From Chromohalobacter beijerinckii (GTDB taxonomy: Bacteria; Pseudomonadota; Gammaproteobacteria; Pseudomonadales; Halomonadaceae): a stretch of 64,000 bases of DNA. The stretch is taken from assembly GCF_023061185.1 (NCBI RefSeq), contig NZ_JAKGAK010000016.1, positions 1 through 64,000 on the forward strand, read 5' to 3'. Below the pieces are notes generated by a model. The model was given only the letters and a program-made list of their open reading frames with translations, searched no databases and was not told the origin of the DNA. Below, piece by piece: positions 1 through 64,000 of this stretch. The position numbers and the translations under genes were made by a program. Each line of letters opens with the position of its first letter. Position 1 is the first letter of the stretch.

Positions 1-168
1 CACCGGGCCGAAGGCGCCGGCGGGTGGCGCCCAACTGGGCTGCGTGAGTTCGGCGTAGAACTGCGTGGCATCCACTGATGCGATGGCGCCGATCCCGGCG
101 GTAATGAAGCTGACCACCAGCCAGCCGATCAGACCGAGAACCTGGTGGCGAGTCGAAAATGCTTGCAT
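1..168 (-). CDS. TspO/MBR family protein, N-terminal part (runs off the window)
   Basis: The minus strand is open from an ATG at 166-168 to the window edge, giving 56 residues. It has a first hydrophobic helix (GLIGWLVVSFITAGIGAIAS) followed by a segment reading QPSWAPPAGAFGPV. The Trp-Ala-Pro-Pro and Phe-Gly-Pro-Val pattern after the first helix is the hallmark of TspO/MBR (tryptophan-rich sensory protein), a five-helix membrane protein that binds porphyrins and similar ligands. The remaining four helices lie outside the window. The start codon is the only ATG near the beginning of the homologous region. The family call is fairly sure; the physiological role is unknown here. Confidence 0.75.
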   Translation of the reverse strand, partial: MQAFSTRHQVLGLIGWLVVSFITAGIGAIASVDATQFYAELTQPSWAPPAGAFGPV

Positions 169-508
169 GGCGGTATCCCTTCCCCGTCGAAACGGTCTTC
201 AGAATGTGCGATATGGCGATGATATGCCAAGCGTTTTTCAGATATTGCGCTGAAACGTCGCAGTGCGTTTGCTTTTCCCTATAAATCGCAAGGGATTGTT
301 AAACCTTGGTTATTCATTCGAAGCATGCTCGCAGAGTATTAACCGCCACGATACTGATCAATCTAGGTTAATTTTTGCTTTATTTTCAGGTAGTTATTGT
401 TATTCAGGGGTGTCGGGTATAGGCTGTTTGAAAAGTTGACAAAAATAATCGGGTTTAGGGAGTGAAGATGCGTTCTCAGCATCGCCTGCTGTGCATTATG
501 GAGACCAC
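169..508. other. Intergenic region between tspO and mntP
   Basis: About 340 AT-rich bases separate the two divergent genes. A TTGACA hexamer lies at 436-441, but no convincing -10 element sits 16-18 bases downstream. A small inverted repeat (GATGC at 467-471, GCATC at 479-483) sits just before mntP. I looked for a yybP-ykoY manganese riboswitch, which precedes mntP in Escherichia coli, and could not fit its conserved loops. No gene is visible. Confidence 0.4.
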
Positions 509-1099
509 ATGAATCCTGCGTCGTTGATTCTGTTGGCATTCGCCATGTCGACAGACGCCTTTGCCGCTTCTATCGGCCGGGGCGCCGAGTTGAGCAAGGT
601 ACGCTTCATCAGCGCGCTACGCATAGGCATTGTGTTTGGCGTGGTGGAAGCGATCATGCCGTTGGTGGGGTGGGCGCTCGGCCATGTCGCGATGCGTTTC
701 GTCTCCGGTGTCGACCACTGGATTGCCTTTGCCATGCTGGCGTTGCTGGGCGGGCATATGATCTGGGAAGGATTAAAGAACGGCGGTGCCGATGCGATAA
801 AGGTCGCCGGGGTTCAGCAGGAAGACAAGTCCATATGGTTGATTGCCGTCACAGCCCTGGCCACCAGCATCGACGCCATGGCCGTGGGGATTACGTTAGC
901 GCTGACGGATATCAACATCGTCGTGGCCTCCCTGGCCATCGGCCTGGCGACGACCTTGATGGTCACCTGCGGCACGTTGCTCGGTCGTGCTATTGGCACC
1001 GTCGTCGGCAAGTGGGCTGAGGTGCTGGGTGGCCTGATCCTCATCGCCATTGGCGTTGCCGTGCTCTATGAGCATCTGGCCGGCGTTGTATCGGCGTGA
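509..1099 (+). CDS. mntP: Manganese efflux pump MntP
   Basis: The 196-residue protein is an inner-membrane Mn(II) exporter of the MntP (DUF204) family; E. coli MntP has 188 residues. Six hydrophobic helices are arranged as two repeats. Each repeat carries the family acidic motif, [12 protein letters not shown] with Asp16 and [10 protein letters not shown] with Asp122, matching aspartates required in E. coli MntP. The frame is open from a GTG at 491, but the ATG at 509 starts exactly at the conserved N-terminus, so I chose it. The gene stands alone and is followed by a strong terminator. Manganese-responsive control is known for the family, but I see no clear operator or riboswitch. Confidence 0.92.
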
Positions 1100-1161
1100 A
1101 CGTTTCATAGCCTGTTGGTCGGGGCTACAAGATCTGACCACAAAGACGCGAGCCAATAAAA

Positions 1162-1191
1162 ACGGGGTGGGCCCATTTGGGCCCACCCCGT
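1162..1191. terminator. Bidirectional terminator between mntP and the PQQ dehydrogenase
   Basis: A perfect 13-bp stem (ACGGGGTGGGCCC pairing with its complement) with a 4-base ATTT loop lies between two convergent genes. An A-run precedes it and a T-rich stretch follows it, so it could end transcription from both sides. Confidence 0.85.
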
Positions 1192-1241
1192 CTGCTTTCT
1201 ACGTTACTGCTGTCTTGCCTTCTATCGCTGACCGTCAGACG

Positions 1242-3281
1242 TTACTCGTCGTCTTCCGGCAGCGCGTAGACGACGACCTGGTCGCCGACCTGATCCTTCA
1301 GGATCGAGTTGCCGCCTGCCACGAAGGCGACGTATTCGCGGCCTTCATACTCGTAGACGGCGGGATTGGCGACGGCGGGCGCTTCGGCCTGGTCTTCCCA
1401 CAGCTCTTCGCCGCTGTCGAGCGAGTAGGCGCGCAGTTTGGCGTCCATCGAGGCACCGATGAAGACCAGGTTGCCGGCCGTGACTGCAGGACCACCGATG
1501 GTGGGCGAGCCCCAGCTTTCAGGCATGAAGAAGCCGTACTGCTGCGAGGAGCCGATCGGACGACGCCATTTCACATCGCCGGTTTTCATGTCGAGCGCGA
1601 CGACTTCGCCGAAGGGCGGTTCCCAGCACGGCATGCCGAGCCAGTTACGTGCCACTTCGAGACGCATACCGTAAGGCGCCCCTGTCTGCGGTGCGAAGCC
1701 ACTTTCGTTGCCCGAGCCACTATCGGCTTTCTCGTACGCTTCACGCTCGTAGAGCTTTACGTACTGCACGATGTGCGAGGTGTTGACGATGGCCGTCTGG
1801 CTGACGGGATCAAAGGCAACACCGCCCCATTGCACGCCACCGGAGCTATCAGGATAGGTCAGTGCACCTTCACCCTTGGTGGTGGGCGGCGTGTACATGC
1901 CTTCATACGTCAGGTTGTCCCAGAGCTTGGAACACTGGCCACCGCCAACGACATCGGCGAGTTTCCAGATCTTCGGCTTCTCGGATTGGTCGAGCAGCGG
2001 GGCGGGCTTGGTCGGGAAGGGTTGCGTATCCGCGTATTCTTCGCCTTTGACGGAGCCATCACCCTGCGGTACCGGACGCTCCTCGATCGGCCAGACGTCC
2101 TCACCGGTCAGGCGGTTGACGACGAACAGGAAGCCTTGCTTGGTGGCCTGGATCAATGCCGGAATTTCCTCGCCATCCACCGTGATGTCCATCAGTGTTG
2201 GCGCGGAGTTGATGTCATAGTCCCAGACGTCGTGGTGGACCCACTGGCGTGACCAGACGACTTCGCCGGTATCGACGTCAAGCGCGGTGGTCGAGGTCGC
2301 CAGGGGCGCTTCCTCGGTGCGGTTGCCGCCCCAGTAGTTGGGCGACGGTGAGGAGATCGGCAGATACACGAGGCCGTTTTCCTCGTCGGCGGACATGTGC
2401 GTCCACACGTTGGCGGTACCGCTCTTCTCACGCATCTCTTCGGAAAGGGCGTTGAAGCTCCATTCGCGCTCGCCGGTGCGGGCATTGATGGAGAACACGG
2501 TGCCGGGAGGCGCTTGCTCGAACGCCCAGTCTTTGCCGGCCCAACCGATAAGCAGGTGATCGTCTACCACGGTCGGTGGCTGCAGCAGCGACAGCGGCCA
2601 CTTATTGTGGGTGTCGTTCCACTGGTTGACGTCGAGTACGCCGTTATCGGCGAAGCTGGTGCACTTCTCGCCAGTGTCGGCATCGACGGCGAAGAGCTGC
2701 GCGTCCATGGTGCCGAGATAGACGATTTTCTGGCAGGACTCGCCTTCGACCGGGTCATCCGCTTCCCAGTAGGCGACGCCGCGGCTCTTGAGCGCGGGCT
2801 GCGTCATTGCTTCAAGCGTGGACTCGGTGTCGAAGCTCCACTTCTGCTCGCCGGTGGCGGGGTCGAGCGCGAGAATGCGATAGAACGGCGTGCCGATATA
2901 GAGCGTGTCGTTGGCGAACACCGGCGTCGCGGACCAGACAGTGGGCGGCAGGTCGCCGGAGCCGTCGGAGACATCGCCAGTGTGCACTTCCCAGACCTTT
3001 TCCAGGTCACCGACGTTATCGGCGTTGATCTGGTCGAGGGGGCTGTATTTCTGCGCGTTGAGCTGGCCGTGGAAGCTATCCCAGGTCGGTGTGCCGGGGA
3101 CCAGCGGTATCGATTCGGACGAAGCTTGTTGGGATGAAGCTTGCGACGTCGCGCCCTCTTGTGCACTCGAGGCGTCCTGATCGGCGTCCTGATCCTGCGC
3201 CAGAAGCGGCAAAGGCGTCAGGAAAAGCGCCAGCGCCGTGGCCGTGCCCAGGCGTTGCGCGGTGGTTCTCAATGTCGGCAT
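1242..3281 (-). CDS. PQQ-dependent dehydrogenase (glucose/quinate/shikimate family), secreted catalytic subunit
   Basis: This 679-residue quinoprotein oxidises a sugar or sugar acid in the periplasm and passes electrons towards ubiquinone. The N-terminus is a signal peptide (MPTLRTTAQRL, hydrophobic stretch, then LLAQDQ). An acidic low-complexity linker follows, then an eight-bladed propeller with repeated tryptophan-docking motifs. HHDVWDYDINSAPTL contains the family catalytic aspartate region, and TYEGMYTPP plus WGGVAFDP match membrane-bound glucose dehydrogenase. The start at 3281 has a GGAG ribosome site; an upstream extension is open but lies in the preceding gene. The usual N-terminal membrane domain is missing and is probably supplied by the gene 11 bases upstream. 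The exact substrate cannot be read from sequence. Confidence 0.85.
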   Translation of the reverse strand: MPTLRTTAQRLGTATALALFLTPLPLLAQDQDADQDASSAQEGATSQASSQQASSESIPLVPGTPTWDSFHGQLNAQKYSPLDQINADNVGDLEKVWEVHTGDVSDGSGDLPPTVWSATPVFANDTLYIGTPFYRILALDPATGEQKWSFDTESTLEAMTQPALKSRGVAYWEADDPVEGESCQKIVYLGTMDAQLFAVDADTGEKCTSFADNGVLDVNQWNDTHNKWPLSLLQPPTVVDDHLLIGWAGKDWAFEQAPPGTVFSINARTGEREWSFNALSEEMREKSGTANVWTHMSADEENGLVYLPISSPSPNYWGGNRTEEAPLATSTTALDVDTGEVVWSRQWVHHDVWDYDINSAPTLMDITVDGEEIPALIQATKQGFLFVVNRLTGEDVWPIEERPVPQGDGSVKGEEYADTQPFPTKPAPLLDQSEKPKIWKLADVVGGGQCSKLWDNLTYEGMYTPPTTKGEGALTYPDSSGGVQWGGVAFDPVSQTAIVNTSHIVQYVKLYEREAYEKADSGSGNESGFAPQTGAPYGMRLEVARNWLGMPCWEPPFGEVVALDMKTGDVKWRRPIGSSQQYGFFMPESWGSPTIGGPAVTAGNLVFIGASMDAKLRAYSLDSGEELWEDQAEAPAVANPAVYEYEGREYVAFVAGGNSILKDQVGDQVVVYALPEDDE

Positions 3282-3292
3282 GGGACGGCTCC

Positions 3293-3658
3293 TTATGGTT
3301 GGGCGGGATGAGCGGTGCGGTTCGCGAGGGCCACATCTAGAATCAGCCCGATTAGGCCGACCACCATGGCGACACAGATCCACCATTGATGTAGGAGGAG
3401 GGCTGCGAAGAAGGTGCCGGCCAGGCCCAGCAAAATCAGCACGCGCCACACGTTACGCGAGGCGTTCCCTTTCAATGCAGGCAAGATGAGCGCCATGACG
3501 GCCAGGGCGATGTTGGCCAGGATGGCGACAAGCGCGCCAAGTGTGCCATTGACCCCGGTCAGCGGGGTGAAATAGGCATAGAGTGCGATGGCAAACCCGA
3601 CGATCGAGGCTACCAGCAGCACAATGGCGCCCAACCTTTGCGAGCGAGATTGTGGCAT
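3293..3658 (-). CDS. Four-helix membrane protein, probable detached anchor domain of the PQQ dehydrogenase
   Basis: The 121-residue protein has four hydrophobic helices (LGAIVLLVASIVGFAIALYA, then three more) and little else. Classical membrane-bound glucose dehydrogenase carries an N-terminal domain of about 140 residues with five helices, which binds ubiquinone and anchors the enzyme. Here a similar stand-alone unit ends 11 bases before a dehydrogenase that lacks it, on the same strand, so the two probably form one split enzyme. The start at 3658 has an AGGAGA ribosome site; a further in-frame start at 3694 lacks one. The operon arrangement is seen directly, while the quinone-reducing role is inference. 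Confidence 0.65.
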   Translation of the reverse strand: MPQSRSQRLGAIVLLVASIVGFAIALYAYFTPLTGVNGTLGALVAILANIALAVMALILPALKGNASRNVWRVLILLGLAGTFFAALLLHQWWICVAMVVGLIGLILDVALANRTAHPAQP

Positions 3659-4003
3659 GGCGTTGTTGTCTCCTTGTGGGACAGGAATGATCACCTGGCT
3701 CTTTTATTCCGCCGTTGGGCTGGGGCACATAGCGCCAAGCTCAAAGGGGATGAGCGAAATGGTTGAGCCTTGGCTACGTCTTTGGTCGTAGCTCTCGGCT
3801 CCCATTTTAGTAAAAAACGTAGGACTTTTGTGGCCTTGTTTCAAAAAATTATTTTTCTGCTAACGAATTTGTGCGTGGAGGCGCCGTAAGGCGGTACATG
3901 GGGCTTGATGATCGAGAAGAACTTGACGCGCAGTGAATCTTTTAGCATGCTAATTGTGTAATGCGACAAAACGCCGCATCACCACCAAAATCCAGGAGTG
4001 GTC
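3659..4003. other. Intergenic region with a 12-bp perfect palindrome
   Basis: About 345 AT-rich bases separate the dehydrogenase operon from the small exported peptide gene. A perfect palindrome TTAGCATGCTAA lies at 3942-3953, some 50 bases before the peptide start, with a TTGACG hexamer at 3923-3928 just upstream. It could be a regulator site over a promoter. No gene is seen. Confidence 0.4.
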
Positions 4004-4177
4004 ATGAAAGCACTCAACAAGCTGTTCTCGATGTTGGCAACCATCGTCGTCTCTGCATTGCTGCCGTTCTCTATGGTGGCGGAAAGCGAGGCTAATCAAA
4101 ACGTTAGTGTCCATAACGACACGGCGAACGTCTCCACTCTGAACGCCAAACAGCGTCAAGATGACGAATCCCTGTAA
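4004..4177 (+). CDS. Small exported protein of unknown function (57 residues)
   Basis: An ATG at 4004 follows an AGGAG site at 3994-3998 and opens a 57-residue frame. The product begins MKALNKLF, continues with a hydrophobic core (SMLATIVVSALLPFSMVA) and then a polar, Asn- and acidic-rich tail ending QRQDDESL. This is a signal peptide with a short mature peptide of about 30 residues, or a small single-span protein. I do not recognise a family. The next gene is arfB, 93 bases downstream. The good ribosome site and signal-like N-terminus favour a real gene. Confidence 0.6.
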   Translation: MKALNKLFSMLATIVVSALLPFSMVAESEANQNVSVHNDTANVSTLNAKQRQDDESL

Positions 4178-4270
4178 GTTGCGTCGACTCCCGAGGCGCC
4201 GCCAATAGTGTAGTCTGTCGCGCATCATTCACGCGTCGTGCTCGGCGTGTCATGTCACGAGGGCTACACC

Positions 4271-4684
4271 ATGCTGAGGATCTCCGATACGGTGACGCTC
4301 GCCGATTGGGAAATCGATATCAGCCAGATTCGCGCGCAAGGCGCCGGCGGCCAGAACGTCAACAAGGTCGCCTCGGCGGTGCATCTACGTTTCGATATTC
4401 CCCGCTCGTCATTGCCGCCGTTCTACAAAGAACGCTTGATGGCGCTGTCCGATCAGCGTATTAGCAAGGATGGTGTGATCATCCTCAAGGCGCAGCGTTA
4501 TCGCACGCTTGAAGCCAACAAGGAAGAAGCGCTGGCGCGTCTCAAGGCACTCATCCAGGACGCGGTAAAGCAGCACAAGGTGCGCCGCCCCACCCAGCCT
4601 TCCAAGGGCGCGAAGCGCCGCCGTGTCGACAAGAAAACCCGCAAGGGCAAGACCAAGGCCTTGCGTGGCAAGGTAGAGACGTAA
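4271..4684 (+). CDS. arfB: Alternative ribosome-rescue peptidyl-tRNA hydrolase ArfB
   Basis: The 137-residue protein matches ArfB (YaeJ; 140 residues in E. coli), which frees ribosomes stalled at mRNA ends by entering the empty mRNA channel and hydrolysing peptidyl-tRNA. The catalytic GGQ motif is at residues 26-28 in RAQGAGGQNVNKV. The C-terminus is the expected Arg/Lys-rich tail (GAKRRRVDKKTRKGKTKALRGK) that inserts into the mRNA entry tunnel. The ATG at 4271 gives the family length; an upstream in-frame start at 4238 would add 11 residues. A hairpin follows directly. Confidence 0.92.
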   Translation: MLRISDTVTLADWEIDISQIRAQGAGGQNVNKVASAVHLRFDIPRSSLPPFYKERLMALSDQRISKDGVIILKAQRYRTLEANKEEALARLKALIQDAVKQHKVRRPTQPSKGAKRRRVDKKTRKGKTKALRGKVET

Positions 4685-4688
4685 CACC

Positions 4689-4720
4689 GCTGTCAGCCGG
4701 CGGAGCGCTTCACGCCGGCT
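4689..4720. terminator. Hairpin after arfB, copy A of a 32-base sequence that recurs at 9592
   Basis: The stem AGCCGGCG (4695-4702) pairs with CGCCGGCT (4713-4720). The 32 bases from GCTGTCAGCCG to CACGCCGGCT match bases 9592-9623 at 27 of 32 positions. It probably terminates arfB and the convergent GntR gene, and it marks the left edge of a likely inserted block. Confidence 0.65.
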
Positions 4721-4734
4721 AATCTTTCAGAAAA

Positions 4735-5463
4735 TCAGTAAAGGTCTGCATTTAGTGGCTTGATACTGACGTCAAAAAATGAAGGCTCTAGTTTTCGGTC
4801 CAGCGGTTCGAACATTGCATGCATAAAGTCCATGAGCTCATGGTTGGCGGAGATAGCAGAGGAGACGTCACGATTGAGGACCGCATCAAGAATTTTAATG
4901 TGAATTAGTATGTTCTTGTTGATTGAGGTGGCGTCTCCTAAATGGCTTTGGTAAAGAAAGCCTAAGCGCCGAAATATGGTATGTAATGGTCGTAGTGTGC
5001 GTGCTACAAAAGGCTCGTTGGCGGCTTCAAGAATGAGTTGATCCATCCGCTTATCAAGGTCGTTGAATCGACGCAAGTCATTATTCGACTCGGCTTCGTG
5101 CAAAGCTTGAATTAAATGGTGCATTTGGTTTCGCACTAAACCGCTTTCATTCTCAATAGCCATCTCAAGTACAAAACATTCAAGATCACGCCGGATCTTG
5201 AGTAATCGCTTCTCTCTTGCCAGGTCGATAGGAGTGATGCGTATCCCAATGCCTGCCTGCATCTCCAGCAAGGTATCATCAGTCAATTTGCGAGTAGCTT
5301 CCAAAACTGGGGTGCGGCCCAGCCCTACCTGCTTCTGCAAGTCGGCCATGGTCATGAAGGCGCCTGGCTGAATATCCATATGAGCAATGCTTGATTCAAG
5401 CCGCTCATAAGCCAGATTTCCCTGGGACTTACTGTAAGTTGCTGATTTTTTTGTATCAGACAT
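4735..5463 (-). CDS. GntR-family transcriptional regulator (FadR/FCD subfamily)
   Basis: The 242-residue protein has an N-terminal winged helix-turn-helix (residues about 15-80, including TMADLQKQVGLGRTPVLEATRKL) and an all-helical FCD ligand-binding domain (about 90-225) with the metal-binding type pattern DLDKRMDQLI and HIKILDAV. Such regulators sense organic or sugar acids. It is divergent from an SDR dehydrogenase and a TRAP transporter, so it very probably controls them. Its DNA is clearly more AT-rich than the flanking genes, in line with acquisition of the whole block. The start at 5463 is the first ATG of the frame. Confidence 0.85.
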   Translation of the reverse strand: MSDTKKSATYSKSQGNLAYERLESSIAHMDIQPGAFMTMADLQKQVGLGRTPVLEATRKLTDDTLLEMQAGIGIRITPIDLAREKRLLKIRRDLECFVLEMAIENESGLVRNQMHHLIQALHEAESNNDLRRFNDLDKRMDQLILEAANEPFVARTLRPLHTIFRRLGFLYQSHLGDATSINKNILIHIKILDAVLNRDVSSAISANHELMDFMHAMFEPLDRKLEPSFFDVSIKPLNADLY

Positions 5464-5489
5464 TGTTTTACCTGTCCATCGTTAATCTT

Positions 5490-5507
5490 AAGTATTATGG
5501 AATACTT
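5490..5507. promoter_or_regulatory. Candidate GntR operator
   Basis: A perfect inverted repeat AAGTATT-ATGG-AATACTT lies 26 bases before the gntR start, in the divergent control region shared with the dehydrogenase gene. Position and symmetry fit an autoregulatory FadR-type site; binding is inferred. Confidence 0.45.
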
Positions 5508-5711
5508 TGAAATTTGGCGATATATTTCTTATTAGACAACGAAATCTAAGGGCATAAAAGCAGCGTTAGACAAAGGTGGCATGTAGTGAATGCTTAGCCT
5601 TGGCTGCTCGGGGAATGACCGTGATGCTCCTTCTGAAGCCTTGAAAATTAGGGGTGACGATGCGGTTATTCAACAGCTTTAACTATCCTGATGCAAGGGA
5701 GTAAGCGGCTT

Positions 5712-6476
5712 ATGACGCTTTTTGATCTATCGGGCAAGACAGCATTGATCACAGGCTCATCTGGTGGCCTGGGTTTTGCTATGGCAAGGGGGTTGGCACA
5801 AGCCGGGGCCCAAGTCATTTTGCATGGGCGCAACCAAGACAAGCTGCATGAGGCTCACTTAGCACTGTCCGGTGAAGGCTTCAATGTTTTGAAGATTTCC
5901 TTCGATATTACGGATGAAGCCGCTATCGAAAAGGCCCTTGGTAACCTCAAGGAGGATGGCGTATATGTTGATATTCTAGTCAACAACGCTGGCATGCAGC
6001 TGCGAAAGCCGCTGGTAGAGTTGACTCGCAATGAGTGGGATACGGTCATCAATACGAACTTGTCGAGCGCTTTCTTACTTGGCCGCAATGTCGCACGCCA
6101 AATGATAGCGCGCGGTCAGGGTGGCAAGGTAATCAATATTGGTTCGCTAATGAGCTCCGTAGCTCGTCCTACTGTAGGCGCCTATACGGCTGCTAAAGGC
6201 GGGGTACGGTTATTGACGCAATCGATGGCGGCGGAATGGGCAGAGCATGGTATCCAGTCTAACGCGATTGGTCCTGGTTACATGATTACCGAGATGACGC
6301 AACCGCTAGTCGATGATCCCGATTTCAATGGCTGGATCACTGGACGTACACCATCGCGGCGCTGGGGAACGCCTGAAGACTTGGTCGGGACGGTGGTGTA
6401 CTTAGCGTCGCCTGCTTCCAACTATGTCAATGGACAGATTATCTACGTCGATGGCGGCATGCTCGCCGTACTTTGA
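5712..6476 (+). CDS. SDR-family oxidoreductase, gluconate 5-dehydrogenase-like
   Basis: The 254-residue classical short-chain dehydrogenase has the nucleotide-binding TGSSGGLG (residues 14-21), NNAG, and the catalytic Ser and Tyr-x3-Lys (NIGSLMSSVARPTVGAYTAAKGG). The opening FDLSGKTALITG and overall pattern resemble gluconate 5-dehydrogenase (IdnO/Gno), which interconverts gluconate and 5-ketogluconate with NADP(H). The ATG at 5712 follows an AAGGGAG site; a start at 5691 is less likely. It lies just before a TRAP uptake system and opposite a GntR regulator, so a sugar-acid catabolic role is likely, although the exact substrate is not certain. Confidence 0.8.
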   Translation: MTLFDLSGKTALITGSSGGLGFAMARGLAQAGAQVILHGRNQDKLHEAHLALSGEGFNVLKISFDITDEAAIEKALGNLKEDGVYVDILVNNAGMQLRKPLVELTRNEWDTVINTNLSSAFLLGRNVARQMIARGQGGKVINIGSLMSSVARPTVGAYTAAKGGVRLLTQSMAAEWAEHGIQSNAIGPGYMITEMTQPLVDDPDFNGWITGRTPSRRWGTPEDLVGTVVYLASPASNYVNGQIIYVDGGMLAVL

Positions 6477-6580
6477 TGAGCTCCTACACAAGGGTTAGTG
6501 AATAGAGCTTACGCTCATGACAATGACAAGTTTCCTAACCTACACGTTGTAATGTAAACATAAGATCAATAGGACGTATC

Positions 6581-7582
6581 ATGAAAATCAAACACTCCTT
6601 GCGTGGCCTACCGGTAATTACTGCACTGTTATCGACATTGGCTATTTCCGTTGCTAGCACATCGGCATTGGCAGCCGAGTACAACGCCAAGCTTTCGCTT
6701 GACGTGCCAGAGGGTAACACTAAGTACGTTGCGGCTAAAAAGTTTGCCGATATGGTGCGCGAGCGAACCGATGATAATGTCGATATTAAGCTGTTTCCCA
6801 ACAGTGTCCTCGGCGGTGAGAGCGAATCGGCAGAAGGCATTAGGCTTGGCTCCGTACAGATGGGGATCATTACTAGCTCGGTGCTGACTTCTTGGGTACC
6901 CGAAGTTCAGGTTCTTGATCTACCTTATTTGATCAACAGTGACGAACAGGCGGTAGCGATTAACGAGCCTCTCACTGATGAATTGGCGCCCAAGTTTGAG
7001 GGTGAAGGTTTCCACCTCATGGGGTTTTCGGTCAATGGCATCCGTCAGTTGATGAGCAGCACTCCAATTCATTCGGTTGATGACGTTAAGGGGAAAAAGA
7101 TGCGCGTCATCCAGAGTCCACTGCACGTCGCTATGTGGAAAGCCGCCGGTGCTAACCCTACGCCAATCCCAGCTCCCGAGATATATAACTCAATGCAGAC
7201 AGGGGTGATCGACTTTTTTGATAATACAGCGACCAATTACCTTACCAATCGCTTCTATGAAGTTGCGCCTTACTACGTAAAAACTGGGCACGTTTATGCG
7301 ATGGGGACTTGGGTAGTGTCACAAAGCTGGTGGCAGCGTTTGCCGGAGGAATACCAGCAAGAGATCACCAAGGCTGCCAACGAAGTTCAGGAGCAACTGC
7401 CTGCTATGCGTCAGCAAGATGATAAGGCGGCTCTAGCCAAGACTGTTGAGGATGGCGCCACCATCATTGAGATCGATGATAAAGGTCCGTGGAAAGAAGC
7501 CATGCAGCCAGTCAGGGAGGAGTACACCAAGAAAATTCCTAACGGCAAGGCACTCGTCTCGCTGATTGAGAACGCCGACTGA
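6581..7582 (+). CDS. TRAP transporter substrate-binding protein, DctP family
   Basis: The 333-residue periplasmic protein starts with a signal peptide (MKIKHSLRGL, hydrophobic core, STSALAAEYN). It then shows the DctP/SBP_7 layout: EGNTKYVAAKKFADMVRERT near the start, NSVLGGESES, and the hinge segment KGKKMRVIQSP with the family arginine for carboxylate binding. It delivers an organic or sugar acid to the membrane subunits encoded next. The gene follows the SDR gene by about 100 bases and precedes the fused QM subunit by 82 bases, forming a sugar-acid uptake and oxidation cluster. Confidence 0.9.
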   Translation: MKIKHSLRGLPVITALLSTLAISVASTSALAAEYNAKLSLDVPEGNTKYVAAKKFADMVRERTDDNVDIKLFPNSVLGGESESAEGIRLGSVQMGIITSSVLTSWVPEVQVLDLPYLINSDEQAVAINEPLTDELAPKFEGEGFHLMGFSVNGIRQLMSSTPIHSVDDVKGKKMRVIQSPLHVAMWKAAGANPTPIPAPEIYNSMQTGVIDFFDNTATNYLTNRFYEVAPYYVKTGHVYAMGTWVVSQSWWQRLPEEYQQEITKAANEVQEQLPAMRQQDDKAALAKTVEDGATIIEIDDKGPWKEAMQPVREEYTKKIPNGKALVSLIENAD

Positions 7583-7664
7583 ACCTTGGAAGCGATCCCG
7601 CCACCATGGCGGGGTCGCACGTTCCATCCCACCTCAATGGCGTTGCCATTCTGGAGCGTATCGA

Positions 7665-9530
7665 ATGTCAGCCTATCGCCTTTCTCACACGCTGCCTTTG
7701 CTGAGTCTTGGTCGCGCCGCTGCTGGGCTGGAGTCGGTGGTCCGCCTGCTGATCTTCGTCAATTTGCTGGCGATGACGATAGACGTATTCGCTGGCGTAG
7801 TCTCGCGCTATGTATTCAATGACGCCTTTTCGTGGACCGCTGAGTTCGCGGTTTGGTCGTTCACCTGGTTGATCTTCCTCGGGGCGGCGTTAGGGATCCG
7901 ACAGCAGCGCCACGTCGCTGCTGATTTTTTGACCAAGAATTTATCTGGTTGGTCGTCAGGCCTGCTGGGCTTCATCCAGAGCCTGATCTTGGCTCTGACG
8001 GTAATGATGATGATGTTCAGTGGCTACCAGCTTGCCGAGATGGTCGGCGGAGTCAGTGCCAGCTTGGAGTGGCCTAAGGTATATAAGTACGCGGTCATTC
8101 CGGTATTTGGCCTGATTGGCTTGGTATTCCTGCTTGCTCGAGATGCTGACAACACGCGTACCTTGGTCCGCAATTTCTTGGCACTTGGTATTGCTGGCCT
8201 GCTTTATCTTGGTCTCGATCATGGCTTGCTTGCTCCGTTACAGGGTGTTTCGCCTAGTCTGATCATGCTGGTCGCATTCTTCGTGGCTCTGGTAGTTGGT
8301 GTGCCGGTCTCTTTTTCTTTGATGTTCGGGGTCTTCCTGGCTAACTCGGCGTCGTTCATCCTTCCAGCGCCAGCGATCGTTCAGAATATGGTCACCGGTT
8401 CGACCAAGTTTATTCTATTGGCAATCCCGTTTTTCCTCTCGACCGGCTATCTACTCAATCTAGGAGGCCTGTCCACACGCTTGATCGACTTTGCCTCTAG
8501 CCTGGTTGGCCACTTACGTGGTGGCTTGGCCCATGTCAACGTACTCAATAGCCTGATGGTGGGCGGCATTTCCGGGTCGTCGAGCGCCGACGCTGCTAGT
8601 AGCACCAAGATCTTGGTCCCCGAGATGGTTCAGCGTGGCTATTCACCGGCATTCTCCTGTGCGGTCACGGCTTCATCGGCGATTCTGCCCAATGTCGTGC
8701 CGCCAGCGATTGCCATGCTGGTTTACGCTTCAGTGGCTAATGTCTCCATCGCTCGGCTGTTTATGGCCGGTATCCTGCCAGCGATCCTCTGTGCGGGCGT
8801 CCTGATGGGGGTCTCCTACTTGATCTCGGTGCGTCGTCAGTACCAAACGGCCACTGCTCGAGCCCCTTGGAACGACGTTTGGCGTAGCTTCCTGCGTGCC
8901 TTGCCGGTGTTGGTCATTACCGTTGGTGTGCTGGGGGGAATTCGGTTTGGCATTATCACCGCTACCGAGGCGGGAGTCATAGCGTTGCTCTGGACGTTCG
9001 TACTCGGCAAATTTGTATTCCGTGAATATGGCTGGAAGAAATTCTACCGTGCCTTCGCCGAGTGCGGGACCGATGCCGCCTTGGTGGGTTTTTTGATCGC
9101 CGCCTCGGTGCCCTTCGCCTGGGTCCTGATCGCCGAGCAAGTACCCCAAGAGATTGTCGCTTGGGCGAGTACCATCGTTGATGGCCAACTTGGGCTGTTC
9201 ATCATCCTGCTGGTGGTCTTGGCCGCTGCGGGGATGTTTCTCGATCTGACCCCGGCGATGCTGATTATTGCGCCACTGTTCTTGCCAATGATGACTAACG
9301 CTGGGGTCGACCCTGTTCAGCTCGGTATCATTATGATCATTGTCCTGCAGCTCGGCGGCGTCTCCCCGCCAGTAGGTCTGTTGGTGTTTATCTCATCCCA
9401 AATTGCCAAGGTTTCACCTTCGGCAGTGTTCAGGGCGGTGGTGCCATTTATTGCTGGGGCTATGGTGGTAGTGGTTCTGCTATGTTTATTCCCGTTCCTG
9501 ACGGTAGGCCTGTGGGAGCTTTTGGGATGA
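7665..9530 (+). CDS. Fused TRAP transporter membrane subunits DctQ-DctM
   Basis: This 621-residue inner-membrane protein joins the small DctQ subunit (four helices, roughly residues 20-170, with WTAEFAVWSFTWLIFLGAALGIRQQRHV) and the large DctM permease (roughly 195-620, with GGISGSSSADAASSTKILVPEM and LGGVSPPVGLLVFISSQIA). Fused QM proteins are well known in sodium-driven TRAP systems. The start at 7665 has a CTGGAG site; the frame is open further upstream into dctP but that part is not DctQ-like. It is the last gene of the catabolic block. Confidence 0.92.
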   Translation: MSAYRLSHTLPLLSLGRAAAGLESVVRLLIFVNLLAMTIDVFAGVVSRYVFNDAFSWTAEFAVWSFTWLIFLGAALGIRQQRHVAADFLTKNLSGWSSGLLGFIQSLILALTVMMMMFSGYQLAEMVGGVSASLEWPKVYKYAVIPVFGLIGLVFLLARDADNTRTLVRNFLALGIAGLLYLGLDHGLLAPLQGVSPSLIMLVAFFVALVVGVPVSFSLMFGVFLANSASFILPAPAIVQNMVTGSTKFILLAIPFFLSTGYLLNLGGLSTRLIDFASSLVGHLRGGLAHVNVLNSLMVGGISGSSSADAASSTKILVPEMVQRGYSPAFSCAVTASSAILPNVVPPAIAMLVYASVANVSIARLFMAGILPAILCAGVLMGVSYLISVRRQYQTATARAPWNDVWRSFLRALPVLVITVGVLGGIRFGIITATEAGVIALLWTFVLGKFVFREYGWKKFYRAFAECGTDAALVGFLIAASVPFAWVLIAEQVPQEIVAWASTIVDGQLGLFIILLVVLAAAGMFLDLTPAMLIIAPLFLPMMTNAGVDPVQLGIIMIIVLQLGGVSPPVGLLVFISSQIAKVSPSAVFRAVVPFIAGAMVVVVLLCLFPFLTVGLWELLG

Positions 9531-9591
9531 CCATACAACTTATCTAAAGTATGTGGTTTGCGTACTGTGTGACAAGATAGATACGTGACCT

Positions 9592-9623
9592 GCTGTCAGC
9601 CGACGTGTCGTTTCACGCCGGCT
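9592..9623. terminator. Hairpin at the chaC end, copy B of the 32-base sequence at 4689
   Basis: TCAGCCG pairs with CGGCTGA, extended by CGTG/CACG across a mismatch. The sequence overlaps the chaC stop codon, so this copy is probably the original and copy A the duplicate. It lies between the convergent dctQM and chaC genes and could end both transcripts. Confidence 0.6.
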
Positions 9624-10197
9624 GAGTGGGAAGCGCGAGTAGTTCACGTTCCAGGGCGAAGATGTGCGGGTCGTCGTGGCCCATGTCACGCAGCGCTTGG
9701 GCCAGGTTGAGCAGGTAATCGCGATTGGGGCCGCTGGGCCCGTGGGATTCGGCGATCTGCCGGGCGATCGCGGTGTCAGGTGCAGGGCCGAGGAAGGCGG
9801 CATTGTCCTCGCCGGCGAGATAGACCAGGCCCTCGCGGTTTTCCTCTTCCTCGACGTCATCGAAGTGCAGCGGCGTGACCACGCGCAGATAGCCATTTTT
9901 CTCGCGCACATCCAGCGGGCCGAGCACATCTTGGGTGATGCGGTAGGCCATGCCATGGCAGACCGCGCCAGGGCGTTCGGTCAGCGTGGCGACACGTCCC
10001 GGCGCCTGTGGCGTGCCGCGGTGGTCGTGCGAGCCCTGCCAGAAACGTCTTTCCCAGCCGATGATATGTGCAGGCCGACTTTCCAGAAACGAGAAATCCG
10101 CCTTCCAGATCAGCGAGCCATAGCCAAAAAGCCAGATCGCCTCATGGTCGTTGAAATGCGTCATTTGCTGGTTGATCGCGGTCGTATCGAGCGTCAT
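9613..10197 (-). CDS. Glutathione-specific gamma-glutamylcyclotransferase, ChaC family
   Basis: The 194-residue cytosolic protein carries the ChaC signature WLFGYGSLIW near its start, followed by ERRFWQGSHDHRGTP and the acidic NGYLRVVTPLHFDD region. ChaC enzymes cleave glutathione to 5-oxoproline and Cys-Gly. The ATG at 10197 gives a length close to the family; a further start at 10251 lacks support. The ribosome site is weak (AAGAGA). Its last codons lie within hairpin copy B. Confidence 0.88.
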   Translation of the reverse strand: MTLDTTAINQQMTHFNDHEAIWLFGYGSLIWKADFSFLESRPAHIIGWERRFWQGSHDHRGTPQAPGRVATLTERPGAVCHGMAYRITQDVLGPLDVREKNGYLRVVTPLHFDDVEEEENREGLVYLAGEDNAAFLGPAPDTAIARQIAESHGPSGPNRDYLLNLAQALRDMGHDDPHIFALERELLALPTQPA

Positions 10198-10407
10198 GAC
10201 TCTCTTGCGTACGTCGAGTGAATAAACGGGAATCTCTCCCCGATTATGCACGTTTTGGCGTCGATATGCGGCATACCTCTTTTTGCACCATCGCGGTGCG
10301 CATTCGATTCGGCTATGCTCAAGGGCCGATTCTTCGGGCCGTTTCCATTACACGTAGCGGGGCGCATTGTGATAGGCGCCGCGTGGTCTTTCTTCATGGA
10401 GGTGGGT

Positions 10408-11283
10408 ATGTCGCCGTCCCTGCTGGGAATCTTGATCATGTGCGCCGGGGTGTTGTGCCTCGCGTTGGGCGATGCGATTTCCAAGTGGCTGGGCGCCACC
10501 TACGACCCGATTCAGATCATCTTCTTCCGCACCCTGATCTCGCTGCCGTTGATCGCGCTGCTGGCACGTTTCAACGGCGGCTGGCAAAAGCTCAAGACCC
10601 GGCGCCCGGGCGTGCATCTCATGCGCGGGTTGATCTTCACTGGCACGATGTTTTGCTTTGTCACCGGCCTGACTCTACTGCCATTGGCGGAAACTACCGC
10701 CATCGCCTTCGCCGCGCCGTTGTTCGTGACGCTGCTGTCTGGCCCGCTGCTCAAGGAACGCGTCGAACGTCTGCCGTTCATCGCCTCGCTGGTCGGCTTC
10801 GCCGGTGTTCTGGTCGTGGTGCGCCCCGGCGCGGCGGGCTTCCAGTGGGGTGCGCTGATCGTCGTCGGCGCCGCGGTGTGCTACGCGCTGATGATGATCA
10901 CTGCGCGGCGCTATGGCGGTAAGGAAAGCCTTTGGGCGATGGTCTTCTACGCCACGCTGGTGCCCTTGATCGTTAGCGCTATGTTGCTGCCCAATGTTTG
11001 GCGGATGCCCGAGGGGGCGGCGTGGCTGGGCTTCATCGGGTCCGGCATCTTCGGCGTGGGCGCGGTGTCGTGCATCACGCTGGCGTTTCGTTACGCCCCG
11101 GCGGCGTTGGCGGCGCCGTTCGATTACACGGCTATGGTTTGGGCCGTGCTGCTGGGCTGGTGGTTGTGGGATGAAGTGCCGGATATCTGGGTCTTCATCG
11201 GCGCGTTGGTGATCATCGGCAGCGGCGTCGCCATCGCCTTGTATGAACGGCAGGTGTCAATCAAGGCCCGCCCGACGACCTGA
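10408..11283 (+). CDS. DMT-superfamily (EamA) permease
   Basis: The 291-residue inner-membrane protein has ten hydrophobic segments in two EamA halves (first half from LLGILIMCAGVLCLALGDAISKWL; second from FQWGALIVVGAAVCYALMMIT). It resembles RhaT/EamA exporters of metabolites; the substrate is unknown. The start at 10408 has GGAGG five bases upstream, better than the longer in-frame alternatives. It is a single gene divergent from chaC. Confidence 0.85.
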   Translation: MSPSLLGILIMCAGVLCLALGDAISKWLGATYDPIQIIFFRTLISLPLIALLARFNGGWQKLKTRRPGVHLMRGLIFTGTMFCFVTGLTLLPLAETTAIAFAAPLFVTLLSGPLLKERVERLPFIASLVGFAGVLVVVRPGAAGFQWGALIVVGAAVCYALMMITARRYGGKESLWAMVFYATLVPLIVSAMLLPNVWRMPEGAAWLGFIGSGIFGVGAVSCITLAFRYAPAALAAPFDYTAMVWAVLLGWWLWDEVPDIWVFIGALVIIGSGVAIALYERQVSIKARPTT

Positions 11284-11396
11284 TACTGGCGGCCCATGCC
11301 GGTGAATCCTCGCGTACTTGACGTACATCAAGGTTTGCGATGCGTGCCCTGCCACAGTGGTGGAATGGTTTTCGACCACTCAAGAGGCAGGAACTC

Positions 11397-12686
11397 ATGT
11401 TGATGACGCTAATGCGCCGTTTCTCGGTGCGCGTTCGCATGGTGGGCGCTATCGTCGTCGTTCTGGTGTTGCTGGGCATGCTGGGAGGAACCGGGGCATG
11501 GGGCATATACCGCTTGTACGACGCCAGTCTGGGACTGTTGGATCAGGGGGTCGTGCAGGAGACCCAGTCCGGTATCATGGCCACGCGGCTGGCCGAGGTG
11601 GCGCAAGGTTCGCTGTTGTTGTTCGTAGTCGCGGGGCTGGTGACGATCCTGGTCGTGGCGCCGCTGACCTGGCTCAACATGCGGGCGATCTGTGCGCCGG
11701 TGCGCGAGGCCAAGGACTATGCGACCGCCATCGCCGGGGGAGATCTCACTCAGCCGATCGCCTGCCAGGGGCGTGATGAAATCAGCGAGCTGCAGGAGGC
11801 CCTGGGCACCATGCAGACGGGCCTGGGCGGCATGGTCGCCCAGGTGCGCGACGCCAGCGATAGCGTCGCCATCGCCAGCGAGGAAATCGCCCTGGGCAAT
11901 CAGGACCTCGCCACGCGCACCGAACAATCGGTGGGCAACTTGCAGCAGAGCGTCGCCTCAATCGCCCAGTTGACCGAGAGCATCCAGCAGACCGCGCAGG
12001 CCGCGCAGCGAGCCGACGAGCTGGCCACGCATACCGCCGAGGCAGCCGTGCGCGGTGGCGAAGCGGTGAAGGACGTGGTCGCGCGCATGCATGCCATCGC
12101 CGAGGCGGAACGGCGTATCGGCGACATCGTCGGGCTGATCGACGACATCGCCTTCCAGACCAATCTGCTGGCCCTGAACGCCTCAGTCGAGGCCGCCCGC
12201 GCGGGAGGCCAGGGCCGCGGTTTCGCCGTGGTCGCCAGTGAGGTACGCAATCTCGCGGGACGTTCCGCCACGGCGGCCAACGAGATCAAGACGCTGATTC
12301 GCGACAGCGGCGAAACGGTGGCCGCCGGCGTGAGCCAGGCCGAAGCCACGGGAACGACCATCGAGGAGATCGTTGCCGGGGTGCAGCGGGTCAGTGGCGC
12401 GATCAGCGAGATCAGCAGCACCGCCAGCGAACAGTCCAGTGGTATCGAGCAGGTCAACCATGCGGTGGAGCGCATCGACCGCATGATCCAGCAGAACGCG
12501 GCCCTGGTCGAGCAGTCCGCGGCCGCGGCGGCCTCGCTGCACGATCAGTCATCCCGACTGGCCAGCGTGGTACACCGGTTCCGCCTCATGGAGACGTCGC
12601 AGGAGACACCCGCGTCGCGTGACGCAGCACCCCGCCGGGCCTTGCCAGCGCACCACCAGGTCGAGGCGCACGCCGCTTGGGCATAG
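11397..12686 (+). CDS. Methyl-accepting chemotaxis protein
   Basis: The 429-residue chemoreceptor has a first membrane helix (about 15-35), a periplasmic segment of only about 40 residues, a second helix ([20 protein letters not shown]), a HAMP domain (about 105-155) and the signalling hairpin with the conserved tip ([20 protein letters not shown]). Glu/Gln-rich methylation regions flank the tip. The sensory loop is too short for a folded ligand domain, so it may sense through the membrane, energy state or a partner. The start at 11397 is preceded by a purine-rich stretch; the ATG at 11403 is an alternative. No chemotaxis genes adjoin it. Confidence 0.9.
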
Positions 12687-12758
12687 CCGGCCCGTGCCGA
12701 GTATTTCGGCGCGTATCTTGCACCGTTATCGAGATCGATCCGGAACGGAGGCACGACC

Positions 12759-13778
12759 ATGCAGACGTTTTTTCATGCCGAGCAGCGCCGCCACCACCCC
12801 CGGCTCTACTTTTCGCGCGGCAAGCTGCGCGAGCCTCAGGAGGTTCCCACGCGCCTCGATGGCTTGCTGGGTGCCGCTCGGCGCCTGGGATTCGAAGTGC
12901 GTACACCGCCGGATAGTGGCCTGGCGGCGATTCGCGCCGTGCACCATCTGCCGTACCTGCGCTTTCTGAAAAGCGCTCATCGTCGCTGGACGGCGCTGGG
13001 TGATGATTGGGGCGACGAGGTCATGTCCAATGTCTTCGTGCGCTCGCCCAATGCCATGCGTGGCATCTTGGCAGAAGCGGGGCGTTACCTGGCGGATGGC
13101 AGTGCGCCAATAGGGGAGGCGACCTGGGATTCCGCGTACTGGGCGGCGCAAAGCGCGATTGCCGGCGCCGATGCGCTCAATCATGGGGCACGCCAGGCTT
13201 ATGCGCTGACGCGGCCGCCAGGGCACCACGCCCGCGCCGATGCCGCTGGCGGCTTCTGCTTTCTCAACAACACCGCCATCGCTGCACAGCATCTGACCGC
13301 ACGTTACCCGCGCGTCGTGGTGCTGGATACCGACATGCACCACGGCCAAGGGGTGCAGGAAATCTTCTATGACCGCGCCGACGTGATGTACATCTCGGTG
13401 CATGGCGACACCACTAACTTCTATCCGGCGGTGACCGGTTTCGAGGATGAACGTGGTCATGGCGCGGGAGAGGGCTACAACCTCAATCTGGCGATGCCGC
13501 ACGGATCACCAGAAGCGGTGTTCTTCGAGCGTCTGGATGAAGCCTGCCAGGCGCTTCGGTTGTTCGAGCCGGACGCGCTGGTGCTGGCGCTGGGTTTCGA
13601 CATCCATGAGCAGGACCCGCAGGCCAAGGTGGCGGTTTCCACGCCGGGGTTTGGCAAGCTCGGGCGCGTGGTGGCCGAGCTCGACCTGCCGACGCTCGTG
13701 GTGCAGGAAGGCGGCTATTATCTCGAGGGGCTGGAAGCCAACGCGGTGAGCTTCTTCGAGGGCCTGACCCAAGGCTGA
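12759..13778 (+). CDS. Acetylpolyamine amidohydrolase / class II histone-deacetylase-like protein
   Basis: The 339-residue zinc hydrolase has the deacetylase active-site motifs RPPGHHARADAAGGFCFLNN (His-His pair), VLDTDMHHGQG (Asp and His zinc ligands), the conserved SVHGD, and LALGFDIHEQDP (second zinc Asp region), then QEGGYY. This matches bacterial acetylpolyamine amidohydrolases, which deacetylate acetylputrescine and related polyamines. The start has a GGAGG site (12746-12750). It is a single gene; a role in polyamine catabolism is inferred from family only. Confidence 0.9.
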   Translation: MQTFFHAEQRRHHPRLYFSRGKLREPQEVPTRLDGLLGAARRLGFEVRTPPDSGLAAIRAVHHLPYLRFLKSAHRRWTALGDDWGDEVMSNVFVRSPNAMRGILAEAGRYLADGSAPIGEATWDSAYWAAQSAIAGADALNHGARQAYALTRPPGHHARADAAGGFCFLNNTAIAAQHLTARYPRVVVLDTDMHHGQGVQEIFYDRADVMYISVHGDTTNFYPAVTGFEDERGHGAGEGYNLNLAMPHGSPEAVFFERLDEACQALRLFEPDALVLALGFDIHEQDPQAKVAVSTPGFGKLGRVVAELDLPTLVVQEGGYYLEGLEANAVSFFEGLTQG

Positions 13779-13967
13779 TAGAGGGTCGAGTTTATCGGCA
13801 GGCATTGAATAAGAAAGTTTTTATAAAAAAGAGGTGTTCACGCTCAAGTATGCCTATGGGATGTCGATATTGGGTACAGCCGTCCACCATGGCGTCAACA
13901 TTCCTTAACATCCCTCTGATTAACTCGTCGTACTCCTCCCCAATGAGACGCCGAGCCGGGTACGACG

Positions 13968-14111
13968 ATGCGCATCAAGACCAGTTTCAAGATCGCTATC
14001 TTGTTGTTGTTCATCACCTATCGGGTGGTGTGTCTGGTGCGTGCCTGCCGTATGAAAGGGCGACGCCTCACCGGGCGGCGCGCCGCTAAACGACAATCGC
14101 CCGTGGCCTAG
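13968..14111 (+). CDS. Possible small membrane protein (47 residues)
   Basis: An ATG at 13968 opens a 47-codon frame: a short basic start (MRIKTSFK), one hydrophobic helix (IAILLLFITYRVVCLV) and a strongly basic tail (KGRRLTGRRAAKRQ). That layout fits a single-span small protein. There is no convincing ribosome site, and the frame ends close to the convergent DJ-1-like gene. It could be chance coding, so confidence is low. No family is recognised. Confidence 0.3.
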   Translation: MRIKTSFKIAILLLFITYRVVCLVRACRMKGRRLTGRRAAKRQSPVA

Positions 14112-14127
14112 GCCTTGGAGAGCGGCG

Positions 14128-14814
14128 TCACGCGGGCAAGTGCGTGGCGATGCGTTCGGCCTGCCGATACCGGGATGCCTGCATGTCCGCCATGCCGTCG
14201 AGCACATGCGCATGTACGGACGCCGGTGCGGTATCTGGCCGCCCGGCGTCGAAGGGCGGCTCGGGTGCATATTCCAGCGTCAGTTGCGCCGCCTGGGCGG
14301 TCTCGTCACCCAGCAGCTCGGCGATGACCGTCAGCGCCAGATCGATGCCGGCCGTGACGCCTCCGCCCGTGATGAGGTTGCCGTCCCGCACGACGCGCCC
14401 CGCATCGGGGATGGCGCCGAAGAGTGGCAGCATGTCTCGCCAGGCCCAGTGACAGGCCGCACGTCTCCCCCGCAGAAGGCCGGCCGCGCCCAGGATCAAT
14501 GAGCCGGTGCAGACCGATGTCAGGTACCGCGAGGTACTGGCGAGCCGCTGAATGGCGTGAAGGAATCGTGCATCCTCTGCGGCGTCGAGGCACCCCAGCC
14601 CGCCCGGTACGCACAGCACGTCGCATGCCTCGATAACGTCCAGGTCGGCCAGGTTGGTGAAGGTCAGCCCCTGGGCCTCTACCGGCAGGCCGCCGACGGA
14701 GGCGACCACGACCTCGGTTTGGGGCACACGCGAGAAGAATTGATGAGGTCCGGTGAAATCCAACTGCGTGACGCCGGGATAGATCGGTATCACGATATGT
14801 ATTGTCGACGCCAT
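14128..14814 (-). CDS. DJ-1/PfpI family protein, isonitrile hydratase-like
   Basis: The 228-residue class I glutamine-amidotransferase-like protein has an N-terminal strand HIVIPIYPGVTQLDFTGP, an acidic residue near the nucleophile elbow, and the cysteine elbow SVCTGSLILGAAGLL followed by ACHWAW. These features resemble isonitrile hydratase (InhA) and the sensor domains of GATase1-AraC regulators, but no DNA-binding domain is attached. The start at 14814 is chosen because family similarity begins there; an ATG at 14844 is possible. Its substrate is unknown. Confidence 0.8.
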   Translation of the reverse strand: MASTIHIVIPIYPGVTQLDFTGPHQFFSRVPQTEVVVASVGGLPVEAQGLTFTNLADLDVIEACDVLCVPGGLGCLDAAEDARFLHAIQRLASTSRYLTSVCTGSLILGAAGLLRGRRAACHWAWRDMLPLFGAIPDAGRVVRDGNLITGGGVTAGIDLALTVIAELLGDETAQAAQLTLEYAPEPPFDAGRPDTAPASVHAHVLDGMADMQASRYRQAERIATHLPA

Positions 14815-14867
14815 GGCGGTATCCGTAGGCAAGGGTTGTCTCATACAGAATAGCGCGCATGAAAAAA

Positions 14868-14898
14868 ATCGCCCGTGGTCCAGGAGGCCACGGGCGAT
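14868..14898 (-). terminator. Terminator of the peroxiredoxin gene
   Basis: The 11-bp stem ATCGCCCGTGG pairs with CCACGGGCGAT around a short loop. On the minus strand it is followed by seven U residues (the A-run 14862-14868), a textbook intrinsic terminator 50 bases after the peroxiredoxin stop. Confidence 0.85.
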
Positions 14899-14950
14899 CA
14901 AAGGTCATGGCACCGGACGGCGCCTGACCCAGTAGGTCACGTGTAACGGG

Positions 14951-15583
14951 TTACTTCTGCAGCTTGACCATGCGCAGGTACGGCTTCTTCTCGTCCCAGC
15001 CTTGCGGGAAGAGTTCCTTAGCCTTTTCGTTATCGACCGAGGGCACGATGATGCAGTCGTCGCCTTCGGTCCAGTTGACCGGTGTGGCGACCTTCTGGCT
15101 GTCGGTCAGCTGAAGGCTATCCAGCACGCGCAGGATCTCTGAGAAGTTGCGACCGGTACTGGCCGGGTAGGTCAGCGTCAGGCGCACTTTCTTGCTGGGG
15201 TCGATGATGAAGACGCTACGCACCGTCAGGGTGTCGTTGGCGTTGGGGTGAATCATTCCGTACAGCGAGCTGACCTTGCGGTCGGCGTCCGCCAGCAGCG
15301 GAAAGTTCAGGCCATGGCCCTGAGTTTCCTTGATGTCGCCTTCCCATGCCTTGTGATCGTCCAGCGGGTCGACGGACAGCCCCATGGCCTTGGCGTTGCG
15401 CTTCTCGAATTCAGGCTTCAGGCGCGACACTTCACCCAGCTCGGTGGTGCATACCGGCGTGAAATCCTTGGGATGCGAGAACAGGATGACCCAGTTGTCG
15501 CCTGCCCATTCGTGGAAGTTGATCGTGCCGTCGGTGCTATCTTGGGTGAAATCCGGGGCAATATCGCCGAGTTGTAGTGCCAT
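14951..15583 (-). CDS. 1-Cys peroxiredoxin (Prx6/AhpC-like)
   Basis: The 210-residue thiol peroxidase has the Prx6 signature FSHPKDFTPVCTTELGEVSRL with the peroxidatic cysteine, the catalytic arginine in the TLTYPASTGRNFSEILRVLDSLQL segment, and the Prx6-type C-terminal dimer extension (TPVNWTEGDDCIIVP). It reduces peroxides in the cytosol. There is no typical resolving cysteine, in line with the 1-Cys class. A near-perfect AAGGAGG site lies before the start. It is monocistronic with its own terminator. Confidence 0.93.
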   Translation of the reverse strand: MALQLGDIAPDFTQDSTDGTINFHEWAGDNWVILFSHPKDFTPVCTTELGEVSRLKPEFEKRNAKAMGLSVDPLDDHKAWEGDIKETQGHGLNFPLLADADRKVSSLYGMIHPNANDTLTVRSVFIIDPSKKVRLTLTYPASTGRNFSEILRVLDSLQLTDSQKVATPVNWTEGDDCIIVPSVDNEKAKELFPQGWDEKKPYLRMVKLQK

Positions 15584-15774
15584 GGCGTCCTCCTTTCACT
15601 GATTGGCGAAGCATTGAGCATCGCATCATAGACCAGGGCATGGGAAACAATGGATTTCGCTAAGCAAATGCATCTTGGATATTTGCCCATGCGTGGCGCT
15701 TCCCGCGCCCCTTCTTTTTATAAATATGGTGACGTGGGGCGGCCAACACAAGGGGATGGGCAGTGTCACGATAA

Positions 15775-16077
15775 TCAAGCGCGGATATAGGCCCAGCCCT
15801 GTGCCTGCAGCTCGGCGAGCGTGACCACCGCGGCCTCGACTTCCTCGAGGCTGCCGGGGTTCTCCAACGACTGGGCCGTGAGGGTATTGCGGCAAAGCCG
15901 CAGCCAGGCATCGGTGGTCGAGTCGGGGGTTTCCAGGGCGGCGGCCACGGCGCCGCCATTGGCCACGATCAGCACCTCGGTGTCGGGTCGTGCCCGGGTC
16001 AGGTTGAGTGCATTGCGCCGGGCGCGGGCGAGGCCATCGGCGGTGGGGGCATGCAATACGACACGCAAGGCACTCAT
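15775..16077 (-). CDS. Small DsrE-like protein coupled to an ABC importer
   Basis: The 100-residue protein begins MSALRVVLHAPTADGLARARRNALNL and continues with VLIVANGGAVAAAL, a pattern of alternating strand and helix like DsrE/DsrF/YchN sulfur-relay proteins. It lacks an obvious conserved active-site cysteine; its only cysteine is in LRLCRNTL. Its ATG overlaps the stop of the ATP-binding gene by four bases, which indicates translational coupling and makes it the last gene of the importer operon. That context hints at handling of sulfur from the imported compound, but this is inference. Confidence 0.65.
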   Translation of the reverse strand: MSALRVVLHAPTADGLARARRNALNLTRARPDTEVLIVANGGAVAAALETPDSTTDAWLRLCRNTLTAQSLENPGSLEEVEAAVVTLAELQAQGWAYIRA

Positions 16078-16865
16078 GACATCGTCTCCTCGGGGGTGGC
16101 GGCAACACCGATATGCTGCTCCAGGCGCTGCATGTGTTCACGAAAGCCACTCTGCTCGCGGCGTCGGGCGAGCGGCAGATCGATGGTGACGATCTCACGC
16201 ACCGTGGCCGGCGCAGCTTTGTCGGGTTTGGCCAGTACCACGACGCGGTCGGCGAGGAGGACGGCCTCCTCGATGTCATGAGTGACGAAGACGATCGCCG
16301 CGTCGCTGCGCTGGCGCAGCTCGGTGAGTTCGCTCTGCAGGCGCTGGCGGGTCAGGGCGTCGAGTGCGGAGAACGGCTCGTCCATGAACAACACCCGAGG
16401 CCGTACCGCCAGTGCGCGGGCGATGCCCACGCGCTGTTGCTGACCGCCGGACAGCGTGCGTGGCCAGCGCTCGGCGAGTTCCTCGAGCCCGACCAACGAC
16501 AGCGATTCCATGGCACGGGCACGGCGCTCGTCGCGCGATAGTCCCAGCCCTTCCAGACCCAGCTCGACATTGGCGCGCACGCGACGCCAGGGAAATAAGC
16601 GCGGCGCCTGGAAGACCATCGACCAGGCGCGGCTGGCCGACGCCTCGGCGGTGGAGAGATGGACGTCGCCACGCAGCGGGGCTAGCAAGCCGGCGAAAGC
16701 GCGCAGCAGGGTGGACTTGCCGACGCCCGAAGCGCCGACCATGGCCACGAATTCGCGCGGGGCCACCTCGAGATCGATGTCGTCGAGCACGACGTCGTCG
16801 GCAAAGCCCAGACGTACGCCGCGTGCCGTCAGGACGGGTGCGGACGCGTCATTCATTGCTGCCAC
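16074..16865 (-). CDS. ABC transporter ATP-binding protein (nitrate/sulfonate/taurine type)
   Basis: The 263-residue cytosolic ATPase has Walker A GASGVGKST, a Q-loop (VFQAPRLFPW), signature LSGGQQQRVGIARAL and Walker B VLFMDEPFSALD, with the extension typical of SsuB/TauB. It powers uptake through the permease, whose 3' end overlaps this gene's start by 13 bases. It belongs to a four-gene operon running from the binding protein at 18648 to the DsrE-like gene. The natural substrate could be a sulfonate, taurine or a thiamine-precursor-like compound. Confidence 0.88.
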   Translation of the reverse strand: MAAMNDASAPVLTARGVRLGFADDVVLDDIDLEVAPREFVAMVGASGVGKSTLLRAFAGLLAPLRGDVHLSTAEASASRAWSMVFQAPRLFPWRRVRANVELGLEGLGLSRDERRARAMESLSLVGLEELAERWPRTLSGGQQQRVGIARALAVRPRVLFMDEPFSALDALTRQRLQSELTELRQRSDAAIVFVTHDIEEAVLLADRVVVLAKPDKAAPATVREIVTIDLPLARRREQSGFREHMQRLEQHIGVAATPEETMS

Positions 16866-17614
16866 CGTAGAACCCTCCGCTGAATGCGCATGAACAGGAA
16901 GTCGAACAGGGCGTAGAGCGCGGCGATGGTCAGCATGTAGACCACCACCACATCGGTGGCGAGCAGGCCCGAGGCTTCCATCATGCGCTGGCCGATGCCG
17001 GGAATGCCGAACAGCTCGGCGGCGACCACCGTCATCCAGCCTTGGCCCAGGCCGGCACGCAGTCCCCCGAGGATGCCCGGCGCCGCCGCCGGCAGGCTGA
17101 TCTTGGCCAGCCGCGCGCTGAAACCGCCCTGGCCGAAGGCCCGGGCGACTTCGTAGTAGCCGTCGTCGATGGCGCGCACCGCGCTGTAGCTGGTGAAGTA
17201 ATTGATCCAGAACACGCCGATGCTGATGATGAAAGCAGCGGCGGTTTCGGTCACGCCGAACCAGATGATCGCGAAGGGGATCCAGGCCAGCGGCGGAATC
17301 GGCCGCAGCAGGCGTGCCAGCCAGCTGTGGGCGGCATCGAACCGGGGCAGCAGCGCCGCGGCCATGCCGACCGCAATCCCCAGCACCGAGCCGATCACCA
17401 GGCCAATACTGTAATGGGAGAGGCTGGACAACACGACGTCGAGCCAGATGCCGTCCAGCACTTCCGCCCAGAGTACCCCGGGAATCTGCGAGGGCAACGG
17501 CACCAGGTTACTCGGCAGCCAGCCCACGCGCAGGGCCGTCTCCCAGAGCGCCACCAGGGCGGCAAGGCTGACGGCGCTGATCAGGGTGCGTCGATGGCGT
17601 GCGGGACGCGTCAT
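16853..17614 (-). CDS. ABC transporter permease (nitrate/sulfonate/taurine type)
   Basis: The 253-residue inner-membrane protein has about six helices and the BPD_transp_1 coupling segment EVARAFGQGGFSARLAKISLPAAAPGILGGLRAGLG, which contacts the ATPase. The helix pattern matches SsuC/TauC. The start overlaps the end of the binding-protein gene by four bases, and its own end overlaps the ATPase start, so all are co-translated. Confidence 0.88.
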   Translation of the reverse strand: MTRPARHRRTLISAVSLAALVALWETALRVGWLPSNLVPLPSQIPGVLWAEVLDGIWLDVVLSSLSHYSIGLVIGSVLGIAVGMAAALLPRFDAAHSWLARLLRPIPPLAWIPFAIIWFGVTETAAAFIISIGVFWINYFTSYSAVRAIDDGYYEVARAFGQGGFSARLAKISLPAAAPGILGGLRAGLGQGWMTVVAAELFGIPGIGQRMMEASGLLATDVVVVYMLTIAALYALFDFLFMRIQRRVLRWQQ

Positions 17615-18648
17615 GGCGCTGCGTTCTCCGTCGAGGACATCACGGCGTCATAGACCGACGTATCGAAGAGCGCATCCACGTCCACGGGCTTCTTCAGCGT
17701 GCCGATGCGACGCTGGAAGTCGGCCATGGTACGCGTGGCGTCGATGATCATGTGCGGGTCGGCCAGATAGTTGGACGACGGCGAGGACAAGGCGGCGGTG
17801 ACAGTTTCCTCGTCGATGAGCCGCTTGCCGACGAACTCGCGCACGTACGGCGCGGCCTTCGCGGGCTCGTTCTCGAGCATCTCGGTGGCGCGGACGTGCT
17901 GCGCGACCAGAGCCTGGATCGCCTCGGGATGCTCCTCGAGCACGGCCTCGCGTACTGCCAGCACCGCGCCGGGCTGGTGAGGCAGCATGTCGTTGCCGCG
18001 TGCCACGACTCGAGCGTCGGGATCGCGTTGCTGCACGACACTGAGGATCGGCTCGAGGGTCGAGGCGGCGTCCACCGCGCCAGCCAGCAGCGATTGCTGA
18101 ACCCTTGAGGCCCCCATGGTGACGATATCCACCGCGTCCGCGTCGACCCCGATCTGCTCTTCCAGCCAGTAGCGCAGCACGGTGTAGGGCACCGAGCCAT
18201 TGGGGAAGGTGGCGATCTTGGGCTTGCGGCCCTGCGTCTCGGTGAACTGGGCGATGGCGGCCGCCGGATCATTGCCCTCGAAGGCATTGGCGAGCTCGCC
18301 GCGGGCGATCAGCCCGATCTGCTCCTGGATGCTGGCGGCGAGCACCTTGATCGGCACACCGTTGGCTCGGGCGACCATGGCCGGCCCAATGCCGAAGTTC
18401 ATCACGTCGAGCTTGCCGGATGCCAGCGCCTGCACCATGGCCGGACCGCTGGAGAAGCGCGTCAACTCGAGATCCAGCCCCGCCTCGTCGGTCCAGCCGG
18501 CGCCCTCCATGACGAACAATTGCGCGACCGGCAGGATGGGCATGTAGCCGACCTCGAGAGTCGTCGTTTCGTCGTTCTGGGCCAGGGCCGTACTCGGCAG
18601 CAGGACGGTCAGCGCGAGCGCGCCGATCCAGTGAAACAGTCGTCGCAT
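17611..18648 (-). CDS. ABC transporter substrate-binding protein (SsuA/TauA/NMT1-like)
   Basis: The 345-residue exported protein starts with a signal peptide (MRRLFHWIGALALTVLLPST, cleavage near ALAQ). The mature part has the SsuA/TauA layout: GYMPILPVAQLFVMEGAGW, then SGPAMVQALASGKLDVMNFGIGPAM, which shapes the anion pocket, then KIATFPNGSVPYTVLRYWL. The start at 18648 has a GGAGA site; a longer in-frame start at 18684 would spoil the signal peptide. It is the first gene of the operon. The ligand is probably a sulfonated or similar anionic organic compound. Confidence 0.85.
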   Translation of the reverse strand: MRRLFHWIGALALTVLLPSTALAQNDETTTLEVGYMPILPVAQLFVMEGAGWTDEAGLDLELTRFSSGPAMVQALASGKLDVMNFGIGPAMVARANGVPIKVLAASIQEQIGLIARGELANAFEGNDPAAAIAQFTETQGRKPKIATFPNGSVPYTVLRYWLEEQIGVDADAVDIVTMGASRVQQSLLAGAVDAASTLEPILSVVQQRDPDARVVARGNDMLPHQPGAVLAVREAVLEEHPEAIQALVAQHVRATEMLENEPAKAAPYVREFVGKRLIDEETVTAALSSPSSNYLADPHMIIDATRTMADFQRRIGTLKKPVDVDALFDTSVYDAVMSSTENAAP

Positions 18649-18764
18649 GGCGAGTCTCCGGGGGATAAGCGATAGGTTCGCCACTATAGCGACTTGCTGG
18701 GAATAACGAAAAAGACCCGAACGACGATTTGGTTATAAATATATGCGTGCTATCCGCGTAACGC

Positions 18765-19295
18765 TCACGGCGCCGGGCCGGCCGCGCCCAGGTAGTGCTT
18801 GCGCCAGTAGCGGATATCCAGCGAGGACACGGTCACTTCACGGCCGCTGCCGGGCGCGTGGATCATCCGTCGGTCGCCCAGGTAAATTCCCACGTGGGTG
18901 GCGCGATCCCCGGCTCCGAAGAACAGCAGATCCCCTGGTCGCGCCTGCTCGCGATGATCGAGCGTCTGGTACTGCTGATTGGAAGTGCGTGGTACATCGA
19001 TCCCAGCCGCATGGTATGCAACTTGCACTAGCCCGGAACAATCCACCCCAGTCTCCAGCGAATTGCCGCCCCATTTATAAGGTGTGCCCAGCGCCTGCTT
19101 GGCGTTGGAAATGATCAGTGCCCGCTCGATGGAGAGGCCCTCCGCCGTGGTCGGGCCGGGATCGTGCGTCTCGATGCGTTGGCTCGACGAACACCCGGCC
19201 AGAACGAGCAAGCATAAAAGCAGCGCCAAAGTCGCTTGTAAGCGCGGCGCAGCCACTGCCGCGGACGATGAATGGGTGACAGGATCACTCTCCAT
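18765..19295 (-). CDS. NlpC/P60-family lipoprotein peptidase
   Basis: The 176-residue cell-wall hydrolase has a lipoprotein signal (LLLCLLVLAGC lipobox, Cys near residue 34) and an NlpC/P60 domain with the catalytic cysteine in GVDCSGLVQVAYHAAGI, histidine in RATHVGIYLGD and a third polar residue in MIHAPGSG. It resembles Spr/MepS, which cleaves D-Ala-meso-DAP crosslinks. The ATG at 19295 has an AGGAG site, while longer in-frame starts do not. Confidence 0.9.
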   Translation of the reverse strand: MESDPVTHSSSAAVAAPRLQATLALLLCLLVLAGCSSSQRIETHDPGPTTAEGLSIERALIISNAKQALGTPYKWGGNSLETGVDCSGLVQVAYHAAGIDVPRTSNQQYQTLDHREQARPGDLLFFGAGDRATHVGIYLGDRRMIHAPGSGREVTVSSLDIRYWRKHYLGAAGPAP

Positions 19296-19378
19296 GCGAG
19301 CTCCTACAGTCGGAATCCGATGAGCGACAAGAATGCCAGCAGTGTAGCCAAAGATGCTACGGGGGTGAGAGCGCCAGC

Positions 19379-20275
19379 TCATACTGGCGCCGCTTTGTTA
19401 AGGTCGACCGTTGATCGGGCCTGAATATGGGCTTGCAGGCTCAACGCGAGCTGACGCGCCGCCTCCTTGGGGCGTCCCGGGCTGCGGTGCAGAGCGATTT
19501 CGGTCATGGGCAGCTCGGGGAGCCCCTCGGCGCTATCGATGATGCTCAGGTCCGAGCCCAGCATGGAGGGTGTGAGCACCGTTATAGCCAAGCCCGCGCG
19601 TACCGCGGCCGTAAGGCCGGACAAACTGGCGCTGGTATAGGCGATTCGCCAGGGGATGCCTACGGCGTCGAGTGCCGCCAGGGCGCGTTCCCTGAAGATG
19701 CAAACCCCATCCGTAGAGACCGCCAGGGGCAGCGGTGTGCGGCGTTGGGTGTCATGTCCGGGGGCGCCGGCCCACACCGTGGGCTCCTGACACAGCACCT
19801 CGCCGCCGGGACTCTTGGGCTGACGCGTGGTGATCGCCAGGTCCAGGCTGCCGGCGCGCACGCTTTGCACTAGATCCACGCTGAGCCCGCAGTCCACCTG
19901 CAATTCGACTCCCGGATACTGGGCCTCGAACTCGGATAGCGCCTCGGGCAGATAGACCACGTAGTCGTCGGGTATTCCCAGGCGTACCACGCCATCCAGC
20001 CTTTGATCGCTGACATCCTGCCAGGCGAGCGCGTTCTGGCGCAGCATCTGCCGTGCGTGCGAGAGCAGACGTTCTCCCGCCGGCGTAGGGATCGGCGCTT
20101 TCCGCCCACGCTGCAACAAAGGCTGCTCGAAGGTTTCTTCCAGACGCTTCATGTGCGCACTGACGGTCGATTGCGCCAGGTGCAGGGCGTCCGCCGCCGC
20201 GGTGAATCCGCCCTTGTCCACCACCGTGACAAAGGTGTTGAGCACCACGAGATCCAAGGGTCGAAAGTTGGTCAT
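19379..20275 (-). CDS. LysR-family transcriptional regulator
   Basis: The 298-residue regulator has an N-terminal helix-turn-helix (LNTFVTVVDKGGFTAAADAL, then LAQSTVSAHMKRLEE) and a LysR substrate-binding domain from about residue 90. It is divergent from a DMT exporter gene with 123 bases between the starts, the usual layout for a LysR regulator and its target. The inducer is not known. Confidence 0.88.
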   Translation of the reverse strand: MTNFRPLDLVVLNTFVTVVDKGGFTAAADALHLAQSTVSAHMKRLEETFEQPLLQRGRKAPIPTPAGERLLSHARQMLRQNALAWQDVSDQRLDGVVRLGIPDDYVVYLPEALSEFEAQYPGVELQVDCGLSVDLVQSVRAGSLDLAITTRQPKSPGGEVLCQEPTVWAGAPGHDTQRRTPLPLAVSTDGVCIFRERALAALDAVGIPWRIAYTSASLSGLTAAVRAGLAITVLTPSMLGSDLSIIDSAEGLPELPMTEIALHRSPGRPKEAARQLALSLQAHIQARSTVDLNKAAPV

Positions 20276-20290
20276 TCAGCACCATCACGA

Positions 20291-20328
20291 ATCATGATCG
20301 AAATATCGAAACTCTTCGTTTCCATGAT
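20291..20328. promoter_or_regulatory. Candidate LysR binding region
   Basis: Nested dyads lie just upstream of lysR in the divergent region: ATCATG (20291-20296) with CATGAT (20323-20328), enclosing GAAAC-TCTTC-GTTTC (20308-20322). The position suits control of lysR and the DMT exporter; binding is inferred. Confidence 0.35.
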
Positions 20329-20398
20329 AATTCATGCGGCCCCAGACTGCTCGCGTCACATACCACCCACGCCGATTCGGTATACACAGGAGCAGGCC

Positions 20399-21280
20399 AT
20401 GACCAGCACACGCACCACCGCCGGACTACTGGCAGGCCTTCTGACCGTCACGCTTTGGGCCAGCCTGCCGGTATTGCGCGACCTGATCAATCTGCCGCCG
20501 ATGTTGACGGCGGCCGTCGCCATGGGGGCGGCTGCGTTGATGGCACAGCTCATGGGATGGCGTGGTGCGCCGGCCGGCGCGGCCGCATGGCGCAGAAGGA
20601 AATTCTGGTTGATGGGTGTCGGTGGCCTGACGGGCGCGCTGTATTTCTATTTCTCCGCCCTGAGCAAAGGCGACCCGGCCAAGATCACGCTCGTGACGTA
20701 CCTCTGGCCGTTGGGATTCATGCTCGTGGCAGACTTGCTGGCCGGGCGTGGTCTTAGGGCGCGTACCTTACTGGGGTCGGCCGTGGCGTTTGCGGGGCTG
20801 GTGCCGCTGGTGCTCTCGAACGCTCAGGGCGAACCGACCTCGGCACTGGGCTATATGCAGGGCATGGCCTCCGGCGCCTCCTGGATCATGTTCTCCCTCT
20901 ATCTCCGGGGGCGCGCCGCCTTGTCCTGGGTGGACTACAAGCACCTGTTCGCCGTTGCCGCCGTCGCCTCCTGGGGGCTGCACCGTGCGTTCGAAACCGC
21001 TCCCGAGCACGCGACGGCGATGGACTGGGGCGTGGCGGCGCTCATCGGGATCGGCCCTTATGGGCTGGCGTTCATCACCTGGGGGTACGCCCTGTTGAGA
21101 AGCTCCTCCACGTTGCTGGGCGTGCTGACGTATTTCGTGCCCGTCATGTCGTCGGTGCTGCTGATCCTGGTGGGGCGTGCCGCGTTCAGTCTGCCGCTGG
21201 TCATCGCCTTCGTGGGCGTGCTGGGCAGCGCCGTGATTACGCAGATGAAGAGACGTCCCCAGGGGGCGGTGAGTTCTTGA
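20399..21280 (+). CDS. DMT-superfamily exporter, YddG-like
   Basis: The 293-residue protein has ten helices in two EamA halves. The segment ALYFYFSALSKGDPAKITLVTYLWPLGFMLV and the C-terminal LRSSSTLLGVLTYFVPVMSS resemble YddG-type aromatic amino acid exporters. The ATG at 20399 has an AGGAGC site. It lies opposite a LysR regulator that probably controls it and is followed by a hairpin. Confidence 0.82.
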   Translation: MTSTRTTAGLLAGLLTVTLWASLPVLRDLINLPPMLTAAVAMGAAALMAQLMGWRGAPAGAAAWRRRKFWLMGVGGLTGALYFYFSALSKGDPAKITLVTYLWPLGFMLVADLLAGRGLRARTLLGSAVAFAGLVPLVLSNAQGEPTSALGYMQGMASGASWIMFSLYLRGRAALSWVDYKHLFAVAAVASWGLHRAFETAPEHATAMDWGVAALIGIGPYGLAFITWGYALLRSSSTLLGVLTYFVPVMSSVLLILVGRAAFSLPLVIAFVGVLGSAVITQMKRRPQGAVSS

Positions 21281-21282
21281 GA

Positions 21283-21312
21283 CGACAGCCGCTCCGTTCG
21301 GGGCGGCTGTCG
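21283..21312. terminator. Hairpin between convergent exporter and zinT
   Basis: The stem CGACAGCCGC (21283-21292) pairs with GCGGCTGTCG (21303-21312), extended by CC/GG. It lies directly after the exporter stop and before the zinT stop on the other strand. There is no U-run, so termination strength is uncertain. Confidence 0.6.
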
Positions 21313-21344
21313 CCGAGGATGCCGAGTGGCATGCACAGGTCCGG

Positions 21345-22052
21345 TCAATGCGCCATCATTTCCCGCGCGATGGCGTCACCGTCTAGATGGGAGGGGTAGT
21401 AGGTCGGCCAGTTCGTGACCTCGTCCAGCAGGGCGGCGCGATCGTCGCCCCAGTAAAGGTGGTAGTGGTCGGCATCCGTGGGATAGATGGCGTGGTCGCT
21501 GAACTGGATGTAGCGAGGCGCGTCGGCGCTGCCGCCGTCACGCTCGAAGATATAGCGCACGCCGCGATTGCCCGCCTCGTAGGTGAGGATTTCATGGCTG
21601 TCGTAGGTGTATTCCCCCGTGCGCTTGCCGTCGTCTCCGTAGAACGAGACCTGATCGCCCTCGATCACGATACGGTCGACGTCCGTGCGATAGCCGGTCG
21701 TGTAGTACTGCTTGTAGTCGGCCGCCGTCTTGTCATCGCTTTGTGCGGCCTTGTGCGCGAAGACGTCATTCAGCGTGCCGTCCTGCAGATAGGGATAGAC
21801 CGACTGCCAGCCGCCCTCCCAGTCCGACAAGGCGCGGTCCTCGACCTGATCATCATCGAAGTAACCGGCGTAGATATCGCTGTCGTGATGATCGTGGGAG
21901 TGATCGTGCTCATGCTTATGCCCATGATCGTGGCTGTGATCGTGCTCATGTGCATGGTGGTCGTGGTCATCCTGCTGCGCGACGGCCGGTGGCACGCTCG
22001 CCAGCGATAGCAGGCCGAGCGTGAGAGCGGCATGAGTGGATAGGTGGCGCAT
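21345..22052 (-). CDS. zinT: Periplasmic zinc-binding protein ZinT
   Basis: The 235-residue protein has a signal peptide ending near AVAQ, a His/Asp-rich stretch of about 35 residues (residues 28-60, HDHHAHEHDHSHDHGH and more) and a lipocalin-like ZinT domain from DIYAGYFDDDQVEDRALSDWEGGWQSV to the end, with DHAIYPTDADHYHLYWGDD, which carries conserved metal-binding histidines. ZinT scavenges zinc in the periplasm and hands it to ZnuA. An AAGGAG site and a Zur-like half-palindrome precede it, and znuA lies just upstream on the same strand. Confidence 0.93.
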   Translation of the reverse strand: MRHLSTHAALTLGLLSLASVPPAVAQQDDHDHHAHEHDHSHDHGHKHEHDHSHDHHDSDIYAGYFDDDQVEDRALSDWEGGWQSVYPYLQDGTLNDVFAHKAAQSDDKTAADYKQYYTTGYRTDVDRIVIEGDQVSFYGDDGKRTGEYTYDSHEILTYEAGNRGVRYIFERDGGSADAPRYIQFSDHAIYPTDADHYHLYWGDDRAALLDEVTNWPTYYPSHLDGDAIAREMMAH

Positions 22053-22093
22053 CGTGATCTCCTTGTGTGAATCAGCGTTAGTACAGTGAAAAG

Positions 22094-22116
22094 CGTTTAA
22101 TACGTTATAACATATC
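22094..22116. promoter_or_regulatory. Zur-like site upstream of zinT
   Basis: ATAACATATC at 22107-22116 is an intact half-site matching those of the znuA/znuC and GTPase boxes; the left half (22094-22103) is degenerate. The core also reads as the palindrome GTTATAAC. It lies 42 bases before the zinT start. Confidence 0.6.
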
Positions 22117-22167
22117 TTTTTGTGACGCTAGGCAAAAAGCAATGGCACGGGTGGTCGCGCGCTTCCA

Positions 22168-23133
<966 letters not shown>

Positions 23134-23174
23134 CTAACGGTTCTCCAAGCATGTGTGAGCGAGTATTGAACACC

Positions 23175-23197
23175 AATATGTTATGTTATAACATATT
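23175..23197. promoter_or_regulatory. Zur box between znuA and znuCB
   Basis: Two perfect 10-bp arms, AATATGTTAT and ATAACATATT, are separated by GTT, the 23-bp architecture of gammaproteobacterial Zur sites. It lies 42 bases from the znuA start and 83 bases from the znuC start, so it can control both directions. Confidence 0.85.
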
Positions 23198-23279
23198 TAT
23201 TCACACAAGGAGCAACCCTTCTCTTTCATCCGTGGAGCCATCCATCAGTGGAGTAACGACGCATGTATCCGGAGTCCTC

Positions 23280-24002
23280 ATGAAACTGCTGTCGATCGAC
23301 GCGCTGGATGTCGCCTTCGGGGGGCACCTCGTGCTCGAGGACATTCATCTCGACCTCGCCCGGGGCGAAATCGTCACCATCGTCGGCCCCAACGGCTCGG
23401 GCAAAACCACCCTGCTGAAAAGCATCATCGGCGCATTGACGCCCCGTCGAGGGCGTATCGAGAAGGCTTCGGGCCTGGTCGTTGGCTACGTGCCCCAGCG
23501 CCTGCATCTCGATGCCACCTTGCCGATGACGGTATCGCGCTTGATGCGACTCCCGCGTCGGCACTCGGCACACGACATCGAATCGGCGCTCCGCCGAGCG
23601 GGGGTCACGCCACAGGCCGATAGCCAGATCAATGATCTCTCGGGCGGACAGTTTCAGCGTGTGCTGCTGGCGCGTGCACTGCTTTCGTCGCCCGATCTCC
23701 TGATCCTCGATGAGGCAACTCAGGGACTCGATCAGCAGGGAATGGCCGACTTTTATCGTCAAATCGAGCGGGTGCGCCAGGAACTGGGGTGTGCCGTGCT
23801 GATGGTCAGCCACGAATTGCATGTCGTGATGCGAACCTCGGATCGCGTGATATGCCTGAACCGATCCATCTGCTGTGCGGGAACCCCGGAAGGGGTCGCG
23901 GCCTCGCCGGCCTATCGCGCCATGTTCGGTCACGATGACGACGACGGCATGGCGCTCTACCGCCATCACCATACGCCGACCTCCCTGGAGCCTTCCCCGT
24001 GA
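23280..24002 (+). CDS. znuC: Zinc ABC transporter ATP-binding protein ZnuC
   Basis: The 240-residue ATPase has Walker A GPNGSGKTT, signature LSGGQFQRVLLARAL and Walker B LLILDEATQGLD, with a ZnuC-type C-terminal tail. It energises zinc import through ZnuB. The ATG at 23280 with a GGAG site matches the family start; the frame is open back to 23151, but that part overlaps the Zur box. Its stop overlaps the GTG start of znuB. Confidence 0.93.
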   Translation: MKLLSIDALDVAFGGHLVLEDIHLDLARGEIVTIVGPNGSGKTTLLKSIIGALTPRRGRIEKASGLVVGYVPQRLHLDATLPMTVSRLMRLPRRHSAHDIESALRRAGVTPQADSQINDLSGGQFQRVLLARALLSSPDLLILDEATQGLDQQGMADFYRQIERVRQELGCAVLMVSHELHVVMRTSDRVICLNRSICCAGTPEGVAASPAYRAMFGHDDDDGMALYRHHHTPTSLEPSP

Positions 24003-24826
24003 TTCTCGACGACTTTCTGGTACGTGCCACCCTGGCCGGTGTGGGCGTCGCCCTGGCGGCCGCACCGCTGGGTTGCCTGGTGGTCTGGCGGCGCATGGCG
24101 TTTTTCGGTGATGCGACCGCGCATGCGGCCATCCTGGGCGTCGCGCTTGCCCTGTTGATGTCGATGTCGATTTTCGCCGGTGTCCTGGTGGTCTCGTTGC
24201 TCATGGCCACGATCGTGTCGCTGCTGAGCGGTAAGGGGTATGCCATGGATACGCTGCTGGGAGTCATGGCACATTCGTCGCTGGCATTGGGCTTGGTGGC
24301 AGTGTCCTTCGTTTCCGGCGTGCGTCTCGATCTGATGGCCTACCTGTTCGGCGATATCCTCGCCGTCGGTAAGGCCGATCTTGCCGTCATCTGGGGAGGC
24401 GCGGCGCTGGTCATGGCGTTGATGGGGTGGCGCTGGTCGCGCCTGCTGACCGCGACGCTCAATGCGGATCTGGCCTTTGCCAGCGGCATCGATCCACGCC
24501 GCGAACAGCTCATCCTCACCTTGTCGCTGGCCATCGTGGTGGCCGTTGCGTTGAAGGTCGTAGGGGTCTTGCTGATCGCCGCCCTGTTGATCATTCCCGC
24601 GGCGACGGCACGCACGTTCAGCCGCACGCCGGAGACCATGGTGGTGGCCGCGGCCCTGGTCGGCATGACGGCTGCCGTCGGCGGGCTGCAGACGGCTTAT
24701 TGGTTCGATACGCCGACGGGCCCTACCATCGTCAGTCTCGCGGCGGCCTTGTTTGCGCTGGCGGGCGTGATCGCGAATGCCCGGCGCTTGCTGTGGCGGG
24801 CCATGGCATCCCGCGCCGGGAGGTGA
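23999..24826 (+). CDS. znuB: Zinc ABC transporter permease ZnuB
   Basis: The 275-residue inner-membrane protein has eight to nine helices and the ABC-3 family coupling segment LLGVMAHSSLALGLVA, plus VVGVLLIAALLIIPAATARTF. It forms the zinc channel with ZnuC. Translation starts at a GTG whose last bases overlap the znuC stop (GTGA), so the two are translationally coupled. A perfect hairpin follows. Confidence 0.92.
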   Translation: MILDDFLVRATLAGVGVALAAAPLGCLVVWRRMAFFGDATAHAAILGVALALLMSMSIFAGVLVVSLLMATIVSLLSGKGYAMDTLLGVMAHSSLALGLVAVSFVSGVRLDLMAYLFGDILAVGKADLAVIWGGAALVMALMGWRWSRLLTATLNADLAFASGIDPRREQLILTLSLAIVVAVALKVVGVLLIAALLIIPAATARTFSRTPETMVVAAALVGMTAAVGGLQTAYWFDTPTGPTIVSLAAALFALAGVIANARRLLWRAMASRAGR

Positions 24827-24830
24827 GACG

Positions 24831-24859
24831 CCGAGCCCGCCTCCATTGGGCGGGCTCGG
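24831..24859. terminator. Terminator between znuB and folE2
   Basis: A perfect 11-bp stem, CCGAGCCCGCC with GGCGGGCTCGG, has a 7-base loop and lies between convergent genes. No strong U-run follows on either strand. Confidence 0.7.
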
Positions 24860-24884
24860 GAGAGAGGAACTGCACGCCCCGGCA

Positions 24885-25799
24885 TCAGGGGTACGCGGAT
24901 GTCCAGTTCCATTCGGCATGCGCGACCGCATCATGCGCATGCAGGCTTTCGGCGTGCACGATGCGTACCTGGAAGCCCTGCACCTCGTCGCGCGCTTGCA
25001 GGGCATGCCGTACACGGCGCGCCGCATCCTCGCAGAACATCAAGTTATGACCGTTGGCCAGGGCGAACGCCTGCTCATCGACACGTTTGACGGCCGTCTG
25101 CAGGGCCGTGCCCAGGGCGTCCTCGACCGTGTCGATCAGCGCCGTCACGGGCAGAGTCTCGAGGTCGTCGGCCAGGCGCAGTGAGAGGTGCGCCTGGCTG
25201 CGCTGGCTATGCGGCGTCGCCAGGATACCCTGCTCGCTTCCCAGCCACGTCCTGACGGCATCGTGGCTGATCGGCATGTCGGTAAAGTCCTCGTCGAACG
25301 CTTGCTGGATCGATTGGCGCGCGAGGGCCGCCGAGCAAGGACAGGTCGAGGAGTAACCGATCGTCACCTCGAGAATCGCCTGCATGCCCTGTGCATCTTG
25401 GCGGCAGCGCAATGCGCAGGGGTACGCCTTCCAGCCGGCGCGTGGGCTGATCAATGCAGGGCGCTTGATCAGAACGTCACCGCTCAGGTCGAGAAAGGCC
25501 GTGCGGGCCAAACCATCATGGCTCGTCAGGAAGCGCTGCAATACCGCGCCCAGGCCTGACAGCGTCACCTCCTCATTTTCCAGGGCCTCCAGTGCCAGAT
25601 AAAGGCGTGACATGTGAATGCCTCGCGCCGAGGTTGCATCCAGGGAAACACCGGCCGAGGCGCGACCGTTGACGGCACTGTTCGCCAGACGAAACGGTAG
25701 CGCGATGTCTTCCATTCCCACCCAGGCCAGCGGGCCTTCCAGGTCGGATGCGCCGTTTGCCACGTCGTGCAATGTCTGTGAATTCATGGGCTCTTGCAT
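24885..25799 (-). CDS. folE2: GTP cyclohydrolase FolE2 (type IB)
   Basis: The 304-residue enzyme makes dihydroneopterin triphosphate from GTP for folate synthesis and belongs to the metal-promiscuous FolE2 family. It shows IGYSSTCPCSAALARQSI with the metal-binding cysteine, the conserved SRLYLALEAL and a terminal active-site region (HNLMFCEDAARRV, HAHDAVAHAE). Many bacteria place folE2 under Zur to replace zinc-dependent FolE in zinc shortage, which fits the location here. It starts 7 bases after the stop of the COG0523 GTPase gene and shares its transcript. An ATG at 25787 is an alternative start. Confidence 0.92.
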   Translation of the reverse strand: MQEPMNSQTLHDVANGASDLEGPLAWVGMEDIALPFRLANSAVNGRASAGVSLDATSARGIHMSRLYLALEALENEEVTLSGLGAVLQRFLTSHDGLARTAFLDLSGDVLIKRPALISPRAGWKAYPCALRCRQDAQGMQAILEVTIGYSSTCPCSAALARQSIQQAFDEDFTDMPISHDAVRTWLGSEQGILATPHSQRSQAHLSLRLADDLETLPVTALIDTVEDALGTALQTAVKRVDEQAFALANGHNLMFCEDAARRVRHALQARDEVQGFQVRIVHAESLHAHDAVAHAEWNWTSAYP

Positions 25800-25806
25800 G
25801 CGTTTC

Positions 25807-27039
25807 TCAGTCCCAGGCTGGAAAGGGGTCGGGCAGTGTCTGCCAATGTGTTTTGCCGGCGAGCATCTCCTCTTCACTCAACAAGCAGGCGTCGAGTGCC
25901 TGGCGCATTTGTGCCTGATTCAGGCGTTGGCCGATGAAGACCAATTCCTGGCGCATGTCGCCGAATGGCTCCTGCCATTTCTCCATGATCGCCTCCCGAT
26001 ACTCGGGGTCGTCGGGCCAATGCGATTCGGGTACGGCTTTCCAAAACAGGCCCGCGAAGCCGTAATGGGCGATGCCACCGGCTTGACTCCATTGCCCGAC
26101 GTGTTGCGGCCGTGTGGCCAGCCAGAAGAAACCCTTGGAACGTAGTAGCGTGGCGTCGAAGCCATCGCCATGAATTAGCTCGTAGAATTTCTGCGGATGA
26201 AAAGGGCGCCGGGCATGATAGGTGAAGCTTGAGATACCGTATTCTTCGGTTTCCGGCACGTGCTCGCCGCGCATTTCCTTCAACCACCCCGGGGCCTGCT
26301 GGGCGCGTTCGAAACTGAAACGCCCGGTATCCAGGACCTTATCCAGCGGCACTTGGCCATGCGTCATGGGGATCAACTCAGCCTCCGGGTTGAGTGAGCG
26401 CAGCACCGCCGTCAGTTCATTGAGCTGCTCGGTATCGAGCAGGTCCGTCTTGCTGATCAGCAAGACATCGCAGAACTCGACCTGATCGACCAACAGGTCG
26501 GCGACATTGCGTTCGTCTTCCTCGCCCAGGCTTTCTCCGGCCTCGGCCAATGATTGAGCCTCATGATATTGGGAAAGGAAATTGGCGCCATCCACCACGG
26601 TAACCAGCGTATCCAGCCGAGCGACTTGGGAGAGGCTTTGCCCGCCTTCGTCCGTGAAGGTAAAGGTTTCAGCCACCGGCAGTGGTTCGGAAACGCCCGT
26701 GGATTCGATCACCAGATGATCGAAGCGCCCCTCGGCGGCCAGACGCCGCACCTCGACCAGCAGGTCTTCGCGCAGGGTGCAGCAAATGCAGCCATTGCTC
26801 ATCTCGACCAGGCGCTCCTCGGCCCGGTTGAGCGTCACCGCATTCGTATCCGAGTGCTCCTTGTCAGGCGCCCCCCGGACCAGCGAAGCATCGATGTTGA
26901 CCTCGCTCATGTCGTTGACGATCACCGCCACGCGACGTCCTTCACGGTTGGCGAGGATGTGATTGAGTAGCGTGGTTTTGCCGGCCCCAAGAAAGCCGGA
27001 TAGCACGGTGACCGGAAGTGTTGGCTGCGATGACGCCAT
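25807..27039 (-). CDS. COG0523 GTPase, zinc metallochaperone (ZigA/YeiR/CobW-like)
   Basis: The 410-residue G3E GTPase has the P-loop [13 protein letters not shown], the COG0523 metal motif [11 protein letters not shown] (CxCC), the nucleotide motif ISKTDLL, and a C-terminal CobW_C domain ([13 protein letters not shown] to the end). Zur-controlled members are proposed to deliver zinc to key enzymes during zinc limitation. The start at 27039 has a GAGGG site; an ATG at 27054 lacks one. A perfect Zur palindrome lies 69 bases upstream, and folE2 follows in the same operon. Confidence 0.9.
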
Positions 27040-27107
27040 CCTGTTTTCCCTCATGTTTGGTGATAATGCATTTCCCGCGACGTCTCGATGTACGTGGCAG
27101 CATATAT

Positions 27108-27132
27108 AGATATGTTATACCATAACATATCT
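27108..27132. promoter_or_regulatory. Zur box between the COG0523 GTPase and the beta-lactamase gene
   Basis: The arms AGATATGTTAT and ATAACATATCT (11 bp, perfect) are separated by ACC, the same 3-base spacing as the znu box. It lies 69 bases before the GTPase start and 87 bases before the divergent beta-lactamase start. Confidence 0.88.
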
Positions 27133-27218
27133 ATGGCCCAAGCATTCCAGCGGCCATGCTTTTGAAGCATGATATCGGTTCAGGAATTTGGCTTATCGAT
27201 ATGGGAGCAGGAAGCGCA

Positions 27219-28385
27219 ATGAAAGGATGGCTGCTGGGAGTATCGCTGACGTTACTGGCGGGAAGTGGCGCGGCGCTGGCGCAGGACAAGGCATCGAACA
27301 AGCAGGTTCGCGAGGTGCTCGACCCGATCGTCGAATCCTTGATGGAGGCGCAGAAGATCCCCGGCATGGCGGTCGCTCTCGTCGGGCCAAGGGGCACGAC
27401 GATTGCCCATTACGGCGTCGCCGACCGCGAAACAGGTACAGCGGTCGACGACGACACCCTGTTCGAGATCGGCTCGCTGAGCAAGACGTTCACCGCGACA
27501 CTCGCTTCCCAGGCCGCCACTCAGGGCGAGCTCGACCTCGAGGCGCCCGTCAGCCGTTATCTTCCCGAACTCGAGGGCAGTGCCTTCGATGAAATCAGCG
27601 GCCTTAACCTCGGCACGCATACCACCGGCGGGCTGCCGCTGTTCGTACCGGATGAAGTCACCGACCGCGCGTCGCTGATGAACTGGTTCCGCCAGTGGCA
27701 ACCGCCGGAAACGATGGGCGAAGTCCGCACCTACTCCAATCTGGGGATCGGCCTGTTGGGGCTGGAGACGGCGGCGAGTCTGGATAGCGAGTTCGTGCCG
27801 GCAATGCGTTCGCATGTGCTGGAACCGCTGGGATTGCAGCATACCTGGTACGAGGTTCCCGACGATCAAATGGCGCATTACGCCATGGGCGAGAACAAGG
27901 ACGGTCAGCCGATTCGTGTGGCCCCCGGTGTGCTCGACGATGAAGCCTACGGCATCAAGACGACGGTCGGCGATCTGGCCAAACTGGTACGAGCCAACCT
28001 GCATCTCGCGGATGTCGACGCCGAGCTCCAGCAGGCCATCGACGCCACCCGCCAGGATTATTATCGGGTTGGCGACATGACGCAGGATCTGATCTGGGAG
28101 CAGTATCCGCTCCCCGTCGCGCTCGATACCCTGCGCGCCGGCAATGGTTACGACATGATCCTCGAACCCAACGCGGCCGAGGCAATCGCGCCGCCGCAAG
28201 CGCCACGCGATGATGTCTGGATCAACAAGACCGGCTCCACCAACGGCTTCGGCGGCTATGTCGTAATGCTTCCCGGCGAACAGATGGGGCTGGTGATGCT
28301 GGCCAACAAGAACTATCCCAACGATGCGCGCGTCGACGCCGCGTACCGCATTCTCTCCGGCCTTGATGTGATCGATGCGCTCTAG
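27219..28385 (+). CDS. ampC: Class C (AmpC-type) serine beta-lactamase
   Basis: The 388-residue exported enzyme has a signal peptide ([21 protein letters not shown]) and the three class C motifs: SLSK (nucleophile Ser, in [14 protein letters not shown]), YSN ([12 protein letters not shown]) and KTGST ([13 protein letters not shown]). It hydrolyses beta-lactams in the periplasm. Mature surface regions are rich in Asp and Glu, like the known halophilic AmpC from Chromohalobacter. There is no AmpR next to it; instead its promoter region contains the Zur palindrome. The start at 27219 is the one that leaves a clean signal peptide. Confidence 0.92.
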
Positions 28386-28402
28386 TGAGTCGGTGCGCGT
28401 CT

Positions 28403-28515
28403 TAGCTCGGCATCAACAGGCCCCACCACGCCACGCCCAGCAGCAGAAGGGCCAGCCCTCGGTTGAACCATTGCCACTGCCGCCTCGTACGGAACAGCCG
28501 GCCAACGCCGCTGCC
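28403..28515 (-). pseudogene. Remnant of a LysE/RhtB-type exporter, C-terminal end
   Basis: On the minus strand a frame reads GVGRLFRTRRQWQWFNRG, then LALLLLGVAWWGLLMPS and a stop at 28403. This is the pattern of the last helix of LysE/RhtB amino-acid exporters (basic loop, Phe-Asn-Arg, then a hydrophobic helix). No start or upstream domains exist; the frame loses resemblance near 28520, where the toxin-antitoxin promoter begins. It is probably the stump left by insertion or deletion. The family call rests on a short segment. Confidence 0.4.
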
Positions 28516-28596
28516 TATCTGTGGCCCAGCTTGGCGTTGACAATGCCAAACTAGGGAGAATTGTTTACACTAGAGGAAGTAAGAGGAGGAGACCCT

Positions 28597-28794
28597 ATGA
28601 GTACCCAGCTAGATCCTATTGTCTCGGAGTTTGCGACCCAGGAGCAGGCCGATAGCTATGATCGCTGGTTCCGGGCCAAGGTGCAGCACAGCCTCGACAA
28701 TCCCGGTCAGGGAATGCCTCATGACCAAGTCATGGCCAAGGCCGACGGGATTATCGCCGCCGCAGAGCGGCGCCAGGATGGCAAGGCTTTGTGA
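28597..28794 (+). CDS. Antitoxin of a RelBE/ParDE-type module
   Basis: The 65-residue protein (MSTQLDPIVSEFATQEQADSY, then RWFRAKVQHSLDN and MPHDQVMAKADGII) matches short RelB/ParD-like antitoxins with the conserved H-D-x-V-M segment. A strong AGGAGGA site precedes the ATG at 28597. Its stop overlaps the GTG start of the toxin, giving coupled translation in the usual antitoxin-first order. It should neutralise the toxin and repress the promoter. Confidence 0.85.
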   Translation: MSTQLDPIVSEFATQEQADSYDRWFRAKVQHSLDNPGQGMPHDQVMAKADGIIAAAERRQDGKAL

Positions 28795-29066
28795 GCCTAC
28801 TGATCCACTGGCATGACGATGCCATTGCCGATCTGATTGAACTGATCACCTATATCGCCGAACGCGATCCACAAGCTGCCCAACGGTTGCGCACCCGCCT
28901 GGAGGTGGCCATTGCCTCAGTGGCTGAATATCCCTATCTGCATCAGGTTGGCCGCGTGCCTGGCACGCGGGAGATTGTTGCTCATCCGAATTTCATCGTG
29001 GTCTACCAAGTAACCGACCGCATTGAGGTTACGTCTGTGGTCCACGCTCGCCAGAACTATCCATGA
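28791..29066 (+). CDS. RelE/ParE-superfamily toxin
   Basis: The 91-residue protein has the RelE/ParE fold pattern: IHWHDDAIADLIELITYIAERDPQAA at the start, LHQVGRVPGTREIVAHPNFIVVYQV in the middle and VTSVVHARQNYP at the end. The sequence is closer to ParE-like members (terminal HARQ) than to mRNA interferase RelE, so the target may be gyrase, but this cannot be settled here. It starts at a GTG overlapping the antitoxin stop. Confidence 0.87.
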   Translation: MSLLIHWHDDAIADLIELITYIAERDPQAAQRLRTRLEVAIASVAEYPYLHQVGRVPGTREIVAHPNFIVVYQVTDRIEVTSVVHARQNYP

Positions 29067-29083
29067 TGGGTTCTTCGTCACTT

Positions 29084-29135
29084 CGCGTCTCAAAGGTTCG
29101 AGCAGCGACGTGATTCAGACTCGCTGCGAGACGCG
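29084..29135. terminator. Long hairpin between the toxin gene and rhtA-like gene
   Basis: CGCGTCTC (29084-29091) pairs with GAGACGCG (29128-29135), and inside it GCAGCGA (29102-29108) pairs with TCGCTGC (29121-29127). It lies between convergent genes and may serve both as terminator. Confidence 0.5.
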
Positions 29136-29144
29136 ACGGCGGGC

Positions 29145-30038
29145 TCAGTCCGGCACTGGCGTTTCGAAGGTCTCGCGCCGGCGCACCGTCAGCGTGGTGC
29201 CGATCGAGGCGACGATGATCAGGCCGATGGCCATCCACTGCAGGCCACTCAAAAGCTGGCTCAGGAACAGCAGGCCGGAGAGCGCGCCGATCGCTGGTTC
29301 CAGACTCATCAGCGTGCCGAAGGTCTGGGTCGGCAGGCGCGGCAGTGCCACCATTTCGAGCGTGTAGGGCAGGGCGGTGGAAAGCACGGCGACGGCGAGT
29401 GCCAGCGGGAGGACCTCCGGCGCGAAAATCGCCGGGCCGACATCGATCAGGCCGACGGGCGCGATTACCACCGCGGCGATGGTAATGCCCAGCGTGGCGC
29501 TTTGGGCGCCGTTGACCGAGCCCGCCTTTTGCCCAAACAGGATATACAGTGCCCAGCAGACCCCGGCCCCCAGCGCGCAAGCCGCGCCGTAGGGATCGAC
29601 CGCGCCGTTGCTGTCATCGCCCAGCAACAGAAGACATGTCAGGCCGAGCACGGCGAATGCCACCCACAGCAGATCCAGCCAACGCCGCGAGGAGAGCATC
29701 GCCACCGTCAGCGGCCCGGTGAACTCCAGCGCCACCGCGATCCCCAGCGGAACCGTCTGCAGCGCCTGGTAGAACAGCAGGTTCATGACGCCCAGGGCGA
29801 CGCCGTAGATCACGGTTGACTTCCAGGCACGGCGACTGAACCGCTGGCGCCAGGGCCGCATCACGACCAGCAGTATCAGCGCGGCGAGGATTAGGCGAAT
29901 CGAGGTCGTGCCGGTGGCGCCGATGACCGGAAACAAGGTCTTGGCGATGGACGCCCCGGTCTGGATGGAGCACATTGCCACGATCAGCATGGCCACCGGC
30001 CAAACCCTGGCCACGAATTCGCGCATGGCGACTGACAT
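29145..30038 (-). CDS. RhtA-like amino-acid exporter (DMT/EamA)
   Basis: The 297-residue inner-membrane protein has ten helices and the RhtA-type signatures MCSIQTGASIAKTLFPVIGATGTTSIRL and FGTLMSLEPAIGALSGLLFL. E. coli RhtA exports threonine and homoserine. A strong AAAGGAGG site precedes the ATG at 30038; the long upstream open frame is antisense to the XRE gene. It is divergent from an XRE-cupin regulator, which may control it. Confidence 0.88.
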   Translation of the reverse strand: MSVAMREFVARVWPVAMLIVAMCSIQTGASIAKTLFPVIGATGTTSIRLILAALILLVVMRPWRQRFSRRAWKSTVIYGVALGVMNLLFYQALQTVPLGIAVALEFTGPLTVAMLSSRRWLDLLWVAFAVLGLTCLLLLGDDSNGAVDPYGAACALGAGVCWALYILFGQKAGSVNGAQSATLGITIAAVVIAPVGLIDVGPAIFAPEVLPLALAVAVLSTALPYTLEMVALPRLPTQTFGTLMSLEPAIGALSGLLFLSQLLSGLQWMAIGLIIVASIGTTLTVRRRETFETPVPD

Positions 30039-30140
30039 GACACCTCCTTTGTTCTGCGGCATGCTGCCCTTCTGACGGCGCCAGTCGCATCCTGCCGACA
30101 TGGTCGGACGCTGGCATTCGAGAGAACCGCGATTGTACGG

Positions 30141-30713
30141 ATGGGCAATATAGTGCACAAGTCTAGCGAGCGCCCCGATGTCCTGGTGCACGTCGCCGCC
30201 AACGTGAGGCGTCTGCGTCAGGGGGCGTCGCTGAGCCAGCAGGCATTGGCCGAGCGGGCCGGCGTGAGCCGGCGGATGCTGGTCAATATCGAAAAGGGCG
30301 ACGTCAATGTCAGCCTGAGCACGCTGGATCGACTCGCCGAGGCGCTGGGGGTGCTGTTCTACGCCCTGGTTCAGCCGCCGGGCAGCGAGGACTCGGCGCG
30401 CATCGACGAAGTCGCCTGGGTGGGGCGATTCCCCGACAGTCACGCCCGGCTGCTGGCGAGCAAGCCGGCGCGACAGGAAGTCGAGCTGTGGTCCTGGGCG
30501 ATGGAGCCCGGAGACACTTACGAGTCCGTCGCCGATGGTACCGGCTGGCACGAGATGCTGGTGGTGATCGAGGGCACGCTGACCCTGGAACTCGCGGATC
30601 GCGAGGTGACGATCGAGGCTGGTGACTTTCACGTCTACCCCAGCGACCAGTTCCACCGTTATCGCAACGAAGGCGCGGGGCGGCTACGTTTCATCCGCAA
30701 CGTGGTGCATTGA
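30141..30713 (+). CDS. XRE-family regulator with C-terminal cupin domain
   Basis: The 190-residue protein has an N-terminal helix-turn-helix (RRLRQGASLSQQALAERAGV, then SRRMLVNIEKGDVNVSLSTL) and a C-terminal cupin barrel (about residues 110-185, with WHEMLVVIEGTLTLEL and DFHVYPSDQFHRYRNEG). Such regulators bind small metabolites in the cupin. It starts about 100 bases from the divergent rhtA-like gene, the likely target. Confidence 0.87.
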   Translation: MGNIVHKSSERPDVLVHVAANVRRLRQGASLSQQALAERAGVSRRMLVNIEKGDVNVSLSTLDRLAEALGVLFYALVQPPGSEDSARIDEVAWVGRFPDSHARLLASKPARQEVELWSWAMEPGDTYESVADGTGWHEMLVVIEGTLTLELADREVTIEAGDFHVYPSDQFHRYRNEGAGRLRFIRNVVH

Positions 30714-30801
30714 CGTCAAGTCTCCATTCAAGCACCGGTCCAAGTGCCAATGGCGATCTGTGTAGCCTCGTGACCGGCTGATGGCCCGCGCACGTGCACG
30801 C

Positions 30802-31152
30802 TTACCCGGCGTCCACCTGCACCGTCACCACGCTGTCATCGAAGGCCAGCCGGCCGGCAATCGCTGCCATGCCCGCCAGTGGCTCGGCGTATTGCCAGGC
30901 GACGTCGGGATGCTCGTCAGTGCTGTAGTACGTGGCGTCGCCCTTGAAGGGGCAGTGCGTCACGGTGGTGGAGCGGACGAGTTGCGACATCTGCACGTCG
31001 CTTTCGGGAAGGTATTGGCGCGCGGGATACCCTTTCTCGCGCAGCTCGACGGCGCGCGTGCTGTCGGCGAGCAAGGTGTCGCCGTCCCATACCCGCACGC
31101 GATGCGTGTGGGGGTGCAGGCTGATGCGGTCTTGCGTAGTGTCTGCTGACAT
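30802..31152 (-). CDS. DUF427 family protein
   Basis: The 116-residue protein has the DUF427 pattern: RVRVWDGDTLLADSTRAVEL near the start, YLPESDVQMSQL, the conserved THCPFKGDATYYS with cysteine and lysine, and WQYAEPL. The fold is a small beta-tent; the function is unknown. It lies 13 bases after a racemase gene on the same strand and probably shares its mRNA. Confidence 0.88.
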   Translation of the reverse strand: MSADTTQDRISLHPHTHRVRVWDGDTLLADSTRAVELREKGYPARQYLPESDVQMSQLVRSTTVTHCPFKGDATYYSTDEHPDVAWQYAEPLAGMAAIAGRLAFDDSVVTVQVDAG

Positions 31153-31165
31153 GGAGCCTCCCGGG

Positions 31166-31885
31166 CTATGGAGTGTCTTCCGACAAGAGGGAGCCGGAGA
31201 GGGCGCGTTTCACGGCGGCCTGGGCATGCAACGCCGTGGTGTCGTAGAGCGGTACCTGAGTGTCGGTTGCCTTGATCAACATGGCGATTTCGGTACAGCC
31301 GAGAATCACCGCCTGCGCGCCCCGCGCATGCAAGGCGTCGATCACGGCGAGAAATGCCTCTCGCGAGGCGGGTTCGATGCGCCCGAGGCACAGCTCCTCG
31401 AAAATCACCCGATGCACGTGTTCGCGCTGGGTGTCGTCGGGCACGATCACGTCGATACCGTAATGCTCGCTCAGGCGTTGCTTGTAGAAGTCCTGCTCCA
31501 TGGTGAAGCGCGTGCCCAAGAGCCCGACTCGGGTGATGCCGTCGGCGACCAGGCTTTCGGCCGTGGCGTCGGCGATGTGCAACAGCGGGATGTCGATGGC
31601 CGCTTCCACCTGTGGCGCTACCTTGTGCATGGTGTTCGTGGCGATCAGCAGAAAATCCGCTCCGGCACGCTCGATCTGGCGCGCGGCGGCGGCCAGCGCC
31701 TCCCCGGCCGCGTCCCAGCGTCCGTCGCGCTGCAGGGTCTCGATCTCGGCGAAGTCGACGCTCACCATCGCGATCTTCGCCGAGTGAAAGCCGCCCAGCG
31801 CCTGTTTTACGCCGTCGTTCAGCGCCCGATAGTAGCTCTCGGTGGACTCCCAGCTCATTCCGCCGAGCAAACCGATGGTGCGCAT
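31166..31885 (-). CDS. Aspartate/glutamate racemase-family protein (YgeA/RacX-like)
   Basis: The 239-residue enzyme begins MRTIGLLGGMSWESTESYYR, typical of the family, and has the two half-sites ATNTMHKV and LGCTEIAML. The first catalytic position is Thr instead of Cys, the second is Cys, as in E. coli YgeA, a broad-range amino acid racemase. It would interconvert L- and D-amino acids in the cytosol. The ATG at 31885 has an AAGGAGA site. A DUF427 gene follows. Confidence 0.87.
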   Translation of the reverse strand: MRTIGLLGGMSWESTESYYRALNDGVKQALGGFHSAKIAMVSVDFAEIETLQRDGRWDAAGEALAAAARQIERAGADFLLIATNTMHKVAPQVEAAIDIPLLHIADATAESLVADGITRVGLLGTRFTMEQDFYKQRLSEHYGIDVIVPDDTQREHVHRVIFEELCLGRIEPASREAFLAVIDALHARGAQAVILGCTEIAMLIKATDTQVPLYDTTALHAQAAVKRALSGSLLSEDTP

Positions 31886-32113
31886 GATGAACTCTCCTTG
31901 CGTGAAAAAGCGAAATAAAGCGCCGCGACGCGCGGTCGATCCACGAGGCGGATTGTCGCACCCCATCTTGCATCATAACGCTGCAGGCCGTCTCTGGCCC
32001 GGGTTGCGTGAAGAGCCCTCGCCCCCATCCGTGAACACGCGCGATCATTCGGCTGTGTAGGAAAGAGGGCTGCGATAGTATGGAATGCGTCTGACGACCC
32101 CACGGCCGAGTCC

Positions 32114-32497
32114 ATGCCTTTTTCCCCGCGTACATCCATGCGTCGTTTTACCGCCTGGCTGAGCCTGTTCGCCATGCTGCTGGTGGTGTGCGGCCCGGTG
32201 GTCGGGCAGGCCAGTGCCTCCCTGCGGCACGATGCGATGCCTGCGCACGCCGAGGCCGGGCACGGTGATCACTCGCGGGACGGTCACGTCGCATCGGTCG
32301 GCCTGCACGATCAGTGCCCCTACTGCTCCCTATTCGGCCATTTCCCGGTCATCGAGGGGGCTTTCACCGCCTCGGTAGTGGACAACGCCGCCGTCATCGC
32401 GCCGCATGCGCCAAGAGTGCTCGCATCTCAGGCGGTGACGACCACCTTCCCCAACGCGCTGACCCGCGCTCCCCCGTTGGCGTGCCATCACGCATAA
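32114..32497 (+). CDS. DUF2946-like exported protein
   Basis: The 127-residue protein has a signal-like N-terminus (MRRFTAWLSLFAMLLVVCGPVVG) and a His-rich segment leading to LHDQCPYCSLFGHFP, the Cys-Pro-Tyr-Cys motif seen in DUF2946. It ends in PPLACHHA. Such proteins often sit with copper or haem uptake genes, and a PepSY membrane protein follows here. The His and Cys residues suggest metal binding. Starts at 32114 and 32138 are both possible. Confidence 0.7.
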   Translation: MPFSPRTSMRRFTAWLSLFAMLLVVCGPVVGQASASLRHDAMPAHAEAGHGDHSRDGHVASVGLHDQCPYCSLFGHFPVIEGAFTASVVDNAAVIAPHAPRVLASQAVTTTFPNALTRAPPLACHHA

Positions 32498-32611
32498 GCG
32501 GTCTCGACTTCGAACTTGGTGCGTTTGCACGCCGCGCCTGCGCCGGAGTCGTCGGCCACAGGATGGATTCGGCTACCGAACGGTAGCCATGGCACGCTAC
32601 TCGGGGGCTTC

Positions 32612-33967
32612 ATGTCTCGTACTTCTGCGCGTTCTTCACGTGACGCCAGCGACCTCTACCGGGCGGTCTGGCGCTGGCATTTCTACGCGGGTCTCATCGC
32701 GATTCCCTTTCTGATCTCGTTGGCGGTGACTGGCGGGCTCTACCTCTTCAAGGATGAGATCGACCAGTGGCTCAACGCGGACATCGTGCGCGTCGAGGCG
32801 CAATCGTCAGCGGCGGTGTCGCCGCAGCAACAATTGGATGCTGCCATGGCGGCGCATCCCGGCGAGGCGTTTCGTTACGTGCCTCCTGCTGCCTCCAACC
32901 TTGCCGCGGAGGTCGACATCACCACCGCCGACGGCAAGCAAGCCGTCTACGTCGATCCTTACACCGGCGAGGTCACCGGCACGATTCCCTATCGCGGCAG
33001 CGTGATGTGGATCGTGCGCACCATCCACAGCCTCAACTACTTCGGCGAGACGGCGAGCCTGATCATCGAGATCGTCGGTGGCTGGTCGATCCTGCTCGTG
33101 CTGACCGGGATCTATCTGTGGTGGCCGCGTGGCCGACGCGGCGGCGTGATATCGGTACGTGCGACCCCGTCGAAGCGAATGTTCTGGCGTGACCTTCACG
33201 CCGTCACCGGCATTTTCGTCGGGGGCTTCATTCTCTTTCTGGCGATTACCGGCATGCCGTGGTCCACGGTATGGGGCAGCAAGGTCAACGAACTCGCCAA
33301 CGGTCACAACTTCGGCTATCCGGATGGCGTGCGCGTCAACGTGCCGGTCTCCGATGAACGCCTGGCGGAGCGGGAGACGACCACCTGGTCGCTGGAGCAG
33401 GCACGGCTGCCGGAATCGACGCCTGGACGCGAGGGCGCGCCGGGCATCGGCCTCAACGGCGCGGTGGCGGAATTCGATGAGCTGGGGCTGGCTCCCGGTT
33501 ATGGCGTCAATCTGCCGAGCGGTCCTACCGGCGTCTATACCGGCTCGATCTACCCCGACGATCTTTCACGACAGCGGGTCGTGCATCTGGACCGGTATAG
33601 CGGCGAGCCACTGCTGGACATGAACTACGCCGACTACGGCCCGCTGGGCAAGTCGCTGGAGTGGGGCATCAACGTGCACATGGGTCAGCAATACGGACTC
33701 GCCAATCAGTTGATTCTGGCGCTGGCCTGCGCGGGGATCGTGCTGCTGTGCGTCTCGTCGGGCGTGATGTGGTGGAAGCGTCGACCGAGCGGCAAGCTGG
33801 GGATTCCCCCCGAACCCAAGGATCCCCGCCGCTTGCGCGGCGTGCTGGCGTTGCTCGCCATCGGTGGCGTGATCTTCCCGCTGGTGGGGGCCTCGATGAT
33901 CGTCATGGCGGTGGTGGATGCGCTGGTGCGACGTCGCGGCGCCAGACGCGCCGCGACGACCGCCTAG
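32612..33967 (+). CDS. PepSY-associated transmembrane protein
   Basis: The 451-residue inner-membrane protein starts with the PepSY_TM signature YRAVWRWHFYAGLIAIPFLISLAVTGGLYLF, followed by periplasmic PepSY segments, a second helix pair (VGGWSILLVLTGIYLWWPRG, then FWRDLHAVTGIFVGGFILFL) and two C-terminal helices. Conserved histidines lie near the membrane helices, as in members proposed to act in reductive metal or siderophore handling. It follows the DUF2946 gene by about 115 bases. A terminator hairpin follows. Confidence 0.88.
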   Translation: MSRTSARSSRDASDLYRAVWRWHFYAGLIAIPFLISLAVTGGLYLFKDEIDQWLNADIVRVEAQSSAAVSPQQQLDAAMAAHPGEAFRYVPPAASNLAAEVDITTADGKQAVYVDPYTGEVTGTIPYRGSVMWIVRTIHSLNYFGETASLIIEIVGGWSILLVLTGIYLWWPRGRRGGVISVRATPSKRMFWRDLHAVTGIFVGGFILFLAITGMPWSTVWGSKVNELANGHNFGYPDGVRVNVPVSDERLAERETTTWSLEQARLPESTPGREGAPGIGLNGAVAEFDELGLAPGYGVNLPSGPTGVYTGSIYPDDLSRQRVVHLDRYSGEPLLDMNYADYGPLGKSLEWGINVHMGQQYGLANQLILALACAGIVLLCVSSGVMWWKRRPSGKLGIPPEPKDPRRLRGVLALLAIGGVIFPLVGASMIVMAVVDALVRRRGARRAATTA

Positions 33968-33990
33968 CCAGGCAGTCGCCGATGACCGTT

Positions 33991-34021
33991 GCGCCCGCCC
34001 GTCTCACGCGGGGGCGGGCGC
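33991..34021. terminator. Hairpin between PepSY gene and nfsA
   Basis: GCGCCCGCCC (33991-34000) pairs perfectly with GGGCGGGCGC (34012-34021). It lies between convergent genes and lacks a U-run. Confidence 0.6.
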
Positions 34022-34030
34022 GGCCGTCAT

Positions 34031-34762
34031 TCATTTCATCTCGAAGCCGCGCGAGACGAGGAAGTCACGCATGTGCGGGCGCACCTTGTGCTCGAACAGC
34101 GGGGTGAGGTTCTGCGACCAGGTGGTGTCTTTTTGCGTGTTGCTGCGCGCTTGGTAGTACTCGCGCATGGAAGCGTCGAAGGCGTCGACCTGGGCCTGAT
34201 CGTCGCGGTAGTAGTCTTCCTTGAGGATGGCCTCGACCGGGAGGCGCGGTTTGACTTCCGAGGTCTGATCCGGATAACCGAGGCACAGGCCGAAGACCGG
34301 ATAGACGTGCTCGGGCAGGCGCAGCAGGTCGCTCACGGCCTGCGGGTTATTGCGAATGCCGCCGATGTAGCAGATGCCCAGTCCTTCGGATTCGGCGGCC
34401 ACGACGACGTTCTGCGCCATGAGCGCGGTGTCCACGCTGGCGACCAGCAACTGTTCGGTCATGCCGCGGGTGGCGTTGGCGCCAGCGCGTTCGGCGGCCT
34501 CGGCGGGGCGCTTCATGTCGGCGCAGAACACCAGGAAATCGGAACAGGTGGCGATGTAGTCTTGTCCGCCCGCCAGTTCGGCGAGGGTCTCGCGGTTGGC
34601 CGGATTCTTCACGTGGATGACGCTGTAGGCCTGAACATGGCTGGACGTCGCGGCGCTTTGCCCGGCCTGGATGAGTTCCCGCAGCAGTTCAGGCGCGATC
34701 TTGCGATCGGTGAAGCGGCGGATCGAGCGGTGGGCGTTGAGCAGTTCGATGACGGGATTCAT
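34031..34762 (-). CDS. nfsA: Oxygen-insensitive NADPH nitroreductase NfsA-like
   Basis: The 243-residue flavoprotein has the NfsA layout: HRSIRRFTDRKI (FMN phosphate site), SAATSSHVQAYSVIHV, GLGICYIGGIRNNP and the C-terminal FEHKVRPHMRDFLVSRGF. It reduces nitroaromatics and quinones by two electrons using NADPH. The length matches E. coli NfsA (240). A 7-bp inverted repeat lies between it and the divergent MFS gene, which suggests shared control. Confidence 0.9.
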   Translation of the reverse strand: MNPVIELLNAHRSIRRFTDRKIAPELLRELIQAGQSAATSSHVQAYSVIHVKNPANRETLAELAGGQDYIATCSDFLVFCADMKRPAEAAERAGANATRGMTEQLLVASVDTALMAQNVVVAAESEGLGICYIGGIRNNPQAVSDLLRLPEHVYPVFGLCLGYPDQTSEVKPRLPVEAILKEDYYRDDQAQVDAFDASMREYYQARSNTQKDTTWSQNLTPLFEHKVRPHMRDFLVSRGFEMK

Positions 34763-34783
34763 GCAACCTCGTGTCGGATAATT

Positions 34784-34801
34784 TAATTAGTTTGCTAATT
34801 A
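34784..34801. promoter_or_regulatory. Inverted repeat between nfsA and the MFS gene
   Basis: TAATTAG-TTTG-CTAATTA is a perfect dyad with 7-bp arms, 22 bases before nfsA. The size and AT-rich nature fit a small regulator such as a MarR or LysR protein, but no such gene adjoins it. Confidence 0.45.
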
Positions 34802-34886
34802 GTGTACCGCATGTCTTCGTCCTCGCTCAACCGGGAATGGCCGCGTCATGTTCCCCGCCAGCAAAGGGAATTATCCTGAGGTAGTG

Positions 34887-36257
34887 ATGCTATCTCACTG
34901 GCCATGGATCGATGCGATGAATGCTACTACTGCCAGCCGCCCTACCACCTTGTCTGCCGCCTGGAGCCTATGGACGCTGCTGCTCGGCGTAGGGCTTCTG
35001 ATGATGGGCAATGGCCTGCAAGGCTCGCTACTCGGGGTGCGGGCCTCGGCGGCGGATTTCGGCAACACGGTCACGGGACTGGTGATGTCGTCCTACTTCG
35101 TGGGCTTTCTGGTCGGCTCGGTGCTGACGCCCCGCAAGCTGCGCGAGGTCGGGCACGTGCGGGTCTTCGCCGCGCTGGCCTCGATCACTTCGGTGGCGAT
35201 CCTGATTCACGCCCTGTTCGTCGAGCCCCTGGTGTGGGCGGCCATGCGCTTCGTCACCGGCTTTACGTACGCCGGGCTCTACGTCGTCGCCGAAAGCTGG
35301 TTGAACGGTTATGCCTCCAACCGGCTGCGCGGGCGCCTGCTGGCGATCTACATGGTGATCAGCTATCTCGGCATGGGCGGTGGGCAACTGCTGCTGGGCA
35401 GTGCCGACCCCTCGGGCATGGCGTTGTTCCTGCTGGTGTCGATCCTGGTCTCGCTCGCCCTGGTGCCGATCTTGATCAGCTACACGCCGCAGCCCGAGCT
35501 CAGTCAGCCCGAGGCGATGAGCCTGCGCGCGTTATATCGGCTCTCGCCGCTGGGCACGGTAGGCTGCTTCATGACCGGCATCACCAACGGTGCCGTGTTC
35601 GGCATGGGGGCGGTGTTCGCCACCAATAGCGGCTTGAGCGTTGCCCAGGTCTCGATCTTCATGAGCGCCTTCATCTTCGGTGGTGCGATCCTGCAGTGGC
35701 CGCTGGGCAAGCTGTCCGACAAGGCCGACCGGCAGTGGGTGATCGTCGGCGTCGCCCTGGTCGCGGTGGTGCTGGCGCTGGTCGGTGCGCTCGTCAGCGG
35801 CTGGTCGCCGATGGCATTGACGCTGCTCGGGGCGTTGCTGGGTGCGACGACGCTCACGCTCTATTCGATCTTTCTGGCCTGCGCCAATGACTTCCTGACC
35901 GATCAGCAGACCGTGGCGGCCAGTGCGAGCCTCGTCCTGGCGTTGGGCATCGGTGCAATTCTGGGACCGGCCAGCGCCGGGGTGCTGATGGAATGGCTGG
36001 GGCCGGATGGTTTCCTGTGGGACCTGGCCGTCATGCATATCGTCATGGTGCTGTTCGGGCTTTACTGCATTCGCTATTACCCCACCAGCGAATCGCCCGA
36101 GCAGGGCCACTACGTGATGGTGGCCTCGGACACCACGCCGCTGGGCACGGCCTGGACGGAAGAAGCCGCGCAGGAAGAAGGCCAACTGGAACTGGCGCTG
36201 GAAATGGAGGCGGAACCGGAAGCCGAGACCGATGATGAAACGTCAGCGGGCCGCTGA
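34887..36257 (+). CDS. MFS transporter, YcaD-like
   Basis: The 456-residue protein has twelve helices and MFS features such as the basic loop after helix 2 (LTPRKLREVGHVRVF) and RFVTGFTYAGLYVVAESWLNG, as in YcaD-type permeases. The C-terminus is an unusually acidic soluble tail (EEAAQEEGQLELALEMEAEPEAET) of about 50 residues. The ATG at 34887 has GAGG five bases upstream; the ATG at 34917 is an alternative. The substrate is unknown. Confidence 0.85.
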   Translation: MLSHWPWIDAMNATTASRPTTLSAAWSLWTLLLGVGLLMMGNGLQGSLLGVRASAADFGNTVTGLVMSSYFVGFLVGSVLTPRKLREVGHVRVFAALASITSVAILIHALFVEPLVWAAMRFVTGFTYAGLYVVAESWLNGYASNRLRGRLLAIYMVISYLGMGGGQLLLGSADPSGMALFLLVSILVSLALVPILISYTPQPELSQPEAMSLRALYRLSPLGTVGCFMTGITNGAVFGMGAVFATNSGLSVAQVSIFMSAFIFGGAILQWPLGKLSDKADRQWVIVGVALVAVVLALVGALVSGWSPMALTLLGALLGATTLTLYSIFLACANDFLTDQQTVAASASLVLALGIGAILGPASAGVLMEWLGPDGFLWDLAVMHIVMVLFGLYCIRYYPTSESPEQGHYVMVASDTTPLGTAWTEEAAQEEGQLELALEMEAEPEAETDDETSAGR

Positions 36258-36271
36258 GTGCCCCGCTGACG
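36241..36271. terminator. Hairpin overlapping the MFS gene stop
   Basis: CGTCAGCGGG (36241-36250) pairs with CCCGCTGACG (36262-36271). The stem includes the last codons of the MFS gene and lies before the convergent efflux operon. Confidence 0.6.
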
Positions 36272-36302
36272 CGATCAATCCACTACAGGGGCAAATCGAG
36301 CC

Positions 36303-37247
36303 TCAAATACTGACCAGCGATTCCCACCAGCGGGTGAGGGTGCGTTGCCAACCGGGGGTGTCGTTGGCGTCCTCGCGGGTCTCGTTGAGGTAGACCGTGG
36401 CGGTGAGTCCGGCGGAGAGTTTGACGTCGTCGGGCAGGTGGTCGAACTCGATGCGTACGGGAATGCGCTGCGAGAGTCGCACCCAGTCGAACGAGGCATG
36501 CACTGCGGCGAGTCCGCTGTTCTGGTTGCTCAGGCTGTTGTCGGAGATGCCGCGTGCGTAGCTGTCGACGTGCCCCCAGATGGGGGTGTCATTAGACATC
36601 AGTTTTACCCGGGCCGGGGCACCGATGTGTACGTCGTCAAGCTTGGTTTCCTCGAAATAGCCCAGTGCATAGAAGCTATTGGCGTCGACCAGCGTCAGCG
36701 CATCCTCGCCTGCCGAGACGTATTGTCCCGGGCGTAGCAGCAGGTTGGTGACATAGCCATCTACCGGCGCCCGGACGGTAGCGCGCTTGAGGTCCAACTG
36801 CGCTTGCTCGACCTCGACTTTGGCCTGCTCGACCTCGGCCTGGGCGGTTGCCAGGGAGAAGCGCGCATCGTCCTTGTTCTCTTGGGAGACATAGTCCTTG
36901 AGCTTCTGGCGGCGGGCATTGGCCGCGCGGGCCTCGTCGCGCTGCTGCTGTAGGCGGTTCAGGTTGGCGCGCGCGTTGTCCAGCGCCAACTGATAGCGCT
37001 GGCGATCGATGGTGAACAATACCTCGCCGGCCTCGACGTAGTCGTTGTCCTCAGCTTGCAAGTTCTCGACCAGGCCGGCGACATCGGTGCCCAGATTGAC
37101 CACATCGGCCCGGATGCGACCATCGCGTGTCCAGGGGTCGTGCATGTAGTGCTGCCAGATCTGCGCGATGGCGACGACGGCCAGGGCGAGTATCACGAGA
37201 GTCAGCAGCGGTCGCATGATCTTGCGAACGCTTGCGGGTAGGGTCAT
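36303..37247 (-). CDS. HlyD-family efflux adaptor, AaeA-like
   Basis: The 314-residue membrane-fusion protein has one N-terminal helix (LLTLVILALAVVAIAQIW), a biotinyl-lipoyl segment (DVVNLGTDVAGLVENLQ), a coiled-coil hairpin rich in Gln/Glu/Ala (about residues 85-150) and the TVRAPVDGYVTNLLLRPGQYVSAG segment. It links the inner-membrane FUSC protein to the periplasm, as AaeA does for aromatic-acid export. The ATG at 37247 has a GAGG site. It follows the DUF1656 gene by four bases. Confidence 0.88.
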   Translation of the reverse strand: MTLPASVRKIMRPLLTLVILALAVVAIAQIWQHYMHDPWTRDGRIRADVVNLGTDVAGLVENLQAEDNDYVEAGEVLFTIDRQRYQLALDNARANLNRLQQQRDEARAANARRQKLKDYVSQENKDDARFSLATAQAEVEQAKVEVEQAQLDLKRATVRAPVDGYVTNLLLRPGQYVSAGEDALTLVDANSFYALGYFEETKLDDVHIGAPARVKLMSNDTPIWGHVDSYARGISDNSLSNQNSGLAAVHASFDWVRLSQRIPVRIEFDHLPDDVKLSAGLTATVYLNETREDANDTPGWQRTLTRWWESLVSI

Positions 37248-37251
37248 AACC

Positions 37252-37479
37252 TCATCCTTCCTTTGGAGGCGCGATCGGTAGGGCGCCGGCGAGGGCGAGC
37301 ACCGACCACAACAACAGGGCGTAGAGTGCGATGTCCACGAGCACCGGTTGCCAGAACCAGTGATAGACACCCAGGCGCGTGAACACGCGCCGCAGCAGTA
37401 GATAGAGGCCGAGCGTGACGAGAACGGGAACGGCCAGTGGCGGTATCAGAAAACCGAGAAACGTCCATTCAGCGAACAT
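37252..37479 (-). CDS. DUF1656 small membrane protein, AaeX-like
   Basis: The 75-residue protein with two helices (FLGFLIPPLAVPVLVTLGLY and VLVDIALYALLLWSVLALAG) matches AaeX/DUF1656, the small partner found with AaeAB efflux pumps. It overlaps the FUSC gene end by 11 bases and has a GGAG site. The order here is FUSC, DUF1656, HlyD. Confidence 0.88.
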   Translation of the reverse strand: MFAEWTFLGFLIPPLAVPVLVTLGLYLLLRRVFTRLGVYHWFWQPVLVDIALYALLLWSVLALAGALPIAPPKEG

Positions 37480-39568
37480 GTGGCGTCTCCTGCCGGATGG
37501 GCGCCTCGTGGCGGTCGTGCGAGGCGGTTTGGGGCGCGTCGTCGGCTTGGGCCTCCAACGTGACGCCGGGCGCCTCACGCATGAGATGCCCCAGCATGGC
37601 GATTTCCCCCGCCGTGGCGACGGAGAGCTGGGGCGCGTGATAAAAGCGATCGACCCAGTCGCGGGCCTGATCGGCAAGCTCGTGCCAGACCTCGGGCGAG
37701 TGGTGTCGCCGCGCGACCAGGCGCTGGCCGATATCGTCCAACCAGGCCTCGAGCTCCCGGCGATGCGGCGCGAGATCCTCGCGCAGCCGCCGGATGCGCC
37801 ACACGCACAAGGCGAGGGCATGCAGGTCGACGGCTTCGCGCAGCGTGTCATCCGTACCGCCTAAAGCGACGATGCGCCCTAGCCGGTCGTAGAGGCGGCT
37901 TTCCAGACGCGCCCGATTGGGTAACGCGGGCTCGCGCATCAAGCGCGCCACGCCTTGCCAATAGGCGCCGAGCAGGGTGCGGATACGCTCGGCGGGCGAG
38001 CGCTGGCGCATCAGTGCATAGGTGAACATCGCCGTGGTGGTGCCGATCACCGAGGCGAGACCGCCGTTGATGTAGGTCGCGGGCGCGAAGCTGTAAGTGC
38101 TGTGCAGATTCAAAAGCGTCATTAGCGTGACGGCCCCGGAGAGCCCCATGGCTGCCCAGCGGGGACGCGTCGTGAGCAGCGTGCCGACCATCACCGGGAT
38201 GCCGATGGCGATGGCCAGCAGCGGAAAGCCACTAATGATTGGGAAGATCAGAAACAGCAGTATGCCGCCCAGCGTGACGGCGGCGAGCGTGCCCCACAGG
38301 AACTGGTAGACCACCGCGGCGGGGTTGGGCGCCTTGGCGAACAGCATGGTGAAAACGCCCAGCAGCATCATCGCCAGATAGCCGGATTGCCAACCGCTGT
38401 GTATCCAGAACAGGCCCAGCAACTCGAAGGCGACGAAGACGCGCAGGGCGTTGAAGCGGGCGACGAAGTGCTCGTTGTGCGTGGTGCGGGTACGCTTTTC
38501 TCGCGGCAAGGTGTGCACCTTGGCCGAGGCCGGGTCGTTCAGTGCATGGCGCAGGCGCCGGCCGTGCTGGAGCAGGCCGAGCACCTCCCCGAGACGTTGG
38601 CGGACCAGCTCGGCGCGCACCCGGCTGCGGGGGCTCACGCGCTCCGGGTCCCACGCGAAATCCGGCAGCGTCAGTTTTTCCAGCGGCTCGCCGGCCGGCT
38701 GTTCGGCGATGGTGGCAAGCAGCGGCGCGGCATGCGCGTTCAATTGCGCCAGCCAGTGCTCGCCGTCCTCGCAGGCGCGCAGGTAGTCGAGGGCGGTTTC
38801 CAGTTCGCGGATGGCCGTGATCAGCGCCAGGCTGTCACTGGCGAAGCGGTCCAGCGCGGGAATGAAACGACTCAAGCGCCGGGTTTCCAGGCGGGTGAGA
38901 CCGCGTAGCTTCTCGAACTGCTGATAGTCGCCGAGCAGCGCCTTGAGACGTGCGTCCTGCGTCGCGCGGGGGCGTGGGCTGTCCAGGGTGGCCAGGGTTT
39001 CCTCGGCGGCGCGTTTCAGGAATCCGGAGAGCGCCTCGGGGAGCGCCCGGCTCCCGAAACGCGGTGCGATGAGCAGGTGCATCAAGACGCCGCAGCCGAT
39101 GCCCAGTGCGGTTTCCGTAAAGCGCCCCAGCGCGATGGTCCAGATGTCCTCGACTCCCGTACCGAGGGCGGTCAACGACACCAGCGTGGCGGTATACCCG
39201 CTGAGCATCATCACGTAGCCCAGGTATTCGTCCTGCTCGAGCATCACCCAATACATGCAGAACGCCAGCCAGGCGCCGGAGAACAGCAGATATAACATCG
39301 GCTGCTGGCCGAAGAACGCGATCAGTACCAAGCCGGCGATGGCGCCGAACAGGGTGCCGAAGAAGCGTGCCACGCCACGCCCGATGATGATGCCGATGGG
39401 CGGCGTGCCGCCGGTGAACATTACCGGCTGCAGGGTGACGATCATCACCGCGAGGATGGCCCAGGCGGGCTGGTACAAGTCCAGCCGCAACGCCAGGAAC
39501 AGTGCCAGCCAGACGGCCAGTACCGTGCGTAACGCCAATAGCCAATGATCGGTGGAAATGCGCAGCAT
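37469..39568 (-). CDS. FUSC-family inner-membrane efflux protein, AaeB-like
   Basis: The 699-residue protein has two sets of about five to six helices (residues 1-170 and 370-530) separated by a soluble helical domain, the FUSC architecture. LRLDLYQPAWAILAVMIVTLQPV at the start and RPRWAAMGLSGAVTLMTLLN in the second half fit AaeB. With the downstream DUF1656 and HlyD genes it forms a pump likely to export aromatic carboxylic acids or related toxic anions. No LysR regulator adjoins it. Confidence 0.9.
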   Translation of the reverse strand: MLRISTDHWLLALRTVLAVWLALFLALRLDLYQPAWAILAVMIVTLQPVMFTGGTPPIGIIIGRGVARFFGTLFGAIAGLVLIAFFGQQPMLYLLFSGAWLAFCMYWVMLEQDEYLGYVMMLSGYTATLVSLTALGTGVEDIWTIALGRFTETALGIGCGVLMHLLIAPRFGSRALPEALSGFLKRAAEETLATLDSPRPRATQDARLKALLGDYQQFEKLRGLTRLETRRLSRFIPALDRFASDSLALITAIRELETALDYLRACEDGEHWLAQLNAHAAPLLATIAEQPAGEPLEKLTLPDFAWDPERVSPRSRVRAELVRQRLGEVLGLLQHGRRLRHALNDPASAKVHTLPREKRTRTTHNEHFVARFNALRVFVAFELLGLFWIHSGWQSGYLAMMLLGVFTMLFAKAPNPAAVVYQFLWGTLAAVTLGGILLFLIFPIISGFPLLAIAIGIPVMVGTLLTTRPRWAAMGLSGAVTLMTLLNLHSTYSFAPATYINGGLASVIGTTTAMFTYALMRQRSPAERIRTLLGAYWQGVARLMREPALPNRARLESRLYDRLGRIVALGGTDDTLREAVDLHALALCVWRIRRLREDLAPHRRELEAWLDDIGQRLVARRHHSPEVWHELADQARDWVDRFYHAPQLSVATAGEIAMLGHLMREAPGVTLEAQADDAPQTASHDRHEAPIRQETPHVR

Positions 39569-39773
39569 AACGATATCCGGCCCCGGCCGAGCGGCCGAGG
39601 CGATCAGGGAAAAGGTCAGATAAATATTAGTCTGCGAATTATCTCAGTCCGTGCGACATTTGTCTAATGGGTCAGGCTCACGGTAGCCGGCGCCCCCTGG
39701 AAATTTCATCCAGCGCCCTCATCTTTCTTCCTAATCAGACACCGACTCATATTCCCGCGATCAGGAGGACGCC

Positions 39774-40307
39774 ATGAGCTTCCAAGGCGAACAGTATCCC
39801 GGCGTGCAGACGCCGTCGGCCGAAACGCAGGGCTTTCGCTTCAATCACACCATGCTGCGGGTGAAGGACCCTGAGCGCTCGCTGGCCTTCTATTCGCGGG
39901 TCTTCGGCATGCGCGTGCTGCGCAAGCTCGACTTCCCGGAAATGCAGTTCACGCTCTACTTCCTCGCCAATCTCGGCGATGACGAGGACGTGCCGGAGGA
40001 TCCGGCCGAGCGCAACGCCTATACCTTCGCGCAGAAGGGCATTCTCGAGCTGACCCACAATTGGGGCACCGAAGACCAGGAAGGTTTCGCCTACCACGAC
40101 GGTAACGCCGAGCCCCAGGGTTTCGGGCATATCTGCTTCTCGGTGCCGGATCTTCCCGCTGCGGTGGCGTGGTTCGACGCCAACCAGGTCGAATTCAAGA
40201 AGCGCCCGGAAGACGGCAAGATGAAGGACGTTGCCTTCGTTAAAGACCCCGATGGCTATTGGATCGAGGTCGTTCAGCCTGAGCTTTCCAAAGGCTTGGG
40301 GCAGTAA
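39774..40307 (+). CDS. gloA: Lactoylglutathione lyase (glyoxalase I)
   Basis: The 177-residue enzyme turns the hemithioacetal of methylglyoxal and glutathione into lactoylglutathione. It has the glyoxalase I pattern FNHTMLRVKDPERSLAFYSRVFGM, metal-binding Glu in GILELTHNWGTE, His in GFGHICFSVPD and Glu in GYWIEVVQP. The insert after residue 65 and the length of about 175 match the longer zinc-type enzymes seen in pseudomonads and eukaryotes. A classic terminator follows. Confidence 0.93.
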   Translation: MSFQGEQYPGVQTPSAETQGFRFNHTMLRVKDPERSLAFYSRVFGMRVLRKLDFPEMQFTLYFLANLGDDEDVPEDPAERNAYTFAQKGILELTHNWGTEDQEGFAYHDGNAEPQGFGHICFSVPDLPAAVAWFDANQVEFKKRPEDGKMKDVAFVKDPDGYWIEVVQPELSKGLGQ

Positions 40308-40329
40308 GCCACGCGGTCGCATGAACCTG

Positions 40330-40360
40330 AAAACCCGATGCCAACGCATCGGGTTTTTTA
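40330..40360 (+). terminator. Intrinsic terminator of gloA
   Basis: A 12-bp stem, AAAACCCGATGC with GCATCGGGTTTT, a 4-base loop and a following T-run form a textbook terminator 22 bases after the gloA stop. Confidence 0.92.
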
Positions 40361-40498
40361 TATGCTAAGGAATGTGGATGGCGGAGATATTACGTTGAAA
40401 GTACGCAAGAGGCGCTTGATGCGGGAACCGTTTGCCTCGGGTAACGTCTGATGAAGGTGTTTGGCAAGGAACTCCCACCTTCTTGGTAGAGAAGCCCT

Positions 40499-42154
40499 AT
40501 GATGGATCGACGGACCTTACTCAAGCGCTCGCTGGCCTTGGCGGCCTTTTATGGACTGCCCGCCGCGCCGCTGCTGGCGGCGACGCGCGACATGCCCGAG
40601 ATCGCCGATGGCGAGCCCAGCGACTTCAGCTTCGAATGGTTGCAGCGCCTGGCCAAGGAAATGGCCAATTCCAGCTATCAAAACAACGTACGCGAGTTGC
40701 CCCCTACGCTCGCGAATATGACCCCGCAGGATTACAACGCCATCGGCTACGATGCCGGGCACTCGCTGTGGCATGACCTGGATGGCAAGCTCGACGTGCA
40801 GTTCTTCCACGTCGGCATGGGCTTCAATCAACCTGTGCGCATGTACGCCCTCGACCCGGATTCCCGACGCGCTCGCGAGATCCACTTCGATCCGTCGCTA
40901 TTCCGTTATGACAAGGCAGACGTCGACGTCTCTCAGTTCGAGGACGAAGAGACGCTGGGTTTTGCCGGTTTCCGTGTCTTCAAAGCGCCTTCGCTCACCG
41001 AGCGCGATATCGTCTCCTTTTTGGGGGCAAGTTATTTCCGCGCCGTGGATGACACCTACCAATACGGTATTTCGGCACGCGGTCTGGCGGTCAATACCTT
41101 TGCCGAATCAACGAAGGAAGAATTCCCCACCTACACGCGCTTCTGGCTGGAGACGCCGGCCCAGGATAGCACCACCTTTACCGCCTATGCCCTGCTCGAC
41201 TCGCCCAAGGTGGCCGGTGCCTATCGCTTCGTCATCCACTGCGAGGCAGAGCGCGTGGTCATGGAGATCGACAAGCACCTCTATCCGCGTGAGGCTATCG
41301 AACAGTTGGGAATCGCGCCGATGACCAGCATGTTCAGTTGCGGCACGCACCAGCGACGCATGTGCGACACCATTCATCCGCAGATTCACGATTCCGACCG
41401 TTTGACGATGTGGCGCGGTAACGGTGAATGGGTCTGCCGGCCGCTCAACAATCCGCCGGTATTGCAGTACAACGCCTTCGCCGACGATGCACCCAAAGGC
41501 TTCGGGTTGTTGCAGACCGAGCGTGATTTCGACGCCTATGAAGATGTAATCGGCAATTACCATGAGCGTCCCAGTCTCTGGGTCGAGCCACGAAATGACT
41601 GGGGGGCGGGCGAACTTCAGATGATGGAGATCCCCACCACTGGCGAAACCATGGACAACGTAGTGGCGTTCTGGAAACCCAGCAAAGCCGTCGAGCCGGG
41701 GGATTCATTGAATTTCGCGTACCGTCTTTACTGGAGTGCACAGCCGCCGGTCACCACGGATCTTGCGCGTATACGCGCAACCCGCAGCGGCATGGGGGGC
41801 TTCACCGAAGGCTGGGCGCCCGGCGAGCACTATCCTGAGGAGTGGGCGCGGCGCTTCGCGGTGGATTACGTGGGCGGCGACATCCTGCGTATTGCCAAGA
41901 ATGGGCCCCCGATCATGGCGCAGCTGGAAGTATCGCGCGGCAAGACGAGCGACATTCAGATTTTCCAGGTCGAAGAGTTCGAGGGTATCCGTGTGATTTT
42001 CGACTGGTATCCCACGGAGGATTCGGTCGATCCCATCGACATGAGAATGGTCCTTGAAGGCGACGGCGACACTCTGAGCGAAACTTGGCTCTATCAGTAC
42101 TTCCCGCCACCCCCGGATCAGCGCGAGCACCCGCCGCATCCGCTCGATGACTGA
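40499..42154 (+). CDS. opgD: Periplasmic glucan biosynthesis protein OpgD/OpgG family
   Basis: The 551-residue protein acts in making osmoregulated periplasmic glucans. The N-terminus is a twin-arginine signal ([20 protein letters not shown]), as in OpgD and unlike Sec-exported OpgG. The beta-sandwich domain begins at [18 protein letters not shown] and contains [24 protein letters not shown] and [10 protein letters not shown], both strongly conserved. No opgH partner is in view, so the glucosyltransferase is encoded elsewhere. The ATG at 40502 is an equal alternative start. Confidence 0.92.
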
Positions 42155-42262
42155 TCGTTCGACATCGCCGAGGGGGTGGTCGTCTAGAAATCGCACTCAC
42201 ATAAAATAGTGTTATCATGCTGGCCGCTCCCAATAAAAACCAATTAGGCAAGGAGAACTGGC

Positions 42263-43231
42263 ATGAACGCATCACCCTCTCTGGCTACCCGCAGTACGCG
42301 TGCCGTACTGCTCGGCGCTTGTCTGGCCGCCGCCCCGCTGGGGATGGCGCAGGCTCAGGACGATACCACCGAGGTGCGCTTTTCGGTGCCGCCGTGGCCG
42401 GGGGTCACGGTAAAGACCGAACTCGCCGCGCAACTGCTGGAAACGCTGGGGTACTCCCCGCAGCAGGAACAGCTCGGCACCACCATCACCTATCAGGCGC
42501 TCAACGAAAATGAGCTCGACGCCTTCCTGGCGGGCTGGTTGCCAGCGCAACAAGGCATGTACGACACCGCCATGGAAAAAGGCACTTTGGTTGATCTGGG
42601 CAATAACGTCGACGGCGCACGCATCGGCTTCGCGGTGCCGCGTTATGTGGCCGAGGCCGGCGTGACCTCCGCCGAGGATCTCGACACGCCGGAAAACGCT
42701 GAGCGTTTCGGCCGCACGGTGTATTCCATCGAGACCGGCACGGGTATGAGCGAACAGCTCAACGCCGGCGTCGACAGCGACACATACGGCCTGGGCGACT
42801 GGGAACTATCAGAGACCTCCACACCGGGCATGCTGGGCGCCGCCGATAGCGCTATCAACAACCAGGAGTGGATCGTCTTCGCCGGTTGGACGCCGCACTG
42901 GATGAACATCAAGTATGACCTCGCCTACCTCGATGACCCCAAAGATCTATGGGGTGAAGACGGCGGCCGCAGCGATGTGCGCACCTTGGTCACGAAGGAA
43001 TTTTCCGAGGCGCACCCCAACGCCACCAAGTTGCTCGATCAGTTGGACTTCACCGCCGACGACCAGAGCGACATGATCCGCCGCTACGATCAGGACGAAA
43101 TGCCCAAGGACGAAGCCGCCATCGCCTGGATGCACGATAACGCCGACAAGGTGGAAGGCTTCCTGGATGGCGTCACCACTCGCGACGGCGAGCCCGCCTG
43201 GCCGGTGGTGAAAAAAGCGTTCGATCTTTAA
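42263..43231 (+). CDS. Glycine betaine/proline-type ABC substrate-binding protein (ProX-like), orphan
   Basis: The 322-residue periplasmic protein has a signal peptide (ending GMAQAQ) and an OpuAC domain with PPWPGVTVKTELAAQLLETLGY, the helix start NELDAFLAGWLPAQQGM and WIVFAGWTPHWMN, tryptophans of the kind that form the cation cage for betaine. No permease or ATPase adjoins it, so it must share a transporter encoded elsewhere or act as a sensor. A terminator follows. This agrees with a halophilic lifestyle. Confidence 0.88.
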   Translation: MNASPSLATRSTRAVLLGACLAAAPLGMAQAQDDTTEVRFSVPPWPGVTVKTELAAQLLETLGYSPQQEQLGTTITYQALNENELDAFLAGWLPAQQGMYDTAMEKGTLVDLGNNVDGARIGFAVPRYVAEAGVTSAEDLDTPENAERFGRTVYSIETGTGMSEQLNAGVDSDTYGLGDWELSETSTPGMLGAADSAINNQEWIVFAGWTPHWMNIKYDLAYLDDPKDLWGEDGGRSDVRTLVTKEFSEAHPNATKLLDQLDFTADDQSDMIRRYDQDEMPKDEAAIAWMHDNADKVEGFLDGVTTRDGEPAWPVVKKAFDL

Positions 43232-43252
43232 TCACGCGTGACAAAATGCGAC

Positions 43253-43290
43253 ACGCAAAAGGGCGGTGCCACGGCATCGCCCTTTTGCGT
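43253..43290. terminator. Terminator after the ProX-like gene
   Basis: A 13-bp stem, ACGCAAAAGGGCG with CGCCCTTTTGCGT, lies between the ProX-like gene and the convergent metal-binding protein gene, and could serve both. Confidence 0.8.
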
Positions 43291-43303
43291 TTTCGGGATG
43301 GGC

Positions 43304-44287
43304 TTAGTCGTCGAGGGCTTGCGTCAGCTTATCGACGTTGTGCTTGAACATGCCGAGGTAAGTGCTGGCCTCGCCGTCGCTGGCCAGGGCGCCGGCGTAG
43401 AGCGTGCCGCCGATGGCGACGCCGGTTTCGTCCGCGAGTTGTTCGAGTAAGGCGGGGCTGGTCATGTTTTCCAGGAACAGCGCCTTGACGTCGCGTTTCT
43501 GGATTTGTTCGATCAGTTTGGCCATATCGGCGGCGCTGGGCTCGGCGGCCGTGGAAAGGCCTACTGGGGAGAGAACGTCCAGCCCATAGGCGTTGGCGAA
43601 ATAGCCGAAGGCATCGTGGTTGGTGATCAGCACGCGATTGGCCTCGGGAATCTCGCCGATCCGCTGGTGCACCTTGGCATCCAAGGCGTCGATGGCCTCG
43701 ATGTATTGCCCGGCATTGTCCCGATAGTCAGCAGCGTGCGCGGGGTCCGCTTCGACGAGCGCGTCGCGGATGTTCTCCACGTACTGCTTGCCGTTTTGCA
43801 GGTCCTGCCAGGCATGCGGGTCTTCCGGGCCATGATCGTCGCCATGGCTATGATCGTGGTCATGGTCATGGTCATGGTCGTGGCCGGTATCATGGTCGTG
43901 CCCATGCCCTTCATGGCCATGGTCGTGTGCCGTACGCTCTTCGTCGAAGCTCAGGGCGTCGATGCCTTGGCTGGCGACAACGATCGGCCCCTCATAGCCG
44001 CTGGCTTCCACCAGGCGGTCCAGCCAGCCTTCGAAATGCAGGCCGTTGACGACGAACAGATCCGCCTCACCGACGGCGCGGGCATCGGTAGGGCTGGGCG
44101 AGAAGACGTGGGCGTCGCCGTCCGGGCCGACCAGCGTGGTGACGTCGACATGCTCACCGCCGACTTCCTCGACCATATCACCGAGAATGCTGAAGCTGGC
44201 GACCACATTCATCGGCGCCTCGGCGCGCGCTGTGCTGGAAAGCGTCAGGGCGGCGGCGCCGAGGAGTAACGTCAAAGACTTGGACAT
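43304..44287 (-). CDS. Zn/Mn-type ABC transporter substrate-binding protein with His-rich loop
   Basis: The 327-residue cluster A-I protein has a signal peptide (ending TARAEAP), a first metal ligand His in GDAHVFSPSP, NGLHFEGWLDRLVEASGY, a His/Asp-rich loop at about residues 121-153, DPHAWQDLQNG and NHDAFGYFANAYGL, and a C-terminal GGTLYAGALA. The His-rich loop favours zinc, while the C-terminal segment is common in manganese binders, so the metal is uncertain. It is the last gene of an operon with an ATPase and permease. The start at 44287 has an AGAGGGA site. Confidence 0.88.
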   Translation of the reverse strand: MSKSLTLLLGAAALTLSSTARAEAPMNVVASFSILGDMVEEVGGEHVDVTTLVGPDGDAHVFSPSPTDARAVGEADLFVVNGLHFEGWLDRLVEASGYEGPIVVASQGIDALSFDEERTAHDHGHEGHGHDHDTGHDHDHDHDHDHSHGDDHGPEDPHAWQDLQNGKQYVENIRDALVEADPAHAADYRDNAGQYIEAIDALDAKVHQRIGEIPEANRVLITNHDAFGYFANAYGLDVLSPVGLSTAAEPSAADMAKLIEQIQKRDVKALFLENMTSPALLEQLADETGVAIGGTLYAGALASDGEASTYLGMFKHNVDKLTQALDD

Positions 44288-44336
44288 GCAGATTCCCTCT
44301 TGTCGATAAATAAGCCGGTCGGGCGTAAGGCGCTCA

Positions 44337-45248
44337 TTACGGCGTACAAGTGTTCTCGTCTGTTTCCAACGGTGTGGCGCGACGGCGCAGACGTGCCAGC
44401 AGGCTGCCGTGGTGACCGCATAGCGCAGAGGCGAGATAGGCAATGCCGGCGACTAGGATGATGCATGGGCCGGAGGGCAGGCCCAGATGGTATGAGACCA
44501 GCAAGCCGCCGGTGCTCGAGACCATGGCGATGAGGATCGCCAGCCCGATCAAGCCCTCGAGCCGTTGCGACCAGAAGCGCGCAGTGGTGGCGGGCAGCAT
44601 CATCAGTCCCACCGCCATTAGCGTACCCAGCGTCTGAAACCCAGCCGTCAGGTTGAGCACCATCAGTCCCAGGAAAACGCCGTGTACCAAGCCGCCACGA
44701 ATGCCCTGGCCGCGCAGGAAGAGCGGATCGAGGCATTCGACCACCAGCACACGAAAGATCAGTGCCATGACCAGCAGTGTGGCGCTGGCCACCGAGGCGA
44801 TCAGCCATAGCGCGGTGTCATCGATGGCAAGGATCGAGCCGAACAGCACGTGGGTGAGATCGACGCTACTACCGCGCAGCGAGACCAGCATCACCCCCAG
44901 CGCCAGGGAAATCAGATAGAAACTGGCCATCGCTGAGTCTTCGCGGTGGCCGGTCATGCGCGACACGCTGCCCGCCAAACCGGCCACCAACAAGCCCGCG
45001 ACCAGGCCGCCGAGGCTCATCGCGGGCAGCGAGAAGCCCGCCAGCACGAAGCCCAGTGCCACGCCTGGCAGTACCGCGTGGGCCATGGCGTCGCCCACCA
45101 AGCTCATGCCGCGCAGCATCAGGAACACGCCCAGCGGGGGTGCGGCCAACGACAGCGCCAAACCGCCGACCAGGGCGCGGCGCATGAAAGCGTAGTCGGT
45201 CAGCGGGGCGACGAGCCACGCATCCAGCGTGGTCAATAGGTCGAGCAT
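44337..45248 (-). CDS. Zn/Mn-type ABC transporter permease
   Basis: The 303-residue ABC-3 family membrane protein has eight to nine helices, with MLRGMSLVGDAMAHAVLPGVALGFVL near the start and LMAVGLMMLPATTARFW in the C-terminal half. It forms the channel for the metal importer. Its start overlaps the ATPase end by 16 bases, so translation is coupled. Confidence 0.9.
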   Translation of the reverse strand: MLDLLTTLDAWLVAPLTDYAFMRRALVGGLALSLAAPPLGVFLMLRGMSLVGDAMAHAVLPGVALGFVLAGFSLPAMSLGGLVAGLLVAGLAGSVSRMTGHREDSAMASFYLISLALGVMLVSLRGSSVDLTHVLFGSILAIDDTALWLIASVASATLLVMALIFRVLVVECLDPLFLRGQGIRGGLVHGVFLGLMVLNLTAGFQTLGTLMAVGLMMLPATTARFWSQRLEGLIGLAILIAMVSSTGGLLVSYHLGLPSGPCIILVAGIAYLASALCGHHGSLLARLRRRATPLETDENTCTP

Positions 45249-45976
45249 GGCGGGACATCCGGCAAATTCAGAGAAATAAAGGGCGCATGGGCATGGCGAC
45301 GCGCCGGTGCATGATGGCGTTCGAGCAGCGTCTCGGGTTCGACCCACTGGCCGTGTCCGCCAGCCAGCAACAAGACGCAATTGGCCAACTGCGCCAATTG
45401 TTCCATGTCATGCAAAACCACGATCACCGTGGCGCCAGCACTGGCCATCTCGCGTAGGGTGTCGCAGAGGATTTCCACGGTATGCGTATCGACGTTGGCG
45501 AACGGCTCGTCGAGGAGCAGCAATTCCGCCTCCTGCATCAGCGTGCGACCGAGTAGCGCCCGCTGACGCTGGCCGCCGGAAAGCTCACCGAGCGGACGGT
45601 GTGCCAGGCCGCTCAGCCCCAGGCGCTGCATGATGGTGTGCATGCGCCGGTAATCCTGCGGCCCGTAGCGCTTGAAGGTGCCATGAGTGGGCCAGCAGCC
45701 ACTGAGCATCAACTCTTCGACACTCATCGGAAAGGTCAAATCCAACGCCAGTTGCTGCGGTAGCCAGGCGCGGCGCTCCTTGGGCATGGAACAATGCACC
45801 TGGCCGGAAAGCGGCGACAGCAATCCCATGATGGCCTGGATCAAGGTGCTCTTGCCGGCCCCGTTAGCGCCGACCAGCGCGGTGATCGCGCCATCCTCGA
45901 ATGTCCCGCTGATATTCTCCAGCACCGTGCGCCCGCCTTGAGCGAGGGTCAGCGCCTCGAGGCTCAAGCGACTCAT
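45233..45976 (-). CDS. Zn/Mn-type ABC transporter ATP-binding protein
   Basis: The 247-residue ATPase has Walker A GANGAGKST, signature LSGGQRQRALLGRTL and Walker B LLLLDEPFANVD. It has a C-terminal tail with several histidines (ERHHAPARRHAHAPF). The ATG at 45976 overlaps the stop of the upstream 46-residue gene by four bases; the longer open frame upstream is not ATPase-like. Confidence 0.9.
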   Translation of the reverse strand: MSRLSLEALTLAQGGRTVLENISGTFEDGAITALVGANGAGKSTLIQAIMGLLSPLSGQVHCSMPKERRAWLPQQLALDLTFPMSVEELMLSGCWPTHGTFKRYGPQDYRRMHTIMQRLGLSGLAHRPLGELSGGQRQRALLGRTLMQEAELLLLDEPFANVDTHTVEILCDTLREMASAGATVIVVLHDMEQLAQLANCVLLLAGGHGQWVEPETLLERHHAPARRHAHAPFISLNLPDVPPCSTY

Positions 45977-46113
45977 GCAAAGACTCCCATGGCCCACGCC
46001 ACGGCCAACCACAACAGGCCCAGCGGCAGCAGTGCCAAAAGCACGCGGCGCCCGGCGCCCATCGACATCAGTGAAAAGTGACAAGGCCCATCCGGGCGGT
46101 GACGATGTGACAT
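45973..46113 (-). CDS. 46-residue His-containing membrane protein at the head of the metal ABC operon
   Basis: A strong AAAGGAG site precedes an ATG at 46113. The 46-residue product starts MSHRHRPDGPCHFSLMSMGA and ends in one helix (RRVLLALLPLGLLWLAVAWA). Its TGA stop overlaps the ATG of the ATPase (ATGA), so the two genes are translationally coupled. The N-terminus carries three His and one Cys, able to bind metal. I do not recognise a family. It is probably a small accessory of the importer. Confidence 0.75.
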   Translation of the reverse strand: MSHRHRPDGPCHFSLMSMGAGRRVLLALLPLGLLWLAVAWAMGVFA

Positions 46114-46138
46114 AACAACTCCTTTGAATGCCGAGGAG

Positions 46139-46151
46139 GTTATAACATAAC
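46139..46151. promoter_or_regulatory. Possible Zur-like site upstream of the second metal ABC operon
   Basis: GTTATAACATAAC contains the same GTTATAACAT core as the zinT site. It lies 26 bases before the 46-residue gene. Only one half-site is good, so the assignment is tentative. Confidence 0.45.
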
Positions 46152-46228
46152 AAAACGCTTGCCAAGCGCTTAGCTCAACTAATTGGCAGGGAGATCGTCG
46201 AGGCTGGAAAAGCATCCGATCAAGGACG

Positions 46229-46255
46229 CGAAAACGCAATAGGATAGCGTTTTCG
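46229..46255. repeat. Perfect inverted repeat with 9-bp arms
   Basis: CGAAAACGC (46229-46237) and GCGTTTTCG (46247-46255) flank a 9-base centre. It may be an operator or an untranslated-region hairpin. Confidence 0.5.
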
Positions 46256-46359
46256 GCAGGAGAGAGGGAAGTATGGAAAGGCTCTGTCACTGAGTACTGC
46301 GGAGCTACCATGTCAGGATGACCAATGGTCCAGCGTGCGGCACAAGGCTTGACTGAGGC

Positions 46360-46380
46360 ATAAAGAATTGTTTTCTTTAT
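46360..46380. promoter_or_regulatory. Inverted repeat upstream of betT
   Basis: ATAAAGAA-TTGTT-TTCTTTAT is a perfect dyad with 8-bp arms 120 bases before betT. It could be the site of a choline- or osmotic-stress regulator. Confidence 0.4.
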
Positions 46381-46499
46381 ACGCCTGTTCAATAAACGGC
46401 ACTTTTCCGTATTGCTTCTAAGCTAGTAAAAGCGGCGTGCCGAGTCGTGCGTCTGCTGCCGTGAACGCAAACCTTGCCTGAATCAGATCAGGAATTCCT

Positions 46500-48563
46500 A
46501 TGACGACACAATCTAATAATGAGGCGCCGTCACGCGATCGCCTCAATGGGCCGGTGTTCTACAGCTCGGTGGTTGGCATCGTCGCCTTCTCGCTGTGGGC
46601 GATGATCGCTACCGACCAGGCCAACTCGGTCATCAATGCCATCCTCGGCTGGATCTCCAATACCTTCGGCTGGTACTACTTCTTGACGGTGGTGATCTAC
46701 CTGGTCTTCGTGATTTATCTGGGGTTGTCACGCTATGGCAATATCCGCCTAGGGCCTGAACACTCACGACCCGACTTCAATATCTTCTCGTGGTCGGCGA
46801 TGCTGTTCTCCGCGGGGATCGGCATCGGCGTGATTTTCTTCGCGCTGGCCGAGCCGCTGACGCAGTTCTATAACGCGCCAAACGCGCCCGATGATCAAGT
46901 CGCCGCGGCACGCCACGCGATGGAGCTGACCTTCCTGCACTGGGGGCTTTCCGGCTGGGGTATCTACACCCTGGTAGGCATGTCACTAGCCTTCTTCAGC
47001 TACCGGCACAACCTGCCGCTGACCATCCGTAGCGCGCTCTATCCGATCTTCGGCGACCGGATCTACGGCATGATCGGCCACGTAGTCGATACCGCTGCCG
47101 TGATGGGGACGGTATTCGGCATTGCCGCTAGCCTTGGGATCGGGGTCATCCAGCTCAACTTCGGGCTGGACTATATGTTCGGCATCCCAAAAGGCACCTG
47201 GACCCAGGTGGTGCTGGTACTGGGCATCGTGCTGTTCGCGACCATCTCCGCGGTGACCGGGGTGGAGCGTGGCATCCGCCGCCTTTCCGAGTTCAACATC
47301 CTGCTCGCGGTATTGCTGCTGCTGTTCGTGCTGTTCGCCGGCAAGACGATCTTCCTGCTCAATGCGCTGGTGATGAACATCGGCGACTACCTGACCAACT
47401 TCGTCAGCCTGTCGTTCAATACCTATGCCTTCGACCGGCCGACCGGCTGGCTGAACGGCTGGACGCTGTTCTTCTGGGCTTGGTGGATTGCCTGGGGTCC
47501 GTTCGTCGGGCTGTTCCTGGCGCGTATCTCGCGTGGCCGTACCATCCGCACCTTCGTGCTCGGTACCATGACGCTGCCGATCATCTTCATGTTCCTGTGG
47601 ATGTCGTTGCTGGGTAACAGTGCCATCGACATGGCGATGAACGGCGCCAGCGAGTTCGGCGAGCAAGTGATGAACAATCCGCCTGCGGGGATCTACTTGT
47701 TCCTCGAATCGTATCCGCTGCCAATCCTGACTACTGCGGCGGTGAGTATTCTGGCGATCGTGTTCTTTATTACCTCCGGGGACTCCGGGGCGCTGGTACT
47801 CTCGAACTTCACCTCGAAGCTCAAGAACGTCAACAGCGACGCGCCGATTTGGATGCGCATTCTGTGGTCGGCGGTGATCGGTGTGCTGACCCTGTCGCTG
47901 ATACTCGCTGGGGGACTAACGACGCTGCAGAGTGCGGTGGTGATCACCGGCTTGCCGTTCTCGGTCGTGCTGTTCTTCATGATGGCAGGACTGCTCAAAG
48001 CACTGAAGCTCGAGGCCTTCAAGGAAGACAGCCGGCGTCTGAGCCTGGCCGGCCAACTTTCCGGGCGTACCGGTGGCGGTGGAGAACGCGATACCCGCAA
48101 CTGGCAGCAGCGTCTCCGGCGCGCCATGAGCTTTCCTGGCAAGAAGCAGGCGCGGCGCTTCATGGACGAAACCTGTAAGCCGGCCATGGAAGCCGTGCGC
48201 GATTCGTTGCAGGAGCAAGGCGTATTCGTCGAAATTAATGAAGGCGTGCAGAATGGCGACGACTACATGTCGCTCAACGTCGACTTCGAAGACGAGCAGA
48301 ACTTCACCTACCAGATCTGGAGTCAGGGTTTCTCGACGCCTGGGTTCGCGATGCATGCGCCGCATGCCGATTCGCGCTACTACCGGCTGGAGGTCTATCT
48401 GCTCGAGGGCAGCCAGGGTTACGACCTGATGGGCTACACCCGCGATCAGGTGATCGGCGACATCCTCGACCAGTACGAACTGCACATGCAGTTCCTGCAC
48501 CTCAACCGGATCGAGCCGGGCAACATCAACATGCCCGACAGCCCGGAACAGCCGCCTTCATAA
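46500..48563 (+). CDS. betT: BCCT-family choline/betaine transporter, BetT-like
   Basis: The 687-residue sodium- or proton-driven transporter has twelve helices, the glycine-rich motif SAGIGIGVIFFALAEPL and the BCCT signature WAWWIAWGPFVGLFLARISRGRT. A long C-terminal cytosolic domain (about residues 510-687) like that of E. coli BetT (677 residues) is present; in BetT this tail takes part in osmotic activation. It imports choline or betaine for osmoprotection. A strong terminator pair follows. No bet oxidation genes adjoin it. Confidence 0.9.
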   Translation: MTTQSNNEAPSRDRLNGPVFYSSVVGIVAFSLWAMIATDQANSVINAILGWISNTFGWYYFLTVVIYLVFVIYLGLSRYGNIRLGPEHSRPDFNIFSWSAMLFSAGIGIGVIFFALAEPLTQFYNAPNAPDDQVAAARHAMELTFLHWGLSGWGIYTLVGMSLAFFSYRHNLPLTIRSALYPIFGDRIYGMIGHVVDTAAVMGTVFGIAASLGIGVIQLNFGLDYMFGIPKGTWTQVVLVLGIVLFATISAVTGVERGIRRLSEFNILLAVLLLLFVLFAGKTIFLLNALVMNIGDYLTNFVSLSFNTYAFDRPTGWLNGWTLFFWAWWIAWGPFVGLFLARISRGRTIRTFVLGTMTLPIIFMFLWMSLLGNSAIDMAMNGASEFGEQVMNNPPAGIYLFLESYPLPILTTAAVSILAIVFFITSGDSGALVLSNFTSKLKNVNSDAPIWMRILWSAVIGVLTLSLILAGGLTTLQSAVVITGLPFSVVLFFMMAGLLKALKLEAFKEDSRRLSLAGQLSGRTGGGGERDTRNWQQRLRRAMSFPGKKQARRFMDETCKPAMEAVRDSLQEQGVFVEINEGVQNGDDYMSLNVDFEDEQNFTYQIWSQGFSTPGFAMHAPHADSRYYRLEVYLLEGSQGYDLMGYTRDQVIGDILDQYELHMQFLHLNRIEPGNINMPDSPEQPPS

Positions 48564-48575
48564 GGTGTGCTAGGT

Positions 48576-48648
48576 CGGCCGCCACCGTTAGGCGGCCGGT
48601 CTTCTTAAAAAGCCTGAGCCCCCGGTCGCGATGCGGCCGGGGGTTTTT
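48576..48648 (+). terminator. Tandem terminators after betT
   Basis: A first hairpin (CGGCCGCC at 48576-48583 with GGCGGCCG at 48591-48598) is followed by TCTTCTT. A second (CCCCCGG at 48619-48625 with CCGGGGG at 48637-48643) is followed by five T residues. Confidence 0.85.
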
Positions 48649-48722
48649 GCGTGGGAGGGGCGAGTAATACCAAAGGCTGCGGATCGTCTGGGCGTGCGGT
48701 TACCGAGTACGATCCTTTGTTT

Positions 48723-48752
48723 TTCGTATACCGAGTCTATACACTATACGAA
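48723..48752. promoter_or_regulatory. Probable HigA operator
   Basis: TTCGTATA (48723-48730) and TATACGAA (48745-48752) form a perfect dyad with 8-bp arms and a 14-base centre. The right arm runs into the higB start codon, the usual autoregulatory position for HigA. Confidence 0.65.
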
Positions 48753-49030
48753 TGATCAAGAGCTTCCGACACAAAGGTCTGCGCAAGTTCTTTGAAACCG
48801 GCTCCACTGCTGGCATTCAGGCAAAGCACGCAACCAAGCTGCAAATACAGCTAACTGCGCTGGATAGCGCGACAGGCCCTGATGACATGAATGCGCCGGG
48901 TTGGAGGCTGCACCCCTTGTCCCGAAGCCTGAAAGGGCACTGGGCTATCATCGTCAACGGGAACTGGCGCCTCACCTTCACTTTCGAGGGTGAGGACGCC
49001 ATTTTGGTTGATTATCAGGATTACCACTAG
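48752..49030 (+). CDS. higB: HigB-type toxin
   Basis: The 92-residue protein is a RelE-superfamily mRNA endonuclease of the HigB type: [20 protein letters not shown] at the start, [28 protein letters not shown] in the core and VDYQDYH at the end. HigB toxins cut mRNA on the ribosome. It is toxin-first, as usual for hig loci, with the antitoxin 11 bases downstream. Confidence 0.93.
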
Positions 49031-49041
49031 GAGGTCGTCGC

Positions 49042-49323
49042 ATGAAGCGTATGCATAATCCTGCGCACCCTGGCGCCGTCTTGCGCGAGTACATTGGCGA
49101 TCTCTCTATTACCGAGGCCGCCAAGCGACTGGGTGTAACGCGCGCTACGCTATCTCGGATTCTCAATGGCAGCGCCGGCATCTCGGCGGATATGGCGTTA
49201 CGCCTCGAGCAAGCCCTGGGTACCAGCGCAGAGATGTGGCTGGAGATGCAGCTCAAGTATGAACTGTGGCAAGCATCGCAGCTGCCTCGCGCCCAGGTGA
49301 CACCACTGCACGCGACGGGGTGA
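49042..49323 (+). CDS. higA: HigA-type antitoxin
   Basis: The 93-residue XRE-type helix-turn-helix protein begins with the HigA signature [20 protein letters not shown] and continues [30 protein letters not shown]. It binds HigB and represses the operon through the upstream dyad. An AGGAGG site precedes the ATG. Confidence 0.93.
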
Positions 49324-49371
49324 TCGGGAGGTGAAGGACTGCTTGCTCACGCTTATAGGAAGTCTCCCGAA

Positions 49372-49563
49372 TCAATAAAGCCACTGGCGTAGGGCTTCGC
49401 GATTGCCGAGTTCGATTTGCTGGGCACGGGGATCGCCTTCCACGTGGCGATGATTGATGCCGTATTCGCGCAACACGTATTGGGCGAGCGCGCAGCGGCA
49501 GGTGATCGCCAGCATGTGCTCTTCCATGGCGTAGTCCTGCGCGATGGCAATGCCTCCAATGAG
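49372..49563 (-). pseudogene. Duplicated CRISPR-adjacent module, copy 1 (gene fragment of unknown family)
   Basis: On the minus strand a frame enters from the CRISPR repeat and reads AQDYAMEEHMLAIT, then ALAQYVLREYGINHRHVEGD and ends NREALRQWLY at a stop at 49372. The same sequence recurs at 50657-50862 with few changes. Copy 1 lacks 59 bases that copy 2 has, between two GCGCGATG words. I recognise no family; it is not a Cas protein known to me. It looks like the 3' end of a gene truncated into the array. Confidence 0.5.
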
Positions 49564-49653
49564 CCGTTCCCCGCAGGCGCAGGGATGAACCGTCTCGAAA
49601 CATGATCCGGTAGGGTTTGCGGATCCGTTCCCCGCAGGCGCGGGGGTGAACCG
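49564..49653 (+). CRISPR. Two-repeat CRISPR remnant
   Basis: Two 29-base repeats (49564-49592 and 49625-49653) flank one 32-base spacer. They begin CCGTTCCCCGCAGGCGC like the main array but end in TGAACCG instead of TAAACCG, with one further change each (AGGGATG and GGGGGTG). Spacing is exactly that of type I-E. There is no leader. Confidence 0.85.
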
Positions 49654-49692
49654 TAAGCGCAAAATAGTCGGTGGGATTCAGGGTAGGGTGCG

Positions 49693-50262
49693 TTAGGCGT
49701 CGTCTTCTGGTGGCTGGCTACCTTTGCGTTGCTTTTCCAGAATGCGAGGAGCAACGAATATCGCGACCATGCCCACGAGATCCAGCGTTCCGATGACGCC
49801 CGCAGCAACAGAACTGAAGGGTGCGATCACGGTGGCTGCCACGAGGCCGACGATGGCAACGGTCAACCCGTATCGTTGTCCACGTTCATCTTTCTTGATA
49901 GCACCCTCTAAACCCTTGCTACGCATGTCGTGCGTATGGTGCTGCTCGTCGACGGCCATATTTACGATGAGGCGACGTGTTTCCTCATCATAGGCATTCA
50001 GTTGCTCTGGAGGCGGGAGAGGGCCTTGATAGCTCACTTGCCGCATCATGGCGACAGATTGGTTTTGTGGCTCGGGTGTGGGGGCACTGACGATCAGGTC
50101 GCCTAACCGTACCTGCTCTTCCTCGGAAAGCTGTCCATGATGCAACTGCTCAATAAGGCCGACGAGCTCCTTTTGAGTTTCCTCGTCGACCTGTTGCCCG
50201 TCTTGAAGGGAGAGGTCGCGTTGAGAAGGCTGCTCACCGTTTGGTGGCGTGGTTGAAGGCAT
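49693..50262 (-). CDS. DUF2335 membrane protein
   Basis: The 189-residue protein has a polar N-terminal half (residues 1-125, with ERGQRYGL at the junction) and two C-terminal helices (LTVAIVGLVAATVIAPFS and GVIGTLDLVGMVAIFVAP), the DUF2335 layout. Function is not established; such two-helix proteins can act as membrane effectors, but that is inference. It is translated from a frame overlapping the end of the 65-residue gene by 29 bases and is flanked by the two duplicated CRISPR modules. Confidence 0.75.
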   Translation of the reverse strand: MPSTTPPNGEQPSQRDLSLQDGQQVDEETQKELVGLIEQLHHGQLSEEEQVRLGDLIVSAPTPEPQNQSVAMMRQVSYQGPLPPPEQLNAYDEETRRLIVNMAVDEQHHTHDMRSKGLEGAIKKDERGQRYGLTVAIVGLVAATVIAPFSSVAAGVIGTLDLVGMVAIFVAPRILEKQRKGSQPPEDDA

Positions 50263-50431
50263 ATTGGCTCAAGGCTGAACGGAGGTGACTGCCAACAGTT
50301 GTCCAATGTTGGGCAATACGTTCTTGATCACTGCCCTTGGGCATGTATTGGGCGTAGTTTTCGACTGGCCAAACATCCATCACGGAGCCTGCTGCACGCA
50401 GGGTACGGCTGCTCGTTACGCGACGTTTCAT
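50234..50431 (-). CDS. Small protein (65 residues) paired with the DUF2335 gene
   Basis: An AGGAG site precedes the ATG at 50431. The product begins MKRRVTSSRTLRAAGSVMDV and ends SHLRSALSQYAFNHATKR; it is basic and soluble, with a WPVENYAQYMPKG centre. Its end overlaps the DUF2335 start by 29 bases, so the genes are one operon. I recognise no family. In a defence cassette it could be an immunity or sensor partner, but nothing in the sequence proves that. Confidence 0.65.
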   Translation of the reverse strand: MKRRVTSSRTLRAAGSVMDVWPVENYAQYMPKGSDQERIAQHWTTVGSHLRSALSQYAFNHATKR

Positions 50432-50625
50432 GACCTTACTCCTGAATAATGTTTTCCAACGCTATACGTTCAGCACGTTATCTTGCCGACGTTGCAGCGC
50501 TAGGAAGATAGAATCCTATGTCAAAGATAGCGCAAAATAAACCGTACAGTGCGAGACCATTTTCGCGTGACTTGGCCATATGCGTGTTATCACTGTGCGA
50601 ATCTCAAAGCGCCAGGCTTCATCGT

Positions 50626-50654
50626 CCAAGCCCCGCAAACGCAGGTGTCGCTTG
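50626..50654 (+). repeat. Strongly degenerate CRISPR repeat
   Basis: The segment CCAAGCCCCGCAAACGCAGG matches the repeat at 16 of its first 23 positions, in the same orientation as the arrays, and ends just before module copy 2. It may be a fossil unit. Confidence 0.35.
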
Positions 50655-50656
50655 CC

Positions 50657-50862
50657 TCAATAAAGCCACTGGCGGAGGGCTTCGCGATTGCCGAGTTCGA
50701 TTTGCTGGGCACGCGGATCGCCTTCCACGTGGCGATGGTTGATGCCGTATTCGCGCAACACGTATTGGGCGAGCGCACGTCGGCAGGTGATCGCCAGCAT
50801 GTGTTCCTCCATGGCGTAATCCTGCGCGATGAGCTCGCGTTCCGCATCGCTGAGGCGTCGAT
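50657..50862 (-). pseudogene. Duplicated CRISPR-adjacent module, copy 2
   Basis: The minus-strand frame begins inside a partial CRISPR repeat (RFIPDRRLSDAERELIAQDY), continues MEEHMLAITCRRALAQYVL and REYGINHRHVEGDPRAQQIE, and stops at 50657 after RQWLY. It is the longer copy; it lacks an N-terminus of its own, since upstream coding is CRISPR repeat and spacer. Identity with copy 1 covers coding and flanking bases alike, so this is a DNA duplication, not conserved domains. Confidence 0.5.
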
Positions 50863-51168
50863 CGGGGATGAACCGTGAGGGCGCGCGATGGCAATGCCTC
50901 CAATGAGCCGTTCCCCGCAGACGCGGGGATAAACCGCGCAACATCCTGCTACGCACGTTCGAGCCGCACCGTTCCCCGCAGACGCGGGGATGAACCGATT
51001 TTCGGCACCGTCGACGTGCAGAAGAGCCGCCGTTCCCCGCAGACGCGGGATGAACCGCACGCGTAGCAGTAGACTCCCCGTCCGCGAGGCCGTTCCCCGC
51101 AGGCGCGGGGATGAACCATCGATCTCGATAGTGCTGGACGAAGCGGCCCGCTGTTCCCCGCATACGCG
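50863..51168 (+). CRISPR. Decayed CRISPR array upstream of cas3
   Basis: A repeat 3' end (50863-50875) is followed by repeats at 50908, 50969, 51030, 51090 and a broken terminal unit at 51151, with five spacers of 32 bases. Three repeats carry CAGACGCG instead of CAGGCGCG, all but one end in TGAACC, the third lacks one G (28 bases), and the fourth ends in A. The last keeps only its first 18 bases. No leader is present, so it is probably not acquiring spacers. Confidence 0.9.
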
Positions 51169-51273
51169 AAGCCCCATTCTGCTTTATGGTCCTTCAGGTA
51201 AAAGGGAGTGACGTGACCAGCGCTAATTCAATCAACGTGCTGCGTCGCCGATAGTCATTGAAAGGAGATGAGT

Positions 51274-53964
51274 ATGCCGCCAGAAAATGACTCGATTGCT
51301 TTTTATCACCGCTACGCGGGCAAGGCGATGCCGGGCCAGCCGGGAGACAGCTGCCACCTGTTGGCTTGGCACAGCCTTGATGTCGCGGCCGTCGGCTGGC
51401 ATTTATTGGCCCCCGGGCGCCCGCTGACGCAACAGCTGGCCGCGCAGCTGGGCATCGAGCCCGAAGCGCTACGGTGTTTGTTAGTGTTTCTATTGGGGCT
51501 TCACGATCTCGGCAAGTTTTCCCGGGCCTTTCAGGAGGTGCTGAAGCTCTCGCTGGACGGCATGGCCTCGCCGCAAGGAAAACCTTACTGCCAGCGCCAC
51601 GACCGCCTGGGCGTCCTGCTCTGGGACGCCTGCTGGAGCACCTGGCGCCGAGACGGCGTATTGCACTGGCCAGAGGACGCAGAGATTTCCGCCAGAAAGC
51701 TGCTGCCCCCCATGAATAGCCTGATGGCACCGTTCTTCGGCCATCACGGCCAACCTGTAGCGACCGGGCAACTGACGCTGGCGGACTTCTTCGTCGATGA
51801 TGGCGAACTCGACGATACCGCCGCCGCGCGGGACTTCGTGGCCGACTGGGCCGCGCTGATCGCGCCTCACTGGCCGCTCGATAGGCTGGTGGACAAGCAG
51901 TGGCTGGCGCGTTTCAAGACGCTGAGCTGGACGGTGGCCGGGTGGGCGACGCTCAGCGACTGGTTGGGCTCCCACCGCGACTATTTTCCCTACTGCCAAA
52001 GGGCCATGCCGCTGGCTGACTACTGGCTGCGGGCGCTCACCCAGGCTGAAGCGGTGCTCGATGTCACCGGCTTCGGCCGACCGCCCGAGCCGATAGCTTA
52101 CGCCGGGCTTACCCACTGGTTTGCGGGCACTGTCACTCCGACGCCGCTGCAGCAGAAGGCGGAAAACCTGCCGCTCCAGGCCGGGCCGCAGCTGTTCATC
52201 CTCGAAGACGTGACCGGCGCGGGCAAGACCGAAGCCGCCTGTATTCTGGCCCAGCGGCTGCTGGCCGACGGCCACGGAGAGGGGCTCTATTTAGCCCTGC
52301 CCACCATGGCGACCTCCAATGCCATGTACACCCGGCTGGGTGATTTGCACCACCGCTTTTACAGCAGCGCCTCACGGCCCTCGCTAGTGCTCGCCCATGG
52401 CGCCCGAGAACTCAACGAAGCGTTCGAGCGCGCCGTGATGGCCGCTCAGCCGGAAAACGACAACTACACTGCCTGGGAAGGAAGTGCCTCGACCCAGTGC
52501 AACCGCTGGCTGGCTGATTCGAACAAGAAAGCGCTGCTGGCCGATGTGGGCGTTGGCACCATCGACCAGGCTCTGATGGGCGCGCTGCCGTTTCGCCACC
52601 AGTCGCTGCGCCTGCTGGGGCTGGCACGCAAGGTGCTGATCATCGACGAAGTCCACGCCTTCGATCACTATATGCAGACCCTGCTGCACCAGTTGCTGGC
52701 CCATCACGCCCGCCAGGGCGGCAGCGCCATTCTGTTGACGGCAACGCTCCCCCACGCCATGCGCCAGGCGCTCACGGCAGCTTGGTGCCATGGCTTGGAG
52801 GCTGAGGCTAGCCCGCTCGTGACCCACGATTATCCCCTGCTGACCCACTGCGGTGAGGGTAATGTCAACGAGTACCCCGTCGAAACCCGCCTGGCGGTCG
52901 AGCGCAGCGTCGCCATCGCATGGCTTGAAAGCGAAAACGAGGCTATCGAGCGTGTGCTGGCAGCGGTGGCGGCTGGTGAGTGTATCGTCTGGGTGCGCAA
53001 TACCGTCGACGACGCCATCCGCGCCTATCAAGCGCTGGGCGAGCGCCACTCGGACCCCGAGCGCTGCCTGCTCTTCCACGCCCGTTTTGCCATGGTGGAT
53101 CGCCAGCGGATCGAATCCGAGGTCATCCGCCGCTTTGGCAAGGATTCCACGCCGTCACTCAGATGCGGTCAAGTGCTTGTCACTACTCAGGTTTTTCAGG
53201 AAAGCCTCGACTGCGATGCTGACCAAATGGTCAGTGATATCGCGCCCATCGACCTCTTGATTCAGCGCGCCGGGCGTCTGCAACGCCACCAGCGTGGTGA
53301 ACGCCCCGAACCCGTTCTGCAGGTGCTCGCGCCCGCGTGGAGTGATACCCCCGGTGCCGACTGGCTGAGCCAGGCGCACCGAGGCACCCAGGCGGTCTAC
53401 CAGGACACCTCGCTGGTCTGGCTGACCCAGCGCGTGCTGCGTGAGCAGGGGGCCATTACCATGCCGGGTGAGGCGCGAACTCTGATCGAAAGCGTCTACG
53501 CCTTTCCGGTGGACGACATTCCCGAGGCGCTGGATCAGGCACGCTTCGAACGCACGGGGATGGACAGGCTCGCGGTCTCGATGGCCACCCACAATGCACT
53601 AGATCTTGAGGCCGGATACCAGCTCGATAGCGATTTCGATCCGTGGCAGGAGGAGCGCGAGTTTGGCACTCGGCTCAGCGACGAACGCAGTGTCGAGGTT
53701 GTGCTGCTCAAACGCCAGGGCGAGTCGCTAGTGCTATGGGCTGAAGACCACCGGCACGCCGACCGCTTGAGCCGATGTCGCCTAAGGGAGAGCCAGGTCA
53801 AGAAACTCGCCGCGCTGCCAGGGCACTATGCGGAGCAGTGGGAAGCGATCCAGCAACGCCACCGGGGCTTGCGTTTCGTCCATCCCTGGCTGCCGGAGGA
53901 GGATGCCAAATGTGGCTATGACGAACAGTGGGGCGTGAGTTTTGGAAATGAAAATCCCCGCTGA
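51274..53964 (+). CDS. cas3: CRISPR-associated helicase/nuclease Cas3 (type I-E)
   Basis: The 896-residue effector nuclease has an N-terminal HD domain (GLHDLGKFSRAFQ around residues 75-88; GHHGQPV around 155) that cuts DNA, then a superfamily 2 helicase with Walker A VTGAGKTEAA (about 313), DEVH box IIDEVHAFDHYM (about 455) and ILLTATLPHAM, and a C-terminal domain. Cascade recruits it to degrade target DNA. The ATG at 51274 has AGGAG six bases upstream; the ATG at 51268 is too close to it. The last codons lie in a CRISPR-repeat-like inverted sequence. Confidence 0.95.
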   Translation: MPPENDSIAFYHRYAGKAMPGQPGDSCHLLAWHSLDVAAVGWHLLAPGRPLTQQLAAQLGIEPEALRCLLVFLLGLHDLGKFSRAFQEVLKLSLDGMASPQGKPYCQRHDRLGVLLWDACWSTWRRDGVLHWPEDAEISARKLLPPMNSLMAPFFGHHGQPVATGQLTLADFFVDDGELDDTAAARDFVADWAALIAPHWPLDRLVDKQWLARFKTLSWTVAGWATLSDWLGSHRDYFPYCQRAMPLADYWLRALTQAEAVLDVTGFGRPPEPIAYAGLTHWFAGTVTPTPLQQKAENLPLQAGPQLFILEDVTGAGKTEAACILAQRLLADGHGEGLYLALPTMATSNAMYTRLGDLHHRFYSSASRPSLVLAHGARELNEAFERAVMAAQPENDNYTAWEGSASTQCNRWLADSNKKALLADVGVGTIDQALMGALPFRHQSLRLLGLARKVLIIDEVHAFDHYMQTLLHQLLAHHARQGGSAILLTATLPHAMRQALTAAWCHGLEAEASPLVTHDYPLLTHCGEGNVNEYPVETRLAVERSVAIAWLESENEAIERVLAAVAAGECIVWVRNTVDDAIRAYQALGERHSDPERCLLFHARFAMVDRQRIESEVIRRFGKDSTPSLRCGQVLVTTQVFQESLDCDADQMVSDIAPIDLLIQRAGRLQRHQRGERPEPVLQVLAPAWSDTPGADWLSQAHRGTQAVYQDTSLVWLTQRVLREQGAITMPGEARTLIESVYAFPVDDIPEALDQARFERTGMDRLAVSMATHNALDLEAGYQLDSDFDPWQEEREFGTRLSDERSVEVVLLKRQGESLVLWAEDHRHADRLSRCRLRESQVKKLAALPGHYAEQWEAIQQRHRGLRFVHPWLPEEDAKCGYDEQWGVSFGNENPR

Positions 53965-54010
53965 CGCGGGGAACGGCTAGCACTGTGTACCTATGACGGT
54001 TCATCCCCTG
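53948..54010 (-). repeat. Inverted CRISPR-repeat relic at the cas3 3' end
   Basis: On the minus strand a repeat tail (AGGGGATGAACCG, ending at 53997) is followed by 20 bases and then a repeat start CCGTTCCCCGCGTCAGCGGG (53976 downwards). The palindrome differs from E. coli repeats by one base and from the main array by more. It overlaps the last codons and stop of cas3 and may double as its terminator hairpin. Confidence 0.6.
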
Positions 54011-54137
54011 TCTAAGAGGAACGCTTCATTATACAAACCAGATGACTAATGCGCATTTATTTTCATGTGTCCTTATGACTTGTTGATTCCGTTTTGGTGC
54101 TTTAAGCTGATCTCCATATTCAGTTGAAGGGGCAGCT

Positions 54138-54272
54138 ATGCGCGACTGGTTTAAAGATCTATTTCGTGAAGCGGGGCATTGGGATTGGACAGAGATCGCT
54201 TTGAACGGGCTTGGACGTCTGTTTTTTCAAGCGGTTATTTCGATAGTTCTGAGAAATAAGAGGGACAAATGA
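54138..54272 (+). CDS. Small ORF (44 residues) between cas3 and cas8e
   Basis: A GAAGGGG site precedes an ATG at 54138. The 44-residue product begins MRDWFKDLFREAGHWDWTEI, has a hydrophobic stretch (LGRLFFQAVISIVL) and a basic end (RNKRDK). Its TGA stop overlaps the cas8e ATG (ATGA), so it is the first cistron of the Cascade operon and translationally coupled to cas8e. I know no such subunit in type I-E operons. It might be a regulator, a leader peptide or a small membrane-bound partner. Confidence 0.7.
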   Translation: MRDWFKDLFREAGHWDWTEIALNGLGRLFFQAVISIVLRNKRDK

Positions 54273-55969
54273 ATCTACTCACAGCCTCCTGGCTGCCCTT
54301 TCGCTGTCGAGGTGGTCGAATCGAGTATCGCCCACCCTCGGCGCTTGCCGACCATGATGTTATCGACCTGGCGCTGCCCCGCGCTGACTTTCAGGGAGCG
54401 GCCTGGCAATTCCTGATCGCGCTGTTGCAGACGGCAATGACGCCGGAAGATACCGATGCCTGGCTGGATCGTTACCAGACGCCGCCAAGCGTGACCGAAC
54501 TTGATGAGTTGTTGGCCCCCTTTGCCTCCGCCTTCGAGCTGGATGGCGACGGCCCGCGCTTCATGCAGGATCTGGATCCGCTTGACGACGTCAAGGAAGC
54601 GCCGGTTGCCGGTCTGCTGATCGACTCGCCCGGCGCCAACGGCATCAAGAACAATACCGATTTCTTCGTCAAGCGCGGTCGGGTGGAAACCGTCTGCCCG
54701 AAGTGCGCGGCGCTGGCACTTTTTACCATGCAGATCAACGCCCCCGCCGGTGGGGCCGGGATTCGCGTTGGTCTGCGCGGTGGCGGGCCACTGACCACGC
54801 TGATTCTGCCGGAAGACGAGAGAAAATTGCTGTGGGCGCGGCTCTGGCCCAACGTGATGCCCGCCGATGCGGTGGGCCAGCCGGGGCAGGCCTGTCGCGC
54901 CCCCAGGGTCGATGATAGCGATCTGTTCTTCTGGATGGCCGAGACGCGCATCAGCGACAAGAAGGGCAAAGAGGTGTTGCCCGAACAGGTTCACCCGCTG
55001 CACGCCTTCTGGTCGATGCCCAGGCGCTACCGGCTTTTGTTTGACGACACGCCGGGAACTTGCGACCTCTGCGGCCGCGAGGCCGCGCGCCCGGTGCGCC
55101 GTTTGCGCGCCAAGAAGCAGGGTGCCAACTACGACGGCCCCTGGCGGCACCCGCTGACGCCCTATCGCAAGCTCAACCCCAAGAAAAACGACGAATTGCC
55201 GCTCTCCAGCAAGGGCCAGCCCGGCGGGCTGGGCTACCGCCACTGGCCGGGACTGGTGCTGGAAGATGAAGCCGTAAGCGGTGCGCTGCCCGCTCGCGTG
55301 GTGACGCACCATCTGCACAAGTACCGTATGGTAGCGGCCGCGCGAGACGATGGAGAAGCGTTCGAGGCGCTTTTCAAGCGCACTCGGCTCTGGGTGTTCG
55401 GCTACGACATGGACAACATGAAGCCGCGCGGTTGGTACAGCGTGGAAATGCCGCTGGTGGGCGTGCCCGACGCTTATCAAGAGACGCTGCGCGGCTGGGC
55501 CAAACGCTTCGTCGATCTCGCATCGGAGTTTACCTGGACCCTGCGCAACCAGCTCAAGCGCGCCTGGTTCAAGCGCCCGGAAGACGCCAAGGGCGATATG
55601 AGCCAGATCGACGCCCAATTTTTCGAGGCGACCCAACTGGCGTTTTTCTCCGCGCTACGCGAGATGGGCGAGGTGCTGCGCAAGGAAATGGAGACGCCGG
55701 AGCTGTCGCCCGAAACCCACCGCCAGTGGTATTTGGCGCTCAAACGCGAGGCGCTGGCGTTGTTCGACGACCAGGCGGTCAGCGGCCCCCTGGAGGGCAT
55801 GAAGATGCAGCAGCTCGAGCGTATCACCAGCGCGCGGCGCTACTTGCAAGCCTATCTGAACGGCCGCGGCAAGAAAGTCGGCAAAACGGTGCAGACCTTT
55901 GCCCAGGTGGGCGGTTTCGAGTTGAGCACCCCGGCACCTGAAAACAATCCGGAGGGGACTACCGTATGA
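54269..55969 (+). CDS. casA: Cascade large subunit Cas8e (CasA/Cse1)
   Basis: The 566-residue subunit begins MNLLTASWLPFRCRGGRIEY, typical of Cse1, and has the PAM-recognition segment SPGANGIKNNTDFFVKRG and a zinc-type motif CPKC with a later CDLCG. A four-helix bundle fills the C-terminus. It recognises the PAM and recruits Cas3. It overlaps the 44-residue gene and the cas11 gene by four bases each. Confidence 0.95.
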   Translation: MNLLTASWLPFRCRGGRIEYRPPSALADHDVIDLALPRADFQGAAWQFLIALLQTAMTPEDTDAWLDRYQTPPSVTELDELLAPFASAFELDGDGPRFMQDLDPLDDVKEAPVAGLLIDSPGANGIKNNTDFFVKRGRVETVCPKCAALALFTMQINAPAGGAGIRVGLRGGGPLTTLILPEDERKLLWARLWPNVMPADAVGQPGQACRAPRVDDSDLFFWMAETRISDKKGKEVLPEQVHPLHAFWSMPRRYRLLFDDTPGTCDLCGREAARPVRRLRAKKQGANYDGPWRHPLTPYRKLNPKKNDELPLSSKGQPGGLGYRHWPGLVLEDEAVSGALPARVVTHHLHKYRMVAAARDDGEAFEALFKRTRLWVFGYDMDNMKPRGWYSVEMPLVGVPDAYQETLRGWAKRFVDLASEFTWTLRNQLKRAWFKRPEDAKGDMSQIDAQFFEATQLAFFSALREMGEVLRKEMETPELSPETHRQWYLALKREALALFDDQAVSGPLEGMKMQQLERITSARRYLQAYLNGRGKKVGKTVQTFAQVGGFELSTPAPENNPEGTTV

Positions 55970-56646
55970 GTGAAGTAGAACAACGGTCAGAACAGCCAGA
56001 GTCTGGTGAGAAGACGGCTGCGGCAGAGGGCTATCTGTATGCTCTCGACAAGCAGGAGGCGGTCGAGCTGCGCCAGTGGTGGCGGCGGCTGGTCATGGAT
56101 CAGCCGGAACTCAAGCGATACACAAAGCAGTGGCCTTACCCTCGCGGTGTTCGTGCCGCGCTGCGCCGTTGCGACTCTATCTCGTCGGTCATGCTGACGG
56201 AAGCGTTCCGCCACCTCTGGCAGGCACTCGAGGAACGGGCCTGGCAGGAGGCACCGCCCAAGCCCCCCCGCGATCAGCGCCTCACGACATGGGCGGTCGT
56301 TGCTGCCGTCGCGAGCGAGCTGCGCGCCGAGACATTCGATGCCCCGCTGGGCAAACGGCTGGGCGAGAAGCGCCCCAATACCGCCGATACCCCGCGCATG
56401 AGCGATTTACGCTTTCAACAACTGCTCGACTGCCATACACCAGAAGAGCTGATCCGGCGCTTTCGCCGGGCGCTCAAGCTTGCTGAGAACGCCGGCGTCA
56501 GCGTTGTCCGCCTGGCCGATATGGTTGCGCTATGGGAGCGCGAGCAGCGCGGCCAATACCGCACCAAGGCGCCCCAGCGCTTTGCCTTCGTCATGAGCGA
56601 CGCCTACTTCCAGGCGCGAGCGTTGAAACCGGCAGCGGGCGACTGA
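55966..56646 (+). CDS. casB: Cascade small subunit Cas11e (CasB/Cse2)
   Basis: The 226-residue helical protein has the Cse2 pattern ALRRCDSISSVMLTEAFRHL and RFQQLLDCHTPEELIRRFRRAL. Two copies stabilise the R-loop in Cascade. It is longer than E. coli CasB (160 residues) because of an acidic N-terminal extension. The ATG overlaps the cas8e stop. Confidence 0.93.
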   Translation: MSEVEQRSEQPESGEKTAAAEGYLYALDKQEAVELRQWWRRLVMDQPELKRYTKQWPYPRGVRAALRRCDSISSVMLTEAFRHLWQALEERAWQEAPPKPPRDQRLTTWAVVAAVASELRAETFDAPLGKRLGEKRPNTADTPRMSDLRFQQLLDCHTPEELIRRFRRALKLAENAGVSVVRLADMVALWEREQRGQYRTKAPQRFAFVMSDAYFQARALKPAAGD

Positions 56647-56713
56647 ACGTCTGTCGTCGCTTTTCAACAACCACTTTTCGACATTCGTCACATTTGTATT
56701 CAGGGGACACACC

Positions 56714-57808
56714 ATGAGTCATTTTATCCAGCTTCATCTGCTGACCTCCTACCCGCCTTCCAACCTCAACCGCGACGACCTGGGTCGCCCCAAGACGGCC
56801 TTCATGGGCGGTGCTCGTCGGCTGCGCGTCTCCTCACAGAGCCTCAAGCGCAACTGGCGCACCTCCGACCTGTTCGAAGCGGCAGTCGATGGCCACAAGG
56901 GCACGCGCACCAAGCGTCTGGGAGGAGAGGTTTACAAGCGGATGACTAACTCGGGCGCCAACGAGAAAGTGGCGAGTGGCAGCGCTGAGAAGATCGCCGG
57001 GGTCTTCGGCAAGCTGCGCAAGGTCGACAAGGGCGAAAAGCACGAGTACGAAATCGAACAGCTGGTTCACGTCGGGCCGGAAGAAATTGCCGCGCTTGAA
57101 GAGCTCGCCGATGTGCTAGGCGCCGAGAACCGCGAGCCGACCGATGACGAGCTCAAGGGGCTGCTCGCTCGGCGGCCCACGGCTGTCGATGTGGCGCTGT
57201 TCGGACGCATGCTAGCGGCCGCGCCGAGCTACAATGTTGAAGCGGCCTGTCAGGTCGCCCATGCCATTACCGTGCACGCCGCCGAGGTCGAGGACGATTA
57301 CTTTACCGCCGTCGATGACCTCAATACTGGTGACGACGACCGTGGTGCGGCGCATATCGGCGAAGCCGGGTTCGCCGCCGGGCTGTTCTACCTCTACCTC
57401 TGCATCGACCGGGATCTGCTGGTCGAAAACCTGCAGGGCAACACTGAGCTGGCCGACCGCGCCATCGACGCGCTGGTGGAGTCCGCCGTCAAGATCTCGC
57501 CCAAGGGCAAGCAGAACAGTTACGGTTCCCGCGCCCAGGCAAGCTATGTGCTGGCAGAGAAAGGCGACCAGCAGCCGCGTTCATTGGCCGCGTCTTTCCT
57601 GCAGCCGGTCAACGGCGAGGCCCAGGCGGTCAGCGCCATCGACAAACTGGAAAGGCAGGCCCAGGCCTTCGATGACGCTTACGGCGCAGGGGCGGATCGG
57701 CGCTTTATCCTCTCGGCCACGCCGGATTACGACACGCCTTTCCTGCAGGGGGACATTCAGCGCGGCAACTTGCAAGCGCTACTGGCCTTTCTCAAAAGTG
57801 ATAATTAA
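56714..57808 (+). CDS. casC: Cascade backbone subunit Cas7e (CasC/Cse4)
   Basis: The 364-residue RRM-fold protein starts FIQLHLLTSYPPSNLNRDDLGRPK, the Cas7e signature, with RLRVSSQSLKRNWR following and a C-terminal FLQPVNGEAQAVSAIDKLE. Six copies coat the crRNA. A 67-base gap separates it from cas11; a purine-rich ribosome site lies at the start. Confidence 0.95.
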   Translation: MSHFIQLHLLTSYPPSNLNRDDLGRPKTAFMGGARRLRVSSQSLKRNWRTSDLFEAAVDGHKGTRTKRLGGEVYKRMTNSGANEKVASGSAEKIAGVFGKLRKVDKGEKHEYEIEQLVHVGPEEIAALEELADVLGAENREPTDDELKGLLARRPTAVDVALFGRMLAAAPSYNVEAACQVAHAITVHAAEVEDDYFTAVDDLNTGDDDRGAAHIGEAGFAAGLFYLYLCIDRDLLVENLQGNTELADRAIDALVESAVKISPKGKQNSYGSRAQASYVLAEKGDQQPRSLAASFLQPVNGEAQAVSAIDKLERQAQAFDDAYGAGADRRFILSATPDYDTPFLQGDIQRGNLQALLAFLKSDN

Positions 57809-57819
57809 GCGGAGGCGAT

Positions 57820-58599
57820 ATGCCACACCACCTGGTTTTTCGCCTCTATGCGCCCATGGCGAGCTGGGGCGAAGCCGCGGTCGGCGAGACGCGGCCGACG
57901 GCGACCTATCCCGGGCGCAGCGCCATTCTCGGGCTTATCGGGGCAGCACTCGGCATCCGCCGCGATGACGATGATGGCCAGCACCAACTGCGCAAGGGCC
58001 TGCAGGTAGCGGTAAAACAGCGCTCGCCGGGGCTTTTGATGCGCGACTATCACACAGTCCAGGTACCGTCGTCGCAATCGAAAGTGACCCACCGTACCCG
58101 CCGCGAGGAGCTGTCGGTGCCCAAGGAGGCGCTCAACACCATTCTCTCGTCGAGAGATTATCGCTGCGACGGTCTGTGGAGTGTAGCGGTACGTCTGGCC
58201 CCAGACGCTGCCTGGACCCTAGAAGAACTGAAAGCGGCGCTGGAAAAGCCCCGTTTTCCACTCTATCTCGGCCGCAAGGCGTGCCCCCTGGCCGCGCCAC
58301 TGGTGCCGACCGTGGTCAAAGCCAGCCACTGGCGCCAGGCACTGGATCACTGTTTTGAAAGCGCGCTGGATCCGGAACGCGCCTGGCTGGCGCTGGTGGG
58401 GAATGAGGAGAAGGATAAGCGCCTGCTGCGCCTACCCGACGAGGTGCTTTACGCCTGGGAAGGGTCAGCCGATGCGCTCGATGGCGTTGCGGCCAGTGAG
58501 TCCAGCGAAGTCTGGGATGAACCGCTGCATCGGCGCCGCTGGCAGTTCGGTCCCCGCCTGGAAAACCGGCGCACTGAAACGCTGAAAGGAGAGCGCTAA
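57820..58599 (+). CDS. casD: Cascade subunit Cas5e (CasD)
   Basis: The 259-residue protein has LVFRLYAPMASWGEAAVGET and RPTATYPGRSAILGLIGAAL, the Cas5e signature, and HTVQVPSSQSKVTHRTRREE followed by YLGRKACPLAAP. It holds the 5' handle of the crRNA and contacts Cas7. It lies 11 bases after cas7e, and its stop overlaps the cas6e ATG by one base. Confidence 0.94.
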   Translation: MPHHLVFRLYAPMASWGEAAVGETRPTATYPGRSAILGLIGAALGIRRDDDDGQHQLRKGLQVAVKQRSPGLLMRDYHTVQVPSSQSKVTHRTRREELSVPKEALNTILSSRDYRCDGLWSVAVRLAPDAAWTLEELKAALEKPRFPLYLGRKACPLAAPLVPTVVKASHWRQALDHCFESALDPERAWLALVGNEEKDKRLLRLPDEVLYAWEGSADALDGVAASESSEVWDEPLHRRRWQFGPRLENRRTETLKGER

Positions 58600-59291
58600 T
58601 GTATCTTTCAAGTGTCAGGCTGGACCTCAACCGCCTCACCCGCGCCGAGCTGTTCGATGTGCTGGAGGGCGGCGCCTATACCGCCCATCAGTTGCTCTGG
58701 CGGCTGTTTCCCGGTGTGCCCGAAGGCGAGCGGCCCTTTATTTTCCGCCAGGAGATGGAAGAAAATTCCAACGGCAAGGGCGCCGGATTACCCCGATTCT
58801 ACGTCGGTTCGGCGTGCGCTCCAGAGCCGATAGAGGGCTTCGAGGTACAGTGCAAGCCCTTTGCCCCTCAGCTTGCCAAAGGCGAACGGCTGGCCTTTCG
58901 CCTGCGTGCTAACCCCTCCATTGCCAAACCGATGGGCCAGGGCCGCCGTTCTAAGCGCGCCGACGTGCTGATGGATGCGCGTTATCCCTTCCCAAAAGGA
59001 GAGCGGACGAGCCAGGCATGTACCGAGGCGATGGATGCTGCCGCACGCCAGTGGCTTGCTGATCGGGCGGACGCCTTTGGCTTTACGCTGCCCGTCGCGC
59101 CGGAGGTAGGCGCTTACCGTCAGTATGCGCTGAGCAAAAAAGGGGGCGGGGAGCCCATCCGCTACTCCAGCGTGGATTACGAAGGTCTGCTGGAGGTGGC
59201 CGACCCGGTGGCGCTCAATGAGGCGCTACGACACGGCATTGGCCGTGCCAAAGCTTTTGGCTGCGGCCTGATGATGTTGCGTCGGCCATAG
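58599..59291 (+). CDS. casE: crRNA endonuclease Cas6e (CasE/Cse3)
   Basis: The 230-residue protein cuts pre-crRNA at the repeat hairpin and stays in Cascade. It begins MYLSSVRLDLNRL and has the catalytic-type histidine in YTAHQLLWRLFPG (residue 30), RPFIFRQEM, and the C-terminal glycine-rich HGIGRAKAFGCGLMMLRRP. The start overlaps cas5e. Confidence 0.94.
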   Translation: MYLSSVRLDLNRLTRAELFDVLEGGAYTAHQLLWRLFPGVPEGERPFIFRQEMEENSNGKGAGLPRFYVGSACAPEPIEGFEVQCKPFAPQLAKGERLAFRLRANPSIAKPMGQGRRSKRADVLMDARYPFPKGERTSQACTEAMDAAARQWLADRADAFGFTLPVAPEVGAYRQYALSKKGGGEPIRYSSVDYEGLLEVADPVALNEALRHGIGRAKAFGCGLMMLRRP

Positions 59292-59300
59292 GAGAGCGTC

Positions 59301-60517
<1,217 letters not shown>

Positions 60518-60627
60518 CTGATTTTAAAGGTTCTTTAATAACTTGGAGTGATCAAATTTTGAACAAAATAGCTGGTGGAAATATCCTCGGCGATTTTGTT
60601 CTTTAAAAACAACTGTCTATAATTAGT
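60518..60627 (+). promoter_or_regulatory. CRISPR leader
   Basis: The 110 bases between cas2 and the first repeat are AT-rich. A TATAAT hexamer is at 60618-60623, and TTGTTC lies 16 bases before it, so a promoter may begin right at the array. GATCAAATTTTGA near 60551 is a weak match to an IHF site, which type I-E acquisition needs. The orientation agrees with the repeats. Confidence 0.75.
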
Positions 60628-63600
60628 CCGTTCCCCGCAGGCGCGGGGATAAACCGGAGACTGCCGGCGTCACTCTGCCCGACGGTTCCCGTTCCCCGCA
60701 GGCGCGGGGATAAACCGTCAATGACGGTACCCGCACTATCCGCACCGTTCCGTTCCCCGCAGGCGCGGGGATAAACCTGCACGAGGCTGTTGATTTCCTG
60801 CCATGTCACCCCGTTCCCCGCAGGCGCGGGGATAAACCGCCTGGGAGGTATTCCGCCCAGCGCTAAAGATGCCGTTCCCCGCAGGCGCGGGGATAAACCG
60901 CGAGATACTGGCCGTCGTGACGGTAGGCGTGACCGTTCCCCGCAGGCGCGGGGATAAACCGTCGTTCGGCAGTAGACCCACGGATGCGACGGGCCGTTCC
61001 CCGCAGGCGCGGGGATAAACCGATATAGCTGATAAGCTGGAGGTTGAGTCAAAGCCGTTCCCCGCAGGCGCGGGGATAAACCGTCGAGTGCGCAATCGAG
61101 CCCCGAGCGATGCAACCGTTCCCCGCAGGCGCGGGGATAAACCGGCCGAGCGATTCAAGGTTAACGTCTGCCGTAGCCGTTCCCCGCAGGCGCGGGGATA
61201 AACCGTCGGAGGTCGGCGGCTACCAGCAGCAGGTCGACCGTTCCCCGCAGGCGCGGGGATAAACCGGAGCGACGGACGCTTTCAATGCAGCGATTGATCC
61301 GTTCCCCGCAGGCGCGGGGATAAACCGTCATGGATATACCTGATTACAACACATGGTCACCGTTCCCCGCAGGCGCGGGGATAAACCGTAGTCCGAGGCC
61401 GCGCCCTTTGGGTGAAGCGTCCGTTCCCCGCAGGCGCGGGGATAAACCGATGCTGGGGCAGGGGATCGACCAGTCGATGCACCGTTCCCCGCAGGCGCGG
61501 GGATAAACCGGATGATCCCGAGCACGCCGACCAGTATCGGCGCCGTTCCCCGCAGGCGCGGGGATAAACCGCAAGGGCAGCCGCAGAAGCCGAGCGCCGA
61601 GAGCCGTTCCCCGCAGGCGCGGGGATAAACCGCCTTGCAGAGACAGAGCAGCGGCGCAACATGACCGTTCCCCGCAGGCGCGGGGATAAACCGTGGTGAT
61701 ATGGTGGTGAAAAAGTGGTGATATGCCGTTCCCCGCAGGCGCGGGGATAAACCGCTAATGATTAATGTTCTTCTTGCAGTTGGTCCCCGTTCCCCGCAGG
61801 CGCGGGGATAAACCGCAAAAATGATCGTGGAGCCGACTTCACTTATACCGTTCCCCGCAGGCGCGGGGATAAACCGACGGTGAACTTCGACGAGATGACC
61901 GACGCCATCCGTTCCCCGCAGGCGCGGGGATAAACCGGTAGTCACTCACCGCTTGGCGGCGCGACTCCACCGTTCCCCGCAGGCGCGGGGATAAACCGCG
62001 TCAGGACAAGCCCTACAAGTTCACCGACATCCGTTCCCCGCAGGCGCGGGGATAAACCCTCGGGCATCGTCAGTTCGATCTTCGTCATGACCCGTTCCCC
62101 GCAGGCGCGGGGATAAACCGGTCCCCAGACAGTATGACCTCTCCCTGCTCTGCCGTTCCCCGCAGGCGCGGGGATAAACCGTACCCTGGGGACGTCTACC
62201 GCACCGCCGATTGCCGTTCCCCGCAGGCGCGGGGATAAACCGCATGAGTGGTCAGCTTGGTGACTTTACGGTCACCGTTCCCCGCAGGCGCGGGGATAAA
62301 CCGGTTCATGCGGATAGACCCGGCTGTAGATCGCGCCGTTCCCCGCAGGCGCGGGGATAAACCGCTAATCTACCCGGATTCCGCTCTAGTCGCGCTCCGT
62401 TCCCCGCAGGCGCGGGGATAAACCGGTAAAGGCGTACTTAGTACCGGGTGTGATAGCCCGTTCCCCGCAGGCGCGGGGATAAACCGCGCTCTTCGTTGTC
62501 CTGAATAGCCGCTTCGTCCCGTTCCCCGCAGGCGCGGGGATAAACCGTGCTAGACGGCTTCTCGACGACCGTCAGCGAGCCGTTCCCCGCAGGCGCGGGG
62601 ATAAACCGACAAAATCAGCAACGTCGCCGGCGGCGTGATGCCGTTCCCCGCAGGCGCGGGGATAAACCGAATCTTGGCCGGTGGGGGATGCGATCGAAAT
62701 GCCGTTCCCCGCAGGCGCGGGGATAAACCGCATCGAGGTTGATAGCGCCGTATCGGGAGCGGCCGTTCCCCGCAGGCGCGGGGATAAACCGCCGGCATCT
62801 CATCCCGCTCCATGCGGATAACCCCGTTCCCCGCAGGCGCGGGGATAAACCGCATTCTTGGCATTGGGATCAGAACCTTGCCCCCCGTTCCCCGCAGGCG
62901 CGGGGATAAACCGGTCGAGAGCCGATCGTTTATCCGAGAAGGTTGCCGTTCCCCGCAGGCGCGGGGATAAACCGGGCGCTGGGATGAGATCCACTGGATG
63001 CGGGCCCCGTTCCCCGCAGGCGCGGGGATAAACCGTGATTACGCTGCCAAGTACCACCGCCAGGCCGCCGTTCCCCGCAGGCGCGGGGATAAACCGTTGG
63101 AGGCGGTCGAGTCAGGCATCAGAGGTTGCCGTTCCCCGCAGGCGCGGGGATAAACCGCCCTGGGGTACGGATGGCTCGCCAAGGAATTGCCGTTCCCCGC
63201 AGGCGCGGGGATAAACCGTGCGTCAGCGCGGCCTCGGCCTGGTGGTCCGCCCGTTCCCCGCAGGCGCGGGGATAAACCGGCCTGGCGATGTTGAAAGCCG
63301 CCACGGGGAGGCCGTTCCCCGCAGGCGCGGGGATAAACCGGCAAGCCCTATCGCCGGTATCAACGAGGGCCGCCGTTCCCCGCAGGCGCGGGGATAAACC
63401 GGCGCTGATATATACGCGTGAGGCTGTGGCGGACCGTTCCCCGCAGGCGCGGGGATAAACCGCTGGGCAACTTCTTGGCGGAGCGCTTGGAGTTCCGTTC
63501 CCCGCAGGCGCGGGGATAAACCGATATCGCTCGCGCAGGAAGGGCCTGAGATCTACCGTTCCCCGCAGGCGCGGGGATAAACCGAATCTCCAATTGCCGT

Positions 63601-64000
63601 CATCCGTATTCTCATCCCGTTCCCCGCAGGCGCGGGGATAAACCGAGCACGAAGATAGGCTTGCCGAGATTGAGCGGCCGTTCCCCGCAGGCGCGGGGAT
63701 AAACCGCAAATGCACGTCCTGGGCTGGGGTAACGGCTACCGTTCCCCGCAGGCGCGGGGATAAACCGATTCAGAATGGCGCGATCGTGCGCGCTAAGATC
63801 CGTTCCCCGCAGGCGCGGGGATAAACCGGAGTTCCTGTAGCTAGCATATAGGCATTCCTACCGTTCCCCGCAGGCGCGGGGATAAACCGTACCCTTCGCG
63901 CCCCTCAGCGGTCGATTCGAGCCGTTCCCCGCAGGCGCGGGGATAAACCGAGATCATCCGCGTCGACGAGGTCGAGTACCCCCCGTTCCCCGCAGGCGCG
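60628..64000 (+). CRISPR. Main type I-E CRISPR array (continues beyond the window)
   Basis: Repeats of 29 bases begin CCGTTCCCCG, contain CAGGCGCGGGG and end ATAAACCG; spacers are 32 bases. The first repeat starts at 60628 and the truncated last one at 63983, exactly 55 periods of 61 bases, so there are 55 complete spacers and 56 repeats in view. The third repeat (60750) ends in T and the twenty-fourth (62031) ends in C; all others look identical. The inverted GCGGGG/CCCCGC core forms the Cas6e hairpin. Leader-proximal repeats are as intact as distal ones. Confidence 0.98.

Follow-up and report, generated by a model that had tools for sequence, protein, structure and literature searches.

A p65-DUF2335 gene pair between type I-E CRISPR repeats at a site of changing immune modules in Chromohalobacter

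Anatomy of the locus

We analyzed a 64,000-nucleotide stretch of the Chromohalobacter beijerinckii genome (contig NZ_JAKGAK010000016.1, positions 1 to 64,000), referred to here as the window, or G000 when compared with other genomes. It carries a BCCT transporter gene, a HigBA pair, a two-gene cassette between two copies of a short module, and a type I-E CRISPR-cas locus (Table 1). The cas3, cas8e, cas7, cas6 and cas1 genes were identified by model, and cse2, cas5 and cas2 by order and ORF. I-E-like repeats on the plus strand start at 49564, 49625, 50908, 50969, 51030 (8 mismatches) and 51090. As a preliminary description had stated, two module copies in the same direction lead into I-E repeats (from 49564 and from 50908). 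They are 175-bp direct copies (49372-49546 and 50657-50831) that are 95% identical and 1285 bp apart, and nothing lies between them besides repeats and two minus-strand genes whose frames overlap by 29 bp, encoding a DUF2335 protein and the 65-aa p65. The same description had mentioned HigBA as a neighbor of the membrane protein; the HigBA pair lies outside the repeat-bounded cassette. HigBA (48752-49323, between the BCCT gene and the first module copy) is common to G004 and G006, and a HigB remnant is present in G005 and G007. A HigBA-like pair was also observed within 1.2 kb of a DUF2335 gene in G021 (L051), without CRISPR.

Table 1. Features of the window around the p65-DUF2335 cassette
Feature	Position	Strand	Basis or remark
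BCCT transporter gene (hot-spot anchor on the left)	46500..48563	+	PF02028
HigB toxin	48752-49030	+	PF05015 / TIGR02607 matches for HigBA pair; outside cassette
HigA antitoxin	49042-49323	+	PF05015 / TIGR02607 matches for HigBA pair; outside cassette
WYL gene fragment, 3' end (copy 1)	49372..49546	-	95% identity to copy 2
Two I-E repeats (49564-49592, 49625-49653) and one spacer, cassette left border	49564..49653	+	1 mismatch each to 29-nt consensus
p65-DUF2335 cassette between two repeats	49654..50625		Kept between repeats in 6 genomes; flanks vary
DUF2335 membrane protein, 189 aa	49693..50262	-	PF10097, phrog_3996, AlphaFold2 helical hairpin
p65, small partner, 65 aa	50234..50431	-	phrog_26284
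Presumed p65 promoter, conserved non-coding upstream stretch	50432..50625		79-100% identity to window in four genomes compared
Decayed I-E repeat, cassette right border	50626..50654	+	11 mismatches of 29; 1/300 shuffles as good
WYL gene 3' end, copy 2, fused to array at shared 9-mer CGGGGATGA (50863-50871)	50657..50871	-	Nearly full-length WYL gene in relatives
Short I-E array upstream of cas3, degenerate terminal repeat	50863..51176	+	Similar terminal repeat beside cas3 in G054 and G009
Type I-E cas3, cas8e, cse2, cas7, cas5, cas6, cas1, cas2	51268..60517	+	Model matches and gene order

The duplicated stretch was found to be the part of a WYL-domain regulator gene that encodes the C-terminus, joined to the type I-E array. 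Tandem duplication of an old array had been one suggestion for the copies; the duplicates are real, but the repeated unit is a regulator-array fusion and not simply an old array. Copy 2 encodes the last 67-71 residues on the minus strand, and same-genus homologues are open over 284-307 aa. The full gene in G004 encodes a WYL-domain protein (PF13280, 56.1 bits), and the homologue in G006 was matched by PADLOC's CRISPR-associated WYL models. When the window was compared with G006, the WYL sequence was common up to GATCGGGGATGA, after which G006 continues with the gene and the window with the 3' end of the I-E repeat. The 9-mer CGGGGATGA is present in both the WYL gene and the repeat, and the gene in the window is cut there. 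The gene-array fusion of copy 2 and its first spacer recur in copy 1, indicating that both copies derive from one regulator-array fusion. Copy 1 is shorter than copy 2 by a stretch deleted between two 8-bp direct repeats, GCGCGATG, and a copy identical to it is present in G004 and G006. Of the 9 same-genus relatives, 7 (G002-G008) have a nearly full-length WYL gene; the gene is broken in the window, and no WYL match was found in G001 and G009. The WYL identity of the copies, the deletion in copy 1 and the decayed repeat at 50626-50654 are points beyond the preliminary description.

The DUF2335 protein matched PF10097 at 28.4 bits, which is above the curated cut-off of 25 but weak. It contains two hydrophobic helices after a GPLPPP...L..Y motif (alignments A1 and A3), from which membrane insertion is predicted. 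The AlphaFold2 model (mean pLDDT 80.8, pTM 0.46) shows a small helical part at the N-terminus and two helices joined by a turn, the first long (93-146) and the second spanning 151-181. The p65 model (mean pLDDT 77.1, pTM 0.42) is mainly one helix (35-64), and the protein has a conserved W and G. No Pfam match was found for p65 up to E 1, and PADLOC, which has no model for either protein, left both p65 and DUF2335 unmatched up to E 0.1. The DUF2335 fold had no match at E <= 0.001 in the PDB or in a viral library, where the best match was a phage DUF2335 protein (E 0.02, probability 0.99, TM 0.28).

We examined selection on the pair in 15 pairwise comparisons. DUF2335 dN/dS was 0.06-0.14 in the 12 comparisons made between lineages; in the other three, the window and G006 were identical, and G004 against either gave 0.23 on 7 changes. 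DUF2335 is under purifying selection. Where defined, the p65 values lay between 0 and 0.86, with very few changes behind them, and were little informative. A promoter scan of 49300-51300 found no sigma-70 consensus site.

The cassette and its site in relatives

The BCCT gene adjoins the site in all nine same-genus relatives and in G027, and it is split into two pieces in G004 and G006. Beside it, the ten genomes of the genus carry different tenants: type I-E in three (the window, G001 and G009), type I-F in five (G003, G004, G005, G007 and G008, each with a nearly full-length WYL gene), type I-C in one and an RmrTA-type system in one. The I-C locus of G006 has an array and a nearly full-length WYL gene (L041, 1-11225). 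In G002, genes for RmrT, RmrA and an AriA/PtuA-like ATPase lie beside WYL where relatives have cas genes (L045, 4105-8858), and no cas match was found within the fetched stretch. In G027, which belongs to another genus, WYL, type I-F and the cassette adjoin the same BCCT gene. Two side observations were made at this site. HipB-like and HipA-like genes lie between BCCT and WYL in G005 (L046, ~6300-7860; HipA_C match PF07804, part translated by eye), and similar sequence was seen by eye between cas3 and cas8e in G001 and G009. The cas3-side I-E array of G001 (L103, ~4460-5670) contains a duplicated spacer run, noted by eye, as expected from repeat recombination.

The cassette region was aligned in seven genomes (G000, G003, G004, G006, G008, G027 and G054). 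The cassette spans ~970 bp with an I-E repeat on each side. In six genomes from three genera (G000, G003, G004, G006, G027 and G054), the conserved stretch begins right after a repeat, which is decayed in G027, and ends at another ~1 kb on, and the flanks beyond the border repeats differ among the six. The seventh copy, in G008, is decayed and has lost most of DUF2335; the frames are intact in the other six of the seven copies. The cassette occurs in I-E, I-F and I-C loci. Within the genus it is present in G000, G003, G004 and G006 and decayed in G008, and DUF2335 had no match in the remaining five of the ten genomes (G001, G002, G005, G007 and G009). The expectation that the two genes come and go as a unit tied to the repeats was borne out by these six genomes with both repeats and by G001 and G009, which have the I-E locus without the cassette. 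No exact empty site for the cassette was found among the relatives. As a candidate cassette-free site, G002 showed a possible relic repeat with 12 mismatches, which we do not claim because 23/300 shuffles reached its score.

The left border repeat differed at 0-5 positions from the closest of four 29-nt consensus forms. For the right repeat, none of 300 shuffles was as good in G054 (4 mismatches), G003 (8) and G006 (10). With 11 mismatches each, the right repeat was equaled by 1/300 shuffles in the window, 3/300 in G027 and 10/300 in G004, and is weak in these three taken alone; in G008 it was not significant alone (13 mismatches, 72/300 shuffles). The decayed right repeat together with its 4-mismatch counterpart in G054 indicates that repeats lie on both sides of the gene pair. 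We also compared 376 distinct spacers from the window and its relatives with the cassette, and the best match (16/17 nt, E 0.001 per query) was within chance.

In G003 and G027, an I-E leader as in G001 and one repeat directly precede the cassette, although the cas genes are of type I-F. In G054, the cassette comes after the last repeat of a large I-E array, on the side toward cas3, and is followed by a repeat, a spacer, a terminal repeat and a truncated cas3 start. This start (72 aa) is 84.7% identical to the window's cas3, compared with 61% for the longer cas3 of G054. The layout points to a probable joint transfer of array end, cassette and cas3 start. The array itself (L049, 5960-13400) lies between a cas2 remnant and the truncated cas3 start, and the sequence after this start resembles, by eye, a stretch upstream of cas3 in G019. 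For OpgG, used as a control gene, five same-genus relatives gave matches of 94-97%, G008 one of 86%, and G019 none. The cassette protein is 90-96% identical across genera, compared with best OpgG matches of 46% in G027 and 40% in G054, which are probably not the direct counterparts there; with that caution, the cassette looks transferred.

Distribution of the pair and its phage relatives

The preliminary description had proposed a candidate accessory immune system and had named repeated co-occurrence of the pair with type I-E loci as what would support a linked system. The distribution of the family speaks against a CRISPR accessory system as such. Among 275 genomes of the taxonomic family, DUF2335 was found in 16 and p65 in 19. 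Around the gene in the nine DUF2335 genomes outside the close group, neither an array nor a match to the window's cas proteins was found; near DUF2335 in G039, G021 and G053, loose patterns gave a few isolated repeat-like matches. A cas8e match was present in 4 of the 23 genomes checked (G001, G009, G019 and G054), and 5 of the 7 cassette genomes had no I-E cas8e match. Scans of genome contigs and viral sequences yielded 61 and 5 DUF2335 loci, respectively, and a p65-like ORF lies upstream of DUF2335 in 42/66 (E <= 0.01, profile from alignment A2). Within the sequence fetched around each locus, matches to the window's cas proteins occurred at 4/61 genome loci (4/66 with the viral ones), all members of the close group, a count in which other cas types may be missed because the queries were the window's I-E proteins. 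One of these four loci (L108) has a regular I-E array. At another locus (L131, 9905-10055), we observed four copies of a 20-mer with ~50-bp spacing near the DUF2335 gene.

In a sample of 369 genomes of the class, PF10097 was present in 14, Cse1 in 31, and both in 4, one being the window; the three others have the two on different contigs or 126 kb apart, leaving no adjacent pair in this sample save the window. At CRISPR loci, we found only members of the group with at least 90% identity, and no recurrent CRISPR linkage was detected across the DUF2335 family. On its distribution across the family, the class sample and the 61 genome loci, we reject DUF2335 as a general partner of CRISPR; p65-DUF2335 is a widespread operon that also occurs in phages.

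On the phage side, DUF2335 matched phrog_3996 at 85 bits (category 'moron, auxiliary metabolic gene and host takeover') and p65 matched phrog_26284 at 33.9 bits. Five viral contigs carry DUF2335 relatives that are 31-53% identical, each with a p65-like ORF. DUF2335 relatives (27-39% identity, best 38.5%) also occur in seven phage records, a p65 relative in one other phage record, and a DUF2335 relative in each of six plasmid records. A close viral source of the cassette was not found, the best identities being 53% among the viral contigs and 38.5% among the phage records. In a Klebsiella phage, DUF2335 has an antirepressor gene on one side and the tape-measure gene on the other; in an Escherichia phage, it is near an anti-repressor and a tail fibre gene; in another phage, it adjoins an esterase gene, and holin genes lie further away. 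Two of the three phages inspected thus have the gene near anti-repressor, tail or fibre genes. The gene is present in phage genomes, and its context suggests that it may be an extra unit there, or moron. It resembles PF10097/phrog_3996 proteins in motif, two-helix membrane hairpin and phage occurrence, and differs by its weak Pfam match and its CRISPR-locus setting.

The neighbor scan of the wider family covered 104 of the 215 candidates. Among the 25 of 97 Pfam and 25 of 99 PHROG families listed, we found metabolic and chaperone genes and several phage genes (terminases, tail, endolysin). Of defense-type neighbors of these 104 candidates, DrmA, DrmB, BrxL, PDC-S07 and PDC-S27 were represented by one protein each and HicB by two. 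The neighbors of the wider family are mixed and not defense-rich.

In the passages retrieved by a literature search for DUF2335 by name, there was no account of this family's function. A published table entry reading 'DUF2335 (phospholipase)' we take to be a slip for DUF2235. That entry, in the table of PMC6267618 included in the retrieved part, was not used. In the retrieved part of PMC8809351, a DUF2335 gene is merely listed among Dickeya genes tested for maceration. The passages retrieved on genes inside arrays, on Chromohalobacter CRISPR and on I-E plus I-F at one locus held no recognized match to the present case.

Origin and likely role of the cassette

Defense hot spots, at which immune modules are exchanged, are a general notion. 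The site studied here is alike in being a single site with the same anchor gene and I-E, I-F, I-C and RmrTA-type tenants; it differs by a repeat-bounded cassette and a border WYL gene that are common across CRISPR types. The defense hot spot and the phage-type gene pair are its ordinary parts, and the repeat-bounded cassette common across CRISPR types and the regulator-array fusion are its unusual parts. Solitary repeat units and virus mini-arrays, as described in the available parts of PMC10651486 and PMC6858448, likewise place single CRISPR repeats beside phage-type genes; here, the repeats are chromosomal, lie at a cas-locus border and flank protein genes on both sides.

The best explanation, which we hold with about even confidence, is that the locus is a mosaic from immune-module exchange at the BCCT site, in which a phage-type membrane module, probably for exclusion or abortive defense, sits in an I-E array. 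The p65-DUF2335 pair would have come between two repeats near the cas3 end of an I-E array, and the cassette with its border repeats would have persisted or moved while the neighboring module switched among I-E, I-F and I-C. The WYL gene beside the cassette may later have fused to an incoming I-E array at the 9-nt repeat match. The two copies of the fused tail may have come to flank the cassette via recombination across shared tails and cassette, or by duplication; the order of events and a route by repeat-repeat exchange are what the arrangement suggests. A small partner with a two-helix membrane protein, phage carriage and strong constraint would fit an exclusion or abortive-defense module. 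Both proteins most likely act at the inner membrane in superinfection exclusion or abortive defense, with p65 controlling or assisting DUF2335, and the pair probably has its own promoter, independent of CRISPR.

A possible though rather doubtful explanation is tandem duplication in situ, in which WYL tail, array start and cassette were doubled and one cassette was lost, giving the order tail-cassette-tail. The preliminary description had offered tandem duplication or cassette insertion; duplication is possible for the tails, which stand in direct order, are 95% identical and share their first spacer, but what was repeated is the regulator-array fusion and not a simple array. Against duplication, the left fused tail in G004 and G006 stands opposite a right-hand WYL gene that is nearly full length, indicating separate histories of the two sides there, and searches of the window's own genome found one DUF2335 gene and no further WYL tail.

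That the phage gene pair is a neutral passenger, trapped in a dying array and retained by linkage only, is improbable. The decay in G008, with DUF2335 truncated, and the missing cassette in 5 of the 10 genomes of the genus would agree with it. However, the intact frames in all other copies and the low dN/dS of DUF2335 across lineages argue against it.

We consider it very unlikely that the pair is a CRISPR-controlled toxin, in which a repeat-derived crRNA-like RNA would direct Cascade to the p65 promoter, and loss or inhibition of Cascade would free a membrane toxin. In the parts of PMC12737573 and PMC9458426 available, CrePA and CreTA are alike in that a phage-type or toxin gene lies in a CRISPR locus beside degenerate repeats, as the p65-DUF2335 pair does beside degenerate I-E repeats; here, there is no convincing repeat-spacer-repeat guide against the promoter, the pair is kept in genomes without I-E cas8e, and the border repeats are ~1 kb apart. 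We scored 22 repeat-derived guides from six genomes in a PAM-anchored scan against 200 shuffles each. No crRNA-like guide against the p65 promoter was convincing, the lowest shuffle fraction of 0.045 being at chance level for 22 tests, and the scan thus lent CreTA/CrePA-like control no convincing support. Two matches would favor such control: an 11-nt match, AGCGCAAAATA, shared by the p65 upstream region and the 32 nt that follow the left repeat, lying two positions away from an AAG PAM (window, G004 and G006), and one array spacer of the window with 7/7 seed positions at almost the same place upstream of p65, with a TAG PAM. However, seed positions 1 and 2 are mismatched in the AGCGCAAAATA match, and the match is not retained in G003, G027 and G054. 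The intact cassette in I-F and I-C genomes without a cas8e match also speaks indirectly against toxin release on Cascade loss.

The same kind of scan does detect sites for a CreR-like element in this locus. A mini-CRISPR between cas3 and cas8e (53951-54025, minus strand), recognized by its repeats, consists of a degenerate repeat, a 20-nt spacer and a second repeat overlapping the cas3 end, with TATAAT just upstream. The spacer's target (54059-54078, minus strand) lies upstream of cas8e beside an AAG PAM. It matches at 6/7 seed positions in the window (9/500 shuffles within the intergenic stretch, with a second window site tying in score), 6/7 in G001 (1/300) and 7/7 in G054 (0/300). The layout is similar in G001 and G054 (the first repeat of G054 was read from its 3' end by eye) and agrees with the description of CreR in the available part of a review (PMC12737573 and PMC9458426 being the CreTA/CrePA sources). 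From its sequence, this mini-CRISPR looks like a CreR-type autoregulator of the cas genes.

Capture of the cassette by Cas1-Cas2 as an oversized spacer is the least probable reading: the cassette starts exactly at the repeat 3' end in five genomes (the window, G003, G004, G006 and G054) and ends at a repeat, but it measures ~970 bp versus 32, occupies in G054 the array end next to cas3 and not the leader, and has no known source with a flanking PAM.

Returning to module exchange at the BCCT site, these results present p65-DUF2335 as a two-gene operon of many bacterial phyla and phages, and one genus with CRISPR types I-C, I-E and I-F at a single site, where a repeat-bounded gene pair and a border regulator gene are common to different CRISPR types. 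Strains with and without the pair exist, allowing direct comparison. It is conceivable, if unlikely, that I-E repeats serve as borders of a movable cassette, with repeat-repeat recombination shuttling phage-type genes into and out of CRISPR loci and across types; if so, an array could store whole defense genes as well as spacers.
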